Made by a program: the position numbers and the translations under genes. A stretch of 54,679 nucleotides of DNA, taken from a virus. The notes under the pieces are model-generated. The model saw only the letters and a list, made by a program, of their open reading frames with translations. It was not told where the DNA came from and ran no database searches. This document shows positions 1 to 54,679 of this stretch, piece by piece; positions within the stretch are counted from its first letter, which is position 1, and each line of letters starts with the position of its first letter. The stretch is taken from IMG/VR virus record IMGVR_UViG_3300030329_003092, positions 1 through 54,679 of that record. One strand, 5' to 3'.

Positions 1-140
1 TTCTTAACTACAGTCCATAGCACTTGTGATCCTGGCTCAATAAAATACATTGGATCATAACTCTTATCTTGTGTATTGCAGAGCCCATTTAAGAGGGCGT
101 CATACAACTTTAGTTTATTAAGGTCTTTCTCTTTCAGCAT
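1..140 (-). CDS. Hypothetical protein, 3' part cut by window edge
   Basis: An ATG at 138-140 opens a frame that stays open for 46 codons to the left edge, so the C-terminus is missing. The visible part starts MLKEKDLNKLKLYDALLNG and is charged and probably soluble. A weak purine-rich AGAGAG sequence lies upstream. I do not recognise the family. It follows the 62-residue gene at 177-365 with no separate promoter, so it is probably cotranscribed with it. Confidence 0.6.
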   Translation of the reverse strand, partial: MLKEKDLNKLKLYDALLNGLCNTQDKSYDPMYFIEPGSQVLWTVVK

Positions 141-176
141 TTTATTTTTTCTCTCTTAGTCTCGGGATTAATCTGA

Positions 177-365
177 TTATATATCAAGAGTAACTTTAGC
201 TAACCGTACTTGTTCTTCTAAATCCTTCTCTAACTCTTCCACAATCTCATCTAGTTCTGAGATAGTAGAACAAATACCTAAATCGTGGAAGTTCGGATGG
301 TCGTTAGCACCTTTTTTATATTGCTTATCACACCATTCACATTGCTTTGTAACTGTCGCTTCCAT
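177..365 (-). CDS. Small zinc-finger-like protein (62 aa)
   Basis: Residues 9-12 form a CEWC knuckle, followed by His and Cys (HDLGICS) at about residues 27-33, so a CxxC...H...C metal site is likely. The C-terminal half is an acidic helix (ELDEIVEELEKDLEEQ) that could be a coiled coil. It lies about 30 nt downstream of a TTGACA/GATAAT promoter (398-426) and has a GAGAGAGA-type ribosome site. No named family is recognised; an adaptor or small regulator is only a guess. Confidence 0.75.
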   Translation of the reverse strand: MEATVTKQCEWCDKQYKKGANDHPNFHDLGICSTISELDEIVEELEKDLEEQVRLAKVTLDI

Positions 366-397
366 GTCTTATCTCTCTCTCAATAAGTTTATAACTT

Positions 398-426
398 ATT
401 ATCTCACATTTTTAACGTGCTGTCAA
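398..426 (-). promoter_or_regulatory. sigma70-type promoter for 177-365
   Basis: On the minus strand, TTGACA (421-426), exactly 17 bp, then GATAAT (398-403). An A-tract (AAAAAAAGTGC) precedes the -35 like an UP element. The start codon is 33 nt downstream. Confidence 0.8.
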
Positions 427-467
427 GCACTTTTTTTATTTTATTTATTATTTTCTCTCGCCGGATT

Positions 468-710
468 TTATACTTTGCGGAGCCACTCTTTGTGATAATG
501 ATAGGCCGCTTTAGCCTGTCCCGGTACGGCGACAAAGTAGCAATCTTTCGAAGACTCACCTAATGGATAACCGTTAAGATGCGTATCTTCAGGGCGTGAC
601 TTGCGGATAATAATACCGATTGTAGAATGTCCGGGCAGGGCGTCGTTTTTGCCTTGGGTCATGTAATCCCAAATCTGAACTGTCTCTTCGTTCTTAAACT
701 CTTTGCTCAT
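468..710 (-). CDS. Hypothetical phage protein (80 aa)
   Basis: An 80-residue soluble protein starting MSKEFKNEETVQIWDYMTQG, with no transmembrane segment or recognisable motif. It carries conserved-looking aromatic and glycine residues and ends in HYHKEWLRKV. The ATG follows AAGAGAGAGAA at 4-5 nt and sits about 30 nt below its own promoter (740-768). Function unknown. Confidence 0.75.
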   Translation of the reverse strand: MSKEFKNEETVQIWDYMTQGKNDALPGHSTIGIIIRKSRPEDTHLNGYPLGESSKDCYFVAVPGQAKAAYHYHKEWLRKV

Positions 711-739
711 TTCTCTCTCTTCTTGATTATTATATTACT

Positions 740-768
740 ATTGTCTCATACTTTTATTTAAAAGTCAA
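740..768 (-). promoter_or_regulatory. sigma70-type promoter for 468-710
   Basis: TTGACT (763-768), 17 bp, GACAAT (740-745), preceded by AAAAAAGTGC on the minus strand. One mismatch in each box. Confidence 0.7.
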
Positions 769-780
769 GCACTTTTTTAT

Positions 781-879
781 TTATTTTCTTGATCTCGAAT
801 CAACTAAGATTTCCCAAAGATAACAACAACTTAGACACGCTACGAACGCTCCGCTGAACACTAGGATATCCATCCACAT
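781..879 (-). CDS. Small membrane protein (32 aa)
   Basis: Starts MWMDILVFSGAFVACLSCCY, one hydrophobic span over residues 4-22 followed by a short basic tail (SRSRK). It starts 1 nt after the TAG of the 85-residue gene, so translation is probably coupled. Single-span peptides like this recur through the window. A membrane location is likely; the function is unknown. Confidence 0.55.
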   Translation of the reverse strand: MWMDILVFSGAFVACLSCCYLWEILVDSRSRK

Positions 880-880
880 T

Positions 881-1138
881 CTATAAAGCCTCCAAAGATT
901 CAAAAACCAGTTCCTCTACGTCAACGTCATCGTCTAAGAAACCCTGTTCAACAAGCAACTCGATCATCCCTTCGCGTGACTCAGTAACTCGTTTTGCGAT
1001 CTCGCGCTTTGTCTCGTCGATTGCGTCTTCTATAATGCGTCGAACATCGAAAACGGTCACGCAGAGAATCGCATCAGACAATCCCTTGTGCCTATCCGTG
1101 ACAGCTTCTAATACTTTTTCGGTTACTTCTTTATTCAT
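881..1138 (-). CDS. Hypothetical helical protein (85 aa)
   Basis: An all-alpha, charged protein starting MNKEVTEKVLEAVTDRHKGL, with a very acidic C-terminus (DDDVDVEELVFESLEAL). A GTG 9 nt upstream (1147) is an alternative start; the ATG at 1138 is chosen because it is closer to a canonical start, but neither has a strong Shine-Dalgarno sequence. It overlaps no neighbour and lies 2 nt after the stop of 1141-1386. Family unknown. Confidence 0.7.
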   Translation of the reverse strand: MNKEVTEKVLEAVTDRHKGLSDAILCVTVFDVRRIIEDAIDETKREIAKRVTESREGMIELLVEQGFLDDDVDVEELVFESLEAL

Positions 1139-1140
1139 TT

Positions 1141-1386
1141 TTACCACTTCGGCTCCCTCTCACAACTCGCAGGCTGTGACCAGTTCTCATACTGCCAATC
1201 TGAAATCTTGCCTTCCTTGCAGAGGGCGTCTGTAAAGTTATTCCATGCTTCGCGGCGCATTGGGCCATCGACCCATGACTTGCCGCCGTTGTTCTGCTTC
1301 TCCGTATGTCGAATGGAAGGGAGAATATATGCTTCGAACTCTCTAACCGCTTCTTGCCATAACATTACTGTGTGAAGGTTTGTCAT
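1141..1386 (-). CDS. Conserved small phage protein (81 aa)
   Basis: The central segment GPMRREAWNNFTDALCKEG followed by ISDWQYENW resembles a small protein seen in many phages of unknown role (family knowledge, not verified here). It is mostly helical, with no membrane segment. It is the first gene after promoter 1419-1447, and GGAGAG precedes the ATG by about 8 nt. Confidence 0.75.
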   Translation of the reverse strand: MTNLHTVMLWQEAVREFEAYILPSIRHTEKQNNGGKSWVDGPMRREAWNNFTDALCKEGKISDWQYENWSQPASCEREPKW

Positions 1387-1418
1387 TCTTTATCTCTCCG
1401 ATTAAATAATATATTACT

Positions 1419-1447
1419 ACTATAACAAATATTTTATTAGTTGTCAA
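1419..1447 (-). promoter_or_regulatory. sigma70-type promoter for 1141-1386
   Basis: TTGACA (1442-1447), 17 bp, TATAGT (1419-1424) with extended TGT before it. The -35 encodes the C-terminal LDN of the upstream gene 1437-1730. Confidence 0.85.
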
Positions 1448-1730
1448 GTATTATTTTTGTTGGACAATACGAAGGCGCTTGTTCCTTTTCTTCAATGTCA
1501 AGCAAAGGAAGCTCCGCAATATAAAGAAACTCGTTGCCGCCTGTAATGTCGGTCCACTGACTAACAAGGCTAGAGGCGGGCATGTTATCAGGAGTGGATG
1601 ACCATGCGCCCCAGTCGTCAACGTATTCTTCAGCCCATTTTTCAAGTTGCCACTGTGCGCCCTTGCGGGTCGCAAAGGCTCGCTCGTCTGTGCCGTGTTT
1701 GTGCTCATATTTTGCTAAGAAGATTTTCAT
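1437..1730 (-). CDS. Hypothetical protein (97 aa)
   Basis: A small soluble protein starting MKIFLAKYEHKHGTDERAFA. The first 45 residues (mixed beta strands, then a helix rich in Trp and acidic residues) look like a compact alpha/beta domain. The start overlaps the upstream stop as TAATG, with GGAGG 8 nt before it, which fixes this start. Its last residues ILDN are encoded by the -35 element of the next promoter. Unknown function. Confidence 0.75.
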   Translation of the reverse strand: MKIFLAKYEHKHGTDERAFATRKGAQWQLEKWAEEYVDDWGAWSSTPDNMPASSLVSQWTDITGGNEFLYIAELPLLDIEEKEQAPSYCPTKIILDN

Positions 1731-1948
1731 TATAGTTTTCCTCCGATCATTTTGTTCTCGTCGTAACCAATAACTTCCAAGTCCTCAGAAGGAACATAAA
1801 AGGAGTGAATGGTGCCATCCACCATAACTTGCCACATAGGATCGCGGTCTGGACCACTAGCCGCTTTCTTTTCTACAAGCAATCCTATCTTTCCTTTCCA
1901 CTCGGGGTAGAACTCTTCACTGAACTTCACTAAATCGCCTACTTTCAT
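1730..1948 (-). CDS. MKVGDLV-family small protein (72 aa)
   Basis: Starts MKVGDLVKFSEEFYPEWKG, then G-I-G-L-L-V, a WQVMVDG strand and a VPSEDLEVIGY end. The pattern of short beta strands (GDLV, GLLV, MWQVMV, LEVI) suggests an SH3-like barrel; this is inference. Its ATG overlaps the stop of 1945-2124 as ATGA, with GAGGT upstream. It is one of about 20 related genes in the window. Confidence 0.8.
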   Translation of the reverse strand: MKVGDLVKFSEEFYPEWKGKIGLLVEKKAASGPDRDPMWQVMVDGTIHSFYVPSEDLEVIGYDENKMIGGKL

Positions 1949-2124
1949 TTTACTACCTCAACAGACATACGCATTGCCCAAGACAGGGTGTTCTCTTTAA
2001 GCCAAAATACCTGAACCTCTCTTTTCAAACCATCAAAGCCGATCCGATCAGATTCGATCTTGCTTACAAATCCTGTGCCCTTCTCTCTAGGATCGCAGGA
2101 TTTTACTAAATCACCGATTTTCAT
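1945..2124 (-). CDS. MKVGDLV-family small protein (59 aa)
   Basis: Starts MKIGDLVKSCDPREKGTGFV, continues SKIESD and then VQVFWLKENTLSWAM, matching the family's G-x-V turn and its central hydrophobic strand with Trp. It is the first gene after promoter 2152-2180, its ATG is preceded by GAGAGAGAA, and its TGA overlaps the ATG of the next paralogue. Confidence 0.75.
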   Translation of the reverse strand: MKIGDLVKSCDPREKGTGFVSKIESDRIGFDGLKREVQVFWLKENTLSWAMRMSVEVVK

Positions 2125-2151
2125 TTCTCTCTCTCAGTTAAATATAATACC

Positions 2152-2180
2152 ACTATAACAAATATTTTATCGATTGTCAA
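2152..2180 (-). promoter_or_regulatory. sigma70-type promoter for the 2.1-1.4 kb array
   Basis: TTGACA (2175-2180), 17 bp containing AATATTTG, then TATAGT (2152-2157). TGT immediately before the -10 gives an extended -10. The TGA stop of 2177-2428 is inside the -35. Confidence 0.85.
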
Positions 2181-2428
2181 GGACTTTTTGATAAAACTGC
2201 TAAGTCCCTGATATCGCTTGTATGTTCTCTCCATTGCGTGCCATCCCCGTCGTTGTGGGCTTCTTGCAGAGTCACCAAGGTGCATTTATAACGCAGGGGG
2301 TTGTGCCGCTCGACGTCGGAGCGGGGTTCGGCATATTCAGGCCGGGAAGTGATTATAAAAATATGGTGTAACTTTGGATCGTACGTTCGGCCAAGCTCAA
2401 CATAATATACTAAATCACCGACTTTCAT
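2177..2428 (-). CDS. MKVGDLV-family small protein (83 aa)
   Basis: Starts MKVGDLVYYVELGRTYDP, with a long polar middle and the family's terminal segment (IRDLAVLSKSP). GGGAGAAG precedes the ATG. The first 14 nt (2415-2428) are also the last 14 nt of the upstream paralogue, whose TGA stop lies inside the Gly-Asp codons of this start. Its own TGA is the central part of the downstream TTGACA. Confidence 0.8.
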   Translation of the reverse strand: MKVGDLVYYVELGRTYDPKLHHIFIITSRPEYAEPRSDVERHNPLRYKCTLVTLQEAHNDGDGTQWREHTSDIRDLAVLSKSP

Positions 2429-2636
2429 TTTCTTCTCCCTGTTCTAACAGTGTAAACTCGCCAGGATAACGCTCTAAGTCGCCAACAGAAAAGAAGAGCC
2501 CCACTGTCTCGTTCGACCAAAGCACAGAGGCTTTCTTGCCACTAGGGGTCAGCTTCAATACGATACCAACCTGAGCCTCTCCTTCCCCGTAGTAATCATG
2601 TTTCGGGGTATATAAGATTAAATCACCGACTTTCAT
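2415..2636 (-). CDS. MKVGDLV-family small protein (73 aa)
   Basis: Starts MKVGDLILYTPKHDYYGEG, followed by VGIVLKLTPSGKKASVLWS and a VGDLERYPGEFTLLEQ end. G-IVL and SVLWS fit the family's second and third strands. The C-terminal NESR is just the out-of-frame reading of the next gene's ATGAAAGTCGG. Its ATG overlaps the stop of 2636-2821 (TAATG). Confidence 0.8.
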   Translation of the reverse strand: MKVGDLILYTPKHDYYGEGEAQVGIVLKLTPSGKKASVLWSNETVGLFFSVGDLERYPGEFTLLEQGEENESR

Positions 2637-2821
2637 TATACAAACCCGATTCGGCGCTTAGACGCGCTCTCACGCTCGAAAGCTGTCATGTAGTACTCCA
2701 CCACCTTGTGCGCTCCATCAATGGAAGCTACCATAAGTTGCACGCCGTCTGGAAGGGATACAAGACATGTTCCGTCTTCGTTCTTAATAACTACCGGAAA
2801 AGGTTCAACCTGATCGATCAT
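2636..2821 (-). CDS. Hypothetical protein (61 aa)
   Basis: Starts MIDQVEPFPVVIKNEDGTCL. Short beta-like strands (FPVVI, CLVSLPDG, LMVASI) are followed by a helix and a basic end (SKRRIGFV). It is not an obvious member of the MKVGDLV family but has similar size and position. It is led by promoter 2851-2879 and an AGAGAGA ribosome site. Unknown function. Confidence 0.7.
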   Translation of the reverse strand: MIDQVEPFPVVIKNEDGTCLVSLPDGVQLMVASIDGAHKVVEYYMTAFERESASKRRIGFV

Positions 2822-2850
2822 TTTTGTCTCTCTATTAAGTTTCTATAAAT

Positions 2851-2879
2851 AATATATCAAATATTTAATCTCTTGTCAA
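2851..2879 (-). promoter_or_regulatory. sigma70-type promoter for 2636-2821
   Basis: TTGACA (2874-2879), 17 bp, TATATT (2851-2856) with TGA as extended -10. The A-tract AAAAAAGTTC lies upstream. Confidence 0.8.
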
Positions 2880-2887
2880 GAACTTTT

Positions 2888-3073
2888 TTATTCTTCATCT
2901 TTTTTCTTTCGACCAACAACAACTAGCTCTTCTTCATACCTCCACTCAGTGGTGCCATTGTTAGAGAAATAAACCTTCACAAGCTTGGGGCTGTCCTCCC
3001 TTTCTTGCAATATGTCTATGACTAAACCGAACCCCGAATAGTACCAATCAAGAACTAAGTCGCCTACTTTCAT
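2888..3073 (-). CDS. MKVGDLV-family small protein (61 aa)
   Basis: Starts MKVGDLVLDWYYSGFGLVID, then LVKVYFSNNGTTEW and ELVVVGRKKKDEE. The G-LVID and VKVYF strands match the family and the tail is highly charged. The Shine-Dalgarno GAGG lies in the loop of a 6-bp hairpin (3078-3093), 10 nt before the ATG, so translation could depend on RNA structure. Confidence 0.8.
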   Translation of the reverse strand: MKVGDLVLDWYYSGFGLVIDILQEREDSPKLVKVYFSNNGTTEWRYEEELVVVGRKKKDEE

Positions 3074-3077
3074 TGTT

Positions 3078-3093
3078 GTGTGTCCTCACACAC
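3078..3093 (-). promoter_or_regulatory. Hairpin presenting the ribosome site of 2888-3073
   Basis: The minus strand reads GTGTGT-GAGG-ACACAC, a perfect 6-bp stem with the Shine-Dalgarno GAGG as its loop. It is seen directly in the sequence; a regulatory role is inference. Confidence 0.45.
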
Positions 3094-3125
3094 TAAATAG
3101 GCGGCGCTCTTAATCAGTGTTACAT

Positions 3126-3236
3126 TTATTTATCTTTGTTGTTCTTGCTGTCCGTGTGGTCTGCCCAAAAGAGCAGTCCATAGCATATAGCGACTATTCC
3201 AATGATAGAAAAGAACATATAATCAGATGGTGTCAT
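3126..3236 (-). CDS. Small membrane protein (36 aa)
   Basis: Starts MTPSDYMFFSIIGIVAICYG, one strongly hydrophobic span (residues 7-24) and a polar, lysine-rich tail (HTDSKNNKDK). The ATG is immediately after the TAA of 3238-3468. Probably a single-span inner-membrane peptide of unknown role. About 50 nt beyond its end there is only the leader of 2888-3073. Confidence 0.55.
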   Translation of the reverse strand: MTPSDYMFFSIIGIVAICYGLLFWADHTDSKNNKDK

Positions 3237-3237
3237 T

Positions 3238-3468
3238 TTAATCCTCGAACTCTAACTTAAGCTCCTGTTGTGAAAAGCTCGGTAGGTCGCATATAGAGCG
3301 ACTCACACGGGGAGTGTCGAATGCATGTTGGCCGCTAACGTTGTTATAGTTGGCGAACCATGCTTCGACAAGGCGAACAAAGTCATCTGTGATCGCCTGG
3401 ACGTCTCCCTGGTTCAACTTCTCAGTGCCTGAGTTAACAGGCACATCAATAAAAAACTTAATATTCAT
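3238..3468 (-). CDS. Hypothetical protein (76 aa)
   Basis: Starts MNIKFFIDVPVNSGTEKLNQ, an N-terminal strand followed by helices with several aromatics, ending in an acidic LKLEFED. It lies 26 nt downstream of the VWA-metallopeptidase gene and is presumably cotranscribed with it. A role linked to that protein is possible but not shown by the sequence. Confidence 0.65.
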   Translation of the reverse strand: MNIKFFIDVPVNSGTEKLNQGDVQAITDDFVRLVEAWFANYNNVSGQHAFDTPRVSRSICDLPSFSQQELKLEFED

Positions 3469-3494
3469 AATAGGTTATATCCTTTTGGTTAATC

Positions 3495-4778
3495 TCAACC
3501 CTTCTCCGTAATGGCGATTACTCGCTCATTGGTTTGGAAGTATGGGTTAGAGGCATAATATTCTGTGGTCATCCACATACGCTGGCATTTGCTAGGCTTG
3601 GGCTTAGGAGCACACAAGTCTGTTAGCACAATATGACCATCGAAGCTTCGACTATTCACATACTCGGTCGGCGGGTTAAAGTCTGTTCCACCGGAGCGGA
3701 CTCGTTCCCACTTTCTCTTCTCGCCTTTCCTCCATGTATAAACCATGTCTTCTGCAACAGTTGTATCAAATGGAATAACTGTGAAAGTGGCGAGATCAGA
3801 AAGTTTATTAAGCTCTGCAAAAAAGGCTTCGAGCATCGAATCTGAGACGGACCCAGACTGGTCAATGGAAATCGCAATACTGGCTTGACGATTTGTCTTG
3901 CGGCCAGGATGCACGTATGGGTAGCGCCGATTGATTCGCTTGATTGTCGAGGACTTTGCAGCTTTCTGGGAAGTCTTCACGAAATAGCGCAATACCTTCT
4001 TCCAGTCAACGAAGCCCTGAATGCGCTTCATAATGTCCTTGCGAATAGATTGGGGAACAGAACCCCAGGAGTTTGATCGGGAAGCTTCCTCCGCAGCTTT
4101 ACGAACTGCTTCTTTGAGGCGCTCTTTAGCGATCTCCCGTGTAGTGGAATCAACCTGATCCCAGCCCTCGTGGGAGTCGAACTGCCCGTTGTCTCCCATG
4201 TTGCTGCCTTGCCCTTCTCCACCTTGGCCTTGGCCTTCGCCGCCTCCTTGGCCGTCTTGGTTCTCGCCTTGATTGTCGTAGCCTTCGGGCGGGTCTTTCT
4301 TCAGTTTATCGAGATACCATTCGGCAGTCATGCCGGAAGGGTAGTCCTTGAACATATCGTGACCGGGGCGTAGACAGCCCTCTGGAAGATCCCGTAAGTG
4401 ACTGTTGATAGCTAGGTCCGTTGCGAAGTTCCAAGCTCGATTATTCTCCCCTTCGGGGCGACGATCCGTTAGGTGCTCGAAGATAATGTGGTAAAGTTCA
4501 TGCTTGATAATGTCTCGCTTCTGTGCATCTGTAAGGGTCACAAAGAAGCGAGGGTTGTATTTCATTTCAAACTGGCCTGTGTTCGGATTGACCAACACTC
4601 CGGCAGTGGGGATTCTCTCTGTTGCGTGCTTATCAACTCTTCTTGATAGAGCGGCGAAGAAAGGCTCGTTCATGAGTAGTCGCGCTACATGAATGTTTAA
4701 GTCAAACTCCGGTAGTGGAGTGTATTCCGGTTTCGGCTGCTCCACTGTTTCTTCTTTAGTCTCTTCTTTATCTGACAT
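3495..4778 (-). CDS. VWA-like domain putative metallopeptidase (427 aa)
   Basis: The N-terminal part has a zinc-protease helix, HELYH (HExxH) near residue 95, flanked by a fold typical of the DUF2201-type 'putative metallopeptidase domain'. A Gly/Gln-rich linker (about residues 170-205) follows. The C-terminal half is a von Willebrand A-like domain with a MIDAS-type D-x-S-G-S motif (SIDQSGSVSD) near residue 305. This arrangement is the usual partner of MoxR AAA+ ATPases, and the next gene upstream (4879-5955) is one. Such pairs act as metal-dependent chaperones in bacteria; the phage target is unknown. Transcribed from promoter 4810-4838. Confidence 0.85.
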   Translation of the reverse strand: MSDKEETKEETVEQPKPEYTPLPEFDLNIHVARLLMNEPFFAALSRRVDKHATERIPTAGVLVNPNTGQFEMKYNPRFFVTLTDAQKRDIIKHELYHIIFEHLTDRRPEGENNRAWNFATDLAINSHLRDLPEGCLRPGHDMFKDYPSGMTAEWYLDKLKKDPPEGYDNQGENQDGQGGGEGQGQGGEGQGSNMGDNGQFDSHEGWDQVDSTTREIAKERLKEAVRKAAEEASRSNSWGSVPQSIRKDIMKRIQGFVDWKKVLRYFVKTSQKAAKSSTIKRINRRYPYVHPGRKTNRQASIAISIDQSGSVSDSMLEAFFAELNKLSDLATFTVIPFDTTVAEDMVYTWRKGEKRKWERVRSGGTDFNPPTEYVNSRSFDGHIVLTDLCAPKPKPSKCQRMWMTTEYYASNPYFQTNERVIAITEKG

Positions 4779-4809
4779 ATCTCTGCCTTTAAATATATTT
4801 TATACTATA

Positions 4810-4838
4810 GTTATACACTATATTTTTATATTTGTCAA
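4810..4838 (-). promoter_or_regulatory. sigma70-type promoter for the VWA gene
   Basis: TTGACA (4833-4838), 17 bp, TATAAC (4810-4815). It lies in the 100-nt gap between the MoxR and VWA genes, so the two can be expressed independently. Confidence 0.8.
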
Positions 4839-4878
4839 GGGGGAAAAAGGAAATTTTTTCGCGACGGGTTTTCTTTCC

Positions 4879-5955
4879 CTATTCCTCCTTCTTTCCCTCA
4901 TCCGCCTGGAGCATGTCTACCATGCGCTGCGATACCGGCACGCCATCAACCTTCGCCTGGTGCAGCTTGATAGTGTTGTTAATATCATTCTCGGAAGATC
5001 CGAGCACTGTCCACAACTTCATCGCGACCTCGGAAGGAAGCTGAAAGAAATAGTTAGCAAGGTTCTGAACCTTCTCATCTTCAAGGGCTTCCGCGAAGAC
5101 CTTAGAGCCCTCCAGCTTATCAACAAACGCAGTATGGTCGTTGATACCCCAATCTTCAACAAGCTCCAACTTGCCGTCGACAAGCACGTCGTTGATAGTG
5201 ACCTGTCGATCATAGTTCAGAACGAAATCATTGAACGCTACCGCAGCTTCGAAGCCAAGGAAAGCAGAAGCAAGATTAAATACTTCAGGACTTGCACCGG
5301 CATCAAGCAACTTCGTGTTGGTTACACACTCATTAAAGCGGTCCCACGAACGTCGAGAAGGATAAACCTTGTTAGGCTCGAACTCATCTTTGTGCTCAAG
5401 GTGGACGCGGTTCTGGTTCACGAAGTCCCAAACCATTTTGTGTACGCGGTCTTGTGCCCAGTTAAGCCAGTCTTCAACGGAAGGCTCAACGTCAAACACA
5501 GTCCAGCGGTCAAGCTCCGCAGGGTCCATCTCCCCAACCTGATATTGGGCTCCGTGTTCCCCGCCGTTGATAGCGGCGAAAATAAGAGTGTCAGGGTGAA
5601 GGCGATGACCATTCAGCTTGCGGCTATCCGTAAGCTCGAAGATACCTTGGCGAACTTCGATTGTTGCCCGGTCTACCTCATCGAGGAAAAGAACCACTGG
5701 GCTATCACACGCAGTCTGAAACCAGTCTGGTGGACAGAAAGAAGTAACGTCGCCGTCTGTCTTCGGAAGACCAACCAAGTCACCCTCTGTCATCTGCGAA
5801 GCGCGGCGCTCCACAACAGGGTACCCAAGATTGTCAGCGAACTGATATACAACTTCGGACTTGCCCACGCCATGACGACCACGGATAAGAATAGGCTTCT
5901 TGATAGCGGTAACGTGTGGGGCAACGTGAAGGAATGTTTTGAAATCTACAGCCAT
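4879..5955 (-). CDS. MoxR-type AAA+ ATPase (358 aa)
   Basis: Walker A GRHGVGKS lies near residues 24-31, Walker B VVLFLDEVDRA near 88-98, and a sensor-like stretch around IFAAINGGE near 130. The order and length fit the MoxR/RavA group of AAA+ ATPases, which remodel proteins together with VWA-domain partners. The VWA gene follows directly. AAGGAG precedes the ATG. It has its own promoter (6018-6046). The target in infection is unknown; virion assembly or host-protein remodelling are possibilities. Confidence 0.88.
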   Translation of the reverse strand: MAVDFKTFLHVAPHVTAIKKPILIRGRHGVGKSEVVYQFADNLGYPVVERRASQMTEGDLVGLPKTDGDVTSFCPPDWFQTACDSPVVLFLDEVDRATIEVRQGIFELTDSRKLNGHRLHPDTLIFAAINGGEHGAQYQVGEMDPAELDRWTVFDVEPSVEDWLNWAQDRVHKMVWDFVNQNRVHLEHKDEFEPNKVYPSRRSWDRFNECVTNTKLLDAGASPEVFNLASAFLGFEAAVAFNDFVLNYDRQVTINDVLVDGKLELVEDWGINDHTAFVDKLEGSKVFAEALEDEKVQNLANYFFQLPSEVAMKLWTVLGSSENDINNTIKLHQAKVDGVPVSQRMVDMLQADEGKKEE

Positions 5956-6017
5956 AATCAGGCTCCTTTATAGTAAATAGATTGTTTAGTTCTCTCTTTA
6001 ACGATTATTATGCTTAT

Positions 6018-6046
6018 ACTATAACAAATATTTATTTATTTGTCAA
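6018..6046 (-). promoter_or_regulatory. sigma70-type promoter for the MoxR gene
   Basis: TTGACA (6041-6046), 17 bp including AATATTTGT, TATAGT (6018-6023), extended TGT. A good example of the repeated promoter module. Confidence 0.85.
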
Positions 6047-6053
6047 GAAGTTT

Positions 6054-6914
6054 TTATACCTCTTTGTTTTCGTTGACATATGTCGAAGGACGTTCAGCAT
6101 CAACTTTCCACCAATCACAAGAATAATATGGGCGGTGTGTTTTTTCTGCCATATCTTCATTGCTGGGCCACATCCAAGCCTCGCGTTCTTCAAAGTGCTT
6201 ATTTACTTGAATATCACAAGAAAGCCAGCCCTCTGGTGGCTTTGCGAACTGTGGGGCATGAGAGATCACGACACAGGCATGTCTATATTCGTGCCATCTG
6301 TTGCCCTCCGATTCTTCATCGCGCTTCCAGCCATCTTCCACAATATCCCAGTCTTCCAGCGGCGCATTAATCGTTTTATAAAGCTGATCTATGGCCCTGC
6401 CTGTAGGCTGGTCAAACTTTCTCAGACTTTTGACTTTCAAAAAGTATGGAATAGAATCGTGTGCCGTGGTAATAGACAAGTGTTCCCACATAATCTCCTC
6501 AATAAACATTGGAGGTTGCCCGGGGCGACCGTGAGTCAAATCAGAAGGCCCGCGTTTTTGGTTTCGAGAGTCATTCAGAACGAGGCCACCAACGGCAAGA
6601 CCGAGTGCTCGAATGTGTGCCAACATGGCTGTGCGAAAAGCAACCTCTTGCTTCATTACATAGCCCTTGTGAGCCTTAAGGGTTGGGCAACTGCGACGGT
6701 TGTGGCCTGGGCGGTCACAATAGGAACACTTGCGAACCCGTGTAGTAACTTTTCGCATCTCCGCTTCACGGATCAAAGACTTTTCCAAGTAGCCTCTTTC
6801 TTCGGGCTTTTTTTCTCGACCCTCTGTTACGATTCTCTTGATCTCTGGGCAACTTCGTCGATTATGCCCAGTACGATAACAGTAGCCACAAGTAACTGTT
6901 CCATTCCATGCCAT
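6054..6914 (-). CDS. Protein with two CCHC zinc knuckles (286 aa)
   Basis: Two near-identical knuckles, CGYCYRTGHNRRSCP (about residues 10-24) and CSYCDRPGHNRRSCP (about 63-77), follow the C-x2-C-x4-H-x4-C nucleic-acid-binding pattern. The rest (about residues 90-286) is a mixed, Trp-rich domain with no motif I recognise. Single-strand RNA or DNA binding is likely for the N-terminus. The start is supported by promoter 6945-6973 and a GAGAGAGAAGAA leader. Confidence 0.8.
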   Translation of the reverse strand: MAWNGTVTCGYCYRTGHNRRSCPEIKRIVTEGREKKPEERGYLEKSLIREAEMRKVTTRVRKCSYCDRPGHNRRSCPTLKAHKGYVMKQEVAFRTAMLAHIRALGLAVGGLVLNDSRNQKRGPSDLTHGRPGQPPMFIEEIMWEHLSITTAHDSIPYFLKVKSLRKFDQPTGRAIDQLYKTINAPLEDWDIVEDGWKRDEESEGNRWHEYRHACVVISHAPQFAKPPEGWLSCDIQVNKHFEEREAWMWPSNEDMAEKTHRPYYSCDWWKVDAERPSTYVNENKEV

Positions 6915-6944
6915 TTCTTCTCTCTCTTATTAAGTTATGTTTAC

Positions 6945-6973
6945 ACTATAACAAATATTTTATTCGTTGTCAA
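6945..6973 (-). promoter_or_regulatory. sigma70-type promoter for the zinc-knuckle gene
   Basis: TTGACA (6968-6973), 17 bp, TATAGT (6945-6950), extended TGT. The -35 encodes Leu-Asp-Asn at the end of gene 6960-7115. Confidence 0.85.
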
Positions 6974-7115
6974 GAACTTTTTTTATTTGCTTGTCGAACT
7001 GTCTTCTGATTAGGAAAGCACCACAAATAGTACCAAAGAAAAAAGAACAGAATGCCGTTGATACTAACAATATTCTTGAAGCCTGACATGCGTCTATGGA
7101 CATCCACTCAACCAT
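6960..7115 (-). CDS. Small membrane protein (51 aa)
   Basis: Starts MVEWMSIDACQASRILLVST, a hydrophobic span about residues 14-36 with three Cys, followed by a basic tail ending VLDNE. The ATG directly abuts the TAA of 7116-7331. Its 3' end contains the -35 and most of the spacer of the next promoter. Unknown function. Confidence 0.55.
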   Translation of the reverse strand: MVEWMSIDACQASRILLVSTAFCSFFFGTICGAFLIRRQFDKQIKKVLDNE

Positions 7116-7331
7116 TTACTCTTCTCCGTCATGTTCTGATACTAGATTCAGTTTGAACCTGGGGACAACTAGCTTCGCCTGGGGGCTACACTGTAGCTGT
7201 ATCTGAATATATTCTTCGTCAGTACCGGGCCACTTGAGCGAAGGGTCCGTGTCCAGCACGATTGCAACCTGCACTTCCTCTGGGCGCTCTTTTGCGTTCC
7301 AAGCATACACAACCAAGTCACCGACTTTCAT
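7116..7331 (-). CDS. MKVGDLV-family small protein (71 aa)
   Basis: Starts MKVGDLVVYAWNAKERPEEV and continues with VAIVLDTDPSLKW and YIQIQLQCS strands, then LVVPRFKLNLVSEHD at the end, matching the family's terminal EVISE-like strand. It follows 7335-7562 by 3 nt. Weak Shine-Dalgarno; probably translated by coupling. Confidence 0.8.
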   Translation of the reverse strand: MKVGDLVVYAWNAKERPEEVQVAIVLDTDPSLKWPGTDEEYIQIQLQCSPQAKLVVPRFKLNLVSEHDGEE

Positions 7332-7334
7332 TTT

Positions 7335-7562
7335 TTATATGTCTGCCAAGTCAGAACCAAAGGACTGTTTCTGTGCTTCTTCTTCTGACAGAATCTTAAG
7401 CCTGTGTGGGTACGCCGTGACATTGACAGCCTCTTGCTTTCCATCGCTCCAACGCAACTGGGCGACGTGCATAAAGCTTGCCGTTGTCGAAAGGTCTACG
7501 ACCCCTGTTATAACTCCCTTCTTCTCGAACAGTAGACATTTAACTATGTCTCCTACTTTCAT
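7335..7562 (-). CDS. MKVGDLV-family small protein (75 aa)
   Basis: The start is set at MKVGDIVKCLLFEKKGVITG because AAGGAGA lies 8 nt upstream, while an in-frame upstream ATG lies within the promoter. It includes AQLRWSDGKQ and a HRLKILSEEE end typical of the family. First gene after promoter 7594-7622. Confidence 0.8.
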   Translation of the reverse strand: MKVGDIVKCLLFEKKGVITGVVDLSTTASFMHVAQLRWSDGKQEAVNVTAYPHRLKILSEEEAQKQSFGSDLADI

Positions 7563-7593
7563 CTTTCTTCTCCTTAAAAAGAATATGTAGTCT

Positions 7594-7622
7594 ATAATAT
7601 CAGATCTATATTTATTTGTCAA
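7594..7622 (-). promoter_or_regulatory. sigma70-type promoter for 7335-7562
   Basis: TTGACA (7617-7622), 17 bp, TATTAT (7594-7599). The TGA of gene 7619-7771 is inside the -35. Confidence 0.7.
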
Positions 7623-7771
7623 GAACTTTTTGATTTTACTAAAGTCAATGATTTCTTTATCTTTTCCACTGCCTTCTCTTTAGCCAGGGAAGCAAGGCCA
7701 ATAATAATCATGCCACCAAAAACACTTCCATAAGCTGCTTGACATATTTTTTCTTGTATCTTATCTTTCAT
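7619..7771 (-). CDS. Small membrane protein (50 aa)
   Basis: Starts MKDKIQEKICQAAYGSVFGG, with a span around residues 13-30 and a lysine-rich tail ending KSKSS. Its ATG lies 1 nt after the TAA of 7773-8003. The TGA stop is embedded in TTGACA. Unknown role. Confidence 0.55.
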   Translation of the reverse strand: MKDKIQEKICQAAYGSVFGGMIIIGLASLAKEKAVEKIKKSLTLVKSKSS

Positions 7772-7772
7772 C

Positions 7773-8003
7773 TTATGCTTCGCTTATAAGTTTTAAATAG
7801 TGTACGTATGATTTTTTAAGATAGCCGGTTGAAAAGAATAACACTTCTGCTACTTGAGATGAACTAAATGTTCGGTTAGGGTCTTCCCAATAAACGTTCA
7901 TAACAATCCCAATGTCACCTTTGTAGATCTCCCAACGATGCCTCACTGCTTTTTTTACCGGGTAGGCTTCCATCGAATACTGAACCAGATCACCCACCTT
8001 CAC
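7773..8003 (-). CDS. MKVGDLV-family small protein, GTG start (76 aa)
   Basis: Start GTG at 8001-8003 (VKVGDLVQYSMEAYPVKKAV), supported by GGAGG 6 nt upstream. The longer in-frame ATG would overlap the neighbour by over 100 nt. It has GDIGIVMNVYWED and VAEVLFFSTGY strands and ends HYLKLISEA. It shares 14 nt (7990-8003) with the upstream paralogue; the ribosome site is built from that gene's LEVIS codons. Confidence 0.8.
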   Translation of the reverse strand: MKVGDLVQYSMEAYPVKKAVRHRWEIYKGDIGIVMNVYWEDPNRTFSSSQVAEVLFFSTGYLKKSYVHYLKLISEA

Positions 8004-8184
8004 TAATAACCTCCAGGCATCTTTTGAGACAAGCGGCCTGACCCAAGCAATAGTCGCTGTATATCCAATAGACCGTGTATCTGAGATCCCACTCATCCCG
8101 TGGCCCGCTCAAGATAATCCCTATCGCATTATCGTCACCTGCGCCCCAGTAATCCTTCCATGTAACGAGATCACCAACATCCAT
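7990..8184 (-). CDS. MKVGDLV-family small protein (64 aa)
   Basis: Start MDVGDLVTWKDYWGAGDDNA with GAGGAC upstream. It then has IGIILSGPRD, YTVYWIYSDY and ends LEVISEGG, where SEGG and the stop are the out-of-frame reading of the next gene's GTGAAGGTGGGTGA. Overlaps both neighbours by exactly 14 nt. Confidence 0.8.
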   Translation of the reverse strand: MDVGDLVTWKDYWGAGDDNAIGIILSGPRDEWDLRYTVYWIYSDYCLGQAACLKRCLEVISEGG

Positions 8185-8392
8185 CGGTCTTGTCCTCTGG
8201 GTCGCCGAGTTGTAATCTCCACGCATCAAAGATTTCCCCTCTCTTGTGAAGAAAGACTTTAGCCGTGTCCGACGACTTGCCATTATGCGGAGCGTAGGAA
8301 AGTGATAGCACTGTCGCCAAGCCATCCTCCCCCTGGCTGAAACCAGAGTTAAACCCTTGACACTGATAATATACTAAATCACCGGGCTTCAC
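8171..8392 (-). CDS. MKVGDLV-family small protein, GTG start (73 aa)
   Basis: Start GTG (VKPGDLVYYQCQGFNSGFSQ) 6 nt after GGAGG. GLATVLSLSY and AKVFLHKRG are the predicted second and third strands. The end differs from the family (DKTDGCW) because the downstream start reads ATGGATGTTGGTGA. 14-nt overlap on each side. Confidence 0.8.
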   Translation of the reverse strand: MKPGDLVYYQCQGFNSGFSQGEDGLATVLSLSYAPHNGKSSDTAKVFLHKRGEIFDAWRLQLGDPEDKTDGCW

Positions 8393-8579
8393 TGATGACC
8401 TCCACTCCATCTGAGTATTCAAAACTCCAATCAGAATGGCCGCACCAACGCACCCATATTTGTTTCGTACCATCACCCGCCCAATCTGCCGAGATTTCGG
8501 TTACAATCCCCACTTTTTCTTTACCTCGCCAATGGTCTTTGGTCGTGGATATGGGTTTTACTAAATCACCGACTTTCAT
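8379..8579 (-). CDS. MKVGDLV-family small protein (66 aa)
   Basis: Start MKVGDLVKPISTTKDHWRGK with a strong AAGGAGG. It continues KVGIVTEIS, QIWVRWCGH and ends VEVISEAR. The first gene of the 8.6-7.8 kb array and the only one there with a full independent Shine-Dalgarno. It lies 10 nt after 8590-9090. Confidence 0.82.
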   Translation of the reverse strand: MKVGDLVKPISTTKDHWRGKEKVGIVTEISADWAGDGTKQIWVRWCGHSDWSFEYSDGVEVISEAR

Positions 8580-8589
8580 AGTATCCTCC

Positions 8590-9090
8590 TTAAGCTGCCT
8601 GTGGCATGCTGGCAATAATATTATCTTGACGCCAGCGAATCGTACCAGGCTTAACCTTGGTCGTCTGATACTTGCCGTCAACAAAGATAGTCATCTCGTT
8701 TCGACCAACTGATACGACCAGACAATGGCGCTTATTAAGAGTCACCAGACTACCAACGGGCGGCATCTCTGAATCAACCTCGAAGGGAATGTCCAGCTTA
8801 TGGTAGACCTTCTTCTGTCCTTCGATTGCGTATGCGCCTTCCTTGGTCTTCTTGAAGACCCGCTTAACCTTCTTGGGCTTTGCCGTCAATGAGGCAAACT
8901 GTTCGGCCTCAACTTCAAAGGTGTCTTTGCCTTTCTTCTTACAGGACAATACCCGAAGAACAATCGAGCGATACTTCGGGAAGCTAACAGTTACGTGAGC
9001 GCCATTGCCTCCCATCTCAACACGGTTTTCATGCTTCTTGTATGAAATACCAAAGCACCACTTCTTAAGTAATACGTCACCTTTCTTCAT
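8590..9090 (-). CDS. Hypothetical beta-rich protein with KKGDVLL start (166 aa)
   Basis: Starts MKKGDVLLKKWCFGISYKKH. The first segment resembles the MKVGDLV family start, then the protein extends with alternating strands rich in Lys and Val, and a PPVGSLVTLNKRHCLVV stretch (about residue 110) that again looks like the family motif. It may hold two SH3-like units; that is inference. Transcribed from 9120-9148 with a GAGAGAGAAGAA leader. Confidence 0.75.
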   Translation of the reverse strand: MKKGDVLLKKWCFGISYKKHENRVEMGGNGAHVTVSFPKYRSIVLRVLSCKKKGKDTFEVEAEQFASLTAKPKKVKRVFKKTKEGAYAIEGQKKVYHKLDIPFEVDSEMPPVGSLVTLNKRHCLVVSVGRNEMTIFVDGKYQTTKVKPGTIRWRQDNIIASMPQAA

Positions 9091-9119
9091 TTCTTCTCTC
9101 TCTATTAAGTTATAATATC

Positions 9120-9148
9120 ACTATAGCAAATATATTATTTATTGTCAA
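9120..9148 (-). promoter_or_regulatory. sigma70-type promoter for 8590-9090 and the paralogue array
   Basis: TTGACA (9143-9148), 17 bp, TATAGT (9120-9125), extended TGC. A-tract upstream. Confidence 0.85.
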
Positions 9149-9170
9149 GAAGTTTTTTGATTTTCCTTTT

Positions 9171-10580
9171 CTACTCTTTCACAACAACAGCCTCTTGGTG
9201 AGGAAAGATTGGCTCGTTGCTCTTCGCGCCTTTAGACCTGTTTTCTTTTCTTGTCATAAGCTCTGCATTTGAAATCGTTGTCGATCCACCACTTGCGACA
9301 GACTGAACATGATCTACCTCATACTTTCCACGATACATTTCCAGTATGTCTATGTACTCATTTTTGCGAGTTTTTTCGCCCTGAAGAACAAAAAGACTTT
9401 TCTTATCTTTAAAGTCGAAGCTGTTTCTGTGATCTCTTTTTTTGCTTAAGACTCCCTGTTTAATCAATTGTTCTAAGTCGTTCGACAGTGCCTTTTCAAA
9501 AACAGCCCTTACTTTTTCGTAGTTTCTCTTGTCTGCATAAAACTTTGTCCAGTGCTCATAAGACTTCTCTTCGGCTTCCTCAGTGGTGACATTTTTAGCT
9601 TCATTTTCAAAATATGCATCTCTCTCAAGAAACCACTTGAAAAACTCCTTGTGATCTTTAATCTCTAAACTTTCCTCCAGGCAAGTAATTTGAATCAAAT
9701 CGAAGAGGTTTTGCATTTTTCCTTTTGATATTTTTTCACTTAGTGTTCCAACATCTTTTGCAATTGTGCGCGCATTTTTTAATATAAGATCAATTGTTCT
9801 TTGCTCTCTAAGAGCAAAACTATCCTTATTTTCGTACATGCCATCCAGATTTGGCTTGGTAACAGAGCCTGTATATTCTTTCCAAATCTTATATGCTAAT
9901 GTCGCTATCATTTCCTCATGAACTCTTTTATGAAGGCTCGTTTTTTTCTTAACGTTCAAATTTAAAAACAACTCTTCACATAGTTTCCCTTGTTCTCTAA
10001 TGTGTTCAGACAACTTAGTTATGCGAGCTTGCCGCCATTCTTGAGCGTTCAGACCTTGTTGTGTGTTCCATCTCCTAAACAATGTGCAACATTCGTGAAC
10101 GCTGATGTCTTCTAGAACGCGAAGTTGTATTTTTTCATTATACATTATTTCATTGCGTTGCTCCTCTTCAAGTTCACTGAGAGAAATCTTTTTGCCATCG
10201 TTGTTGAAGTCATGTTTTAGATCTTCGTGGTCGTTATAAAATGCTGATAAATAACTTGCGCTATTGTTACCGTCGATGCTCAGATATTTGTATCCCTCAT
10301 CTAAAATAGACTTAAAATATTCCACAGACTCTTGATCCTGGGTTGCAACGGCGTGGTGAAGAGCCTGCTCTGCATTCACAACTATTATCATGTTTCCTAC
10401 ACTTCCTTCAAGAAAACACGATATGTATTCTCTACCATTTGGTAAGCCCCATCCTGATCCAAAAGATATTCCTCCTAAGCGTTGGAAACTTGGATCAAGC
10501 TTTGTTTGTGCATAAATCCTTGCTATGTCCCAAAGGTTCTTTGCGAAGTCTCTCGCGCCATACTTTTCCATAACTCCCAT
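9171..10580 (-). CDS. DUF262-like / HNH nuclease (469 aa)
   Basis: The N-terminal DPSFQR motif (about residue 29) and YLSIDGNNSASYLSAF (about residue 95) are reminiscent of the DUF262 pattern (PxYQR ... IDGQQR). The C-terminal YEVDHVQSVASGGSTTISN followed by NRSKGAKS is an HNH nuclease core with its zinc/metal His and Asn. GmrSD-type restriction enzymes and other defence nucleases combine these domains. AGGAGA precedes the ATG by 7 nt. It closes the restriction-modification cassette, so a role in restriction of incoming DNA is plausible. Whether modified or unmodified DNA is the target cannot be told. Confidence 0.7.
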   Translation of the reverse strand: MGVMEKYGARDFAKNLWDIARIYAQTKLDPSFQRLGGISFGSGWGLPNGREYISCFLEGSVGNMIIVVNAEQALHHAVATQDQESVEYFKSILDEGYKYLSIDGNNSASYLSAFYNDHEDLKHDFNNDGKKISLSELEEEQRNEIMYNEKIQLRVLEDISVHECCTLFRRWNTQQGLNAQEWRQARITKLSEHIREQGKLCEELFLNLNVKKKTSLHKRVHEEMIATLAYKIWKEYTGSVTKPNLDGMYENKDSFALREQRTIDLILKNARTIAKDVGTLSEKISKGKMQNLFDLIQITCLEESLEIKDHKEFFKWFLERDAYFENEAKNVTTEEAEEKSYEHWTKFYADKRNYEKVRAVFEKALSNDLEQLIKQGVLSKKRDHRNSFDFKDKKSLFVLQGEKTRKNEYIDILEMYRGKYEVDHVQSVASGGSTTISNAELMTRKENRSKGAKSNEPIFPHQEAVVVKE

Positions 10581-10608
10581 AATTTATCTCCTTTTGTTTA
10601 TCCTTAAT

Positions 10609-11553
10609 TTAAAATATAAGAAGCTCTTCAACAGCTTCCTTTCGCTTCTCAGCTTTGCTATTCAGCGTTCTCTTGAGAGAGAACTCTTTGATCGTCCAAT
10701 CCTTATAAAGCTCTCTAATGCGCTCTGTCCCTGAGTTTGACAGATAGACATGTACGCCTTTATCTTTGAGCCTCTGAGCTAAGTCGCGCAGCCTTACTTG
10801 GTCCTCGAAGTTGAACCCATCCTCGGTGTACGTTGTGAAACTGGAAGTCTCACTTATTGGGTCATAAGGAGGATCGAAGTAAACTAAGTCACCGGGTTGT
10901 GCCAACGCCTCCACGTCTGAGAAGTCTCGACTAGAAACCGTAGCTGATCGCAACACTTCAGAACATAACTCTAGGTTCCCGTTCTCACCAAAATTCTTTT
11001 TCAGCGTTCTTCCCACTGGGATATTCATAAGTCCGTCTCGATTCACGCGGAACATAGCATTGAAGCAAGTTATGTTGAGATACAGAAAGCGTGCCGCTAC
11101 CTCTGCTGGCTCTAGGTCTTCTGTGATTGTGAAGATCTTCTTATACTTTCTTTCCGTTACCTTTTCTCTATCGATATTCCTAACCATATAATAAAACTCT
11201 TTTGAATGTTTCTTGTTCATCTCATTCAACAGAGTCTGTACTTCTTCCCAGTTTTCTTTAATCTGGTTGTACGTGATTACAAGCTCTTGGTTCTTATCAA
11301 ATAAGTTATATTCTTTTGTGTCTCCGTGTTTATTAACCAAGTGAAAGAACAGAGAGCCACCTCCAACGAAGGGCTCCCAGTAGTTATTAAATCGTTCTGG
11401 GAGGAAGGGAGCGTACTGATCTAACAGTCGACGCTTCCCTCCAACCCATTGAACGAACGGGGCGGCTTCCCCAACTAGCTTTCTTTCTTTCTTCAACTCT
11501 CGACTAAAGCCGTAGTCTTCTATTACCTTTCTTAAACTATACTGCGTATCCAT
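10609..11553 (-). CDS. Dam-type DNA adenine N6-methyltransferase (314 aa)
   Basis: Alpha-class (D12) layout: motif X FVQWVGGKRRLLDQY, motif I WEPFVGGGSLFFHL, and motif IV YFDPPYDP. It transfers a methyl group from S-adenosylmethionine to adenine N6 in a short recognition site. The start at MDTQYSLRKV has AGGAG 6 nt upstream; it overlaps the end of the restriction-enzyme-like gene by 17 nt. The length fits Dam/DpnM-type enzymes. It is the second methylase of the cassette; two adenine methylases often protect the two strands of an asymmetric site. Confidence 0.9.
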   Translation of the reverse strand: MDTQYSLRKVIEDYGFSRELKKERKLVGEAAPFVQWVGGKRRLLDQYAPFLPERFNNYWEPFVGGGSLFFHLVNKHGDTKEYNLFDKNQELVITYNQIKENWEEVQTLLNEMNKKHSKEFYYMVRNIDREKVTERKYKKIFTITEDLEPAEVAARFLYLNITCFNAMFRVNRDGLMNIPVGRTLKKNFGENGNLELCSEVLRSATVSSRDFSDVEALAQPGDLVYFDPPYDPISETSSFTTYTEDGFNFEDQVRLRDLAQRLKDKGVHVYLSNSGTERIRELYKDWTIKEFSLKRTLNSKAEKRKEAVEELLIF

Positions 11554-12868
11554 CTGCACTCCTGTCAAAAACCATATCCCCATCTTCGGTAAGTTGAAAA
11601 TATGTGTTATCCATTTTAGCACATCCGCCGTTAAGAATTAAGTGAAATTTAATATCATATTCTGGATAGTGCTCTTGAAGCAGCGCCTTGAACCCTTTGA
11701 AGGTCTGGAACTGTACGACTCCTTTCTTGGCGTTCTTATACATTTCGCCCTCGAATACTAGGATCTCCTTAGTCTCCTCGTTCTTCACAACTAGATCGGG
11801 GATACCGCCAATATTCTTGGCGACGGAAGTGCGCTCCCCACTAGGAAGCACAAACCAGCCGCGCTCTGTACCAGCGTGGTTATCATAGATCACCGAACAC
11901 TCAGGGCATCGACGCATAACAATATCAAGAAGAATGGTAGCATGCTTCTCACCGTTTGTTTTACGAGTCCAATAGCTCTTGTCTTCCCCAGTGTAAACTA
12001 AAGAAATAAAGTCGCGGCCTGAAGTCTCAAACTCAACTCCTAGTGTGCTAGAAATCTTAGCCAGCTTGCTCTTCCTGCCTCGCATAAACCATTCATCAGA
12101 TAGTTTATGGTTCAGAACCTTGATGTCGCCAGTGTGCCCTAAGATTCGTAGTGCCATAGAAGCACCGCCAATAAAGCCCACTCCTGGGTCGGACAGTCCG
12201 TTGTCACCTTTTAGAAGTTTGGTGGAAATGTAAACGTTGTTACCGATCTTCGTAAGGCCAGTAGGCACTGTGCCCTTTCGCTCCTTAATCGGGAACGCTT
12301 CCAACATCTCTTCAACACTGCCAAAAGGATTGAAAGATGGTGTGCGGTCCTCGCCGCTGAAGTCCACCAGTTTAACTTTCACACCCAACGTATTGAACAG
12401 TCGCGCAGACCTTTCATAAGCTGGGGAGACTCCGCTCTTTCGCTTGTAGTTTGGAACAACGTTCAAGTAAAGTGTTGACACAGAAGGGTAGTACCACTCT
12501 GCATTGACAAACTTAATAAGGCGTTGCTTGTGCATGTTGCCTGCGTCGGAAGGTCGTGACTTGTTGTCTTCAACAAGAAGATCCGGTTCGTCCTCTGGTG
12601 TTGGCCTAGACTCTTGGTTGAAAACAATGTAGTCAACAAAGCTGCCACTGCCAGACACAATCTCATAAAAGATATTATCGACACCGGGGATCTTAATCCC
12701 GCCAACCTTATAGAGCCCAGTGAAGCTGGAGCCCTCTGTAAGTTCGCGGAAAGTAATTCCACTGCTCAATGTGCTAGTGTTCTTAAGCTCTGCGAAGTGT
12801 TCAATGATATGTTTAATCGGTTCAGAGCGCAAGCCCTCTTCGCCTAGGATCCAAAGATTGTTCTGCAT
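11537..12868 (-). CDS. Putative type II restriction endonuclease (443 aa)
   Basis: Placed between two adenine methylases and abutting the first by 1 nt. Candidate PD-(D/E)XK residues: VDYIVF followed about 20 residues later by PDLLVEDNKS (near residues 80-105). A second similar stretch is GIPDLVVKNEETKEILVFEGE (near 365-385, shown here in part as GIPDLVV and VFEGE). Nothing in it matches a named enzyme I recognise, so the nuclease call rests on context plus these motifs. A perfect TTGACA/TATAAT promoter inside the upstream methylase gene could express it separately. Confidence 0.65.
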   Translation of the reverse strand: MQNNLWILGEEGLRSEPIKHIIEHFAELKNTSTLSSGITFRELTEGSSFTGLYKVGGIKIPGVDNIFYEIVSGSGSFVDYIVFNQESRPTPEDEPDLLVEDNKSRPSDAGNMHKQRLIKFVNAEWYYPSVSTLYLNVVPNYKRKSGVSPAYERSARLFNTLGVKVKLVDFSGEDRTPSFNPFGSVEEMLEAFPIKERKGTVPTGLTKIGNNVYISTKLLKGDNGLSDPGVGFIGGASMALRILGHTGDIKVLNHKLSDEWFMRGRKSKLAKISSTLGVEFETSGRDFISLVYTGEDKSYWTRKTNGEKHATILLDIVMRRCPECSVIYDNHAGTERGWFVLPSGERTSVAKNIGGIPDLVVKNEETKEILVFEGEMYKNAKKGVVQFQTFKGFKALLQEHYPEYDIKFHLILNGGCAKMDNTYFQLTEDGDMVFDRSADGYAV

Positions 12869-12869
12869 A

Positions 12870-13895
12870 CTAATGCCTCTTTAAAATGTGGATGTACTCG
12901 ACCGTCTTCTTACGACGATGCTTATTGTTTTTATCACTACCTGAATTATACCTCAAGTGTTCTGTATTTGTCAAGTAATATTTTCCGTATTTTTCAAACA
13001 CACGTTTTATATCGTTAAGTGAAAGTAATCCTTCATCATTATAAGATAAGAATATCCAGTCGAATCCGTCGGCCTTGGAAATTAAATCCTCAAATGCTTC
13101 CTTAACTTTCGTACGAGTACTGAATGGAGATTTATTATACTCTGTTGGCAACCCTGTTTTGCTTGGGGCACCCTCTCTATTCAGCCTGATATCTATCTCG
13201 TTCTTGGCAATGTAGTTCAAGATATGATAGTTAGAAGAGTATTGTCTAGCATTGTATGGCGGATCTAAATAAAGGATATCACCAGACAACTTCGGCAATA
13301 GAATGTTTGAGTCTTCTTGGTAGACCTCACCAGGGCGAGCGCCTAGATAAAACATCGCTGGGTTCAACTCCAGTGTCTGTTTGGACCTTTCATTGAACTC
13401 CTTAAGGAACGCTCCATAAACTCCAGTCGTGTTCGCATACTTATCAACAGACTCAAGCAACGAGGCCAACAAGAAAAAATACTCCGACCTAGTGATTAGA
13501 CCCTCTGCTCTCCAATCTCCTAGAGCGGTTCGCATAGCGTCAATCTTCATCGCGTTCTCTACAGTGAAGAACCTTCTCTCGCAGCCATTGTGCGGGGAGA
13601 GATTGTTGGTGAATATTCCCACTTTTCCGGGCAGACTGTTAAGCTGATCGATCAACTCTTGGTGTCTCCACTGAAGGGGCTGGTTGTTCTCAACATAGTT
13701 CTTCGCCAGGACATAGCTGTAGTCCTCTAAGTCATTAGCGATAACCTTCTTGCACTTCTGTTTAAAATGGCGAGCCACGCTGGTTGTACCAGAAAACAAA
13801 TCGCACAAGGTCTTGTCCTCCAGTGTGCCAACGTGGTCACGCATGACTGTCTCTATGAAGCCCAAAAGCTTCTGCTTATTACCGATATATCTCAT
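12870..13895 (-). CDS. D12-class DNA adenine methyltransferase (341 aa)
   Basis: Motif X MRYIGNKQKLLGFIE at the N-terminus, motif I LCDLFSGTTSVARHF (about residue 37), and motif IV LYLDPPYNARQYSSNYH (about residue 205) are in alpha-class order. The ATG at 13895 is preferred to the TTG 3 nt upstream because GGAG is correctly spaced. First gene of the cassette, directly behind a consensus promoter, so methylation can be established first. Confidence 0.88.
   Translation of the reverse strand: MRYIGNKQKLLGFIETVMRDHVGTLEDKTLCDLFSGTTSVARHFKQKCKKVIANDLEDYSYVLAKNYVENNQPLQWRHQELIDQLNSLPGKVGIFTNNLSPHNGCERRFFTVENAMKIDAMRTALGDWRAEGLITRSEYFFLLASLLESVDKYANTTGVYGAFLKEFNERSKQTLELNPAMFYLGARPGEVYQEDSNILLPKLSGDILYLDPPYNARQYSSNYHILNYIAKNEIDIRLNREGAPSKTGLPTEYNKSPFSTRTKVKEAFEDLISKADGFDWIFLSYNDEGLLSLNDIKRVFEKYGKYYLTNTEHLRYNSGSDKNNKHRRKKTVEYIHILKRH
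12945..12974 (-). promoter_or_regulatory. Internal consensus promoter for the endonuclease gene
   Basis: Inside the methylase coding region: TTGACA (12969-12974), 18 bp, TATAAT (12945-12950). The endonuclease ATG is about 77 nt downstream. Both hexamers are perfect, which is unlikely by chance at that position. Confidence 0.6.
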
Positions 13896-13919
13896 CAATA
13901 CTCCAATGTTACTATGGCT

Positions 13920-13948
13920 ATTATATAAGACTTTATATTATTTGTCAA
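13920..13948 (-). promoter_or_regulatory. Consensus promoter of the restriction-modification cassette
   Basis: TTGACA (13943-13948), 17 bp, TATAAT (13920-13925), both perfect, preceded by AAAAAAGTTC. 25 nt upstream of the methylase ATG. Confidence 0.9.
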
Positions 13949-13956
13949 GAACTTTT

Positions 13957-14202
13957 TTAGTCTTCTTTCTTTATAAAGTCAACACTGATTATGTTATCTC
14001 GTTCTTCGACAATCTGTAGCGCAAGTCTCTTTGACTTCTTTCTTGCGTCCCTGGCTACACGGGAGATATCATTAAATATGTCCTTGTCTGTCTCTGTCAT
14101 TCCTGTCGTCTCGATGAACTCCATAAGAACTTCTAAATCCTCCGCTAGCACTTGGTAGCAAAGGCTCAATGTTTCTCTTTTATCTTTTGGGAATCTAGGC
14201 AT
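13957..14202 (-). CDS. Hypothetical helical protein (81 aa)
   Basis: All-alpha, starting MPRFPKDKRETLSLCYQVLA. Its C-terminus DNIISVDFIKKED closely matches that of the gene at 15980-16252 (DNVINVDFNSIKRRDP), and both have a helical body with LEDLELL-type leucines, so they are likely paralogues. No function recognised. Last gene of the operon led by promoter 15752-15780. Confidence 0.7.
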   Translation of the reverse strand: MPRFPKDKRETLSLCYQVLAEDLEVLMEFIETTGMTETDKDIFNDISRVARDARKKSKRLALQIVEERDNIISVDFIKKED

Positions 14203-14213
14203 TTAAAACTCTT

Positions 14214-14312
14214 TTATTTCTTCTTCTCTTCTATGTAAAGAGCCACAAAGATCACAGAAGCGGTAATTGCTATCCACAACATTCCTACAAGTAACATATC
14301 CATCGGTGACAT
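14214..14312 (-). CDS. Small membrane protein (32 aa)
   Basis: Starts MSPMDMLLVGMLWIAITASV, one span to about residue 26 and a charged tail (YIEEKKK). AGGAGA lies 5 nt before the ATG, which supports real translation. Confidence 0.6.
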   Translation of the reverse strand: MSPMDMLLVGMLWIAITASVIFVALYIEEKKK

Positions 14313-14337
14313 TGGCTCTCCTACCTACTTCTACATA

Positions 14338-14514
14338 TCATGTTCGTAAAGAAATCAACCCTTCCTCTAACAAATTTTCTGTAACGCGGCCATAACTTCC
14401 TTGGAGTTTCCACACCAAGCCCGTGTCTAATAAATGCTGAAACAAAACAACAACTTCCTCAACTGAAAGTTCGCCTGTTTCATAGTCATGTATTTTCTGT
14501 GCGAGATCTTGCAT
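14338..14514 (-). CDS. Small phage protein with LQGSYGR motif (58 aa)
   Basis: Helical N-terminus (LAQKIHDYETGELSVEEV), then VLFQHLLDTGLVWKLQGSY and GRVTENLLEEGLI. This pattern recalls a widespread small phage family with an LFQ-LIDTGLAW-LQG-YGR core (from memory; possibly DUF7417) whose function is unknown. AGGAGA precedes the ATG. It overlaps the end of the 41-residue gene by 29 nt. Confidence 0.75.
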   Translation of the reverse strand: MQDLAQKIHDYETGELSVEEVVVLFQHLLDTGLVWKLQGSYGRVTENLLEEGLISLRT

Positions 14515-14611
14515 CGCTTCTCCTCTTTCTGTTTTCTGCGTTTCCCTTTATGTTGGCGTATACCAAGATAGCAGTAAGTGTTCCCCATACTACCCAAAAT
14601 GTTGTACTCAT
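14486..14611 (-). CDS. Small membrane protein (41 aa)
   Basis: Starts MSTTFWVVWGTLTAILVYAN, one span at residues 5-20, then a basic tail (ENRKRRSDARSRTENT). The ATG overlaps the upstream TAA (TAATG), implying coupled translation. Its coding region carries the ribosome site of the next gene. Confidence 0.55.
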   Translation of the reverse strand: MSTTFWVVWGTLTAILVYANIKGNAENRKRRSDARSRTENT

Positions 14612-14889
14612 TATATAAACTCCACTTTCTTTAAAAACTTTCTATGTTTGCCCTCGTTATCAATCGCGAACATTCCCCACGTCCCACCGCTTGTTTGGTG
14701 TAAAAAGAACCTCTCTGTCTTTGTTATCGGAAATGGTTTCGCCTGCTCTACAATAAGAAGCCTCTTCTTTCTCTTGAACCTATCCCACTTTAATATCTGC
14801 TCCTTCGTGTAGTCACCAAAGATTCGATATTCCACTCCTTCAATCTTAACTCTCTCATAGTTGTCTTCAAAAATTAGAGTCTTTGTCAT
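14611..14889 (-). CDS. Hypothetical protein (92 aa)
   Basis: Beta-rich small protein starting MTKTLIFEDNYERVKIEGVE, with basic KRKKRLLIVEQAKPF in the middle and SGGTWGMFAIDNEGK near the end. AGGAGA precedes the ATG. Overlaps the upstream gene by 23 nt. No family recognised. Confidence 0.7.
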   Translation of the reverse strand: MTKTLIFEDNYERVKIEGVEYRIFGDYTKEQILKWDRFKRKKRLLIVEQAKPFPITKTERFFLHQTSGGTWGMFAIDNEGKHRKFLKKVEFI

Positions 14890-15232
14890 TGATCCAATCT
14901 CCTGTGTTCTCGTCTATCATTTCTGTTATTACTTCCCAAGGCCAGATATGCCTAATGTTTTCTCCACCAACATAATAAACCTGACCTGATATTAAAAACC
15001 CGTGTGACTTATACCATGTCTTCTTAGTTGTGGCGGGGATTGGTGCCGACCTCTTTGCAACCCCAAAGTATAAAGCTGGTCTGCCCTTTATATCTGATCC
15101 ATGATCAGGCCACACTATTGGCCTTGCAACTTTCTGTATAGTTATTTCATTCGAGTGCCACTCAACAACACAGATCTGCGGATGGGGATCGATCCCATAT
15201 AGCTGACCCGGTATAAGTTCTGCTACTTTCAC
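14867..15232 (-). CDS. Divergent MKVGDLV-like protein, GTG start (121 aa)
   Basis: The GTG at 15230-15232 lies 1 nt after the TAG of the upstream gene and gives VKVAELIPGQLYGIDPHPQI. The longer reading from an upstream ATG would overlap that gene by 70 nt. KVAELIPGQLY and a later HGFLISGQVYYVGG resemble the family's strand-turn start. The C-terminus is polar and acidic. Unknown function. Confidence 0.65.
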   Translation of the reverse strand: MKVAELIPGQLYGIDPHPQICVVEWHSNEITIQKVARPIVWPDHGSDIKGRPALYFGVAKRSAPIPATTKKTWYKSHGFLISGQVYYVGGENIRHIWPWEVITEMIDENTGDWINDKDSNF

Positions 15233-15233
15233 T

Positions 15234-15464
15234 CTAGTCTTTTTCCTTGAGCCACTTCGCAGTATTCTTTTTCTTTGTAATCTTTTGCCATGCCTTAACA
15301 ATAGCATATCTTTCGTCGTCTGTTAAGATATACCGAGGATCACTGGTTGTCCAGTGCTTCTCAAGCAGATTTTCTAATCCCCTCTCCTCAACATAGTGGT
15401 GAGCCCATGAGATTTCTTCCTCAATAAACTGGCGTAGTTCAAGGTCAGTAACCTCTTTCGACAT
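15234..15464 (-). CDS. Hypothetical protein (76 aa)
   Basis: Helical, starting MSKEVTDLELRQFIEEEISW, with a basic Lys-rich end (KITKKKNTAKWLKEKD). The ATG at 15464 is chosen over a GTG 12 nt upstream because GGAGGG is spaced correctly for it and it overlaps the previous stop as TGATG. No family recognised. Confidence 0.72.
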   Translation of the reverse strand: MSKEVTDLELRQFIEEEISWAHHYVEERGLENLLEKHWTTSDPRYILTDDERYAIVKAWQKITKKKNTAKWLKEKD

Positions 15465-15610
15465 CAGTCCCTCCACTTATAATCCCGGCAGGCTCGGCGG
15501 GAGTTCTCTTTACGTTTATCCCCGTGGTTGCCTCGGCCTGAACGCTGGAAAGCGTGAACTGCTAACCAGTTTCGGCGTGCTGCTTTTACTCGATTTCGTT
15601 TCTTTTTCAC
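15464..15610 (-). CDS. Small basic phage protein, GTG start (48 aa)
   Basis: Reads VKKKRNRVKAARRNWLAVHA then FQRSGRGNHGDKRKENSRRA. The RNWLAVHAF and GNHGDKRKE blocks resemble a short basic protein common in phages, of unknown role. AGAGG precedes the GTG. Nucleic-acid binding is likely from the charge, not shown. Confidence 0.7.
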   Translation of the reverse strand: MKKKRNRVKAARRNWLAVHAFQRSGRGNHGDKRKENSRRACRDYKWRD

Positions 15611-15635
15611 GGGAACCTCTATAGTATGTAGTAAG

Positions 15636-15722
15636 TTAAATGTTAAGCCACACTGCGATTGCAAAATAAAATGTACCTACAAAGAGAGCCAGCTTAACTA
15701 GGTCTGTTCTTGTCTCGATCAT
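15636..15722 (-). CDS. Small membrane protein (28 aa)
   Basis: Starts MIETRTDLVKLALFVGTFYF, one span to the C-terminus (AIAVWLNI). AAGGAGG lies 8 nt upstream of the ATG, an unusually strong ribosome site for such a short frame, and the promoter 15752-15780 is just upstream. Confidence 0.65.
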   Translation of the reverse strand: MIETRTDLVKLALFVGTFYFAIAVWLNI

Positions 15723-15751
15723 TTCTATACCTCCTTAAATATATGCCAAAC

Positions 15752-15780
15752 ATTATAGCAAATATTTAAGGATTTGTAAA
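15752..15780 (-). promoter_or_regulatory. sigma70-type promoter for the 15.7-14.0 kb operon
   Basis: TTTACA (15775-15780), 17 bp, TATAAT (15752-15757) with extended TGC. A weaker -35 is offset by the perfect -10. Confidence 0.75.
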
Positions 15781-15785
15781 GAACT

Positions 15786-15983
15786 TTATTCAAAAGTTTG
15801 TTTATAAGCTGCGTGCTTTGGCAGCGACTTGCTGTTGTCAACTGCATTGATTCGATGAGACAAGGACACTAAATATGCGTTTAGGTTTTCTTTATCTACT
15901 TCGCCGCTTTCGACCACAAGACGGAGCTTTGTTTCCACTTCTCTAAGTAGCGCAACAGCTTCTAGGTATGGTGAAGTGCTCAT
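15786..15983 (-). CDS. Hypothetical helical protein (65 aa)
   Basis: Two helices: EAVALLREVETKLRLVVESG and VDKENLNAYLVSLSHRINAV. The ATG overlaps the previous stop (ATGA), so translation is coupled to 15980-16252. No recognised family. Confidence 0.7.
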   Translation of the reverse strand: MSTSPYLEAVALLREVETKLRLVVESGEVDKENLNAYLVSLSHRINAVDNSKSLPKHAAYKQTFE

Positions 15984-16252
15984 GGATCTCTCCTTTTGAT
16001 TGAATTAAAATCTACATTGATTACATTGTCAGCGTGGTTGCCTTGCACGTCTTTAAGCTTCGACAACTGCTCGACTCTTTGTCGCAGAACTTCTGTAACA
16101 ACAACCAGTGTATTGTAACAGCCCTCCTCCAACTCTTTAAGCTCAGTCACATCCATGAATCCGACAAGTAGTTCTAAGTCTTGGAACACACACTCCAAGG
16201 CAAAGCGCCTACCTTCATCATAGCTTTTTAACTTATCTTTAAAATCGTCCAT
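15980..16252 (-). CDS. Hypothetical helical protein, paralogue of 13957-14202 (90 aa)
   Basis: Starts MDDFKDKLKSYDEGRRFALE and ends DNVINVDFNSIKRRDP, the same C-terminal signature as 13957-14202. A body of leucine-rich helices could form a coiled coil. Function unknown. Read from promoter 16415-16443. Confidence 0.72.
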   Translation of the reverse strand: MDDFKDKLKSYDEGRRFALECVFQDLELLVGFMDVTELKELEEGCYNTLVVVTEVLRQRVEQLSKLKDVQGNHADNVINVDFNSIKRRDP

Positions 16253-16263
16253 TATTATTCACC

Positions 16264-16386
16264 TTAGTTAATCAAGTAAATCAATAGTAATGGACCAAAG
16301 TTCATAGCCAATAGCGCGGAGACCATCTTTAGCATCTCGCGATTGTCTTTCTGGCGATCAGGGTGTGTGGAAGTCATGTCTCCCAT
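16264..16386 (-). CDS. Small membrane protein (40 aa)
   Basis: Polar N-terminus (MGDMTSTHPDRQKDNREM) and a C-terminal span (ALLAMNFGPLLLIYLIN). AGGAGA precedes the ATG; promoter 16415-16443 is 30 nt upstream. Tail-anchored topology is likely. Confidence 0.6.
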   Translation of the reverse strand: MGDMTSTHPDRQKDNREMLKMVSALLAMNFGPLLLIYLIN

Positions 16387-16414
16387 TTTCTTCTCCTTTG
16401 TAGAATCTCTTGTC

Positions 16415-16443
16415 ATAATAGCAAATATTAATATCTTTGTCAA
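16415..16443 (-). promoter_or_regulatory. sigma70-type promoter for 16264-16386
   Basis: TTGACA (16438-16443), 17 bp including AATATTTGC, TATTAT (16415-16420), extended TGC. Confidence 0.78.
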
Positions 16444-16446
16444 GTA

Positions 16447-16521
16447 TTATTTATCTCTGAGCATTATCAAGACACAGAAAATGCCAAGCAGGATAACGGT
16501 TGCTGCCATTGTTTCAATCAA
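16447..16521 (-). CDS. Tiny membrane peptide, TTG start (24 aa)
   Basis: Reads from TTG (LIETMAATVILLGIFCVLIM then LRDK) with GGAG 8 nt upstream; an internal ATG would give 20 residues. The frame starts 1 nt after the TAA of the upstream gene. Whether it is a real gene is uncertain, but the ribosome site and the hydrophobic span fit the other small membrane peptides here. Confidence 0.4.
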   Translation of the reverse strand: MIETMAATVILLGIFCVLIMLRDK

Positions 16522-16522
16522 C

Positions 16523-16717
16523 TTAAACTCCTAGATATGGATTGAAGTTATCTTTCAAAGCCTTCATAATCTGCTCTGCGATTGCCTTTCTGGAAGTTGT
16601 AGAATCTAGCTGTGTTCCGCTCTCTGCAAACTTCTCAAGAATGTAAACAACCTTTTCTTTCTCAGAAAGCTCGCTCAACTCAACGTACTTGATGGACCTT
16701 GGCCTAATCTCTGTCAT
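16523..16717 (-). CDS. Hypothetical protein (64 aa)
   Basis: Starts MTEIRPRSIKYVELSELSEK. The ATG at 16717 is chosen over an upstream GTG because GAGGGGG lies 8 nt before it. Helical, ends NFNPYLGV. Overlaps the 70-residue membrane protein by 14 nt. No family recognised. Confidence 0.68.
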   Translation of the reverse strand: MTEIRPRSIKYVELSELSEKEKVVYILEKFAESGTQLDSTTSRKAIAEQIMKALKDNFNPYLGV

Positions 16718-16916
16718 TGTGACCCCCTCTGTTTTCACCACGATGGTTCTGTCGGTGTCGGTTTTGTCGACGCCTCTCTGCGAACTCTTCCATGTTCTGG
16801 GTTAGACCCTCAAGTGTGGACTCAAGTCGGCCCAAGCTGTGGCCCAGCTTAAACATTGCAAAACTGAGTGCCCAAAGCAAAACAACAGTTATGGCTAATA
16901 TAATATAGTAATTCAT
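16704..16916 (-). CDS. Single-span membrane protein with basic tail (70 aa)
   Basis: A hydrophobic N-terminal span (YYIILAITVVLLWALSFAMF), a short coiled-coil-like helix (RLESTLEGLTQNMEEFAERR), then an Arg/His/Asn-rich tail (RRQNRHRQNHRGENRGGHND). An uncleaved signal anchor with a cationic cytoplasmic or periplasmic tail; a spanin-like or holin-associated role is possible but unsupported. Confidence 0.7.
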   Translation of the reverse strand: MNYYIILAITVVLLWALSFAMFKLGHSLGRLESTLEGLTQNMEEFAERRRQNRHRQNHRGENRGGHNDRD

Positions 16917-16956
16917 GTAATCACCTTATCATTTTTTTATTAGTTTGTAAAGTTTT

Positions 16957-18267
16957 TTATTTCTCTTGTACGAAGGAGTCTGCGCCATATATAATCATTG
17001 GTGCTGTTCTGTTCTTAATACACTCTTCATCGATAATCACCGATGTTGCGTCCTCCGAAGAAGGAACTTCGTACATTGTATTAAGCATAATCTTCTCAAG
17101 GATAGCTCGCAAGCCTCGTGCCCCTGTGCCTCTTTGTATGGCCTCTTGTGCGATACAGCGCATAGCTTCCTCTGTGAACTGAATATCAACGCCCTCATAT
17201 TCAAACAGTCTTTTGTATTGTTTCATGATAGCGTCTTTAGGTTCAGTCAAAATCTTAAGAAGGGCTGTTTCATCCAACTTTGTCAATGCAGCAATGATGG
17301 GTACGCGACCGATGAACTCTGGGATCAAACCGAACTTCACCAAGTCATTAGGCTCCGTCTCCAGCATATATTCTGTCTTGTCTTTGATGTTCTCCAAGAC
17401 CTTTCTTCGAGCAGCAAGGGACGAACTAAAGCCAATAGAACGCTGAGTGAACCTCTCTTCGATTAACTTCTCGATCCCGTCGAAAGCCCCTCCACAAATG
17501 AAAAGAATGTCTTTTGTGTCAAGCTCAAGGAACTCTTGGTTCGGATGCTTCCTTCCGCCTTTCGGAGGGATCTTTGCAATCGTCCCTTCAATAAGCTTAA
17601 GCAATGCTTGCTGTACACCTTCGCCCGAAACGTCTCGTGTAGTAGAAGCGTTTTCCGATTTACGAGCCAGCTTATCAATCTCGTCAACATAAACAATTCC
17701 CTTTGCAGCCAACTCAACATCATTGTCTGCGTTCTTAACAAGACTGAGGAGAATATTCTCTACGTCCTCGCCAACGTAGCCTGCCTCTGTTAGGCTTGTG
17801 GCGTCAGCAATCGCGAAGGGTACTCGAAGAAGTCTTGCCAATGTCTTAGCAAGCAGCGTCTTGCCCGAGCCAGTGGGGCCAAGAAGCAGTATGTTTGATT
17901 TATCAATCTCAGTAGTCTCTTCGACATCTGCGCTCTTTCTCCTTTGCGCCTTTGAGGCCGACTCATTAATTTGGATCCTCTTGTAGTGGTTGTAGACCGC
18001 AACTGATAAAACTTTCTTTGCTTCAGTCTGGCCGATAATATATTCGTCGAGCAATTCTTTAATCTCTTTCGGCTTCGGTAATTGCTCTAGTTGTTCAAGG
18101 CTCTCCTCTATTCCGTCCTCTTCCATAATGTCATTGCATATAGCAACACACTCATCGCAAATATATGTAGAGCTACCAGCTATTAATTTTTTAACCTCTG
18201 ACTGTAGCTTGCCGCAGAAGGAACAGCTTAGGTCCCTTGTCCGATCTCTTGTGTCATCATCGCTCAT
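16957..18267 (-). CDS. clpX: ATP-dependent unfoldase ClpX (436 aa)
   Basis: N-terminal C4 zinc-binding domain (CSFC ... CDEC, residues 15-40), Walker A GPTGSGKT (about 130), pore loop GYVGED, Walker [10 protein letters not shown] and Arg-rich sensor segments, all in ClpX order and at normal length. An IGF tripeptide (RSIGFSS) is where ClpX docks on ClpP. ClpX unfolds tagged proteins and feeds them to ClpP. A ClpP-like gene lies at 31359-32081. Phage-borne ClpX is uncommon; it could redirect proteolysis or act as a chaperone alone. Confidence 0.95.
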
Positions 18268-18346
18268 ATTGTTTCCTTTGTGTAGAAGTTAAGAAGGGCA
18301 GTTTTCCATGACTTACCCAGGTCACTAGAGAGAGAACCCAAATATC

Positions 18347-18544
18347 TTATTGTGTCTCATAAATGGTCTGAAGTCTAGGCAACAAGCCTCTCTGTGAGAG
18401 ATATGCTCTGTATTCCTCTAACTCTTGTTGAGGAGCGTCTTCAAGCTTTTCTGCCTGCTGCTGGCTTTCACAAGGAAGTAACTCGCCGTCAGCCATTTCA
18501 ACATACCATTTGCCCTCTACCATGTCATAAACTGAAATTGCCAT
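18347..18544 (-). CDS. Hypothetical protein (65 aa)
   Basis: Starts MAISVYDMVEGKWYVEMADG, a short beta part, then a helix rich in Gln/Glu (ESQQQAEKLEDAPQQELEEY). AGGAGG lies 9 nt upstream, and promoter 18610-18638 leads it. It is the first gene of the transcript that continues into clpX, separated from it by an 80-nt leader that holds nothing else convincing. Confidence 0.7.
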   Translation of the reverse strand: MAISVYDMVEGKWYVEMADGELLPCESQQQAEKLEDAPQQELEEYRAYLSQRGLLPRLQTIYETQ

Positions 18545-18609
18545 GAGTCTATCCTCCTATAAGTAACTATGGTGCTGCCAATCATTTAGACTATCAAACT
18601 CATATAAAC

Positions 18610-18638
18610 AATATACCAAACTTTATTTTATTTGTCAA
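18610..18638 (-). promoter_or_regulatory. sigma70-type promoter for 18347-18544 and clpX
   Basis: TTGACA (18633-18638), 17 bp, TATATT (18610-18615). The -35 encodes Leu-Asp-Lys, the last residues of gene 18628-18867. Confidence 0.78.
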
Positions 18639-18867
18639 GCTCTTTACTCAAAATTTCAAATCTGCCGCCTGGGCCACGGTACCTTTGGACCTTCATATCT
18701 TTAAACCACAGGACATCTATGTAATCTTCAATGGAGAACCCGTCTCCATATAAGCGAGTCTTCTCTTCTCCGCTTGACATTACTATCCCCAAGAGATCGT
18801 CTAGTGGGCATGGGCGACGGGGAAGCCTCTTAAATCTCACAAGATCCCCTTTTTTAAATCTATTCAC
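18628..18867 (-). CDS. MKVGDLV-family small protein, GTG start (79 aa)
   Basis: Starts (GTG) NRFKKGDLVRFKRLPRRPCP, an N-terminally extended family member, then LLGIVMSSGE, YIDVLWFKDMK and FEILSKELDK. The start GTG overlaps the Ser-Glu codons of the upstream paralogue (8-nt overlap). Confidence 0.78.
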   Translation of the reverse strand: MNRFKKGDLVRFKRLPRRPCPLDDLLGIVMSSGEEKTRLYGDGFSIEDYIDVLWFKDMKVQRYRGPGGRFEILSKELDK

Positions 18868-19057
18868 TGTCTTTAATCTCCACTTGAGGCAAGGTCGATA
18901 AAAGTTCTAGGGCGATCTGTTGTCTTCGACCTATATCATACCACCAAACAACTCCAAATCCATATTTCTCATCAACCTCCAGTACAATACCAATACTCCT
19001 AGAGGGGGGGAAGTTCCAACGCTCCCAATTGTATCCTACGAGATCACCGACTTTCAC
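18860..19057 (-). CDS. MKVGDLV-family small protein, GTG start (65 aa)
   Basis: GTG start (VKVGDLVGYNWERWNFPPSR) with GGAG 7 nt upstream, then SIGIVLEVDE, GFGVVWWYDIG and ends with an acidic KDSE. Shares 14 nt (19044-19057) with the upstream paralogue, whose SESR end is the shifted reading of this start. Confidence 0.8.
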   Translation of the reverse strand: MKVGDLVGYNWERWNFPPSRSIGIVLEVDEKYGFGVVWWYDIGRRQQIALELLSTLPQVEIKDSE

Positions 19058-19289
19058 TTATTATCTCCAAGTCGTGCATAAACTCCATGTAAGCACGATC
19101 AGCCTGAAGCCAATATACTTTGCAAAGCTCTACCTTTTCCGGGTAATCCTCTGCTCTGTTTGCAAAATGATAGGACTTTGCCAATTCATAAAAGATATCG
19201 CCGTCTCCAACTGCGTCCATAACTTCCACAATAATGCCTACGAGCCCAAACTCTGCTTCTTTATATGTCACGAGATCCCCTACCTTCAC
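19044..19289 (-). CDS. MKVGDLV-family small protein, GTG start (81 aa)
   Basis: GTG start (VKVGDLVTYKEAEFGLVGII), VEVMDAVGDGD, VYWLQADRAY and ends LEIISESR. In its start the Gly codon is GGG instead of GGT, which removes the TGA that normally stops the upstream gene, giving a 29-nt instead of a 14-nt overlap. Confidence 0.8.
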   Translation of the reverse strand: MKVGDLVTYKEAEFGLVGIIVEVMDAVGDGDIFYELAKSYHFANRAEDYPEKVELCKVYWLQADRAYMEFMHDLEIISESR

Positions 19290-19512
19290 TTACAACCCTA
19301 AGCTCCTCCATATAGCATTCGCCAAAAGCCTGAATGTCAAGCCAATAGACTCTGCATATTCTTTCAGAAGTATAACTAAGTATGGTTATTTCTGTTATAA
19401 TTCCCTCAGTTCTATTAGAAGAGTGCAAATGACTACGTGGCAACCATGGGTTCATACCCACCCACTCAACCAGATCGCCCACCTTTACTGGGCTCTGATT
19501 ATCATTGCCCAT
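19261..19512 (-). CDS. MKVGDLV-family small protein (83 aa)
   Basis: ATG at 19512 (MGNDNQSPVKVGDLVEWVGM) with GAGGAG 11 nt upstream; the family's usual start Val is here GTA and cannot initiate. It has TEGIITEITI and RVYWLDIQAF strands. The C-terminus LRVVSEGRGSRDI is longer than its relatives because the downstream start lacks TGA. Confidence 0.78.
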   Translation of the reverse strand: MGNDNQSPVKVGDLVEWVGMNPWLPRSHLHSSNRTEGIITEITILSYTSERICRVYWLDIQAFGECYMEELRVVSEGRGSRDI

Positions 19513-19771
19513 CGGGGTAGTAGGCTCCTCGGATACAACCCATTGGAAGGTTTCTTTCGCACTCAAGTAAGTGCTCTTCAAGCTTCATAACACCGTCTCT
19601 CAAGTGTGCGTTTTGTGCTTCTAGAACACCAGCGTATGATATGACCTCTCCGCACTTATTAGACACATTCTTTAGGCAACTATCAAGAGCGTTCCGATAA
19701 GAGAAGGTGCCTGAAACAAAACCGAGCGTGAAGGCGGTTATGATGATCGCCGTCTTTTTATAAGTACTCAT
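19502..19771 (-). CDS. Membrane-anchored or secreted small protein (89 aa)
   Basis: An N-terminal hydrophobic segment (KKTAIIITAFTLGFVSGTFS, residues 5-24) is followed by a Cys-containing, coiled-coil-like region (AQNAHLRDGVMKLEEHLLEC). It resembles the layout of inner-membrane spanins or other phage anchor proteins, but no outer-membrane partner is visible next to it. Overlaps tdk by 14 nt. Confidence 0.7.
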   Translation of the reverse strand: MSTYKKTAIIITAFTLGFVSGTFSYRNALDSCLKNVSNKCGEVISYAGVLEAQNAHLRDGVMKLEEHLLECERNLPMGCIRGAYYPDGQ

Positions 19772-20321
19772 TGCCTTTCACCCTCCAGTGGTTGCGACAA
19801 GCAGCCATGTAGTGATCGTGTTCGCCAACCAACACCGTTCCCCTTTCGTCAGAAAACCTAAATGTATGTGTAGCGTCTTCTCCGCACACCTCACAGACTG
19901 CGACCAACTTGGTGACCTTTTCTGCAATTGCAAGAAGAGAGCCCATTGGGCCGAATGGTACTCCATCCGAATCCATATCAAGGCCAGCCGCAATAACCCT
20001 CTTGCCTTGTTGTGCTAGCGATAAAGCAACTTCTAAAAGCTTTGGGCTAAAGAATTGCGCCTCGTCAATCCCAACTATCTCAGTGTCCACCTCAACAAGA
20101 TCTAAAATGCTTGTTGCCTCTGCAACAGGAACACATTTCATTTTCTGTCCTGCGTGAGAAACAACTTCGTCATCGCTATATCTATTGTCAATCGCTGGTT
20201 TGAATAGTTGAAACTTTCTTTTAGCAATCGTGGCTCTGTGTAACCTTCGCATTAGTTCTTCTGATTTTCCAGAAAACATTGGCCCGCAGACTACTTCTAT
20301 CTTTCCTTTAAACGTTTGCAT
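19758..20321 (-). CDS. tdk: Thymidine kinase, type II (187 aa)
   Basis: P-loop GPMFSGKSEELMRR (about residues 13-26), Walker B / catalytic Glu in GIDEAQFF (about 84), lasso-type substrate loop, and two Cys of the structural zinc (CEVCGED). It phosphorylates thymidine to dTMP with ATP. Length and motif order are typical. With dUTPase, RNR and a GMP-kinase-like enzyme it supplies dNTPs for phage DNA. Confidence 0.95.
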   Translation of the reverse strand: MQTFKGKIEVVCGPMFSGKSEELMRRLHRATIAKRKFQLFKPAIDNRYSDDEVVSHAGQKMKCVPVAEATSILDLVEVDTEIVGIDEAQFFSPKLLEVALSLAQQGKRVIAAGLDMDSDGVPFGPMGSLLAIAEKVTKLVAVCEVCGEDATHTFRFSDERGTVLVGEHDHYMAACRNHWRVKGNEYL

Positions 20322-20971
20322 TTTTTTCCTCTATATTTTTTTATTCTTCTTTCTTCTGTGTAAAGTGGTTTATTGTCTCCAACAAGCAATATCTTGTAAA
20401 TCTTTGTACCCTTCGCTGCACTGGAGACTGGGTACGCATCTGTCTCAAGAACAATGCCGCAGTTTTGTAACCCCTCTGCTTTTGCGAAGTGAGGCATGTT
20501 GCCCTTCCTAAACTCAACAAAGGTTCCTGGGCTATAGCGAGCCGGGGCTCGGGTTGTCTCCAGTACCTTCTTGGCATACTTATTAGTGCACATAGCGCGC
20601 CACTGCTTCTCTGTTGGCACGAAGGAATCGTCTGACAGTATGTTTGCTGCCAGATCCCGAAAGTATTTTGTACCAGGGGCGTTTAGATAATAAGCAGCGC
20701 AGATCTTTGCTGTCTCTCGCCTCTCCTCGTTATACTCTTTCTTCCACTTATACTTGTTCAAAACGGCCTCCGGCTTGTGGTCTTCGTAGACTCTCCACCA
20801 GTAATCTAACTGTCCTAAAGTTAAGTAGCCGCGCTCCTGCTTAAAGAGTTTGATGCTTTCAACAAATTTAACTTGCTTCTCTGATAAAAATTCTGATTTT
20901 AATACCAAGTCGAACAACTTGGGATCAACTTCACTTCCCTTGCCCTCTTGGCTTCTTTCCTCTTTTTGCAT
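20297..20971 (-). CDS. Hypothetical protein (224 aa)
   Basis: A helical first half with many Lys/Glu and aromatic residues (ERGYLTLGQLDYWWRVYEDH), then a beta-rich second half (TFVEFRKGNMPHFAKAEG, YKILLVGDNKPLY) and a basic tail. The second half (about 150-205) again resembles a strand-turn small barrel similar to the MKVGDLV group, without the start motif. Overlaps tdk by 25 nt. No family named. Confidence 0.72.
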   Translation of the reverse strand: MQKEERSQEGKGSEVDPKLFDLVLKSEFLSEKQVKFVESIKLFKQERGYLTLGQLDYWWRVYEDHKPEAVLNKYKWKKEYNEERRETAKICAAYYLNAPGTKYFRDLAANILSDDSFVPTEKQWRAMCTNKYAKKVLETTRAPARYSPGTFVEFRKGNMPHFAKAEGLQNCGIVLETDAYPVSSAAKGTKIYKILLVGDNKPLYTEERRIKKYRGKKCKRLKER

Positions 20972-21056
20972 GATTCTTTCCGAATTTGTGTTTAGTAAAG
21001 TAAGAATGCTTTCCTTTTCCCTGTCTCGTCTTCTTTGGCTTCTTACGCAATGACAT
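20931..21056 (-). CDS. Very basic small protein (41 aa)
   Basis: Reads MSLRKKPKKTRQGKGKHSYF then THKFGKNHAKRGKKPRGQGK without a break in basic charge. RQGKGKHS and KPRGQGK recall a short phage protein with a conserved RGQG end, function unknown. AGGAGG precedes the ATG, which abuts the stop of 21057-21281. Overlaps the next gene by 41 nt. Confidence 0.7.
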   Translation of the reverse strand: MSLRKKPKKTRQGKGKHSYFTKHKFGKNHAKRGKKPRGQGK

Positions 21057-21281
21057 CTAGTTATCCTCCTGTTTGACGACTTTCTCCAGCTTCACCTTAT
21101 CAACCAAGATACGCCTATTTTCTTCAAATATATATATTTCGTACCAAAGCTCTTCCGTGTCATCAAGTGACTCATACTCTCCCAGTATCAACGCTGCCTT
21201 CCTAATTAAATCGGGCATGCCAGACTTGTTTGGGTATGGACCTTTCCACCAACAAAACCAGACTATATCACCAATATTCAT
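21057..21281 (-). CDS. MKVGDLV-family small protein (74 aa)
   Basis: Starts MNIGDIVWFCWWKGPYPNKS, with KAALILGEYESLDD, WYEIYIFEEN and a VDKVKLEKVV end that fit the family's strand pattern. Isolated from the arrays. No promoter of its own is visible. Confidence 0.75.
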   Translation of the reverse strand: MNIGDIVWFCWWKGPYPNKSGMPDLIRKAALILGEYESLDDTEELWYEIYIFEENRRILVDKVKLEKVVKQEDN

Positions 21282-21316
21282 ACACTAAGTATCTTGGCAC
21301 CTCGCGAAACACTTAA

Positions 21317-21583
21317 TTAAAACTTAGGGTGTGGCTCGCCACTTAACACAAGCTGTAGAACACGAGCCTTGACTTCTTTGGCGCTTTTGAAGTTTTCATA
21401 AGAAGTTTCCAAAGGTTGAGGCAAATCGCTGCCCCACGTCCATAAACGATATTTCCACTTGCTACCCTTCTTAAAAATCTCTGCATGGATCTCTGGCTCC
21501 TTCCAGATGTACCATGCCATCAATTCATAATGGCCAGGGGATTTTCTTTTCCACTTAATAGTATCTTTTGTATTCCAACTCAT
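21317..21583 (-). CDS. Hypothetical Trp-rich protein (88 aa), possibly leaderless
   Basis: Starts MSWNTKDTIKWKRKSPGHYE and carries seven Trp residues (MAWYIWKEP, YRLWTWG), a pattern of small beta proteins. The -10 box of promoter 21590-21618 ends 6 nt before the ATG, so the predicted transcription start is on or next to the A of the ATG and there is no room for a Shine-Dalgarno. Unknown function. Confidence 0.7.
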   Translation of the reverse strand: MSWNTKDTIKWKRKSPGHYELMAWYIWKEPEIHAEIFKKGSKWKYRLWTWGSDLPQPLETSYENFKSAKEVKARVLQLVLSGEPHPKF

Positions 21584-21589
21584 AGATAC

Positions 21590-21618
21590 ACTATATTACA
21601 TTTAGGTTAATTTGTCAA
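21590..21618 (-). promoter_or_regulatory. sigma70-type promoter for 21317-21583
   Basis: TTGACA (21613-21618), 17 bp, TATAGT (21590-21595). The TGA of the upstream gene 21615-21902 is inside the -35. Confidence 0.82.
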
Positions 21619-21902
21619 GTCTTTTTTATAAGAGTGAAGCCTTTCCTCTTCTTTCTTAGTCTCGCCGCGTCTTCCTGTTCCTGTATCAGCCTCTCCTGTT
21701 CTTCGATATAATCTAGAAACTCTGTGACATATTCTGTTTTATTCATGCAAAACTTTATAAAGCTGATTTGCATTTGCACATCGATGGTCTCTTCTTCGGT
21801 TCCCTTTGGGTGGATAAACACTGGGATGTCGTTTCTACGCAGTATTATAATGCCCTCTTTGTCGGTCGCGCCAATCTCTATCTTTCCGTCGTCGTCACTC
21901 AT
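21615..21902 (-). CDS. Hypothetical protein (95 aa)
   Basis: Beta-like N-terminus (IIILRRNDIPVFIHPKG), then a helix rich in Glu/Gln/Arg (LDYIEEQERLIQEQEDAARL) and a basic end. The ATG overlaps the upstream gene by 8 nt. The TGA lies within TTGACA. No family recognised. Confidence 0.7.
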   Translation of the reverse strand: MSDDDGKIEIGATDKEGIIILRRNDIPVFIHPKGTEEETIDVQMQISFIKFCMNKTEYVTEFLDYIEEQERLIQEQEDAARLRKKRKGFTLIKKT

Positions 21903-22140
21903 CTTTTTTTGATACCACTTTTAACTTTCCTATCTGAGACAAAATCCCGGCAGCAATCCACTCCTCTTCGCCTCTAGACGTTGGAAGTATGTTGACTATA
22001 TACCAATGAACTTTGATATAGAAATCGTCCTTTACGTCCGTTATAAAGCCTAGGCTAGAAGAAGAAGGGGCAATAAGGCCCGGGCCTGGAATATACTCTA
22101 CCACGTCTCCTACGAAAAACTTGCCTGCTTTTTGCTCCAT
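21895..22140 (-). CDS. MKVGDLV-like small protein (81 aa)
   Basis: Starts MEQKAGKFFVGDVVEYIPGP; FFVGDVVEY corresponds to the family's KVGDLV start, offset by seven residues. It has SLGFITDVKDD, IKVHWYIVN and a GKLKVVSKKDE end, so the whole pattern fits. A CTATTTA sequence lies 20 nt before the start. Confidence 0.75.
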   Translation of the reverse strand: MEQKAGKFFVGDVVEYIPGPGLIAPSSSSLGFITDVKDDFYIKVHWYIVNILPTSRGEEEWIAAGILSQIGKLKVVSKKDE

Positions 22141-22170
22141 TCATTTGAATCCTCTTACTATAAATAGGCA

Positions 22171-22776
22171 CTAAGACTTATAACAAGTGCAAGAAACTAG
22201 ATTTGATAAATCCAAGAGCGCGGTTGTATAGAGATCCCCCCTGTTTCGTTTCCTATAGGAATCCAGCAACATGTTGATTTTATTTATACTTTTCTCCGCA
22301 TTCATGTACAATTCAAACATCTGGAGTACGCTGGATAAACTTGCCTCTAAAATAGAATGTGAGGTTGCTCTGAAAGACAACACTTCTCTGTGGTCGACGC
22401 TAACAATCAATGTCGTAGTTACATTAGAGTTTGTTTTTATCGAACCTCTCTTGTGGTTAGTGTCAATTTTAAATTCTAATAAATTCAACCTATCGGCAAA
22501 TTTATATCTGTTGCGAAGCAAAGAAACGATCTCCTTGCTGAGTGCGTTAACTGGTCCGTGACCAACACTACTTATGGGTATAAAGCTTTTATAGTCTTCA
22601 TGCTTAATGTGAAGCACGCTTTCTATGTAGGTTGAGGGAGGAGTCAGCCTCTCTCTAACCACAATGTCGTTTCCCAACGACAGCCTGACAAACTCCTTAT
22701 CCTCATAGCATGACAGTATCTTTAATATCTTTTGTCGTCTTATGTCTGAAGGTAGTGTATTTAATGCTGGGACCAT
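22171..22776 (-). CDS. LeuA-regulatory-domain-like protein (201 aa)
   Basis: The middle part reads GHGPVNALSKEIVSLL (about residue 70), LLEFKIDT (about 100), a strand TTTLIVSVDHREVLSF (about 120), then SHSILEASLSSVLQMFE (about 140). That is the order of conserved blocks in the allosteric (dimerisation) domain of 2-isopropylmalate and citramalate synthases: GxGPVxAL, DYKV, RVxIE, and NIIEASWxAL. There is no TIM-barrel catalytic domain. In LeuA this domain binds leucine. As a free protein it could bind an amino acid or titrate the host enzyme; inference only. Confidence 0.55.
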   Translation of the reverse strand: MVPALNTLPSDIRRQKILKILSCYEDKEFVRLSLGNDIVVRERLTPPSTYIESVLHIKHEDYKSFIPISSVGHGPVNALSKEIVSLLRNRYKFADRLNLLEFKIDTNHKRGSIKTNSNVTTTLIVSVDHREVLSFRATSHSILEASLSSVLQMFELYMNAEKSINKINMLLDSYRKRNRGDLYTTALLDLSNLVSCTCYKS

Positions 22777-23514
22777 TTAGAAGTTCTGAGATAATATTGA
22801 AGAGTTCTTGTATAGGTTGTAATCGCTGCTTGCAGTGTCCACTATAACCAGATCTTGTCTTCCGGCGACTCTGGTACCGCTATTCATAAATAGGGTTCCA
22901 TTAAATTCTTCTTTCATGGGATGGTGTGAGTGCCCAGTTATAACAATATTGCAGCCCTTTTGTTTAGCAACCCAAGCCGAAAGCTTCTCAAAAGGTCCTG
23001 GCTTCCATAAGTTATTCTCAGACTTGTACTTACTAATGTCGTTCATTTTTACCGTCCAGTCGTAGCCAAGCCTGGACGCCCAGCCTCCGAACCATACGCC
23101 GAAGTGCTCAAAGTTTCTTGTCCAGAAATCTGCCACTAGCGGATCAAGCTGATGGCCGTGCATTAAAAATATCTTATCGCCGTGATCTTTTAAAACTATT
23201 TGTTTTCTCGCGCTTAAAAGATTAACTGTGTCGAGATCGTGGTTGCCCTGGATCAATTCATACTTTGGGTTATCTAATATTCTGGAGGAGAATCCCGGAT
23301 ATGCTTTTAGTATTCTTACTAACTCTTGTTCGGTGTTGAAAGATTTTCCTCGGAGTGTTTCGAATATATCTCCTAGCAAAACTATTTTGTCTACTGTCCT
23401 CTCAAGATAGTCAAGCAGAGAATATAGTTGTTCCTCGGCTCCTTCTGTTCTATAAAATTGATCTAATTTGTCCTTACAGCCCAAATGTAGATCACTCAAC
23501 ACCGCGATCTGCAC
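22777..23514 (-). CDS. Metallophosphoesterase (245 aa)
   Basis: All five calcineurin-type motifs are present: SDLHLG (residues 7-12), LLGDIFE (about 45), QGNHDLD (about 92), MHGHQLDP (about 118) and TGHSHHP (about 195). The lone-domain length and fold resemble LpxH/UDP-diacylglucosamine pyrophosphohydrolase-like enzymes. Substrate unknown: nucleotide, lipid or protein phosphate. Leader contains an 8-bp hairpin at its 5' end. Confidence 0.85.
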   Translation of the reverse strand: MQIAVLSDLHLGCKDKLDQFYRTEGAEEQLYSLLDYLERTVDKIVLLGDIFETLRGKSFNTEQELVRILKAYPGFSSRILDNPKYELIQGNHDLDTVNLLSARKQIVLKDHGDKIFLMHGHQLDPLVADFWTRNFEHFGVWFGGWASRLGYDWTVKMNDISKYKSENNLWKPGPFEKLSAWVAKQKGCNIVITGHSHHPMKEEFNGTLFMNSGTRVAGRQDLVIVDTASSDYNLYKNSSILSQNF

Positions 23515-23552
23515 CTTCGGATCCTCCTAATGATAGTTTTTGTTTTACAGTA

Positions 23553-23572
23553 GTGCGTAGTTTTCTACGCAC
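23553..23572 (-). promoter_or_regulatory. 5'-terminal hairpin of the metallophosphoesterase mRNA
   Basis: GTGCGTAG-AAAA-CTACGCAC, a perfect 8-bp stem with a 4-nt loop, starting a few nt below the expected transcription start. No U-tract follows on the transcribed strand, so it is not a terminator. Typical of 5' RNA-stabilising hairpins; inference. Confidence 0.55.
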
Positions 23573-23581
23573 CTATTAATA

Positions 23582-23610
23582 ACTATACACTAAAACAAAT
23601 TAATTTTCAA
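23582..23610 (-). promoter_or_regulatory. sigma70-type promoter for the metallophosphoesterase
   Basis: TTGAAA (23605-23610), 17 bp, TATAGT (23582-23587). Confidence 0.65.
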
Positions 23611-23618
23611 GTTTTTTA

Positions 23619-24362
23619 TTATTTAATTGACATTTTCTTGTCATACGAATCATTAATGATATCCAAGAGTCTTCCAATATCGCCGGAGCGACGAAGAAGC
23701 TTAAAAGAAAGGTTCTCGACGGAGTAAATACCTCGCTCATCCAATCCAGCTTTCCTCATCTTTTTTATCTTCTCTTTGATTCTTGTAGCAGTTTTGATAG
23801 CTGCTTCGTATTTTTCTTTCTTCATGAGTTTCTCAGCGTCATCAATCTGTCTTACAAGGTCTTCCGCCTTCTTTACCGCATTCTCTTTGTCGACGACTGC
23901 TGTCACGGGCTCGGGCTTTGTGTTCCACTTGTCGTATTTTATTGAATAAATACCGGGCGACTCATGAGGATCCCCTCGATTTTCGAAATACAATTCAACT
24001 TCGTAATCCCCGAGCATAATGTTGTGATCCCTATTCCATATAGATTTCTTAGCATTAAGAAAGTCACGAACCAAGTCCACATTCTCATCCACTTGAGCGA
24101 AGTCTAATATGATATGCAAGTCATAGTCTGAATACTTAGACCAATTGTAACCGGCCAAAGAACCCGTCAGAACTATATCATGGATCTCATACTTCTCTAG
24201 CCCCAGCTTATTTATAAAGTCGTTTGCTATCTTAAGAAGCCTCTCTGTTATCTCTGGTTTGATTCTGTCGTCCTCTTCCCAGACATTCCTATCTAGATCG
24301 TCCTGTAAGTTGAGAGAATCAGAATCAAGCTCTTCAAATATATTTGGAAACCTTAGCATCAT
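23619..24362 (-). CDS. Nucleotidyltransferase-fold protein (247 aa)
   Basis: The NTase signature LTGSLAGYNWSKYSDYDLHI (about residues 65-84) has the GS helix turn and D-x-D metal pair; a third acid is in YEVELYFE (about 120). The C-terminal half is a long helical, Lys-rich region (about 165-247). This group transfers nucleotides to RNA, proteins or small molecules, but the target is unknown. The ATG lies 4 nt after the upstream stop. Confidence 0.8.
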   Translation of the reverse strand: MMLRFPNIFEELDSDSLNLQDDLDRNVWEEDDRIKPEITERLLKIANDFINKLGLEKYEIHDIVLTGSLAGYNWSKYSDYDLHIILDFAQVDENVDLVRDFLNAKKSIWNRDHNIMLGDYEVELYFENRGDPHESPGIYSIKYDKWNTKPEPVTAVVDKENAVKKAEDLVRQIDDAEKLMKKEKYEAAIKTATRIKEKIKKMRKAGLDERGIYSVENLSFKLLRRSGDIGRLLDIINDSYDKKMSIK

Positions 24363-24365
24363 ATT

Positions 24366-24992
24366 CTAAATATCCGCTTCCTCAAGTAATGTATAAGTAA
24401 AAGAATTACCAAACTTATCTGCTGAGATATTACACACCTCAAGAAAATCTGCAAACTCCTTGCTGTTCTTAAAAACCTGACAGCCTGCGGAAGTTCCGTT
24501 AACATATTCTCTCTCAGCGGGACGTGAGTGCCTATGTATGTTTATACCAAACATTCCCTCCTGAATCTTTCTTTCGTCCATTTCAAGCTTAGAGTCCTTG
24601 TCATCGTCTCTATACACCTTGACCTTCCCTCCCCTCTGAATAAGGGCTGTATGGCGAAAAGAGCCGCCATGGAGACCTATCTTATATACTCCCCTGTATT
24701 GGTCGGGAACCAAGATAGCAGTTCCATCTGGATTAATTGGTTTCCTTAGAATATACGGGCCGGGATCTGTTGTTATCTGATAGCTCTCAACTTGCCACTC
24801 AAGCAAGATATTTCTATAGATCACGAGAAGTGAGTCGTCAAAAGATTTTGAACTGTTCGAAGAATTCCTCACACCAATGATATTAATATTGTATGATTTG
24901 TTGCCATCAAAGAAGACGTACCCTTTGTCTTCGAGTACTTCTTTAAATAGTTCTGCTGTTATTCGAGCGTGTAGTCCTTTTAGTGTAGCCAT
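24366..24992 (-). CDS. L,D-transpeptidase-like protein (208 aa)
   Basis: The C-terminal part reads YKIGLHGGSFRHTAL, then MFGINIHRHS, then TSAGCQVFKNSKEFADFL. His followed by S-x-GC resembles the catalytic centre of YkuD-type L,D-transpeptidases (H ... SxGC), and the GINIHR...SAGCQVF pair is a coherent motif. Such enzymes cut or join peptidoglycan stems, so a lysis or virion cell-wall role is possible. GAGGAAA upstream. The call rests on short motifs and is tentative. Confidence 0.5.
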   Translation of the reverse strand: MATLKGLHARITAELFKEVLEDKGYVFFDGNKSYNINIIGVRNSSNSSKSFDDSLLVIYRNILLEWQVESYQITTDPGPYILRKPINPDGTAILVPDQYRGVYKIGLHGGSFRHTALIQRGGKVKVYRDDDKDSKLEMDERKIQEGMFGINIHRHSRPAEREYVNGTSAGCQVFKNSKEFADFLEVCNISADKFGNSFTYTLLEEADI

Positions 24993-25031
24993 TTTACTTT
25001 TTCCTCAACGAAATAAATAGTTGTTATAATT

Positions 25032-25223
25032 CTATTTTTCGCTTTCTGGTTCCATTGTATAGACTTGTTTCTTTCCGAACTTGTCATACAGTACAAGATC
25101 CCCAAAAGATAGGTCATGCTTTTTCTCCTCTGGCTTCTTCTTCGAGGCGGGAACACCGCACCATTTCAAGTGCTCGGGGGGAATAGGATTGATCGGTTGT
25201 ATCTTGGTTATCTTGTTTATCAT
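25032..25223 (-). CDS. Hypothetical protein with FGDLVLYD motif (63 aa)
   Basis: Starts MINKITKIQPINPIPPEHLK, proline-rich, then LSFGDLVLYDKFGKKQVYTM, a stretch like the MKVGDLV start placed at the C-terminus. It ends with acidic PESEK. It may be a shortened relative. Unknown function. Confidence 0.6.
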   Translation of the reverse strand: MINKITKIQPINPIPPEHLKWCGVPASKKKPEEKKHDLSFGDLVLYDKFGKKQVYTMEPESEK

Positions 25224-25241
25224 CTAAGAACTCTTTTGTTT

Positions 25242-25640
25242 TCAAGAAGTTGTTTCACAATCGTGCTTCTCTTTAATGTAGTTAGAGATGGGAACAGCTT
25301 CTCCGTCACCATCGATACGAACAAACTTCATTTTTGTTCGACAAACTACTTTCTCAGAATTATTGTATGTGCTATATCTTCTTGCCTCTATGTTCAGCAG
25401 GCAGGAAGATCGCCCAAATCTTTCTAAGTTTCCATATATTTTTATGATCTGCCCTGGTCGCACAGGCTTAAGAAACTGAACCTTGTCCATAGAAACTGTT
25501 ACCATCCTTGGTGTCTCGCAGATCTGGCAAGCGTAAGCTACAGCAGCCTCGTCAAGCCATGCAAGCATCAGACCACCAAAAAGGTTGCCGTGATATCCGC
25601 AGTCATTTTCTTTACACATATGTGTTGATATCAGTTCCAT
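25242..25640 (-). CDS. Hotdog-fold acyl-CoA thioesterase (132 aa)
   Basis: The hotdog helix GNLFGGLMLAWLDEAAVAYA (residues 19-38) contains the usual catalytic Asp, followed by the strand VSMDKVQFLKPVRPGQII as in YciA/YbgC-type acyl-CoA thioesterases. It hydrolyses acyl-CoA to fatty acid and CoA. A phage could use it to alter host lipids; a fatty-acid-hydroxylase-type gene is also present (48688-49149). Its start overlaps the stop of the next gene (25640). Confidence 0.85.
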   Translation of the reverse strand: MELISTHMCKENDCGYHGNLFGGLMLAWLDEAAVAYACQICETPRMVTVSMDKVQFLKPVRPGQIIKIYGNLERFGRSSCLLNIEARRYSTYNNSEKVVCRTKMKFVRIDGDGEAVPISNYIKEKHDCETTS

Positions 25641-26290
25641 TATAAACTATTGGCTAACTCCCTGGCCTTCTCCATGGTTTGTGGGATTTCTTCTTCCATT
25701 ATAACATACGTTGCCAATGATTTAACTTTTTCTTCTCTCTCTATTTCTTTTCTTAATTCGGACATTCTTTTTGCCAACTGCTCTTTGCTCTGATATTCAC
25801 CAGTCTCTAGGCGGCGCGCTTGTCGACGGAGTAGTTCCTCTGGTGGGGCAGTAACGTAAACTGTCACAAGCTTTTTACCAAGGGCGGCGACTTCTCTTTT
25901 TAACTTTGGTATAGAGGTCTTGTCGGTGATCATCACCGATCTGTCAGACTTCTCTAGCGCGTACTTGTCTGTTCCATAAGAGTTGCCAGCATAGGAAGTG
26001 TTGATATTAAACAGGCGATTGTGGTCGCTCATCTTATCAAACTCGGCCTTACTGGTGAAGATATATTCTTTTTGTTCTTCCTCGTAGGACCCTGGTCTTG
26101 GCTGACGAGTTGTAAACGATACAATCTTCTCCCAACCCTCTCGAACGAAGACGTCTCTAGCTACAGACTTGCCACTAGCTGTCGGGCCGAAAACTGCGAC
26201 GACCGTTCCGTTATATTTATTCTCGTTAACGAACTTGCCCCAAGATACTCCTGCCAGTCCATTATAATGTTTCTTACCCCACTCACCCAT
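25640..26290 (-). CDS. Guanylate-kinase-like NMP kinase (216 aa)
   Basis: P-loop FGPTASGKSVARDVF (about residues 32-46), the guanylate-binding segment SFTTRQPRPGSYEEE (about 58-72), then YIFTSKAEFDKM and YAGNSYGTD, in the order seen in Gmk. The C-terminal helix is charged. It would convert (d)GMP to (d)GDP. It overlaps both neighbours by 1 nt (25640, 26290). A divergent Gmk or a related kinase. Confidence 0.8.
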   Translation of the reverse strand: MGEWGKKHYNGLAGVSWGKFVNENKYNGTVVAVFGPTASGKSVARDVFVREGWEKIVSFTTRQPRPGSYEEEQKEYIFTSKAEFDKMSDHNRLFNINTSYAGNSYGTDKYALEKSDRSVMITDKTSIPKLKREVAALGKKLVTVYVTAPPEELLRRQARRLETGEYQSKEQLAKRMSELRKEIEREEKVKSLATYVIMEEEIPQTMEKARELANSL

Positions 26291-26676
26291 TATCTCTCCA
26301 CTTGATTTACTTTCATTACCCGAACACGAATAATCTCGGGAAAGGACCCGAGCTTTTTAATAAGTTTGTTTGTGTATAATTCTACCGAGCCCCTTTCAAT
26401 GATAAACTTAATATCAATAAAATGTCTAAGCAAATTGGGGCCGGCTGTGACTGATTCACCTTGAGGCGTTGCTCTGGTTACTCCCTCAACACCTCTGATT
26501 TTATTGAGCATAGAACTCGTATTAATATCCTTACTGTATACGATTGTTGTGTTCATGACAAAGATATCAAGATCTCCGTCTGCTTCCCTGAGAAGAGACT
26601 CTTCGTACTCTTCATCCTCAATCGCTTCACACTCTTCTTTTATTAATTCTCTGAGTCTCTGTCTTGTTATCTTCAT
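26290..26676 (-). CDS. Hypothetical phage protein (128 aa)
   Basis: Starts MKITRQRLRELIKEECEAIE, a prefix I associate with small structural proteins of large marine phages (family impression only), followed by alternating strands and helices and VRVMKVNQVER. No catalytic motif. Next to a coiled-coil gene group, so a virion role is possible. Confidence 0.65.
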   Translation of the reverse strand: MKITRQRLRELIKEECEAIEDEEYEESLLREADGDLDIFVMNTTIVYSKDINTSSMLNKIRGVEGVTRATPQGESVTAGPNLLRHFIDIKFIIERGSVELYTNKLIKKLGSFPEIIRVRVMKVNQVER

Positions 26677-26710
26677 ATTTCAAACCTCGCCAATACTAAG
26701 TAGTTCAATA

Positions 26711-27073
26711 TTATTGGACGGTTAAATTAATTCCCCATTTACTAAAAAGAATTGAATCATTTGCCTGCAATAAATTTGCCGAGGCTTGTAACATCGAAGT
26801 CTGAATGTAGTCTAAAAGGTGCTGCTCTTTATTTAGCTTCTCATTAAGTTTTAACTCAGAGGCTGCAACATCATCCATTAGTTTCTTAAAAGCATGTGCA
26901 TTGACAATGTATTCGCAGATTAAAACCTTAAGTTCATCTGGGCCTTGCTCAAGTACATTCTGTTCTAACAAGTGATCCAAGTAAACAATTATTGTGTTCA
27001 CTTCCTTCTCTTGCCTTTCTCTGACCTCTGGGTCAAACCAATATTTTTTACCGAAAGCTCCTGTGTCCCACAT
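26711..27073 (-). CDS. Hypothetical helical protein (120 aa)
   Basis: Starts MWDTGAFGKKYWFDPEVRER, then a long helical region with regular hydrophobics (VYLDHLLEQNVLEQGPDELK). Predicted all-alpha, possibly an oligomerising virion or assembly protein. No motif recognised. Directly follows 27075-27377. Confidence 0.68.
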   Translation of the reverse strand: MWDTGAFGKKYWFDPEVRERQEKEVNTIIVYLDHLLEQNVLEQGPDELKVLICEYIVNAHAFKKLMDDVAASELKLNEKLNKEQHLLDYIQTSMLQASANLLQANDSILFSKWGINLTVQ

Positions 27074-27074
27074 T

Positions 27075-27377
27075 TTAATCTTTAAGTACTTTTAGTTCGC
27101 TAGTGAATATCTTCTTTTGAATCTGTGAGGGGGAACCAACAACCACAACATCAATGCCAGACTGACCTCTATTGAGGTGGATTCTGGTAAACCTTTGTTC
27201 TTTATTAATCCCTGAAGGTAGCTTGTTCTCTACCAAAAGACTATTATATTGAGTGTCTTCTCTCAGACACACTACCTGTTCTGGGTTGATAAACACTTCT
27301 CTTAAATCAAAGCTGCGGCTTCTTTGATTTGAATGTACTCTCGTGTTCTCAAACACTTCTACCAATGATATAATCAT
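27075..27377 (-). CDS. Hypothetical beta-rich protein (100 aa)
   Basis: Alternating strands (IISLVEVFEN, EQVVCLRED, FTRIHLNRGQSG, IDVVVVGSPSQI) suggest a beta sandwich or barrel. ATGA overlap with the upstream gene (27374-27613). Unknown; resembles small virion-associated beta proteins only in general layout. Confidence 0.68.
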   Translation of the reverse strand: MIISLVEVFENTRVHSNQRSRSFDLREVFINPEQVVCLREDTQYNSLLVENKLPSGINKEQRFTRIHLNRGQSGIDVVVVGSPSQIQKKIFTSELKVLKD

Positions 27378-27613
27378 GCGCTCATACTCCTAATCTTATA
27401 TATGCTACGGTCTTCAACAGACCAACTTTCCCCTTCAAACAAAACCGTACTCCATTCTTTTTCATCAGCCTCTTGCACAAGCAATACGTGTGCCGGCTTG
27501 TCTGTCTTTGTGATCTTAACAATCGTCGTATCTCTGAATTTGAACAGCGATGTATTTGCAGGCATAAACACTAAGTCGCCCTGCTTCTTTGATTTTGCAG
27601 TTGCTTTATCCAT
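27374..27613 (-). CDS. MKVGDLV-like small protein (79 aa)
   Basis: Begins MDKATAKSKKQGDLVFMPAN; KKQGDLVF matches the family start placed at residue 9. It has DTTIVKITKT, VLLVQEADEK and a DRSIYKIRSM end with the same strand spacing. Probably an SH3-like relative in a late gene region, away from the main arrays. Confidence 0.65.
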   Translation of the reverse strand: MDKATAKSKKQGDLVFMPANTSLFKFRDTTIVKITKTDKPAHVLLVQEADEKEWSTVLFEGESWSVEDRSIYKIRSMSA

Positions 27614-27615
27614 AA

Positions 27616-28038
27616 TTATTTTGCCTTCGAAGTCTTCTTTTTCTTAGCTGTGGTATTCTCAGCGGGCACCGCTTGGTCGGCTGTAGCGGCGACAGCTTGC
27701 TGTGCAGCCTGGATTGTGTTCTGTAATTCTGCGGTTGTTGCAGTAGCACGGCTCAAAGCTTCTTGTTGTAGGGCCTCAAGTACCTGTAGATACCCATGAG
27801 TTATGGATAGAATATCATCATATAAAGAGGCGATATCTTGCAATGTATCGCGCATTGGAACGAGATCCTTAAGAGCAAACTCCACACTGTCTCTATCACG
27901 AGTGGAGACAATCCTCGAAGCGTTTACAAGCCTGCACACAACTTCCGTGTGAATCTTGTTATTTAGCTCCTCTGTAAGCTCCTGCACCTTTTCTGGTATA
28001 GTGTCTGTTTCGATTGAATGGCTGATTTGTACTTTCAT
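27616..28038 (-). CDS. Coiled-coil protein with Lys-rich tail (140 aa)
   Basis: An N-terminal strand (MKVQISHSIETDTIPEKVQE), a long helix (about 20-100) with repeating hydrophobics, then an Ala-rich helix and a KKKKTSKAK tail. Fits a structural coiled-coil protein. No motif recognised. Confidence 0.68.
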   Translation of the reverse strand: MKVQISHSIETDTIPEKVQELTEELNNKIHTEVVCRLVNASRIVSTRDRDSVEFALKDLVPMRDTLQDIASLYDDILSITHGYLQVLEALQQEALSRATATTAELQNTIQAAQQAVAATADQAVPAENTTAKKKKTSKAK

Positions 28039-28050
28039 GTTTTATCCTTA

Positions 28051-28317
28051 TTATGTAATATGTTGAATCCAAAAGGCGGTACCTAGAGACAACAAGCTGC
28101 CTATAAGCATCCACATTAGTTTAGAGGAAGTGTCCTTCCAGTTCTCTATGTCTCGTACTCTAGCGTGCAAGCCTTCGTCGGGTTCAAACAACTCTTTATG
28201 TATCTCGGTTATCTCGCGAGACATTGAGACCTGCCTTTCTTTAACAACTTCAATTGAGTCGATGACTCTCTCTAATTTGCCGTTAAGCTCTATTAATGCT
28301 TCTTGTGGTGTTAACAT
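28051..28317 (-). CDS. XhlA-like coiled-coil membrane protein (88 aa)
   Basis: A helical coiled-coil part (ELNGKLERVIDSIEVVKERQ to about residue 55) followed by one C-terminal span (LMWMLIGSLLSLGTAFW). This coiled coil plus tail-anchor layout is that of the XhlA/haemolysin-type holin accessory proteins. A lysis role is therefore plausible. It has its own promoter (28336-28364). Confidence 0.68.
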   Translation of the reverse strand: MLTPQEALIELNGKLERVIDSIEVVKERQVSMSREITEIHKELFEPDEGLHARVRDIENWKDTSSKLMWMLIGSLLSLGTAFWIQHIT

Positions 28318-28335
28318 TTTATTTACCTTTCTACG

Positions 28336-28364
28336 ACTATAACATAATAAATATATTTAGTCAA
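28336..28364 (-). promoter_or_regulatory. sigma70-type promoter for the XhlA-like gene
   Basis: TTGACT (28359-28364), 17 bp, TATAGT (28336-28341). Same module as the early promoters, with AAAAAAA upstream. Confidence 0.72.
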
Positions 28365-28372
28365 GTATTTTT

Positions 28373-29941
28373 TTAAACCTCTACTATCGCAAAGTTAGTT
28401 GTGATTAAAGTTGATGCAACCGACACAGCATTCTGAAGGGCTGCTCTGGTTACCTTTGCTGGGTCAATGACTCCTTCCTCAAAAAGATCTACTACCTCGC
28501 CAGTATAGAAATTCATACCACAAGATCCTTCTTCAGATAAAACCTTCTCCACAACAACGTCTGGCGACATTCCTGCGTTCGACGCCATTTGTTTGATCGG
28601 GTCCTTAACAGCTTCCAGAACTATCTTAACGCCAAGTGACTGATCCTCATTAGGAGTTTCAACCTCTAGTCCTTGTGAGGCGCGTAGAAGCGTTACTCCA
28701 CCTCCAGCAACAATACCTTCTTGCTGTGCTGATCTGACTGCTTCTAGCGCGTCTTCAATGCGATGCTTTTTCTCAATCATCTCAACCTCTGACAACCCGC
28801 CTGCTCTAATAATAGCGACACCGCTCGCGAGTCGCGTGATTCTATCTTGGATTCTCTGTGCTTCGTACATGTTATCTGTCTGCTCTATCTCTACCTTAAG
28901 AGTATCGATTCGCTTTTCAACTTCGTCTAGGTCGCCCTTTCCGCCAATAAATGTTGTGTCTCTTTTGGTTACGTCGACACTGGAAACCATCCCTAGGTTC
29001 TCCAACCTAACGTCACTGAGTGAAACTCCGGAGGCTCTGTTGACAAAAGTCGCCCCAATTGAAGTGGCCAAATCCTTGAGTGTGCTTCTTCGTTCCTCGC
29101 CGTAAAGAGGAGCCTTAATGGCTGCGACCCTCATTGTACCTCGAATGGCGTTCATAATAAGGGCTGCAAGGGCCTGACCTTCAACGTTCTCAGCCACGAT
29201 CAACAGCGGCCTGTTCTCCCTTGATACAAGCTCTAGGGTAGGCAGGATCTGCTCTACGTTCTCAATAGACTCATCTGTTATGAGAACATAACAATCTTCA
29301 TAATGAACCGAACCTCTTCTCTCATTATTAATAAACTGAGGCGATATGTAACCCGATTCAACTCTGAAGCCTTCTACAAAGTCTACGCTGGTGTCGACGG
29401 ACCTTGCTTCTTCTACAGTGATTGACCCGTCCTTGCCCACTCTATCAACCGCCATGGCCACTAGCTTCCCTATCTTCTCGTCATTGTTTGCAGAAATAGT
29501 GGCAATGTGGGCAATGTCTTCTTCACTGGAGATTGGTTTTGAGTTGTCTTCAATTCTTTCCACTAGTGCCTGTACGGCTTTCTCCATTCCTCTCTTAAGT
29601 TCTACTGGGCTTGCACCTGCCTTAAGGTATCTTTGGGCTTGTGTCAGCACCGCTCTTGCCAAAACCGTTGCTGTTGTGGTACCATCGCCTGCGTCGTTGT
29701 TTGTTTCTTCGGAAGCTTGCTTGATAATCTGTGCACCAAGGTTCTCAAAGTCGTCCTCCAAGTCAACAAACTTAGCGATTGTAACTCCGTCCTTTGTAAT
29801 AATCGGGCTCTTTCCCTTCTGTTGTAAGATAACATTGCGGCCCTTTGGGCCTAGTGTGCTGGCTACATTATCAGCCAATTTGTTTGCACCTTTTAAAATC
29901 TTGTCTTGCAAGAAGGTGTTGTCACTATACTTCTTTGTCAT
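28373..29941 (-). CDS. groEL: Chaperonin GroEL (522 aa)
   Basis: The first 120 residues carry the ATP-binding signatures (LGPKGRNV near residue 30, DAGDGTTTATVLARA near 87), followed by the apical domain and the C-terminal equatorial part (EEGIVAGGGVTLLRA near 410). Full-length, but the usual Gly/Met-rich tail is absent and the protein ends IVEV. With the GroES at 42603-42881 it could fold large phage proteins without the host pair. Promoter 29969-29996. Confidence 0.96.
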   Translation of the reverse strand: MTKKYSDNTFLQDKILKGANKLADNVASTLGPKGRNVILQQKGKSPIITKDGVTIAKFVDLEDDFENLGAQIIKQASEETNNDAGDGTTTATVLARAVLTQAQRYLKAGASPVELKRGMEKAVQALVERIEDNSKPISSEEDIAHIATISANNDEKIGKLVAMAVDRVGKDGSITVEEARSVDTSVDFVEGFRVESGYISPQFINNERRGSVHYEDCYVLITDESIENVEQILPTLELVSRENRPLLIVAENVEGQALAALIMNAIRGTMRVAAIKAPLYGEERRSTLKDLATSIGATFVNRASGVSLSDVRLENLGMVSSVDVTKRDTTFIGGKGDLDEVEKRIDTLKVEIEQTDNMYEAQRIQDRITRLASGVAIIRAGGLSEVEMIEKKHRIEDALEAVRSAQQEGIVAGGGVTLLRASQGLEVETPNEDQSLGVKIVLEAVKDPIKQMASNAGMSPDVVVEKVLSEEGSCGMNFYTGEVVDLFEEGVIDPAKVTRAALQNAVSVASTLITTNFAIVEV

Positions 29942-29968
29942 TGATTCCTCTTATGGTTGTAGTATATT

Positions 29969-29996
29969 ATTATACCAACTTTTTAAAAAAAGTAAA
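29969..29996 (-). promoter_or_regulatory. Promoter of groEL
   Basis: TTTACT (29991-29996), 16 bp, TATAAT (29969-29974) with extended TGG. Weak -35, perfect -10. Confidence 0.6.
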
Positions 29997-30005
29997 GGGT
30001 TATTA

Positions 30006-31328
30006 TTATTTTTCTTTTTGAAGTTGGCCGGCTGCTTCTTGTTCAATAACTTGAGCGTTCTTAACGGCCTCTTCGCCGCCCTTGATTGCTTTGCTACGAT
30101 CTTTGGCGACAAAATATGTGTTAAGGTTCTGAGAAAGGTTAGCAACGGCCTCAAATAGATCTACCACTGAATCGCCTAGAATATCTAGATATCCGGATGC
30201 TGTACTGTAAATCTTGTCTGGTGAGACTTCGAGTGTGCCTAATTCCTGATAGTCTATAATATCGTTTACCTTGGTTGCCAACTGCGCTGTCGACAGTGAC
30301 CACTGAGTCTTCCCGCCTTCTTTGGCTTCTGCCAACACCTGCTGCTCCCATTTGTCCCTTAGTGACTCCGCTGTAACTGTTACCGGCTCCTGCTCTTCTG
30401 GTTTTTCTTCTTGTTGTTCGGGGGCTTCTCCAGGCATTGGTCGAGCCTTCCCTGTATACCCAGCAGTCCTAGTAAGGAGCGCATATTGTGTAGGCCAATC
30501 CAACTCTGGGTTTGTGAGAATAGCCATTGACTCTTGGAATGGTTTGCCTTCAAGGGAGACTAATTTTTGCCCGCCACTGTTAATCGTTATCGCCTGGAGG
30601 AAATTGTCTCTCCTGAACACGAACTGTCTCATATCAATCTCCGACACTTCTCTGTCTCCACCTTCTTTGTATACGACAACATATACCATTTCTTGGAACT
30701 CGTCTAAAGCGTCAATCAAGTTCGTATAACTACCCTTTACATCTGTAGTATTCTTTAATAACTTTAGACTCATTGGAACGTTTGCCGATCCATATTCCGT
30801 AAAGGCTATGATATCCTGAATGGGGAGGTTTCCTTTTTCCGAAACTTCCGCCTCTTGTTTACCACCCAGCAGTGCGGCGAGGAAACCCTCAAACACGAAC
30901 CCGGCAGTGCTAGCGCCAAAACTATTAATAGTTGCGTTTAGTGCTTCCAACACAATCAACGTACTGATAACTCTTCTTGGAGAAGTGATCTTATTGTCTG
31001 GCTCTTGTAGTCTTTTTATAAACGCGAGCTTCTCTGGGAGGCTAGCACCTCCACCAATGGCTCTAAAGATCTGGTTTACCTGTCCTCTTTCTAAAGAGGC
31101 GGGGTCTCCCCAATTCTCAGTGGGAGAGAACTTTGGAAGAGATAATACAAACTTCTTCCCAGCCTCAACGTCCATTGGAGTTGGATCCGAAGGAGCCGCT
31201 TCTGTAAGTTGTATCTTATCACCAAGAAATTTAATCTGCTCTTCAATAATATCAATCAAATCTCTTAGGCCGATGTTTTCTTTTTCGGTATTTCTAAAGT
31301 GTTGTTCTATAAGTTTATCGAGGTTCAT
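30006..31328 (-). CDS. Large conserved phage protein, probable virion component (440 aa)
   Basis: N-terminal helix, then FSPTENWGDPASLERGQVNQ (about residue 70) and TSPRRVISTLIVLEALNAT (about 115), a stretch I associate with large marine myophage virion proteins (from memory, not verified). The second half is Glu/Pro-rich (about 300-325), then helical with a Lys-rich end. No enzyme motif. Its start has no visible Shine-Dalgarno. Confidence 0.65.
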   Translation of the reverse strand: MNLDKLIEQHFRNTEKENIGLRDLIDIIEEQIKFLGDKIQLTEAAPSDPTPMDVEAGKKFVLSLPKFSPTENWGDPASLERGQVNQIFRAIGGGASLPEKLAFIKRLQEPDNKITSPRRVISTLIVLEALNATINSFGASTAGFVFEGFLAALLGGKQEAEVSEKGNLPIQDIIAFTEYGSANVPMSLKLLKNTTDVKGSYTNLIDALDEFQEMVYVVVYKEGGDREVSEIDMRQFVFRRDNFLQAITINSGGQKLVSLEGKPFQESMAILTNPELDWPTQYALLTRTAGYTGKARPMPGEAPEQQEEKPEEQEPVTVTAESLRDKWEQQVLAEAKEGGKTQWSLSTAQLATKVNDIIDYQELGTLEVSPDKIYSTASGYLDILGDSVVDLFEAVANLSQNLNTYFVAKDRSKAIKGGEEAVKNAQVIEQEAAGQLQKEK

Positions 31329-31358
31329 GCTTTAATTAGTTGTTATAACAGGTAAAAT

Positions 31359-32081
31359 CTAAATAATTATATCCGCAATTCCTAGCTCAACAGCCTCTTC
31401 TGCTGTAAGATAAACATTTACTTTTCTGTCCATTAGTTTCTTAAGATATCTCTTTGTCATATCTGTCTCTTGAACCAGGCAATCAATATGCTGATCTTGT
31501 AAGTATCTTATCTCATCCATTTCATTCTCAAGACTATGGAGCGAACCATGGCTGGCACCAATAACACTGTGGATCATTACGCGGCAGTTCTTCATAATTT
31601 TCCTCTTGCCCTTCGTTCCCGCTGCCAGAAGTAAAACTCCAGCCGACATAACCTTTCCAATGCCAAATGTCTCTACGTCACAATCTTTTTTAACCATCCT
31701 CATGGTATCATAGATCGCGAACATTTCCGAGGCGGAACCGCCATGGGTTGATATCAGAAACTCAATTGGTTCAAAAGAAGTGATCACTTCAGACTCTGGA
31801 TCTTCTGGGTCTGATAGCGACTTTGTTTCTCCGAGTCTTTGCAGCATCATGAGAGAGTACACTAACTCCGAAGAGTTTTCTTCGTTAACTTCCCCATGCA
31901 GAGATAATGTGCGAATCTTTGGTTTTGAATCCTCCTCTTCGGGAGCGCCCATCATCAAGTACGGCAGCATATCAACTAAGCTCACTTCCTTCTCGGAGCC
32001 CTCTTCCTCATCTGTGCTTGGAGAAACTTTCTTATTTTCGTCTTCTATCTTTTTAATTCTCTTGTCTCTCTTGACCGTCAT
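31359..32081 (-). CDS. ClpP-like serine protease (240 aa)
   Basis: A Clp/crotonase core over about residues 75-240: STHGGSASEMFAIYDTM (oxyanion region), FGIGKVMSAGVLLLAAG (Ser nucleophile in MSAG), and CRVMIHSVIG (active His). The end LTAEEAVELGIADII is typical of ClpP. The first 75 residues are an unusual acidic extension (about 20 Glu/Asp). It would be the proteolytic partner of the ClpX at 16957-18267, or cleave capsid scaffold; both are inference. ATGA overlap with 32078-32482. Confidence 0.88.
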   Translation of the reverse strand: MTVKRDKRIKKIEDENKKVSPSTDEEEGSEKEVSLVDMLPYLMMGAPEEEDSKPKIRTLSLHGEVNEENSSELVYSLMMLQRLGETKSLSDPEDPESEVITSFEPIEFLISTHGGSASEMFAIYDTMRMVKKDCDVETFGIGKVMSAGVLLLAAGTKGKRKIMKNCRVMIHSVIGASHGSLHSLENEMDEIRYLQDQHIDCLVQETDMTKRYLKKLMDRKVNVYLTAEEAVELGIADIII

Positions 32082-32482
32082 GTTTGTTTCCTTTTTCTTT
32101 TTATATCTTTCTTATAAATACGATCCAATTCTCTCATCGCCCCTTCCCAATCCTGATATTTTAAAATAAACTTATAAGATCTGGGGAAATGAGTTATGAT
32201 ATTGGAAACTGAGACGAGTTTCCATGTCTCGAAAGCCCGGGCATCAAGGGTCTTGATGTCCTCTAATTCTGTTTCCGACAAGCCAGATTTATGTAAATGT
32301 GAATACTTTACTTCTCTAGCTAAACTCAGATCTGCTGATACTAGACCGAGTAACGTTAAGCATTGCTTATTAACTTCCGTCATCATATTAACAAGATGTC
32401 CGTAGCTTAACATTGCTGTCAAGGTTCTGTAGGCAAACACGCCCAACATGAACCAAACTAAATCATTATACTGTCCAAACAT
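32078..32482 (-). CDS. Membrane-associated hypothetical protein (134 aa)
   Basis: An N-terminal hydrophobic segment (YNDLVWFMLGVFAYRTLTAM) and a soluble helical rest with a very basic tail (KKDIKRKRKQT). Probably membrane-anchored with a cytoplasmic domain. No family recognised. It precedes and overlaps the ClpP-like gene. Confidence 0.68.
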   Translation of the reverse strand: MFGQYNDLVWFMLGVFAYRTLTAMLSYGHLVNMMTEVNKQCLTLLGLVSADLSLAREVKYSHLHKSGLSETELEDIKTLDARAFETWKLVSVSNIITHFPRSYKFILKYQDWEGAMRELDRIYKKDIKRKRKQT

Positions 32483-32523
32483 ATTCTCCTCAATATATCA
32501 AAAAATGAGGGGTTTGTAAAGGA

Positions 32524-33375
32524 TTAATTTTCGTTCTTTTCTGTAAGACGACGAAAGATCTTCTCCGACAACTCCTCAGCAAGTTGCTCCTTGCTTCGCT
32601 CACTGAGCTTTGCCTGAACCTTCTCAAACACAGCTTGGAAGAAATCATCTTGCTCCACCTGAGTCTCGGTTTCCACGTCCTCTGTTACTGTTTCAGCACC
32701 AGTTGTAGCTGTGTCTGTTGCTCCAGTTGTGGCTGTCTCAGTACCAGTTGTGGTTGTTTCAGTACCAGTTGTGGTTGTTTCAGTACCAGTTGTGGTTGTT
32801 TCAGTGTCCGTTGTTGTTGTAGTGTCGGTTTCTGTTGTAGTGTCGGTTTCTGTTGTCGTTGTCGTGGTGTCCGTTTCCGTTGTAGTGTCGGTGTCGGCTG
32901 TAGTAGCAGTATCAGCATTGGCTGTATCTGTGTCTGCTCCCTCCTGCATCACGTTGTCGTACGACATTGCAGCGCCTTCCTCTTCCTCTTCTTCCTCGTC
33001 ACCCAGAGCCATATCCATATCGACTTCAGCGTCGTCCATTTCAAGGTCAGCATCCATGTCCATGTCTAGGTCTGCATCTGCGTCGGCCTCTGCGTCGTCA
33101 GAAACTGAAACCTCAACGTCAAGCTCATCCTCCACTGCGTCTTTTACAGCAAGGAAGATTCTTTTTGCAAGCTCTTCGTTGTCGTCTTCGGCTCCCTCAC
33201 CGTCTTCACTTGCGGCCTCTTCGATGTCAGCCTCTTCTGTGGTGGCTTCTTCGACAGTCTCTTCAACGGTCTCCTCTTCAGCTTCCACTACGGAAGTCTC
33301 GACGAGAGGGCGAAGATCTGCAAGCTTCATAAAACGGCGAATAGTTGCCTCGTTAAGAATAGTCTTTTTACTCAT
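32524..33375 (-). CDS. Acidic, repetitive Thr/Asp/Glu-rich protein (283 aa)
   Basis: The N-terminus MSKKTILNEATIRRFMKLAD resembles the start of virion proteins of large marine phages. Then come a Glu/Asp-rich stretch (about 20-130) with DADADLDMDMDADLEM, and a Thr-rich region (about 150-235) with repeats of TETTTTG. The C-terminal 45 residues are helical. Three exact 21-bp repeats lie at 32739-32801. Highly acidic; a capsid-internal or decoration role is a guess. Confidence 0.75.
   Translation of the reverse strand: MSKKTILNEATIRRFMKLADLRPLVETSVVEAEEETVEETVEEATTEEADIEEAASEDGEGAEDDNEELAKRIFLAVKDAVEDELDVEVSVSDDAEADADADLDMDMDADLEMDDAEVDMDMALGDEEEEEEEGAAMSYDNVMQEGADTDTANADTATTADTDTTTETDTTTTTTETDTTTETDTTTTTDTETTTTGTETTTTGTETTTTGTETATTGATDTATTGAETVTEDVETETQVEQDDFFQAVFEKVQAKLSERSKEQLAEELSEKIFRRLTEKNEN
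32739..32801 (-). repeat. Three exact 21-bp tandem repeats in the acidic protein
   Basis: Unit starts cagtaccagttgtggttg and repeats exactly three times at 32739, 32760 and 32781, with degenerate copies on both sides. It encodes TETTTTG in frame. Slippage or recombination between copies would change repeat number without a frameshift. Confidence 0.9.
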
Positions 33376-33452
33376 TGTAATGCTCCTTGAAAAAAATATT
33401 CAAATTAAATAGTTCTTTAAACCGTAAAGTGCTATAAATTATAAACTTTTTA

Positions 33453-33695
33453 TCACATTGTTTTGTTGTTAATTCTCTTTAATAATTTTTTTTGGGCCTG
33501 GGTTTCTAGTTGCTTGACTCTCACAAAGCTTACGCCTAATCTATCACCGACTTCCCGTAGCGTCATTTTGCCATTTTTATCTATGGAAACTAGCGAGCAA
33601 TTAAGATCTTCTTCAAACTTTATCCAGTATCTGCAATCTTCTATCGGACACTCTATTTCACTGTCCTGGCACATGTCTTTGCACTTCTTTTTCAT
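33453..33695 (-). CDS. Sigma-region-4-like regulator with Cys cluster (80 aa)
   Basis: An N-terminal Cys cluster (CKDMCQDSEIECPIEDC) precedes NGKMTLREVGDRLGVSFVRV, a helix-turn-helix like sigma70 region 4 (LREVG..LGVS..RVKQLE). Short phage proteins of this type may replace sigma for late transcription. The 80-nt gap after it (33376-33452) holds the leader of the next gene with a CTATTTA sequence. Whether it acts on RNA polymerase is not shown. Confidence 0.7.
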   Translation of the reverse strand: MKKKCKDMCQDSEIECPIEDCRYWIKFEEDLNCSLVSIDKNGKMTLREVGDRLGVSFVRVKQLETQAQKKLLKRINNKTM

Positions 33696-34006
33696 AAATC
33701 TTCGTTCTCCTTTGCAATAAGATCAAATATGTTTTCAATTTCGTCCTCCGAAAGTCTAAAATTATTTTTTAACTCTTTGGCTTTTTTATAACCCTTATTC
33801 AAAATTTTCTTCCTTACTTTAGCTTGACTCTTATATTTGTCAAGAAACTTTAATAAATCTTCGTCTTGCTCGATATAGCCCGTAACAATAGCCCGGAAAA
33901 ACTCACCCTGCTTAAGCTCGTCGACATGAAGTCGTATCCTTAAGTCGGCATGTCTTTTGTCCGTATCGCCAAAGACAATCTTCTTTTCGTACTCTCCGTA
34001 ACTCAT
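33692..34006 (-). CDS. Conserved phage protein (104 aa)
   Basis: Starts [20 protein letters not shown], then DLRIRLHVDELKQGEFFRAI, and a Lys-rich helical C-terminus. I have the impression of a conserved gene in T4-like marine phages, unnamed. ATGA overlap with the IMPDH/GMPR gene upstream; 4-nt overlap with the sigma-like gene downstream. Unknown function. Confidence 0.7.
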   Translation of the reverse strand: MSYGEYEKKIVFGDTDKRHADLRIRLHVDELKQGEFFRAIVTGYIEQDEDLLKFLDKYKSQAKVRKKILNKGYKKAKELKNNFRLSEDEIENIFDLIAKENEDL

Positions 34007-35109
34007 CGACCCAGAATATGTGTCGAACTTTCTATTTGTCCAGCATAAGTCTGCTCAACAAACTTCGCCTTCTCGTGCAGTTCTCCAATAGTTCTACAAC
34101 CAGAATAAGAAAGCCCTGATCGTACACCCCTCTCTAGATCGTCTAGAATAAAACCAACTGGTCCCTTGTATGGAATAGTTGTAGAGATACCCTCAAGGGA
34201 ACTAAACCTTCCATGCCAGTCCATTTGCGCTTCTTTACTAGCCATTCCTCTATAGGCTTTATACTTCTCGCCTCGACGATTCTCATAGATGTCTCCTGGG
34301 GCTTCATCGGTTCCCGCAAGAAGCGACCCCAACATTACAAAGTCTGCACCGGCTGCTAGAGCCTTTACTATGTCTCCGCTTGTTTTAATGCCGCCATCGG
34401 CAACAATCTTAACGTCACGAGTCGTTTGCGCGCAATCAATTATTGTCTGGAGTGTTGGGAGTCCATGACCTGTCTGAATTCTAGTTGAACAGATACTTCC
34501 GCCTCCGATACCAACTCGTACGCTATCTGCACCCCAATCAGCTAAATCGTCCACAGCTTGCCTTGTCGCGACGTTTCCTGCCATGATATGTACATTGGAG
34601 CCTAAAGCGTCTCTAAGCTCCTTAAGAGCGGTCTTAACTAGCTTATGGTGACCATGAGCTACGTCTAGACAAAAGACTCTAACACCGGCCTCGTTTAAAG
34701 CAACCGCTCTCTTGAGGAAATCCCCAGTTGTTCCAATTGCCGCAGCTAACTCGTAAGGCTCAACTATATCAATCTCATCGACGTATCCAGTAAATATTTT
34801 ATCAGTCTCTGCCCAATGCTGGCTAAGGATTGTTTCTGCGAGCTTTACCTGCTCTTCAATCGAATTATACCTATGAATCACGCCTAGGCCCCCAGCTTGT
34901 GCCAGAGCGCACGCCATCTCAACTTCTGTGACCGTATCCATTGGGCTGGATATAATCGGCAAAGAAAAAGAAAGATCGCCTAAACTGTTTGATAGATCGA
35001 TCTCGCTTCTGCTCTCAATATCAGAATATTGCGGCAACAGCAGCAAATCCTCAAACGCATACCCTTTATCGAAGGCACCTGCTTGTTTTCCATTCTTATC
35101 AATCTTCAA
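34003..35109 (-). CDS. IMP dehydrogenase / GMP reductase family enzyme, TTG start (368 aa)
   Basis: A single TIM-barrel enzyme: [11 protein letters not shown] phosphate site, the catalytic loop [15 protein letters not shown] with the active Cys, and the [17 protein letters not shown] flap. There are no CBS domains, so at 368 residues it is shorter than bacterial GuaB (about 490) and near GuaC size. It makes XMP from IMP or IMP from GMP; I cannot decide which. TTG start with GGAG at a good distance. An auxiliary purine gene for GTP/dGTP supply. Confidence 0.85.
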
Positions 35110-35386
35110 CTTCTACTCCTCGGTTTTTGAAATCCTCTATGATCTTGTTTGCTGTTTCCCAACAAGGGGGGCAATAAAGATTAACTTTCTTTTCAGCTTC
35201 GCGAACACAGACATTCCATGAGCTTAACATATCTCTGTCTTGCTTGTCAAATGGTTTTTCGCAATTTGTGCACTCCTCTGGTAACTGAAAGAAGAGGCCC
35301 ACTTTTTCATTCATATCTTTTTGCGCGTCCTTCTTCTTTTTAGCGATACCTTGGCGCTGTATCTTTCTTTTCATTTTGTTTCCCAT
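35099..35386 (-). CDS. Conserved zinc-binding phage protein (95 aa)
   Basis: A basic N-terminus (MGNKMKRKIQRQGIAKKKKD), then CTNCEKPFDKQDRDM, SSWNVCVREA and LYCPPCWETA: four to five Cys in CxxC pairs that likely bind zinc. I recall similar proteins in large marine phages, unnamed. AGGAGA 8 nt before the ATG, which overlaps the dUTPase stop by 1 nt. Function unknown. Confidence 0.72.
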   Translation of the reverse strand: MGNKMKRKIQRQGIAKKKKDAQKDMNEKVGLFFQLPEECTNCEKPFDKQDRDMLSSWNVCVREAEKKVNLYCPPCWETANKIIEDFKNRGVEVED

Positions 35387-35862
35387 TAAAATTCTCCTGT
35401 TGATCCAAATCCGCCTGATCCTCTGGAAGTCTCTCCAGAAGCCGGATCGTGTTTAGTTTCTACTATTTCTGGTGTGGCAATTGGTACCACGACTGCTTGT
35501 GCAATTTTCTGGTTTGGCTCAATCATCTGATTTTGCCTACCAATATTCTGAAGGTTGACATATATCTCGCCAGTATAGCCAGCGTCGACCACACAAGCAC
35601 CAACTATCAATCGCTTCTTTGTCGCGACACCAGACTTGTTTTTAATCTCCAACATGTAGCCGCTAGGCAAATCCACCTTCAAGCCTGTTGGAATTAAGCA
35701 ACTTTCCCCAGCGGCAATCAAAATTGTATCACCCTCCCACTTACACTTAGAACTCCAATCACGGTCTGGGCAATAGAATATATCCGCACCGGCATCTGTT
35801 GGGTGTGCTCTTTCTGGTAGCTTGGCGTCCTCTCTAACTTTATAAAAGGATATTCTCTCCAT
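35386..35862 (-). CDS. dut: dUTP pyrophosphatase (158 aa)
   Basis: Trimeric dUTPase motifs in order: DAGADI (residues 24-29), NKSGVAT (about 75), VVDAGYTGEI (about 92), and the C-terminal GSGGFGSTG P-loop-like arm. It cuts dUTP to dUMP and keeps uracil out of DNA while supplying dTMP precursor. Normal length. Right upstream of a zinc-protein gene with 1-nt overlap. Confidence 0.96.
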   Translation of the reverse strand: MERISFYKVREDAKLPERAHPTDAGADIFYCPDRDWSSKCKWEGDTILIAAGESCLIPTGLKVDLPSGYMLEIKNKSGVATKKRLIVGACVVDAGYTGEIYVNLQNIGRQNQMIEPNQKIAQAVVVPIATPEIVETKHDPASGETSRGSGGFGSTGEF

Positions 35863-35872
35863 TTTTTCCTCC

Positions 35873-38800
35873 TTATCCTACTAATCTTAAGTTATGCCTT
35901 ATTGATCGAGTTGAGAAGCCCCATTGTTCTTCCCAGTTCAATCGGCCAATATATGGTCGGTTAAGGTAAACCTTGTCCTTGTCTCTCACACCCCAACACT
36001 TGATAGAGGTTGAAATATTGTTAGAGTCAATAACTCGCAGAATCCAGTAATCCTTACCATTCTTGGTCTTTCTTTTTATTATCTCTCTCGGAATAAACCA
36101 CACGACCTCCAGATCTGGATCATACTCCGAGATCGGTGGAATGAAGTTGTCGTCCAACTTTTTACGTGTGCTGTCGTTTAACACCAAGTCCATTGGAAAC
36201 AAGCCTGTAAGCTCAGACAAGTTGTGGATATTCTCTTCGACAGAGAAGTCACCCTCCTCCATGTAAGCCTCGATAGACTCGTTGAGCTTCTTTTGGCTCT
36301 TTGGCCGGTCAGCAATTGTTGCTGCCCAGAAGTGTTTCATGCCCGTGAAGCGGCGATCCTTCAAAGAATCCAAAGCGCCGGCTCGACACATAACATCCAG
36401 AGCCTTCTTGTTCAGTTTGCTGTAAACGATTTCCTCGTTGAACAAAAGCTGCTCAATAGTGTTGAAAGGTCTATGATTTAATATCTGCTCAATAGCTGCC
36501 TCACCGAGGCCCTTGATCGAAGTCAGAGGCTGAATCAAAGTCTTTGCGTCGTCCGAGATCTCCCACGTTGTACCGGAAGTATTAATGTTCAATTTTTCAA
36601 TATTAAATCCAAAGGACTTGGCGATGTTGATTGCCTTCTCTTTTCGCTTCTCCGGCTCTTTGTCGAGAAACGCCGCCATCCACTCAGCGGGATAGTAATT
36701 AAGAAGATAGGCACACTGATAGCTAAGAACGCTGTAGCTGACAGCGTGGGACTTATTAAAGCCGTACCCTGAGAAGTACTCGAACGTTTGCCACAGTTCA
36801 TTTGCCTTTTGTTTCGTAAGTCCGTTATCGATACAACCTTCGACGAACTTGTCGAAGATCTTTTGCTTTTTCTTTTCATGATCTCCTGTACCTTTCTTTG
36901 TCAATAGTTTACGAAGAGTGTTGCCTTCGTCAAGCGTAATGTTCTTTCCAAGCTTGTGAGCCAGTAGAGCGATTTGCTCTTGGAAAATCAAGTAGCCATA
37001 AGTCTCAGCGGTAACCTCTTGGATTATCTCATGCCCATAACTAATGCCGGAGGGATTACTCTTAGCCTCCACATATGTTTGATCCACCTTGGCGCTCAGT
37101 GGGCCGGGGCGATAGATAGAAGTAATAGCTGAAATGTCAATGATATTCTTGGGTTTTGCTCGAACACAAAATTCTTGAGCGCCCTTCTCGCTGAACTGGA
37201 ATACGCCAGCCCACTTCCCCTTGTGGAAGATATTCTTATATACATTTTGATCTTCCAAGTCGATAACATCTGGGTGCAGGTGAGCGTTGTAATATTCTTT
37301 AACCTGTTCGAACGTGGGGTTCTTAACTCCATGATGTCGAATAAGAATATGACGCACTGCGTCTTCAATCATTCTCAAAGAAGCCAGACCTAAAATATCA
37401 AACTTAATAAAGCCAAGCGGCTCTAAGTGTCGAACATTCTGCCCCTCACTCCACGGGGTCTGTCTAACCCCTCCGCTATTGATCAGCGGCATCCACTTAT
37501 CGAGATCCTCACCGATCACAACTCCTCCAGCATGGCGCGAAACACTACGGACTTGGCCGAGCAAAGCTTCAACGTGAGTCTTGACATGGGGATATCTGTT
37601 TAGGAAGTTCTTAAGAGACTCTGAGTAGCTCATGACTTCTTCAAACGTTGGAGCATACACCCCAGCCTTAATCCCGTGAACCTTCTTTGCAATCGGCGTT
37701 GCTTCTTGAATCATACGGCCCGTAACCAAATTGACTTCCGAGAAAGGAATATCATAAAACTTAGATACGTCTTTGATAAGAGAGCGAAGCTGTAGTGTGT
37801 TATAGTTAGAAATCGGCACAACAGTCGAATCGCCCCATTCCTCGATCAGCATTTCTTTAAGCTGCATGGGCGAAGCAACATCGTAGTCGATATCTGGGTA
37901 ATCAACTGCGTCTCGTCGAAGGAATCGAGAAAACAAAAGACCGTATTTGATAGGGTCAATCTGAGTAATATCTAGAACATACGCAACGAGGGAGCCCGCA
38001 GCGGAACCTCGACCAGGGCCTGTAAGTTGAACCGAAGAGGCTTTATCTGCGACCGCTTCCATTGTTAGGAAGTACTTAGCAAATCCCCTGTCCTTAATAA
38101 CCTCAAGCTCAAGCTTAAGCCTGTCAACATACTCCGTATCCTGTGCAAGATCTTTGGATTTGAGACCAGCGAGACACTTTTCCGTCAACGCCTGAATGTC
38201 TGTTTTACCCTTTGGAACAACAAATTGAGGTAGACGAACGTTATCGTCTGGCATGAAGTCCTCGATGAGATCATGAGCGATATGGTGACTTCTCTTAATT
38301 GAGTCTAGAACCAGTTCATCGTCGTAATCAATCTTAGCTTCTTTAGAATATTTGTGATAAGATTCATACATCTGCTCGCCGTTCTTTGGATATAGCTCGT
38401 AGCCAATCTCTTCTACTCCACCAGGGAGGTCTGCGTCCATGTACTCTGGGAGGCCACCCTTGCCGAGCCATCCGATTCTCTTGTAAAGTTCTCGGTCCTT
38501 CCAGGCGTCTGGACTAGGATAGTGACTGTCAGCAGTAGAAATTAATGGTACGTCATGCTCGCGACAAACCTGAATGATATATTGGTTTAATAGATGCTGA
38601 TCGGGAATATTGTTCCACTGTAACTCTCCGAACCATCTTTCACCGAAGACATTCTTCATCCGGATCGTAGTTTCTCGCATAGCTTGGAGAACAGCTTCTT
38701 CACCGTTATCGCGATTGTCCCAATAATTACCAGCGTATACTCCACCAAGACAAGCACTGGCAGCGATAACACCGTCACTATGCCGAGACAGCAAATCATA

Positions 38801-39280
38801 ATCCATTCTAGGGTATCTATAAAAGTTTTCATCTCTATAACTCTCCGAAACTAGCTTAAATATGTTGTTCAAACCCGTTTGGTTCTGTGCCAGAAGAATT
38901 AGGTGTCTTCTCTGCTTGAGAATATCCTTAACCTTCCGCTTCGAAGCGGCCTCATCTTCAATACTTAAGTTAACATCTTTATCGATTTTCTTTTTCTGTT
39001 CTTTGGCTTTCTGATATTCTTCTCTCCAAAGATCCAAAGAAGGGAGGAAATAAGCTTCAACTCCAAAAATAGGTTTAAAATTCGTGCCGGCTGCTTTCAA
39101 CTTCCTCGCAAACAAAACTTGATACGGAAGCCCATTCATGTGACCATGGTCTGTTAGTGCAAGACCATCGCAACCGTTATCAAGTGCAAATTTCATATGG
39201 TCTTGTGGGTAACCAAGACCGTCGTTCAGGCTCAAACCACTATGGGCATGAAGCCCAACAAAAGGTATTTTCTTAGACAA
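35873..39280 (-). CDS. dnaE: DNA polymerase III alpha subunit (C family), TTG start (1135 aa)
   Basis: N-terminal PHP domain (HAHSGLSLNDG, LTDHGHM), a polymerase core with GPGRGSAAGSLVAYVL (about residue 420) and the acidic catalytic pair in VDYPDIDYDV (about 455), a fingers/thumb part with KSHAVSYS, helix-hairpin-helix (LTSIKGLGEAAIEQIL) and an OB fold near the C-terminus. It is the replicase. TTG is the only good start (GGAG 8 nt upstream). No proofreading exonuclease domain. Promoter 39308-39336. A second polymerase of family A lies at 52624-53805. Confidence 0.95.
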   Translation of the reverse strand: MSKKIPFVGLHAHSGLSLNDGLGYPQDHMKFALDNGCDGLALTDHGHMNGLPYQVLFARKLKAAGTNFKPIFGVEAYFLPSLDLWREEYQKAKEQKKKIDKDVNLSIEDEAASKRKVKDILKQRRHLILLAQNQTGLNNIFKLVSESYRDENFYRYPRMDYDLLSRHSDGVIAASACLGGVYAGNYWDNRDNGEEAVLQAMRETTIRMKNVFGERWFGELQWNNIPDQHLLNQYIIQVCREHDVPLISTADSHYPSPDAWKDRELYKRIGWLGKGGLPEYMDADLPGGVEEIGYELYPKNGEQMYESYHKYSKEAKIDYDDELVLDSIKRSHHIAHDLIEDFMPDDNVRLPQFVVPKGKTDIQALTEKCLAGLKSKDLAQDTEYVDRLKLELEVIKDRGFAKYFLTMEAVADKASSVQLTGPGRGSAAGSLVAYVLDITQIDPIKYGLLFSRFLRRDAVDYPDIDYDVASPMQLKEMLIEEWGDSTVVPISNYNTLQLRSLIKDVSKFYDIPFSEVNLVTGRMIQEATPIAKKVHGIKAGVYAPTFEEVMSYSESLKNFLNRYPHVKTHVEALLGQVRSVSRHAGGVVIGEDLDKWMPLINSGGVRQTPWSEGQNVRHLEPLGFIKFDILGLASLRMIEDAVRHILIRHHGVKNPTFEQVKEYYNAHLHPDVIDLEDQNVYKNIFHKGKWAGVFQFSEKGAQEFCVRAKPKNIIDISAITSIYRPGPLSAKVDQTYVEAKSNPSGISYGHEIIQEVTAETYGYLIFQEQIALLAHKLGKNITLDEGNTLRKLLTKKGTGDHEKKKQKIFDKFVEGCIDNGLTKQKANELWQTFEYFSGYGFNKSHAVSYSVLSYQCAYLLNYYPAEWMAAFLDKEPEKRKEKAINIAKSFGFNIEKLNINTSGTTWEISDDAKTLIQPLTSIKGLGEAAIEQILNHRPFNTIEQLLFNEEIVYSKLNKKALDVMCRAGALDSLKDRRFTGMKHFWAATIADRPKSQKKLNESIEAYMEEGDFSVEENIHNLSELTGLFPMDLVLNDSTRKKLDDNFIPPISEYDPDLEVVWFIPREIIKRKTKNGKDYWILRVIDSNNISTSIKCWGVRDKDKVYLNRPYIGRLNWEEQWGFSTRSIRHNLRLVG

Positions 39281-39307
39281 ACTACTACTCCAATTATTTA
39301 CAGTACT

Positions 39308-39336
39308 ACATTAGCACATTTATATTGACGTGTCAA
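39308..39336 (-). promoter_or_regulatory. sigma70-type promoter for the DnaE-type polymerase
   Basis: TTGACA (39331-39336), 17 bp, TAATGT (39308-39313) with extended TGC. The -10 is weak. Confidence 0.55.
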
Positions 39337-39344
39337 GTATTTTT

Positions 39345-40349
39345 TTAATCAGTGGATATTGTATTTGGTAGAGACACCGCGCGGATGAAAAGATCTGGGT
39401 ATTCAGCTTCATCTGTCCCTCCCCATTTCCAAGTATGACCAGTTGTTCTGCCAGCGGTTCCCACATAATAAGTGTAGGAAGTACCGGCAGTGAGGCCGTT
39501 CAAATACCAGCTATGTGTTAATATCTCGTGAGAAGAACTTGCGGTATCGTTGGATGGTACTCTCACTTTCTTTACAAAACGAGTGCCTATAGAATTCCAA
39601 CTAGACGCATCCGATAAGCCAAGATATAAGAAGTCAAAATTAGCGCCAGTGTCTGAATGACAGTATCCTTGAAATTGAATCTCCACTTTCCCACTTGCAG
39701 GTGCCGTAAATGTAACTTTCCAATTCGTATTTGGCACCACCATGCTAGTAGTAACGTCGTACTCTGCATAGCTGCTCGCACCGCTGTTAGTAAGGATTGT
39801 GGCCCCAAGGATGAGGCCACCCATTTCATAAAGGTCAAGAGGGTTTTGAGGGGCCGTCGTGCCAATTCCCACGTTGCCGGCTGAAGATATTCTCATTCTC
39901 TCTGTGCTTGTGGTGTCGTCGTCTTGATCATCGGGCGCTGTACCAAACACAAGATAGCCACCTTTGTCAAGAGTAGAGTGGTGTTCCGAAGCGTAGCCCG
40001 CTATGTATGCAGAAGCCTCTGTTGTTCTGCTCGGGCGGTTTCCGTCTGCCGAGTCGAAACCGATCCCACCAAGAATATTATCTGGGTATACTGCTCCGTC
40101 ATAGCGAATAATCATTATGCCTTCGTCGCCGTCGCCACCTTCATGATGTATCTCTATATTATGGTTTGGAGTGGTGAAACAACCTAAACCAACCCTATCG
40201 TTGCCGGCGTCAACATACACCGCGTAGTCCCTGTTGTCCGACTCGATCCTAAAGTCTACGTCCTTGCTGTGCTCATTAAAGGTCGCTGACCCTGTTACAG
40301 CAAGCGATCCCGAAATCTTTGTATTGTCTCCAAACTCTGAACCAGACAT
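39345..40349 (-). CDS. Tail-fibre-like protein (334 aa)
   Basis: The N-terminal repeat-like stretch ISGSLAVTGSATFNEHSK is typical of trimeric phage fibre beta-helix segments. The middle is Gly/Ser-rich and polar; the C-terminus (WKVTFTAPASGKVEIQFQGY, VKKVRVPSNDTASSSHE) resembles a fibre-tip beta sandwich. It would bind a host surface structure. GGAGG precedes the ATG, which overlaps the upstream stop (TAATG). The host range cannot be read from it. Confidence 0.78.
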   Translation of the reverse strand: MSGSEFGDNTKISGSLAVTGSATFNEHSKDVDFRIESDNRDYAVYVDAGNDRVGLGCFTTPNHNIEIHHEGGDGDEGIMIIRYDGAVYPDNILGGIGFDSADGNRPSRTTEASAYIAGYASEHHSTLDKGGYLVFGTAPDDQDDDTTSTERMRISSAGNVGIGTTAPQNPLDLYEMGGLILGATILTNSGASSYAEYDVTTSMVVPNTNWKVTFTAPASGKVEIQFQGYCHSDTGANFDFLYLGLSDASSWNSIGTRFVKKVRVPSNDTASSSHEILTHSWYLNGLTAGTSYTYYVGTAGRTTGHTWKWGGTDEAEYPDLFIRAVSLPNTISTD

Positions 40350-41194
40350 TATTGTTCCTCCGAAGGTATCCTGTTTAAAAGCTTCCTTTTTAAAATGAAG
40401 TCCGATACCGGTATAAGTAGTTTGGAGTTTTCAGAACCAACATATGAAGAATAATCTTCCCAGTTGTCAATCTTGTTGTACCAAGGCACAGGTATGTTGA
40501 TTCTATTGTCAGTACTTAAGTAACAAAACAACTCCGCCAACTTTGTTTTTTGAACACCCCTTCCGAGAGATTTATAATTTTCTTTAAAACGATCTCTTAA
40601 AATAAAAAAATCTTCCGCGTCGAAAGAAAAGCCTAGGTATTCCCCCTCAACAACACTGGAACCATTGTTGGAAAGAATAACTTTGTTTTTACTAGAAATA
40701 TGTTTTCTGTGTTCTCTTAGCAACTGTGGGTCATAAATTCCCCACGGGAAAGAGGCATAGTATCTGTCTGGAGTTACCCAGCGACTTATCTTCTTACTAA
40801 CAAAGTAAGCGGAGTTTGCTCCGTAGAGAACGCTCCAGGCTATCGAGTTTCTCTTGAGCCTGTCCTTTGGATGCACTGGGACATAAAAAATAGGAATGTG
40901 TTTCTGGAATTCGCTAGGGTGTTTACGAAAACTATTAGTTGCGAACACAGGGTCTAAAATATAATCGCCCAGTCGACTCTTCACTAAAGGTTGCACGTCC
41001 TCATTGCAGACAATCCATATTGTCTCGCAACCGGCATACGCACACTCTAGCACCGACCGCTCTACCGCCAAATAATCTTTTCCAATTGGCATCAAGCAAT
41101 CGTCCCATGGGAAATTAAAATCCATGGGCTGTCCTGCAACCGGTATTATGCCAGCGAGATGAAACGAGTTTATATTTTCTTCTCCACTATCCAT
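40349..41194 (-). CDS. Nucleotidyltransferase-like sugar enzyme (281 aa)
   Basis: The N-terminus LAGIIPVAGQPMDFNFPWDD, then IGKDYLAVERSVLECAYAGC and ETIWIVCNEDVQ, follows the alpha/beta start of sugar-phosphate nucleotidyltransferases (GIIPVAG replacing LAGG, plus the K and the I-W-I-V strand). Some usual catalytic residues are not clear. Next to a tail-fibre gene, so a glycan modification of the virion or host is possible. Overlaps the next gene by 8 nt. Confidence 0.55.
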   Translation of the reverse strand: MDSGEENINSFHLAGIIPVAGQPMDFNFPWDDCLMPIGKDYLAVERSVLECAYAGCETIWIVCNEDVQPLVKSRLGDYILDPVFATNSFRKHPSEFQKHIPIFYVPVHPKDRLKRNSIAWSVLYGANSAYFVSKKISRWVTPDRYYASFPWGIYDPQLLREHRKHISSKNKVILSNNGSSVVEGEYLGFSFDAEDFFILRDRFKENYKSLGRGVQKTKLAELFCYLSTDNRINIPVPWYNKIDNWEDYSSYVGSENSKLLIPVSDFILKRKLLNRIPSEEQ

Positions 41195-42089
41195 TAATTA
41201 TTTTATATATTTTATACTGCTCCGAGTTTAAATCTGGGTTGTAGTGGTTTAACACAAACTCATCTTCAAGATCTACGAATGTTATACTGTCCGTATCTTC
41301 ATATTGATCCATGTTTTGTTTAAACATCTTCCTATACCCGCTGACTAACTTTATTTTTCCATACAACTGAATGTCTGGGTTTTTCGGATCCTTGCCGTTT
41401 TTAGGACCCTTGATTCCGTGTTGTTGCATTGTTGACTCAACTTTAAATTTTGTCATTGTATCTGCATAATCCCAAGAAATCAATTCATGATTCTCTAAAT
41501 AAGATACGGCCAAGATATCTCTGTGGCTAGAGAATCGACTGGTTTTCTTTTTAAAAAAGATTTCATTCACAAACCTATCTTCTGTCTTTATATAATCGAT
41601 ATCGTGCTTGCCGCAAGACTTGACATGTATTATGTCGATAACCTTGTATTTGTCACACTTCTTCTTTGACCGGGGCAAGCCTCTTATTTGCATGTCATCG
41701 AAAACTATTAAATTATTAAACTTTATGGTTGGGAAGCCATTTTGTAAAGTTAGCCCCCTAATGGTTTTCTTTTCTTCGTCAACTCGAAGGCTCAGAAATC
41801 TTTCTCCTCCGACAATAAGCCCTGCGGCATTTAGAGAAAACATTAGCTTTGTCCAAAGCTCGATCTTCTGAAGCCCTTTTATCTCGGTACCAGTTGACGT
41901 TCTAAGCTTATTCTCCACTTGCTCTAGTAAAAGCTTGCTTAAGTCCATGTCTGGCTCGAAGAACTCTGTTAACGAAGGCTTCTTCTTTGTTATAAAGATT
42001 ATCGGAATCGAGTGATAAAAAGAGTAAAGAGCGGCGTTTAGGCCGCTCCCAACTATTATCTTATCATAAGTGGCATCCAGTTTACTCAT
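41187..42089 (-). CDS. Dinucleotide-binding-fold protein (300 aa)
   Basis: The start MSKLDATYDKIIVGSGLNAA has the strand-GxGxxxA turn of FAD/NAD-binding Rossmann proteins (IIVGSGLNAALYSF), followed by a second strand IPIIFITKKKP. The rest has no pattern I recognise. ATG at 42089 chosen for GGGGTG upstream, over an ATG 15 nt away. Pairs with the nucleotidyltransferase-like gene, perhaps as a redox step in sugar chemistry; speculative. Confidence 0.5.
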   Translation of the reverse strand: MSKLDATYDKIIVGSGLNAALYSFYHSIPIIFITKKKPSLTEFFEPDMDLSKLLLEQVENKLRTSTGTEIKGLQKIELWTKLMFSLNAAGLIVGGERFLSLRVDEEKKTIRGLTLQNGFPTIKFNNLIVFDDMQIRGLPRSKKKCDKYKVIDIIHVKSCGKHDIDYIKTEDRFVNEIFFKKKTSRFSSHRDILAVSYLENHELISWDYADTMTKFKVESTMQQHGIKGPKNGKDPKNPDIQLYGKIKLVSGYRKMFKQNMDQYEDTDSITFVDLEDEFVLNHYNPDLNSEQYKIYKIING

Positions 42090-42606
42090 AGCACCCCGGA
42101 ACATATTCTTGATTCAGATATTCCTTTTCTTCTAAATCCATTCTAAATTCCAGGCGTCTTGCGAGTCGCAACACCTTGGTTGCATATCGGTGACCCTTGT
42201 TTCTTTTGGCACCCGGTTTGCAGCGGCTTCCGCCTGCGTTATAAGAACACAAGCTTCGGCTGTAACTGTTGCGGTATCTTTTCAAGAAAAAGCCAAGAAT
42301 CTTAGTTCCTCTCCTAATACTTGTCGTCGGATCCAATAGTTGCTGGCATGTCAGCTTTTTACCAAACCTGTTTCTATAGCCGGCTGAAAACTTGGGGAGA
42401 ACCTGTGTCAACCCGCAGGCGTTTGATTTACTCACCGCTCTGGGGCTCCAGCGACTCTCGACATGAATCAAAGCCACCATCACAGTGGGATCCACTTCGT
42501 GCGCTTCCGCTGCTTCCACAACAGTATGCATATTTTCACACGCTATGTCGGCGTTTGGCAACGCTAGAGAAACATAAGCAGCACACAGCAACTCCACCAT
42601 ATTCAT
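42082..42606 (-). CDS. Soluble lytic transglycosylase (174 aa)
   Basis: The SLT motifs are present: catalytic Glu in IHVESRWSP (residue 50), GLTQVLPKFSAGY (about 64), YNAGGSRCK (about 124). Residues 3-22 are hydrophobic and could act as a signal peptide. The enzyme cleaves the glycan chain of peptidoglycan, for DNA entry or lysis. Its ATG overlaps the GroES stop (ATGA). Confidence 0.85.
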   Translation of the reverse strand: MNMVELLCAAYVSLALPNADIACENMHTVVEAAEAHEVDPTVMVALIHVESRWSPRAVSKSNACGLTQVLPKFSAGYRNRFGKKLTCQQLLDPTTSIRRGTKILGFFLKRYRNSYSRSLCSYNAGGSRCKPGAKRNKGHRYATKVLRLARRLEFRMDLEEKEYLNQEYVPGCYE

Positions 42607-42881
42607 GACTTCAAAACTCCCAATACATGATTTTCCAAAATCAAAGAGAATTCGTTATCACGGAACTCTACCTTCTCGACCATTCCCTTGTTGAGTAAAA
42701 CCACGTCTCCCCTTGAAACCAACAAAGAGCAGGTTGGGGAAACGTCTTTTACTCTAGCTGCTGCGAACGGCTTATCAACTGGCTTGTAATCCTCTGGTAA
42801 TAGAATTGTTGGTTCTTCTTTTTCTTTTTTGTCCTCCAATAATTCTACAAGCAGATAACGATTTCGTGGTACCAGAAGCAT
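42603..42881 (-). CDS. groES: GroES-like co-chaperonin (92 aa)
   Basis: The start at M15 of the longer frame (MLLVPRNRYLLVELLEDKKE) matches GroES: a beta barrel with VPRNRYLLV, a mobile loop KEEPTILLPEDYK, then DVVLLNKGMVEKVEF and ILENHVLGVLKS. It would cap the GroEL at 28373-29941, 13 kb away. It starts 1 nt after the stop of the upstream gene. Sequence is divergent, so the assignment is by layout and motif order. Confidence 0.75.
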   Translation of the reverse strand: MLLVPRNRYLLVELLEDKKEKEEPTILLPEDYKPVDKPFAAARVKDVSPTCSLLVSRGDVVLLNKGMVEKVEFRDNEFSLILENHVLGVLKS

Positions 42882-42882
42882 T

Positions 42883-43131
42883 TTAGCCTCCCACTGATTT
42901 GGAAACGTGTTTGAAGATTTCATTAAACTTAGTTAAATCCTCATCAGTCTTAAGCATTCGGTAAGCACGAATAGCAAGACGCATTTCTTCACGGGTAAGC
43001 CAACCATTATCAGCATACTCTTTTCGTAAATCACGCTTGTGTTCCTTGTAAGGTTGCATCTCGTGTTCTACAGCCGCGAACGACTTAATAAAGTTTTCTA
43101 CATAATTCTCTTTTTCTTTTTGTGTTGTCAT
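42883..43131 (-). CDS. Hypothetical helical protein (82 aa)
   Basis: ATG at 43131 (MTTQKEKENYVENFIKSFAA) chosen because GGAGG lies 5-6 nt before it; an upstream ATG (43143) overlaps that ribosome site. Helical, with a DNGWLTREEMRLAIRAYRML stretch. Its own promoter is 43159-43187. Function unknown; sits between RNR and GroES. Confidence 0.72.
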   Translation of the reverse strand: MTTQKEKENYVENFIKSFAAVEHEMQPYKEHKRDLRKEYADNGWLTREEMRLAIRAYRMLKTDEDLTKFNEIFKHVSKSVGG

Positions 43132-43158
43132 AAAGACCTCCATTGTTTTATTGATGTT

Positions 43159-43187
43159 AATATAACATCGTTATGTAAAAATGTCAA
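43159..43187 (-). promoter_or_regulatory. sigma70-type promoter for 42883-43131
   Basis: TTGACA (43182-43187), 17 bp, TATATT (43159-43164). Just downstream of the RNR stop (43193). Confidence 0.75.
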
Positions 43188-43192
43188 GTGTT

Positions 43193-45619
43193 TTATCCAC
43201 ACTTTGAGAAACCACAACTGGCACAAACAACGCACCCGTCTTGGTAAACTAGTTCCGCACTTTCACAACATTGTTGTTCCAGCACAACGGAGCCAACTTT
43301 TTCTCCATTTTGAATGTAATTTTTAAGAATTCGAGCAACGCAGCGAGCAAAGCTGAACATGTCACTGTCCTTGTCTTTCTGTAGCTGCTCTACTAGGAAG
43401 CTTGGCTTTGCGCCATGGCGAAGTGATAACGAAATCATTCTTGTGAACGCTGAATTGTTAGGATTGTCGAAAACTTTTACGACGTCTCGAACAACCATTG
43501 CGTCACCGTTGTTGCCGACTCTTAAATTATATTGATTGTTTCTTGTCTTATACTTGACCTTTGTGAGTTCCCCCTTTGTAAAGCTCTTGGGGATCTCGAT
43601 CAAGTTAGATAGCCCGCCAAGAACTTCATAGGGGCGACCCTCTAAGAGGCCCACAAGGACGGTCCACTTCTCGCCTTTAATAGTGGTGTGATGGATATCA
43701 CACTCAAGAAGTTCGGGCCTCTGAGTACCCTCGCTAGCGGCAAAGGAACTCTTGTTTTTCTCGCTATCAGTAACAAGCACTCCTGTCCGACAACCATCAA
43801 CATAGACAGTTATACCCTTCAGCCCAAGCTTCCACCCAAGCAAGTATAGCTCAGAAACAACCTCTGGCTTTGTACCTGCTGGTAAATTAATAGTGGAGCT
43901 TATTGAGTGATCTACGTTTCTTTGAATTGCAGATTGAACCGAAACTCTTCTTTTCCAGTCGATCTTATCGCTCGTTACAAAAAAGTCTGGCAACTCTTTA
44001 TCTGGGTTTAATGTCTTCCACTCGTTAACATTATGGTGAAAGACCTCATACTCAAGCCATTTGTCGCCAAGCTCATCAACGAAGTCTGGTGTTACGTCCA
44101 CTTCATTGTGCGAAAGTTTTCTTCGTCTTTTATAAGAATTCCTAAACACAGGCTCTAGGCCGGAGCTAGTCTGTGATAAAATAGAAACCGAACCTGTTGG
44201 TGCATTGGTGAGAATAGAAATGTTTCTCCTGCCATGAGTTGCCATAAGAGCTTGGATGGTTTCAGGGAGTCTACTAATATAACTATTTTCTTTCTCTAGG
44301 TCCCAATCAAATATTGGGAAAGCGCCTCTTTCCTTTGCCAAGTTAACACTTTCAAGATACGCTGCGTCTCGCAAACAAGAGTAAATTTCTTCAATTACTC
44401 TCTCCGCCTCCTCAGAATCATATCTAAGATTCAGGCGAGCGACGGCATCCGCAAGGCCATGAGTTCCCAGGCCCGTACGTCGACCACTTCTACAGGCGTC
44501 AAGGAGCTTTGTCCACATTTCTTTCTCGTCTTCTGTGTCACAGACAGACAAAATATTCTCTAATTTCTCTACTTCCAGTTCTACCAAGTTGTCAGAAAGT
44601 CTCATTGCAACACTCGCAATGTTCTTAAAGTGTTCAAAGTCAAACTCTGCTTCGCCAGTAAAACTATTCTTTACAAAGTTCTTCAGGTTCACAGAAATTA
44701 ATCTACATGAATCGTATGCAGAGAGAGGAATCTCACCACAAGGGTTGGTTGTCAAAGTCTTGAATCCCTGATCCTTGTAGCAGTGGGCGGGAAGATTGTT
44801 AACTATATTATCCCACATCATCAAGCCGGGCTCGGCTGTGCTTGTAGCAGACTCAACAATCGTATCCCAAAGCTCTCGGGCGTCGATCTCTTTTGTGAAA
44901 GTTGGGTTATCGGAGCCAACTGGGAAATGAAGATTAAAAGTGCTGCCTGTTTCCACTGCTTCCATAAAGTCGTCACTAATTTTTATAGAAACGTTCGCAC
45001 CAGTGACCTTTGTAAGATCCCTCTTCATTGTTGCAAAATTTTCAATGTCCGGGTGGCGTACGTCCATTGTAATCATTAGTGCGCCACGTCGCCCATTTTG
45101 TCCGATCATTCGACAGATATATGAATACAAATCAGCAAATGACCATGCGCCCGTTGTAGAGCCTGCTGAATTGTTAACTGTCGCACCTTCAGGTCTGAGA
45201 TCAGATATATCGATACCTACACCGCAACGCCTTTTAAACAAGTTTGCCAACTCCTTTCCGCTATCCATAATCGAGGATATACTATCTGAAGGTGATTCCA
45301 CGACGACACAGTTAGAAAGTGAAACATTTACATGATTATTTCCAATACCCATCATTGGTGAGCCCTGCGGGACAACATACTTAAAGTTTTTTAGTACCTC
45401 ATAAATTGATTCTTCCGATAGCGCCCTTGGGCCACCGAACTTGTCTTCAATTCTTGCGAACTCTTTCGCTAAACGACGGTGCATATCATCCGGGGTCTCC
45501 TCTAAGAAGCGCCCCTTCTTGTCCTTAAGGGCATATTTTGTGATCCAGACATTAGTTGCCAGATCGTCGCCACCAAAATATTCTAAGGTAGCTTTCTCAA
45601 CGTTCTTTCTCTTAGCCAT
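43193..45619 (-). CDS. nrdJ: Adenosylcobalamin-dependent ribonucleotide reductase, class II (808 aa)
   Basis: NPCGEIPLSAYDSCRLISVN (about residue 285) with the active-site Cys, NNSAGSTTGAWSFADLYSYI (about 150), PTGSVSILSQTSSG (about 470) and the C-terminal Cys-rich end (CVVCASCGFSKCG) are class II features. No separate small subunit gene is seen. It makes deoxynucleotides without oxygen, needing host B12. AAGGAG before the ATG; it overlaps the DnaB gene by 8 nt. Confidence 0.93.
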   Translation of the reverse strand: MAKRKNVEKATLEYFGGDDLATNVWITKYALKDKKGRFLEETPDDMHRRLAKEFARIEDKFGGPRALSEESIYEVLKNFKYVVPQGSPMMGIGNNHVNVSLSNCVVVESPSDSISSIMDSGKELANLFKRRCGVGIDISDLRPEGATVNNSAGSTTGAWSFADLYSYICRMIGQNGRRGALMITMDVRHPDIENFATMKRDLTKVTGANVSIKISDDFMEAVETGSTFNLHFPVGSDNPTFTKEIDARELWDTIVESATSTAEPGLMMWDNIVNNLPAHCYKDQGFKTLTTNPCGEIPLSAYDSCRLISVNLKNFVKNSFTGEAEFDFEHFKNIASVAMRLSDNLVELEVEKLENILSVCDTEDEKEMWTKLLDACRSGRRTGLGTHGLADAVARLNLRYDSEEAERVIEEIYSCLRDAAYLESVNLAKERGAFPIFDWDLEKENSYISRLPETIQALMATHGRRNISILTNAPTGSVSILSQTSSGLEPVFRNSYKRRRKLSHNEVDVTPDFVDELGDKWLEYEVFHHNVNEWKTLNPDKELPDFFVTSDKIDWKRRVSVQSAIQRNVDHSISSTINLPAGTKPEVVSELYLLGWKLGLKGITVYVDGCRTGVLVTDSEKNKSSFAASEGTQRPELLECDIHHTTIKGEKWTVLVGLLEGRPYEVLGGLSNLIEIPKSFTKGELTKVKYKTRNNQYNLRVGNNGDAMVVRDVVKVFDNPNNSAFTRMISLSLRHGAKPSFLVEQLQKDKDSDMFSFARCVARILKNYIQNGEKVGSVVLEQQCCESAELVYQDGCVVCASCGFSKCG

Positions 45620-46991
45620 TATCTGCTCCTTTTTTAGTAAATTTCTTATACTTCTTCTCTAGTTCTTGTTTATAGTCTTTTGCTGATTTTACCACATTTT
45701 CAACTGGAATTTCATCTAAATGTCTATGAACTTCGATAAAAACATTACTTGTTCTCATTGTTATTGGGAACACTACTCCATCCGGACCATTTCTGTTCTT
45801 CGCAACAAAAATTCGTCCCGAGTCTGTTCTCTTATCTTCCACGGTTCTTGACAGAGTAAAAATAAAATCTGCAACAAAACACTTGTTAAACGCTTCAGAG
45901 ATCGACTCCATTGTGATAACTTCTGCGTTTAAGCCGCTCCTATTTGTTTGTGAGGCTGTCCATATTGGGCAGTCATGTTCTTGAGCAATTGCTCTTAAGT
46001 CTTCGTAGATTGTTTCCAAGTCGTGTCTCTTCTCTTTATATATCACCGTGGGCTTCAAAAGGTCAGCATAATCTACAATTATCATCCCAGGTTTTATGTC
46101 TCTTTGATACAACCTTTCGAGATGATTACGGATTGTTTTTGGCGAAGCAGATTTTGTTGGATACTCTTTAATTATTAATTTACCCTTCACATCTTTAATT
46201 TGCTCATAAATGTCGTCTTTAAAGTTATATGTTTGAGACAAAGGAACTCTTGTGATACAACTATCATACCTTGTGGCTATTACTGTACTCCCCAGTTCAA
46301 GAGTGTAATGCACAACAGTCTCACCTTTCAAAAGAGCTTGGGCTCCCAAGTGCACGAGAGCCATTGATTTACCACTACCTGTGCTGGCGATAGTGACGCC
46401 AAGTTCGCCCTTACCCAATCCTCCTCGACTAATCTCGTCAATGTAATCCCACCCAGTGGTAACTGGGTTTCTACTTTTGATCATAAACCTTTCTTCAAAG
46501 TCATCAATATATTCATACCCAAAGTCATTCTCGGATCCGAGTTTAAGTGCCTCGTTAATAATCTTGGAGATCTCGTCAAACGAAGACTTTTGGATAAGTC
46601 TTGCGCTTTTAATCATGGCTTCTTTAAGCTTTTGCTTCCTACAGAAATCAAGAGCAGTGTGCTTAATATAATCTTCGTCTTCAGGATTCTCGTCAGAACT
46701 CATCACTCTAACGAAAAAGTCTCGTGTTGTCTTTTGCGTTGCTTGGTCCTCCTCATCAAGCTCTGCACGAAGGATTGTGATCATTGCGTCTTTAGAAGGG
46801 TGAATCTTAAACTTCTCTTTGTACTCCATGATCTTTCGAACAAAAACTCGGAGGTGTCTTAGTTCCAGAAAATCAATATCAAGAACCTCCATTATCTGAT
46901 CGCAAAAAGCACGATCTTTGAGAATTAACTCACAAAGCTTTTCTTGAAAGTTCTTGCCAAATTTTGAGAAATTTGCCTGCGTTTCATGCAT
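45612..46991 (-). CDS. dnaB: DnaB-type replicative helicase (459 aa)
   Basis: The C-terminal RecA-like core has GWDYIDEISRGGLGKGELGV (about residue 190), Walker A ASTGSGKS (about 212), VHYTLELG and MIIVDYADLL with Walker B Asp. The N-terminal half is helical, as in phage gp41-type helicases. ATG at 46991 (MHETQANFSK) chosen over an upstream GTG; AGGT lies 7 nt upstream. It unwinds DNA at the fork. Cotranscribed with the lipoprotein and RNR. Confidence 0.92.
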   Translation of the reverse strand: MHETQANFSKFGKNFQEKLCELILKDRAFCDQIMEVLDIDFLELRHLRVFVRKIMEYKEKFKIHPSKDAMITILRAELDEEDQATQKTTRDFFVRVMSSDENPEDEDYIKHTALDFCRKQKLKEAMIKSARLIQKSSFDEISKIINEALKLGSENDFGYEYIDDFEERFMIKSRNPVTTGWDYIDEISRGGLGKGELGVTIASTGSGKSMALVHLGAQALLKGETVVHYTLELGSTVIATRYDSCITRVPLSQTYNFKDDIYEQIKDVKGKLIIKEYPTKSASPKTIRNHLERLYQRDIKPGMIIVDYADLLKPTVIYKEKRHDLETIYEDLRAIAQEHDCPIWTASQTNRSGLNAEVITMESISEAFNKCFVADFIFTLSRTVEDKRTDSGRIFVAKNRNGPDGVVFPITMRTSNVFIEVHRHLDEIPVENVVKSAKDYKQELEKKYKKFTKKGADNG

Positions 46992-46999
46992 CTTAATAC

Positions 47000-47287
47000 C
47001 TACCAGCACTCAAGCTCAATTTGTTCCCACCAGCAACCATAAGAATCCCAGTACTCGCACCATGTCTCTTCGCAGAGCCACCCATCATAGTCATAATATT
47101 CCCAAATACAGCACTGATCTGGGTAGCAGTACGTTGGGTTTCCCAAATCCCAATATAATTGTTCGACGTTATCACAAACTGGCTCTAACAAATACGGGCC
47201 TGTTGGTTCTGGAACTCCAGTATCTACGACCAAACAGCTTGATAAAAAGACGCCTGTTAAAAATATAAATAAACTTTTTCTTTTCAT
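47000..47287 (-). CDS. Secreted lipoprotein rich in Cys, Trp and Tyr (95 aa)
   Basis: The N-terminus MKRKSLFIFLTGVFLSSCLV is a lipobox signal peptide (FLSSC, Cys at residue 18), so the mature protein would be anchored to the cell envelope. The rest has 10 Cys, 10 Trp and 9 Tyr in 77 residues (CYPDQCCIWEYYDYDGW). It overlaps the GTG alternative of dnaB but ends before its ATG. Such phage lipoproteins may block receptors (superinfection exclusion); speculative. Confidence 0.72.
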   Translation of the reverse strand: MKRKSLFIFLTGVFLSSCLVVDTGVPEPTGPYLLEPVCDNVEQLYWDLGNPTYCYPDQCCIWEYYDYDGWLCEETWCEYWDSYGCWWEQIELECW

Positions 47288-47303
47288 TATCTCTCCTTTC
47301 TAG

Positions 47304-47377
47304 TACACCCACCGAGGATTGAACTCGGGACCTTCCGCTTATAAGACGGATGCTCTAACCGACTGAGCTATGGGTGT
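47304..47377 (-). tRNA. tRNA-Ile (anticodon TAT)
   Basis: A full cloverleaf on the minus strand: 7-bp acceptor ACACCCA/TGGGTGT, D stem GCTC/GAGC, anticodon stem TCCGT/GCGGA with loop CTTATAA (anticodon 47341-47343), 5-nt variable region, T stem CCGAG/CTCGG with TTCAATC. No CCA is encoded. UAU reads AUA, a rare codon in many bacteria but frequent in this AT-rich phage. It begins about 10 nt below promoter 47387-47415. Confidence 0.93.
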
Positions 47378-47386
47378 ATTATTTGT

Positions 47387-47415
47387 ATAGTAGCAAATTT
47401 TCTTCTGTTTGTCAA
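47387..47415 (-). promoter_or_regulatory. Promoter of tRNA-Ile and the dnaB operon
   Basis: TTGACA (47410-47415), 17 bp, TACTAT (47387-47392) with extended TGC. The TGA of the exonuclease is inside the -35. Confidence 0.65.
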
Positions 47416-48446
47416 CAGTTTTCGAAAACAATGTGTTGGCAAACTTGCCACAAGGTAGACCAGTCATAAACCCCGAACCCATCTTCGTTCATCATTCTCA
47501 ACACTTCCGTTTTATTGAATGTGCAGTCAAAATTATAAAGAGCTTGGCGAATGTCGCTTTTTGCTTTGATAGGCAGGTTCGGAACATACAACTGCATAAT
47601 CTTGTAGTTGTCTCTTACTACATTTGCGTGCTCCAAGATATTTGAATATAATTTAAGCTTTGAGTCTAAATTCTCTTTACAAAAATCGAACAAGTCATCA
47701 AGAGTGCATGTTGTGTCTTCTGCCAAAAATGGCATTTTCTTAGCCAAAGTCTTGAGGCCAACTCCCGGCACCCCAGGAAGGTTATCGCTCTTATCTCCTG
47801 CGATTGCACGAGCGAGCGCCATGTTTGTAGGGTGAATGCCAAACTTCTCTACGATCTTGTTTTTATTAAGAATTTCCTTTTGAATCGGCCTCAGAAGAAT
47901 CGTCGTCTCGTCACAAAGTTGAAAGAAATCCTTGTCACTTGAAACAATAACCTTCTGGTGTTGCTTCATTTGCGGCTCTTGTACAATGTGTGCGATAACG
48001 TCATCCGCTTCCACCCCTTCAATCATTACCTGACTTATTGGCATGTTGTTCAAATAAGAAACTAATCTGGTTTGTTGCCAGATCTTATTCTCAAGCTCTT
48101 CATTTTCCGTCAACATACCTTGAATCCCGCGATTTAAACGGATTGGCTTTCGACCGTCTTTATATTCTTTATTGACAATCTTCTTTCTTTTAGATCCGCC
48201 TGGACCATCCCAGGCTACGATAACCATATCGGGCTTGATTTCCCTAACAAGCTTCTGTAGGATCTTTAGGAATCCCTTGACACCGCCAATTGGCTGTCCA
48301 TTTGTCGACATGCTTGGGTCGACAATATAAGCTCGGAAGTAGGCGTTCAACGCATCAACAATAAGGTACCTCTTTGATTTCCTTTCCGGCACCTTTACTT
48401 CTTTACTTTCTTTATACTTTTGAAGTAAACTCTTTGGGTCGCTCAT
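47412..48446 (-). CDS. 5'-3' exonuclease / flap endonuclease (344 aa)
   Basis: The N-terminal LIVDALNAYFRAYI (about residue 29), VIVAWDGPGGSKRKK (about 75), MIEGVEADDVIAHIV (about 141), IVSSDKDFFQL (about 166) and GDKSDNLPGVPGVGLKTLAK (about 214) are the conserved metal and helix-hairpin-helix blocks of T4 RNase H / PolI 5'-nuclease. It removes RNA primers and flaps. Its own promoter is 48493-48521. No polymerase is fused to it, which fits the separate PolA-like gene. Confidence 0.94.
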   Translation of the reverse strand: MSDPKSLLQKYKESKEVKVPERKSKRYLIVDALNAYFRAYIVDPSMSTNGQPIGGVKGFLKILQKLVREIKPDMVIVAWDGPGGSKRKKIVNKEYKDGRKPIRLNRGIQGMLTENEELENKIWQQTRLVSYLNNMPISQVMIEGVEADDVIAHIVQEPQMKQHQKVIVSSDKDFFQLCDETTILLRPIQKEILNKNKIVEKFGIHPTNMALARAIAGDKSDNLPGVPGVGLKTLAKKMPFLAEDTTCTLDDLFDFCKENLDSKLKLYSNILEHANVVRDNYKIMQLYVPNLPIKAKSDIRQALYNFDCTFNKTEVLRMMNEDGFGVYDWSTLWQVCQHIVFENC

Positions 48447-48458
48447 AAATAAACCGTT

Positions 48459-48695
48459 CTAAATTTCTAAAAACCATTTTACGTGTGGGACTATTATATC
48501 TAAAAATATTTCATATGTCAAGCTATTTTGTTTTTTTTCTATAGAATCTAGACGGCGGCTCCAAGAGCAATAAAACTTCTTATCATTTATCATCAAGGAT
48601 TCTCTTTGCTGCCCTTCCTCATCCTCAAACCAATATACCTGATAGTTGTTTCCTGGGAACTTTTTTTCTAAAATCTCTATGAAGTGTTCATACAT
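48459..48695 (-). CDS. Hypothetical protein (78 aa)
   Basis: Start at MYEHFIEILEKKFPGNNYQV with GGGAGAAG upstream; a longer frame would cover the neighbouring gene. It continues YWFEDEEGQQRESLMINDKK and ends KWFLEI. A small alpha/beta protein, no motif recognised. Overlaps the fatty-acid-hydroxylase-type gene by 8 nt, and its 3' part holds the exonuclease promoter. Confidence 0.66.
   Translation of the reverse strand: MYEHFIEILEKKFPGNNYQVYWFEDEEGQQRESLMINDKKFYCSWSRRLDSIEKKQNSLTYEIFLDIIVPHVKWFLEI
48493..48521 (-). promoter_or_regulatory. Consensus promoter of the exonuclease gene
   Basis: TTGACA (48516-48521), 17 bp, TATAAT (48493-48498), both perfect, inside the C-terminal codons of 48459-48695. 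Confidence 0.78.
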
Positions 48696-49149
48696 TGCTC
48701 TTCTCCCTGGTACCAAATAAATAATCGGCAAAAGGAAAAAGAATACACCAATTACTATCTTGATTCTTTCCCATGTGATGGTCCCAGTGCCAAGGCAGGT
48801 GCTTTTTGCCCCATAAAATATTTGCGTGAGAGTATCTGTGTACCCCATAATATAACGCGGCGTAAGCAACTAATGTAAAAAATATAACAGGGCTGAAAAA
48901 ATATACTGGAATATGAGCGATTAACAAAAGGGATAAGGCGAAAATCTCTTTATAATAGATTTTACTGTCATGATTTTTATCTTTTCGACATGCCTTGTGG
49001 TGTTCTCCCCAATGAAAACTCCAAAAACTTTGCTTGTTCTTACCAATATTGTGTAAGATATATTTATGTATCGCCCACTCATATACGTTGGCAACCAACA
49101 CACTCATAACTATTTGAGCCACAACTGTCAATTTAAAAACATCTTCCAA
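48688..49149 (-). CDS. Fatty-acid-hydroxylase-superfamily membrane protein (153 aa)
   Basis: Histidine boxes in order: HKYILH (28-33, HX4H), HWGEHH (46-51, HX3HH), HRYSH (104-108, HX3H) and HLPWHWDHH (117-125, HX3H then HX2HH). Between them are hydrophobic spans (residues 7-24 and about 66-103). This is the di-iron motif set of the fatty-acid hydroxylase / sterol desaturase / beta-carotene hydroxylase group. The reaction would be hydroxylation or desaturation of a membrane lipid; the substrate is unknown. It may act with the hotdog thioesterase to alter the host membrane. Overlaps its neighbours on both sides by 8 and 22 nt. Confidence 0.78.
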   Translation of the reverse strand: MEDVFKLTVVAQIVMSVLVANVYEWAIHKYILHNIGKNKQSFWSFHWGEHHKACRKDKNHDSKIYYKEIFALSLLLIAHIPVYFFSPVIFFTLVAYAALYYGVHRYSHANILWGKKHLPWHWDHHMGKNQDSNWCILFPFADYLFGTREKSNV

Positions 49150-49640
49150 TCTGGATGCTGTTCTCTGGAGGGGTACAGCCCATAATAGATATCATAGATT
49201 GGATTTTGCGGTTTATTTAACAACCTCATGTTTGTTTCTGACAGTAGTCTGTTATTCTTTTTGTTGTTGCACGAATAGCACGCAGTGATGCAGTTCTCGT
49301 AATCCGTTGGGCCACCGCGAGATTTAGGGATGACATGATCGATTGTTAGAGAACTTCTTCTAGTCTCTCCACAATACTGGCATGTAAACCGGTCTCTCTT
49401 TTTTATCAATAGTTTGGAAAACTTTAAAGGCCCCTTCCGATAATACCTTACATGATTTTTTAGTCTCAAAGTTGAAGGCAATATTATCTTACCATCAATC
49501 GAACGAATAATGGTGTCTTCCCAGTGGGATACGATATCAACCTTTTCTCTGCTCATTAATCTAAGTGCCCGTTCCCATGTGACAAATCGCAATGCGCGAT
49601 AGTCGGAGTTAAGCAAAAGCACTTTTCGATTGTCAATCAT
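49128..49640 (-). CDS. HNH endonuclease (170 aa)
   Basis: The C-terminal half has CQYCGETRRSSLTIDHVIPK, SRGGPTDYENCITACYSCNN: two CxxC zinc pairs and the HNH core (DH ... N ... N). The N-terminal 90 residues fit the bacterial HNH type that starts VLLLNSDYRALRFVTWERAL. It is a standalone HNH nuclease of the size found in phages as homing or packaging-related enzymes. Its role here is not clear. Confidence 0.88.
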   Translation of the reverse strand: MIDNRKVLLLNSDYRALRFVTWERALRLMSREKVDIVSHWEDTIIRSIDGKIILPSTLRLKNHVRYYRKGPLKFSKLLIKKRDRFTCQYCGETRRSSLTIDHVIPKSRGGPTDYENCITACYSCNNKKNNRLLSETNMRLLNKPQNPIYDIYYGLYPSREQHPDWKMFLN

Positions 49641-49666
49641 TCTAATATAAATATGTTACTGCGAGC

Positions 49667-50776
49667 CTATTCTTCCTTTTCTATATCATAAAATTCTGTT
49701 GCGTCTCCGTCGCGCTTGTCGAATTTAAGGATGACTTCCTCATCCATAATCTCCAACACTCTGTTACGAAACACCTCTTCTTTGATCTTCTCCTTCCAAC
49801 GAGAAGGTTGGAACTTCTCTGTCGTTCCATTGCCCATGTCCATTGTATACCATGAACCAGAAGAGGTAAGATACTGAGATCCTCTAATAGCTTCGAACCA
49901 ACTCTCTTCGTCTTGAACTCCGATCTCATCTCCCCAAAGAATCTTAAACGTGCACTGTCGACCCTGTGTACCAAAGCGACTCTTCTTGAGTGTCGCCTTG
50001 ACCTCAGAGCCCACACGGAAACCATGGTCGTCCATTACGTAAGAAGCCTTAGATTTGCGCCCTGTGAGCCAAACCCGCAAAGAGTAGGCATAATGCATAG
50101 CTTTGCCTCCCGGCGTCATATAGGGCTCTACAAGCGCCTGAGAGGGGCTTCTAGTAATATTAGTCTTGAGTTGGTTTAAAACCAAGAAGGTTGACTGAGT
50201 ATTGGCGATAGGTACCGTCAGTTTGCTCATACCTTTTGCCAAGATACGAGCCTTCACAGCCATTGACGACTGTGGATTGAAGTCGCCGTCTAGGTCGCTG
50301 ATTGCTGGTGTCAACGCAAGGCTGTCCCAGATGAAAAGCATTTGACTTTCATTGCTGCCCAGTAGGTCTTCAATTGTTTCTAAAACAAACTCAACGCTCT
50401 GAGCCTGTACATAAAGAAGTCTGTCAAGATCACAACCGGCTTTCTGTAAGAAGCCAGGATCGATTGCAGATTCTGAATCAAAATAAATAACGTCAATGCC
50501 CATTTTCTGTGCATTGGCTGCGACTTGTGCGGCCATATAAGATTTACCTGACGCTTCAAGTCCTGCGATTTCTACTACTTTACCCACGGGAATGCCGGCC
50601 AATTGGCCTCGACAAATAATAGAATCCAACCATCGGGATCCCGTAGGGATCCATTCCTTAACCTCTGTAGGGTTTTGCTCAGTTAGATTGTGAGCCACGG
50701 AGATACCAGCCTTCTTATTAATGAGGTTTCTCATATCTCCAATTGACAGTCGCCCTGCCTTTGATTTCTTAGCCAT
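49667..50776 (-). CDS. uvsX: RecA/UvsX-type recombinase (369 aa)
   Basis: Walker A AGLEASGKSYMAAQ (about residue 72), the second strand VIYFDSESAID (about 97), Walker B MLFIWDSLAL (about 150) and a loop-2 region near NTQSTFLVLNQLKTNITR (about 205) identify a RecA-fold strand-exchange protein. Length matches T4 UvsX and RecA. It supports recombination-dependent replication and repair with the SSB encoded just upstream. A terminator separates the two genes. Confidence 0.93.
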   Translation of the reverse strand: MAKKSKAGRLSIGDMRNLINKKAGISVAHNLTEQNPTEVKEWIPTGSRWLDSIICRGQLAGIPVGKVVEIAGLEASGKSYMAAQVAANAQKMGIDVIYFDSESAIDPGFLQKAGCDLDRLLYVQAQSVEFVLETIEDLLGSNESQMLFIWDSLALTPAISDLDGDFNPQSSMAVKARILAKGMSKLTVPIANTQSTFLVLNQLKTNITRSPSQALVEPYMTPGGKAMHYAYSLRVWLTGRKSKASYVMDDHGFRVGSEVKATLKKSRFGTQGRQCTFKILWGDEIGVQDEESWFEAIRGSQYLTSSGSWYTMDMGNGTTEKFQPSRWKEKIKEEVFRNRVLEIMDEEVILKFDKRDGDATEFYDIEKEE

Positions 50777-50796
50777 AATTTCTCCTTTTTAATTAA

Positions 50797-50831
50797 AAAA
50801 GAAGGGGGGCACCCGGAGCACCCCCCTTCTG
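50797..50831 (-). terminator. Rho-independent terminator between SSB and recombinase
   Basis: The minus strand reads a 10-bp stem (AGAAGGGGGG / CCCCCCTTCT) around a GC-rich loop, then TTTTTT (50794-50799). It is the clearest intrinsic terminator in the window. Partial read-through would give more SSB than recombinase. Confidence 0.88.
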
Positions 50832-50844
50832 TGAGGGCGGGGGA

Positions 50845-51612
50845 TTAACTACCCATTAGATCCTTGAATGCAGAATCTACGTCATTCACTGCGGTGTCGC
50901 CACCGGAGGTCTTTCCACCATACTTCTCTGTTTCGGTTGATTTATTTTCAGCAGAGGAGTTGCTGGAAAGGAAGTTGTCAAGAATTGTCTGCACTTCCTC
51001 TACGCTTTTGCGCTCGAAGAGTCCGTTAAAGTCTGGAATATTATCCATCAACTCTCGACACTTGTCTGGGCCGTCCTCGCACATAGCTGAAGAACGTCGA
51101 CGTGGTGTAATGGTTGTTTGCGGGAACTGTGCTCCTGCTGGCTTACCATATTTAATCACCAAGTCAGTTCCAGTTTCTGGATCCGTAATGTCTCCATACT
51201 CTGGATTTAGAACTAAGTTAAGCAACTCTTCATAAGCGAGTTTGCCATAACCCCAAACACGAACACCCAAATGTTCCTCACCGCGTACAATTACTGGAGA
51301 GAAGAAGCGTTGTCGAGGAAGAAGGCTTTTCGCCATCTTAATACTATCCTCTGTGCCTTCATCGAAAAGTTCACGAATGAAATCGGTGATTGCATCGTCT
51401 TCTCCAAAGTTCTTCTTTGGGCTCAAGAATGGAGGGGAATCCCCTACATTATAATGAAACCAAAAGTCGCGGAACGGGTCGCCGTCAGGACTTGGAACGA
51501 GCCGGATAACCGTCTCCCCTTCCTTTGGCTTCCAGAAAACCTGTGAGTTGTTGCCTCCCCGATTGTTAAGCTCGGTGAGTCGTTTTTGGATCTTGTCCAT
51601 ATTAATAGCCAT
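50845..51612 (-). CDS. gp32-like single-stranded DNA-binding protein (255 aa)
   Basis: The start MAINMDKIQKRLTELNNRGG, then FWKPKEGETVIRLVPSPDGD (about residue 28) and PFRDFWFHYNVGDSPPFLSP follow the N-terminal layout of phage gp32-type SSBs. It ends in an acidic, Ser-rich tail (about 215-255), as expected for a C-terminal protein-interaction arm. It coats ssDNA at the fork. AAGGAG before the ATG; promoter 51681-51709 gives a 62-nt leader. Confidence 0.88.
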   Translation of the reverse strand: MAINMDKIQKRLTELNNRGGNNSQVFWKPKEGETVIRLVPSPDGDPFRDFWFHYNVGDSPPFLSPKKNFGEDDAITDFIRELFDEGTEDSIKMAKSLLPRQRFFSPVIVRGEEHLGVRVWGYGKLAYEELLNLVLNPEYGDITDPETGTDLVIKYGKPAGAQFPQTTITPRRRSSAMCEDGPDKCRELMDNIPDFNGLFERKSVEEVQTILDNFLSSNSSAENKSTETEKYGGKTSGGDTAVNDVDSAFKDLMGS

Positions 51613-51680
51613 GTAATTCTCCTTTAAGTTATAGTTGAGATGATACCTTATTCATCCCACTGGTTGTTAATATATTATGT

Positions 51681-51709
51681 ACTATAGCAAACATTAATAT
51701 ATTTGTCAA
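51681..51709 (-). promoter_or_regulatory. Promoter of the SSB gene
   Basis: TTGACA (51704-51709), 17 bp, TATAGT (51681-51686) with extended TGC. The TGA of the tubulin-like gene is inside the -35. Confidence 0.85.
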
Positions 51710-52581
51710 GCAAATAATTCATCAATGATTTCAGTATTAGTTTTATATCTTTGGATCACTGGTGTGTTGCAACAAACATACGCATAGTCGTTGTCGTAAC
51801 TTGTTGAATATACACCGTAACTTGTTTTAGTTTCTTCAGTCAAAGAGCTTCTTACTTGTTCTTTAATGTTTGCAAATAACTTTCCGTCTTCCTCAAGACG
51901 GTCTTTATTTATAGCATAATAATACCGCAAATCTTTAATTTTGTAAAGCGGAAAAAACATTTTGTGTTCTCCGGTATCGACGTCTGATATCCCAAAAGTT
52001 GAGATCCTGTGTGTTTCGTGCGGCTCGTGAAAAGTGTTGACCACCGAGTCAATGTGATTGTAGACATTAATCATATGAAAGGTCGAAACTATCATCTCAT
52101 TAAGGCGATCAAAGTACCCGACCACTGGTAGGTCGCCCATAATCTTTTCTACACTCGTATTGTCAACAAGCCACAGTCTTTTAATCGCAGCAGAACGGGC
52201 GTATTCTTGTAGTACGTTGAATACAAGCCACTCCTGCCTCTTCTTTGTTTCTGGTAATAACTGGACGTCTGGTCGGATATATAGTACGCTAACTTCACAA
52301 TGTTTGATATTTTCTAATATCTTCAAAGCTGCGCCAGATATGTCACCACTACCGCCGAGAACAAAAAGAATTTCCCCGGTGCACCCTTTAAAAAAGTTCT
52401 TCATATTGGGACACTCTGATTCATATCTTTCGGGTGTGCTTTGTCGTGGCATGTCAAATATGCCATTCTTTTTCAACCCCTTCAAGCCAACATCAATCTT
52501 GTAAGTTTTATACTGATCGTGCTGTGCAAACTGATCGGTAATATTACAGCCAGCCTGTCCTAATCCGACGATAGTGTCCAT
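51706..52581 (-). CDS. Divergent tubulin/FtsZ-like protein (291 aa)
   Basis: The N-terminus MDTIVGLGQAGCNITDQFAQ matches the first strand and T1 phosphate loop of FtsZ/tubulin (GVGGAGxN). About residue 74, FVLGGSGDISGAALKILEN resembles the tubulin signature (GGGTGTG) that binds the GTP phosphates. The rest is divergent, with no clear T7 catalytic loop and no C-terminal tail. Known PhuZ phage tubulins are larger and centre phage nuclei. This one may be a filament former or a GTP sensor. GGAAGAG precedes the ATG. It lies between SSB and a PolA-like gene. Confidence 0.65.
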   Translation of the reverse strand: MDTIVGLGQAGCNITDQFAQHDQYKTYKIDVGLKGLKKNGIFDMPRQSTPERYESECPNMKNFFKGCTGEILFVLGGSGDISGAALKILENIKHCEVSVLYIRPDVQLLPETKKRQEWLVFNVLQEYARSAAIKRLWLVDNTSVEKIMGDLPVVGYFDRLNEMIVSTFHMINVYNHIDSVVNTFHEPHETHRISTFGISDVDTGEHKMFFPLYKIKDLRYYYAINKDRLEEDGKLFANIKEQVRSSLTEETKTSYGVYSTSYDNDYAYVCCNTPVIQRYKTNTEIIDELFA

Positions 52582-52623
52582 GCTACTCTTCCACAGTATC
52601 TCTGATTAATTTATTATATACTT

Positions 52624-53805
52624 TCATATTTTCAACTCCTTAAGTTCTCCATAGTTTTTTCCAGCAGATAGATTAACCTTAAATTTACCTAGGTCTGTAT
52701 CACCAAAAACTCTTTTAATTTCTGGTATAATATATCTATCTTCGTGATGTAAATCTATCACCAAGCTGTCGTGAATACAGAATGCAATATTCGATTTAGT
52801 ATTTTTCAAAAGTTTATTAATCTCTACCACTCTCTTTAAAAATAAATCACTGGTTGTACTCTGAATTATATAGTTCACCGCATGGTGGTCGTCTGCCTCT
52901 ATCTCTCTTCCAAACACTGTCTTAATCTTATTACCGTCCCAGTACTTATCCTTCACAAAGTCCCTGTCGTAATGCTGGTTGGCAACTGATCTTGCCTCTG
53001 GATTGTAGAGCCAAGCGAAGATGCTCTTCTTTGCCTCCTCCCTGGTTGTACCTTTAAAAAGATTCTCCATGTTCCATTCATGAATATCTTGTTCTGGTTG
53101 TTCTTTCTCACTCAAAGCAAGCAACGTTCTAAGCTCTGCTGAGTTGAAGTCTAACTCTAGGAACCAATCATTGGTTGGTTCTATAACCTTTCTGTATTCT
53201 TTCGCCATTGTCAGGATGGGAAAGCTATTCTTCTTTGTGGTTAGTCGACCGGTCTTGGTGCCAAACAGATTATAGTCAATATAAGGGTTTGACCTAGAAA
53301 GCTTCTCTTTCCAGTTTCTGGTCTTAAACTGATACAACTTGCTCTTGATATTGTCAAAGTTGACCTTTAGCTTGCGAGCCCTAATCTCTGAAAGAATTTT
53401 CTCAACAGCCAAAAGAAAGCTGTAATTTGAAGGGCGCTCATAATTCTCAAGAACGTGTTTAGTAATTTTAGTCTTAATCTCACAATAGTCTCGTAGAAAA
53501 TTTTCCGGGACAAGATCGTAAAAACAGTTTTCATTTAAATCTACCTTTGCTTCTGTTAATGCTCTATAAAATGATTTCAACCTATCAAACGCTTCTAGCC
53601 ACTCGTCTTCAAGGGAGGGGGGACACACCTCCGTCAAGCCCTTTCCAAGACAATACAAAGATGCATACTCAATATCCTTGTCCTCCAGAAAATTAGCGTA
53701 ACCCCAGGTTTTCGTTAGGTTCTCTGGTATGTTTGAATACTGTAATTGTCCGTCGATATAAACACCGACGCACTCGTTCTTTATATCAAGTGCTTGAAAA
53801 TACAA
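52624..53805 (-). CDS. Short family A DNA polymerase, TTG start (393 aa)
   Basis: Family A motifs: A (LELDFNSAELRTLLAL, about residue 218), B (TREEAKKSIFAWLYNPEARS, about 253) and C (IAFCIHDSLVIDLH, about 345), plus the T-x-x-G-R-L region (FGTKTGRLTT, about 184). Only the polymerase palm and fingers fit; there is no 3'-5' exonuclease and the N-terminus is short (about 170 residues). An in-frame TAG lies two codons before the TTG, so no longer N-terminus is encoded in frame here. No Shine-Dalgarno is visible. It may fill gaps behind the DnaE replicase, or be the C-part of a split polymerase. Confidence 0.82.
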   Translation of the reverse strand: MYFQALDIKNECVGVYIDGQLQYSNIPENLTKTWGYANFLEDKDIEYASLYCLGKGLTEVCPPSLEDEWLEAFDRLKSFYRALTEAKVDLNENCFYDLVPENFLRDYCEIKTKITKHVLENYERPSNYSFLLAVEKILSEIRARKLKVNFDNIKSKLYQFKTRNWKEKLSRSNPYIDYNLFGTKTGRLTTKKNSFPILTMAKEYRKVIEPTNDWFLELDFNSAELRTLLALSEKEQPEQDIHEWNMENLFKGTTREEAKKSIFAWLYNPEARSVANQHYDRDFVKDKYWDGNKIKTVFGREIEADDHHAVNYIIQSTTSDLFLKRVVEINKLLKNTKSNIAFCIHDSLVIDLHHEDRYIIPEIKRVFGDTDLGKFKVNLSAGKNYGELKELKI

Positions 53806-53819
53806 TGTCTAGATGAATA

Positions 53820-54679
53820 TTAGTAACCGCTACTGCCTGCACCAGAACCTCCGGATGGAGTTCCGCCAACAGTTGGGATAGTTGTGTCTTGAATGATTGT
53901 AACATTAGATGGTACTTGTCTTTGCTTTTGTTCTTCCTCTTTACAGAATGTAAAAGACTGGCAATAAGAAGGATTGGTTACTGTTCCTTTTATTTTCTTG
54001 AAATAATCATTAATAAAGTCTACAGTTTTACTTCTACCAGTACTATCATAATATTTTAAAATCGTTTTGTCAAGTCTTTTATTTTTTGTTTCTGACATTG
54101 CAATATTATTTTCATACTTGAGCACATTCTTATAGGCTACAACAAAGAACCTATCCGTCATTATATCAGATTGGTTAAAATAGTTCAACACTAATTTTGA
54201 ATCTTCAGGCAAAGGTTTTCTTTTTTCGAAAACTTTCTTGTATCTATTAAACTTTTTTGCGCCGTTGGTTTTAAAATCAGAGTCTCTGCCGGGAGAGGAG
54301 CATTGAACCGTTTCGATTTGATATGGGTTGTCCTCTACAAATTGATTCCACATTTTAGCAATATTAATTTTCATCTCGTCGATATCATTCAAGTAGCTCT
54401 TCAGATAATATGGTGCTAGCTCGGAACCGTCGACGTCGGGATTCCTTTTAGAAAACAAATTCGTTGCTGTGCCAGGGGCAAAATACAGACCATAAGTCTT
54501 TGGATTCACTGGGTTTCCATTTTCATCAAGAAACTCTGCTGTTGGAGACATATAATTTTGCATTGGGATTGAAGATATATCTGCGATCAATCTCCATGGA
54601 GCATGCTTTGCAATAAAGAATCCATGCTTCCGAGCGCCGAGATGATAGAATTCAAAAGTCTTGTCCTCGGTGCACTCTT
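53820..54679 (-). CDS. Large phage protein, probable virion component, 5' cut by window edge
   Basis: The frame is open to the right edge, so the N-terminus is missing; 285 residues are visible. The visible start reads TFEFYHLGARKHGFFIAKHA then PWRLIADISSIPMQNYMSPT, a stretch I associate with large structural proteins of marine myophages (memory, not verified). It ends in a Gly/Ser-rich tail (GGTPSGGSGAGSSGY). No enzyme motif. An internal TTG at 54590 is not the real start. Confidence 0.65.
   Translation of the reverse strand, partial: ECTEDKTFEFYHLGARKHGFFIAKHAPWRLIADISSIPMQNYMSPTAEFLDENGNPVNPKTYGLYFAPGTATNLFSKRNPDVDGSELAPYYLKSYLNDIDEMKINIAKMWNQFVEDNPYQIETVQCSSPGRDSDFKTNGAKKFNRYKKVFEKRKPLPEDSKLVLNYFNQSDIMTDRFFVVAYKNVLKYENNIAMSETKNKRLDKTILKYYDSTGRSKTVDFINDYFKKIKGTVTNPSYCQSFTFCKEEEQKQRQVPSNVTIIQDTTIPTVGGTPSGGSGAGSSGY
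54045..54073 (-). promoter_or_regulatory. Possible internal promoter before the PolA-like gene
   Basis: Inside gene 53820-54679: TTGACA (54068-54073), 17 bp, TATGAT (54045-54050). It would give a transcript starting about 230 nt before the polymerase start. Could be chance in coding DNA. Confidence 0.35.

Follow-up and report, generated by a model that had tools for sequence, protein, structure and literature searches.

Described phage tubulins fall into a few groups, namely PhuZ, TubZ and occasional FtsZ-like proteins. Two distinct FtsZ/tubulin representatives have been reported in jumbo phages (PMC7824862). In phiKZ TubZ, tubulin and FtsZ alike, the protofilament interface comprises the T7 loop, the base of helix H8 and strand S9, the catalytic aspartate being located in T7, and the C-terminal tail contributes to the polymerization of the Pseudomonas phage proteins (PMC3678025). 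Divergent FtsZ-tubulin families have also been described in Bacteria and Archaea (FtsZl1 and FtsZl2), with roles inferred from the genome context and a function in membrane remodeling proposed (PMC2875224). The phage gene analyzed here, TUB1, likewise belongs to a divergent family whose role is read from its genome context. It is located in a window of 54,679 nucleotides, the whole stretch analyzed (IMG/VR record IMGVR_UViG_3300030329_003092), to which all coordinates below refer unless another contig is named:

51706-52581, minus strand: TUB1, a 291-aa protein of divergent tubulin/FtsZ fold.

This open reading frame (ORF) is a real gene with a tubulin/FtsZ fold. It starts with ATG, preceded 5 nt upstream by a Shine-Dalgarno-like GGAAGAG, and it is under purifying selection, with a dN/dS of approximately 0.06-0.13 for the pairs with unsaturated synonymous change. 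The gene is present as a single copy in each of 11 records, in which a second copy was looked for and not found. TUB1 matched none of the Pfam, PHROG, NCBIfam or PADLOC models; weak matches to PHROG_24038 (E 0.006) were obtained with six members of the family. No relative was found by tblastn in 50,697 phage records, the queries being the window protein and two divergent relatives, and none was confirmed in GTDB contigs scanned with two short peptide patterns, whereas at least 593 relatives were confirmed in IMG/VR by a scan with a 13-member profile. TUB1 thus represents a large and apparently undescribed family. A literature search, whose scope did not extend to the PhuZ diversity survey of Sun et al. 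2025, returned no paper describing it.

The AlphaFold2 model of TUB1, built with 60 relatives, reached a pLDDT of 92.9 and a pTM of 0.90, and the predicted structure is a two-domain tubulin fold over the full length of the protein. Foldseek comparison with the PDB gave 484 matches below 1e-3; the 50 matches listed are all FtsZ or TubZ, aligned over more than 300 columns with query TM values of 0.61-0.74 and a best E of 8e-13, the values reaching 0.72 for bacterial and archaeal FtsZ and covering the entire range for TubZ of Bacillus. In the viral library BFVD, the best fold matches are annotated as phage FtsZ or cell division proteins, with 9-14% identity, and no named PhuZ appears among the matches listed. 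The earlier note, written from the sequence alone, had proposed a tubulin/FtsZ-like protein and had named a fold other than tubulin or Rossmann as one outcome that would count against it; the predicted structure and its PDB matches agree with the proposal, and no such fold emerged.

In contrast, TUB1 is below the detection level of Pfam, NCBIfam and profile-profile comparison with FtsZ. It gave no significant match to PF00091 or to the FtsZ profile (TIGR00065), and its hhalign score against FtsZ, 17.6, falls within those of column-permuted controls (mean 15.1, maximum 23.2), so that a proof of homology to FtsZ at the sequence level failed. The highest profile-profile score among the families compared was obtained with PhuZ (34.7, the best of 100 column-permuted controls being 26.2), a moderate link confined to the N-terminal half. 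Since sequence profiles alone are insufficient, the homology claim is mainly structure-based. Weak matches to TrkA_N and saccharopine dehydrogenase were obtained for a few members (E approximately 0.01); the identity of a plain Rossmann/NAD-binding protein is rejected because the full-length model matches FtsZ and TubZ. The UvrC, ADP-ribosyltransferase and RNase matches of a PDB profile search (E above 0.5) are attributed to chance. TUB1 is a new family inside the known tubulin/FtsZ superfamily.

TUB1 keeps most of the predicted nucleotide pocket, which involves the following features:

52543-52572, minus strand: T1 loop, residues 4-13, IVGLGQAGCN, with a strand at 3-7 and a helix at 8-18 in the model.
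52333-52356, minus strand: T4 loop, residues 76-83, GGSGDISG, between the strand 70-76 and the helix 80-91.
52159-52161, minus strand: N141, at the end of strand S6 (T6), a candidate guanine contact.
52099-52101, minus strand: N161 in H7 (helix 156-175 in the model), a candidate guanine contact.

Both glycine-rich loops typical of the superfamily are present, and ordered as in FtsZ. Conservation was counted in 60 relatives with 42-74% identity. The T1 loop is near-invariant (G6 59/60, G8 60/60, G11 59/60, C12 58/60), while T4 is cut down to G77 and G79 (54/60 each), with S82 conserved in 52/60 and the full GGGTGTG motif absent. Together with the low dN/dS, this conservation shows that the loops are not a chance occurrence. 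D30 is conserved in 56 of the 60 relatives, and N141 and N161 in 59 each. By their position and by topology, both asparagines are candidate equivalents of those contacting guanine in T6 and H7 of tubulin and FtsZ. The earlier note had recognized both loops and described them as being in the right order and spacing; the order is confirmed, whereas the spacing is only approximate, the T1-T4 distance being shorter than in E. coli FtsZ by approximately 18 residues, because the T2-H2-T3 region is reduced.

Whereas the pocket is mostly kept, the family as a whole lacks the T7 catalytic acids, H8 and a long C-terminal tail. The region where the first two are expected is the following:

52006-52056, minus strand: expected T7 and H8 region, residues 176-192, coil except for two strand residues, without a conserved acid pair.

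None of 182 TUB1 segments scanned contains NxDxxD. An acid pair spaced as [DE]xx[DE] is present in 85 of these segments, in columns that are not fixed. Between 176 and 192, the share of members with an acidic residue does not exceed 68% in any column, a level reached by residues 178 and 189; some hydrolytic activity, weak or displaced, is thus possible. Between H7 and S7, where 17 residues precede the next long strand, the model contains no helix H8. The chain stops shortly past the last strand, and the C-terminal tails in the same segments have 0-14 residues with a mean net charge of -0.1, unlike the acidic tail of PhuZ. That the 291 residues include no obvious T7 had been noted earlier for the window protein; the loss extends to the family as a whole. 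TUB1 consequently differs from FtsZ, being approximately 90 residues shorter than the E. coli protein (383 aa) and without T7 NxDxxD, H8, C-terminal linker or tail; from TubZ of Bacillus, being approximately 100 residues shorter, without the long C-terminal helix and tail, and located in a replication module; and from PhuZ of the nucleus-forming phages, a phage tubulin as well, by the absence of the T7 DxxD, H8 and the acidic tail. With the pocket mostly kept and the loop and helix driving hydrolysis lost, TUB1 seems to form a branch of the tubulin family that had not been described before.

Conservation in TUB1 is highest in two stretches at the ends of helices:

52192-52209, minus strand: QEYARS, residues 125-130 at the C-terminal end of H5, with only A128 varying.
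52057-52077, minus strand: HMINVYN, residues 169-175 at the C-terminal end of H7 (H169 60/60, M170 59/60, N172 57/60).

Since such helix ends lie opposite the nucleotide in a Rossmann-type domain, the two stretches probably form, judging from the topology of the model, a new or replacement lower face.

The genes surrounding TUB1 in the window encode a replication module:

52624-53805, minus strand: family-A DNA polymerase, PolA-like, 393 aa (phrog_17, E 3.9e-20), directly upstream of TUB1.
50845-51612, minus strand: single-strand DNA binding protein, SSB (phrog_1192, E 7.8e-24), downstream of TUB1.
49667-50776, minus strand: UvsX/RecA-like recombinase (phrog_97, E 3.1e-53).
47412-48446, minus strand: 5'-3' exonuclease, FEN-like (phrog_107, E 2.7e-33).
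45612-47009, minus strand: DnaB-like replicative helicase (phrog_19, E 5e-76).
43193-45619, minus strand: ribonucleotide reductase large subunit (phrog_84, E 1.4e-112), end of the conserved module.

The PHROG matches bear out the SSB, recombinase and polymerase that the earlier note had placed beside the gene, and its location in a replication region is strengthened by the fixed order of the module across relatives. The order PolA-TUB1-SSB-UvsX-FEN-DnaB was found on one strand in approximately 120 loci, wherever the flank was present. TUB1 is downstream of PolA in 73 of the 75 PolA relatives forming the best-matching part of the scan, a sample that does not bound the extent of the clade, and the remaining two contigs break off just past PolA. 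In 100 of 164 loci, the stop of PolA and the start of TUB1 overlap; in approximately 28 others (L001, L007, L021 among them), the two genes are separated by 61-400 nt, often by approximately 305. The pairwise identities of TUB1 are correlated with those of PolA (r 0.59), a value reached by none of 1000 permutations. These data place TUB1 among the core genes of the replication module in a large marine phage clade without cultured members, and its neighborhood suggests, rather than proves, a role in replication. The combination of lost activation elements with a fixed place in this module makes TUB1 unusual.

A related module, with its genes in the same order, exists in the isolated Microcystis phage Mel-JY01 and Flavobacterium immuto phages and in LR756508, a 484-kb metagenomic phage genome, with other genes between PolA and SSB; the ORFs found there, read by eye, have no resemblance to TUB1. 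TUB1 at this position is thus not needed for such replisomes in general.

A fatty-acid hydroxylase-like gene (48688-49149, minus strand) and an HNH endonuclease gene (49128-49640, minus strand) are inserted between the UvsX and exonuclease genes of the window; in the loci read, the former was present only in the two close relatives L021 and L022, the latter in these and in L002/L020. A tRNA-Ile with anticodon TAT (47303-47377, minus strand) lies between the exonuclease and helicase genes. In addition to the family-A polymerase, the phage has a DNA polymerase III alpha-type polymerase with a PHP domain (1135 aa, 35873-39280, minus strand).

Taken together, these data lead us to propose, with a probability of roughly 40%, that TUB1 is a replisome-linked GTP-binding scaffold or switch and not a treadmilling filament. 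We infer its nucleotide binding, partners and assembly state as follows. The protein would bind GTP (or dGTP) in the retained pocket, but would be unable to perform the canonical cycle, where hydrolysis in each subunit is triggered by the T7 loop of the preceding one; it would thus act as a nucleotide-bound scaffold or switch of the phage replisome or replication focus, making its contacts through the conserved ends of H5 and H7. By extension, and a little more tentatively, TUB1 may found a class of tubulin-fold replisome parts, GTP-bound and without T7 or H8, with any assembly mediated by a new interface, which would organize viral DNA replication as a core gene throughout the clade.

The first alternative is a cytoskeletal filament: TUB1 would polymerize with GTP like PhuZ or TubZ and position the replicating genome or the capsids, with an altered longitudinal interface. 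The shared fold, the retained pocket and the profile link to PhuZ (34.7 against a control maximum of 26.2), the best found at the sequence level, are in agreement with it, and the conserved lower face (QEYARS and HMINVYN) could replace the lost subunit interface. We nevertheless consider a filament unlikely, as no named PhuZ is among the fold matches listed in BFVD and the missing T7 acids, H8 and C-terminal tail are the very elements assigned to the protofilament interface or to polymerization (PMC3678025). The case of a PhuZ-like spindle serving a phage nucleus was considered separately. The Phikzvirus chimallin model, which recovered phiKZ as the positive control, had no match in 15 records, although the narrowness of this model and possible gaps in the records limit this result. 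Moreover, the replication genes of nucleus-forming phages differ from those of the TUB1 phages, whose module is of the PolA/UvsX/DnaB type. Without a Phikzvirus-type chimallin in these records, and given the different replication genes, such a spindle is unlikely. The earlier note had also set TUB1 apart from PhuZ, in agreement with the BFVD matches listed; PhuZ proteins were, by contrast, recovered with TUB2, a second tubulin described below.

Blocking of FtsZ is a common phage strategy, and a protein with the tubulin fold and a nucleotide face but no T7 face is a possible one-sided capping mimic. TUB1 would in that case imitate one end of FtsZ and cap or poison the host filaments, thereby arresting division of the infected cell. 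Host-attack genes, however, are usually found among the variable early genes, whereas TUB1 has a strict place in the replication module beside PolA and SSB and an extreme conservation of its lower face, and we regard this function as improbable. Slightly less probable again is a sensor of the nucleotide pool, or an allosteric regulator of the polymerase or of ribonucleotide reductase, acting without self-assembly. The module that TUB1 shares with PolA, SSB, DnaB and ribonucleotide reductase and the retention of the pocket with loss of the activation elements would suit it, but we know of no tubulin relative acting in this way.

A search of the long records with Tubulin PF00091 revealed a second tubulin in one TUB1 phage (E 3e-6):

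Contig IMGVR_UViG_3300025131_009739 (locus L217), 1030-2121, minus strand: TUB2, 364 aa, with relatives at loci L219-L298.

Like TUB1, it is a tubulin-like protein of marine phages, and the two co-occur in some of them. Unlike TUB1, TUB2 matches PF00091, keeps GGGGGTG (T4) and a DxxD (D249/D252) matched by eye to the T7 of FtsZ, shows a helix at the place of H8 in its model, and adjoins a sigma-factor-like ORF. At least 107 relatives were found in IMG/VR and, by tblastn, none in the phage records; the best BFVD match has 19% identity. TUB1 is present in 6 of 15 TUB2 records, whereas among 21 records chosen for TUB1, several of them of 150-204 kb, a single one contained a detectable TUB2, so that TUB1 is independent of TUB2 and a universal pair is rejected. 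A mixed polymer of the two in some phages, as with alpha- and beta-tubulin, would be allowed by the co-occurrence in those six records and by the canonical T4 and T7 acids of TUB2, but is very improbable, and not the general role of TUB1, given the single shared record among 21 and the distance between the genes.

TUB1 matters for several reasons. The gene is single-copy and apparently universal in its clade; its family counts hundreds of members from environmental samples, had no match among the phage records searched, and has lost the part of the fold on which well-studied members rely to couple hydrolysis to assembly. TUB1 would be a test of whether DNA replication can be served by the tubulin fold in the absence of a dynamic filament. 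For this abundant clade of uncultured marine phages, it also provides a concrete marker.

Elsewhere in the window, a phage GroEL (522 aa, 28373-29941, minus strand) has best phage matches of approximately 45% identity, the Flavobacterium immuto phages included. A ClpX-like ATPase with a zinc finger (16957-18267, minus strand) and two D12-class adenine methyltransferases (10609-11622 and 12870-13898, both minus strand) are also encoded.
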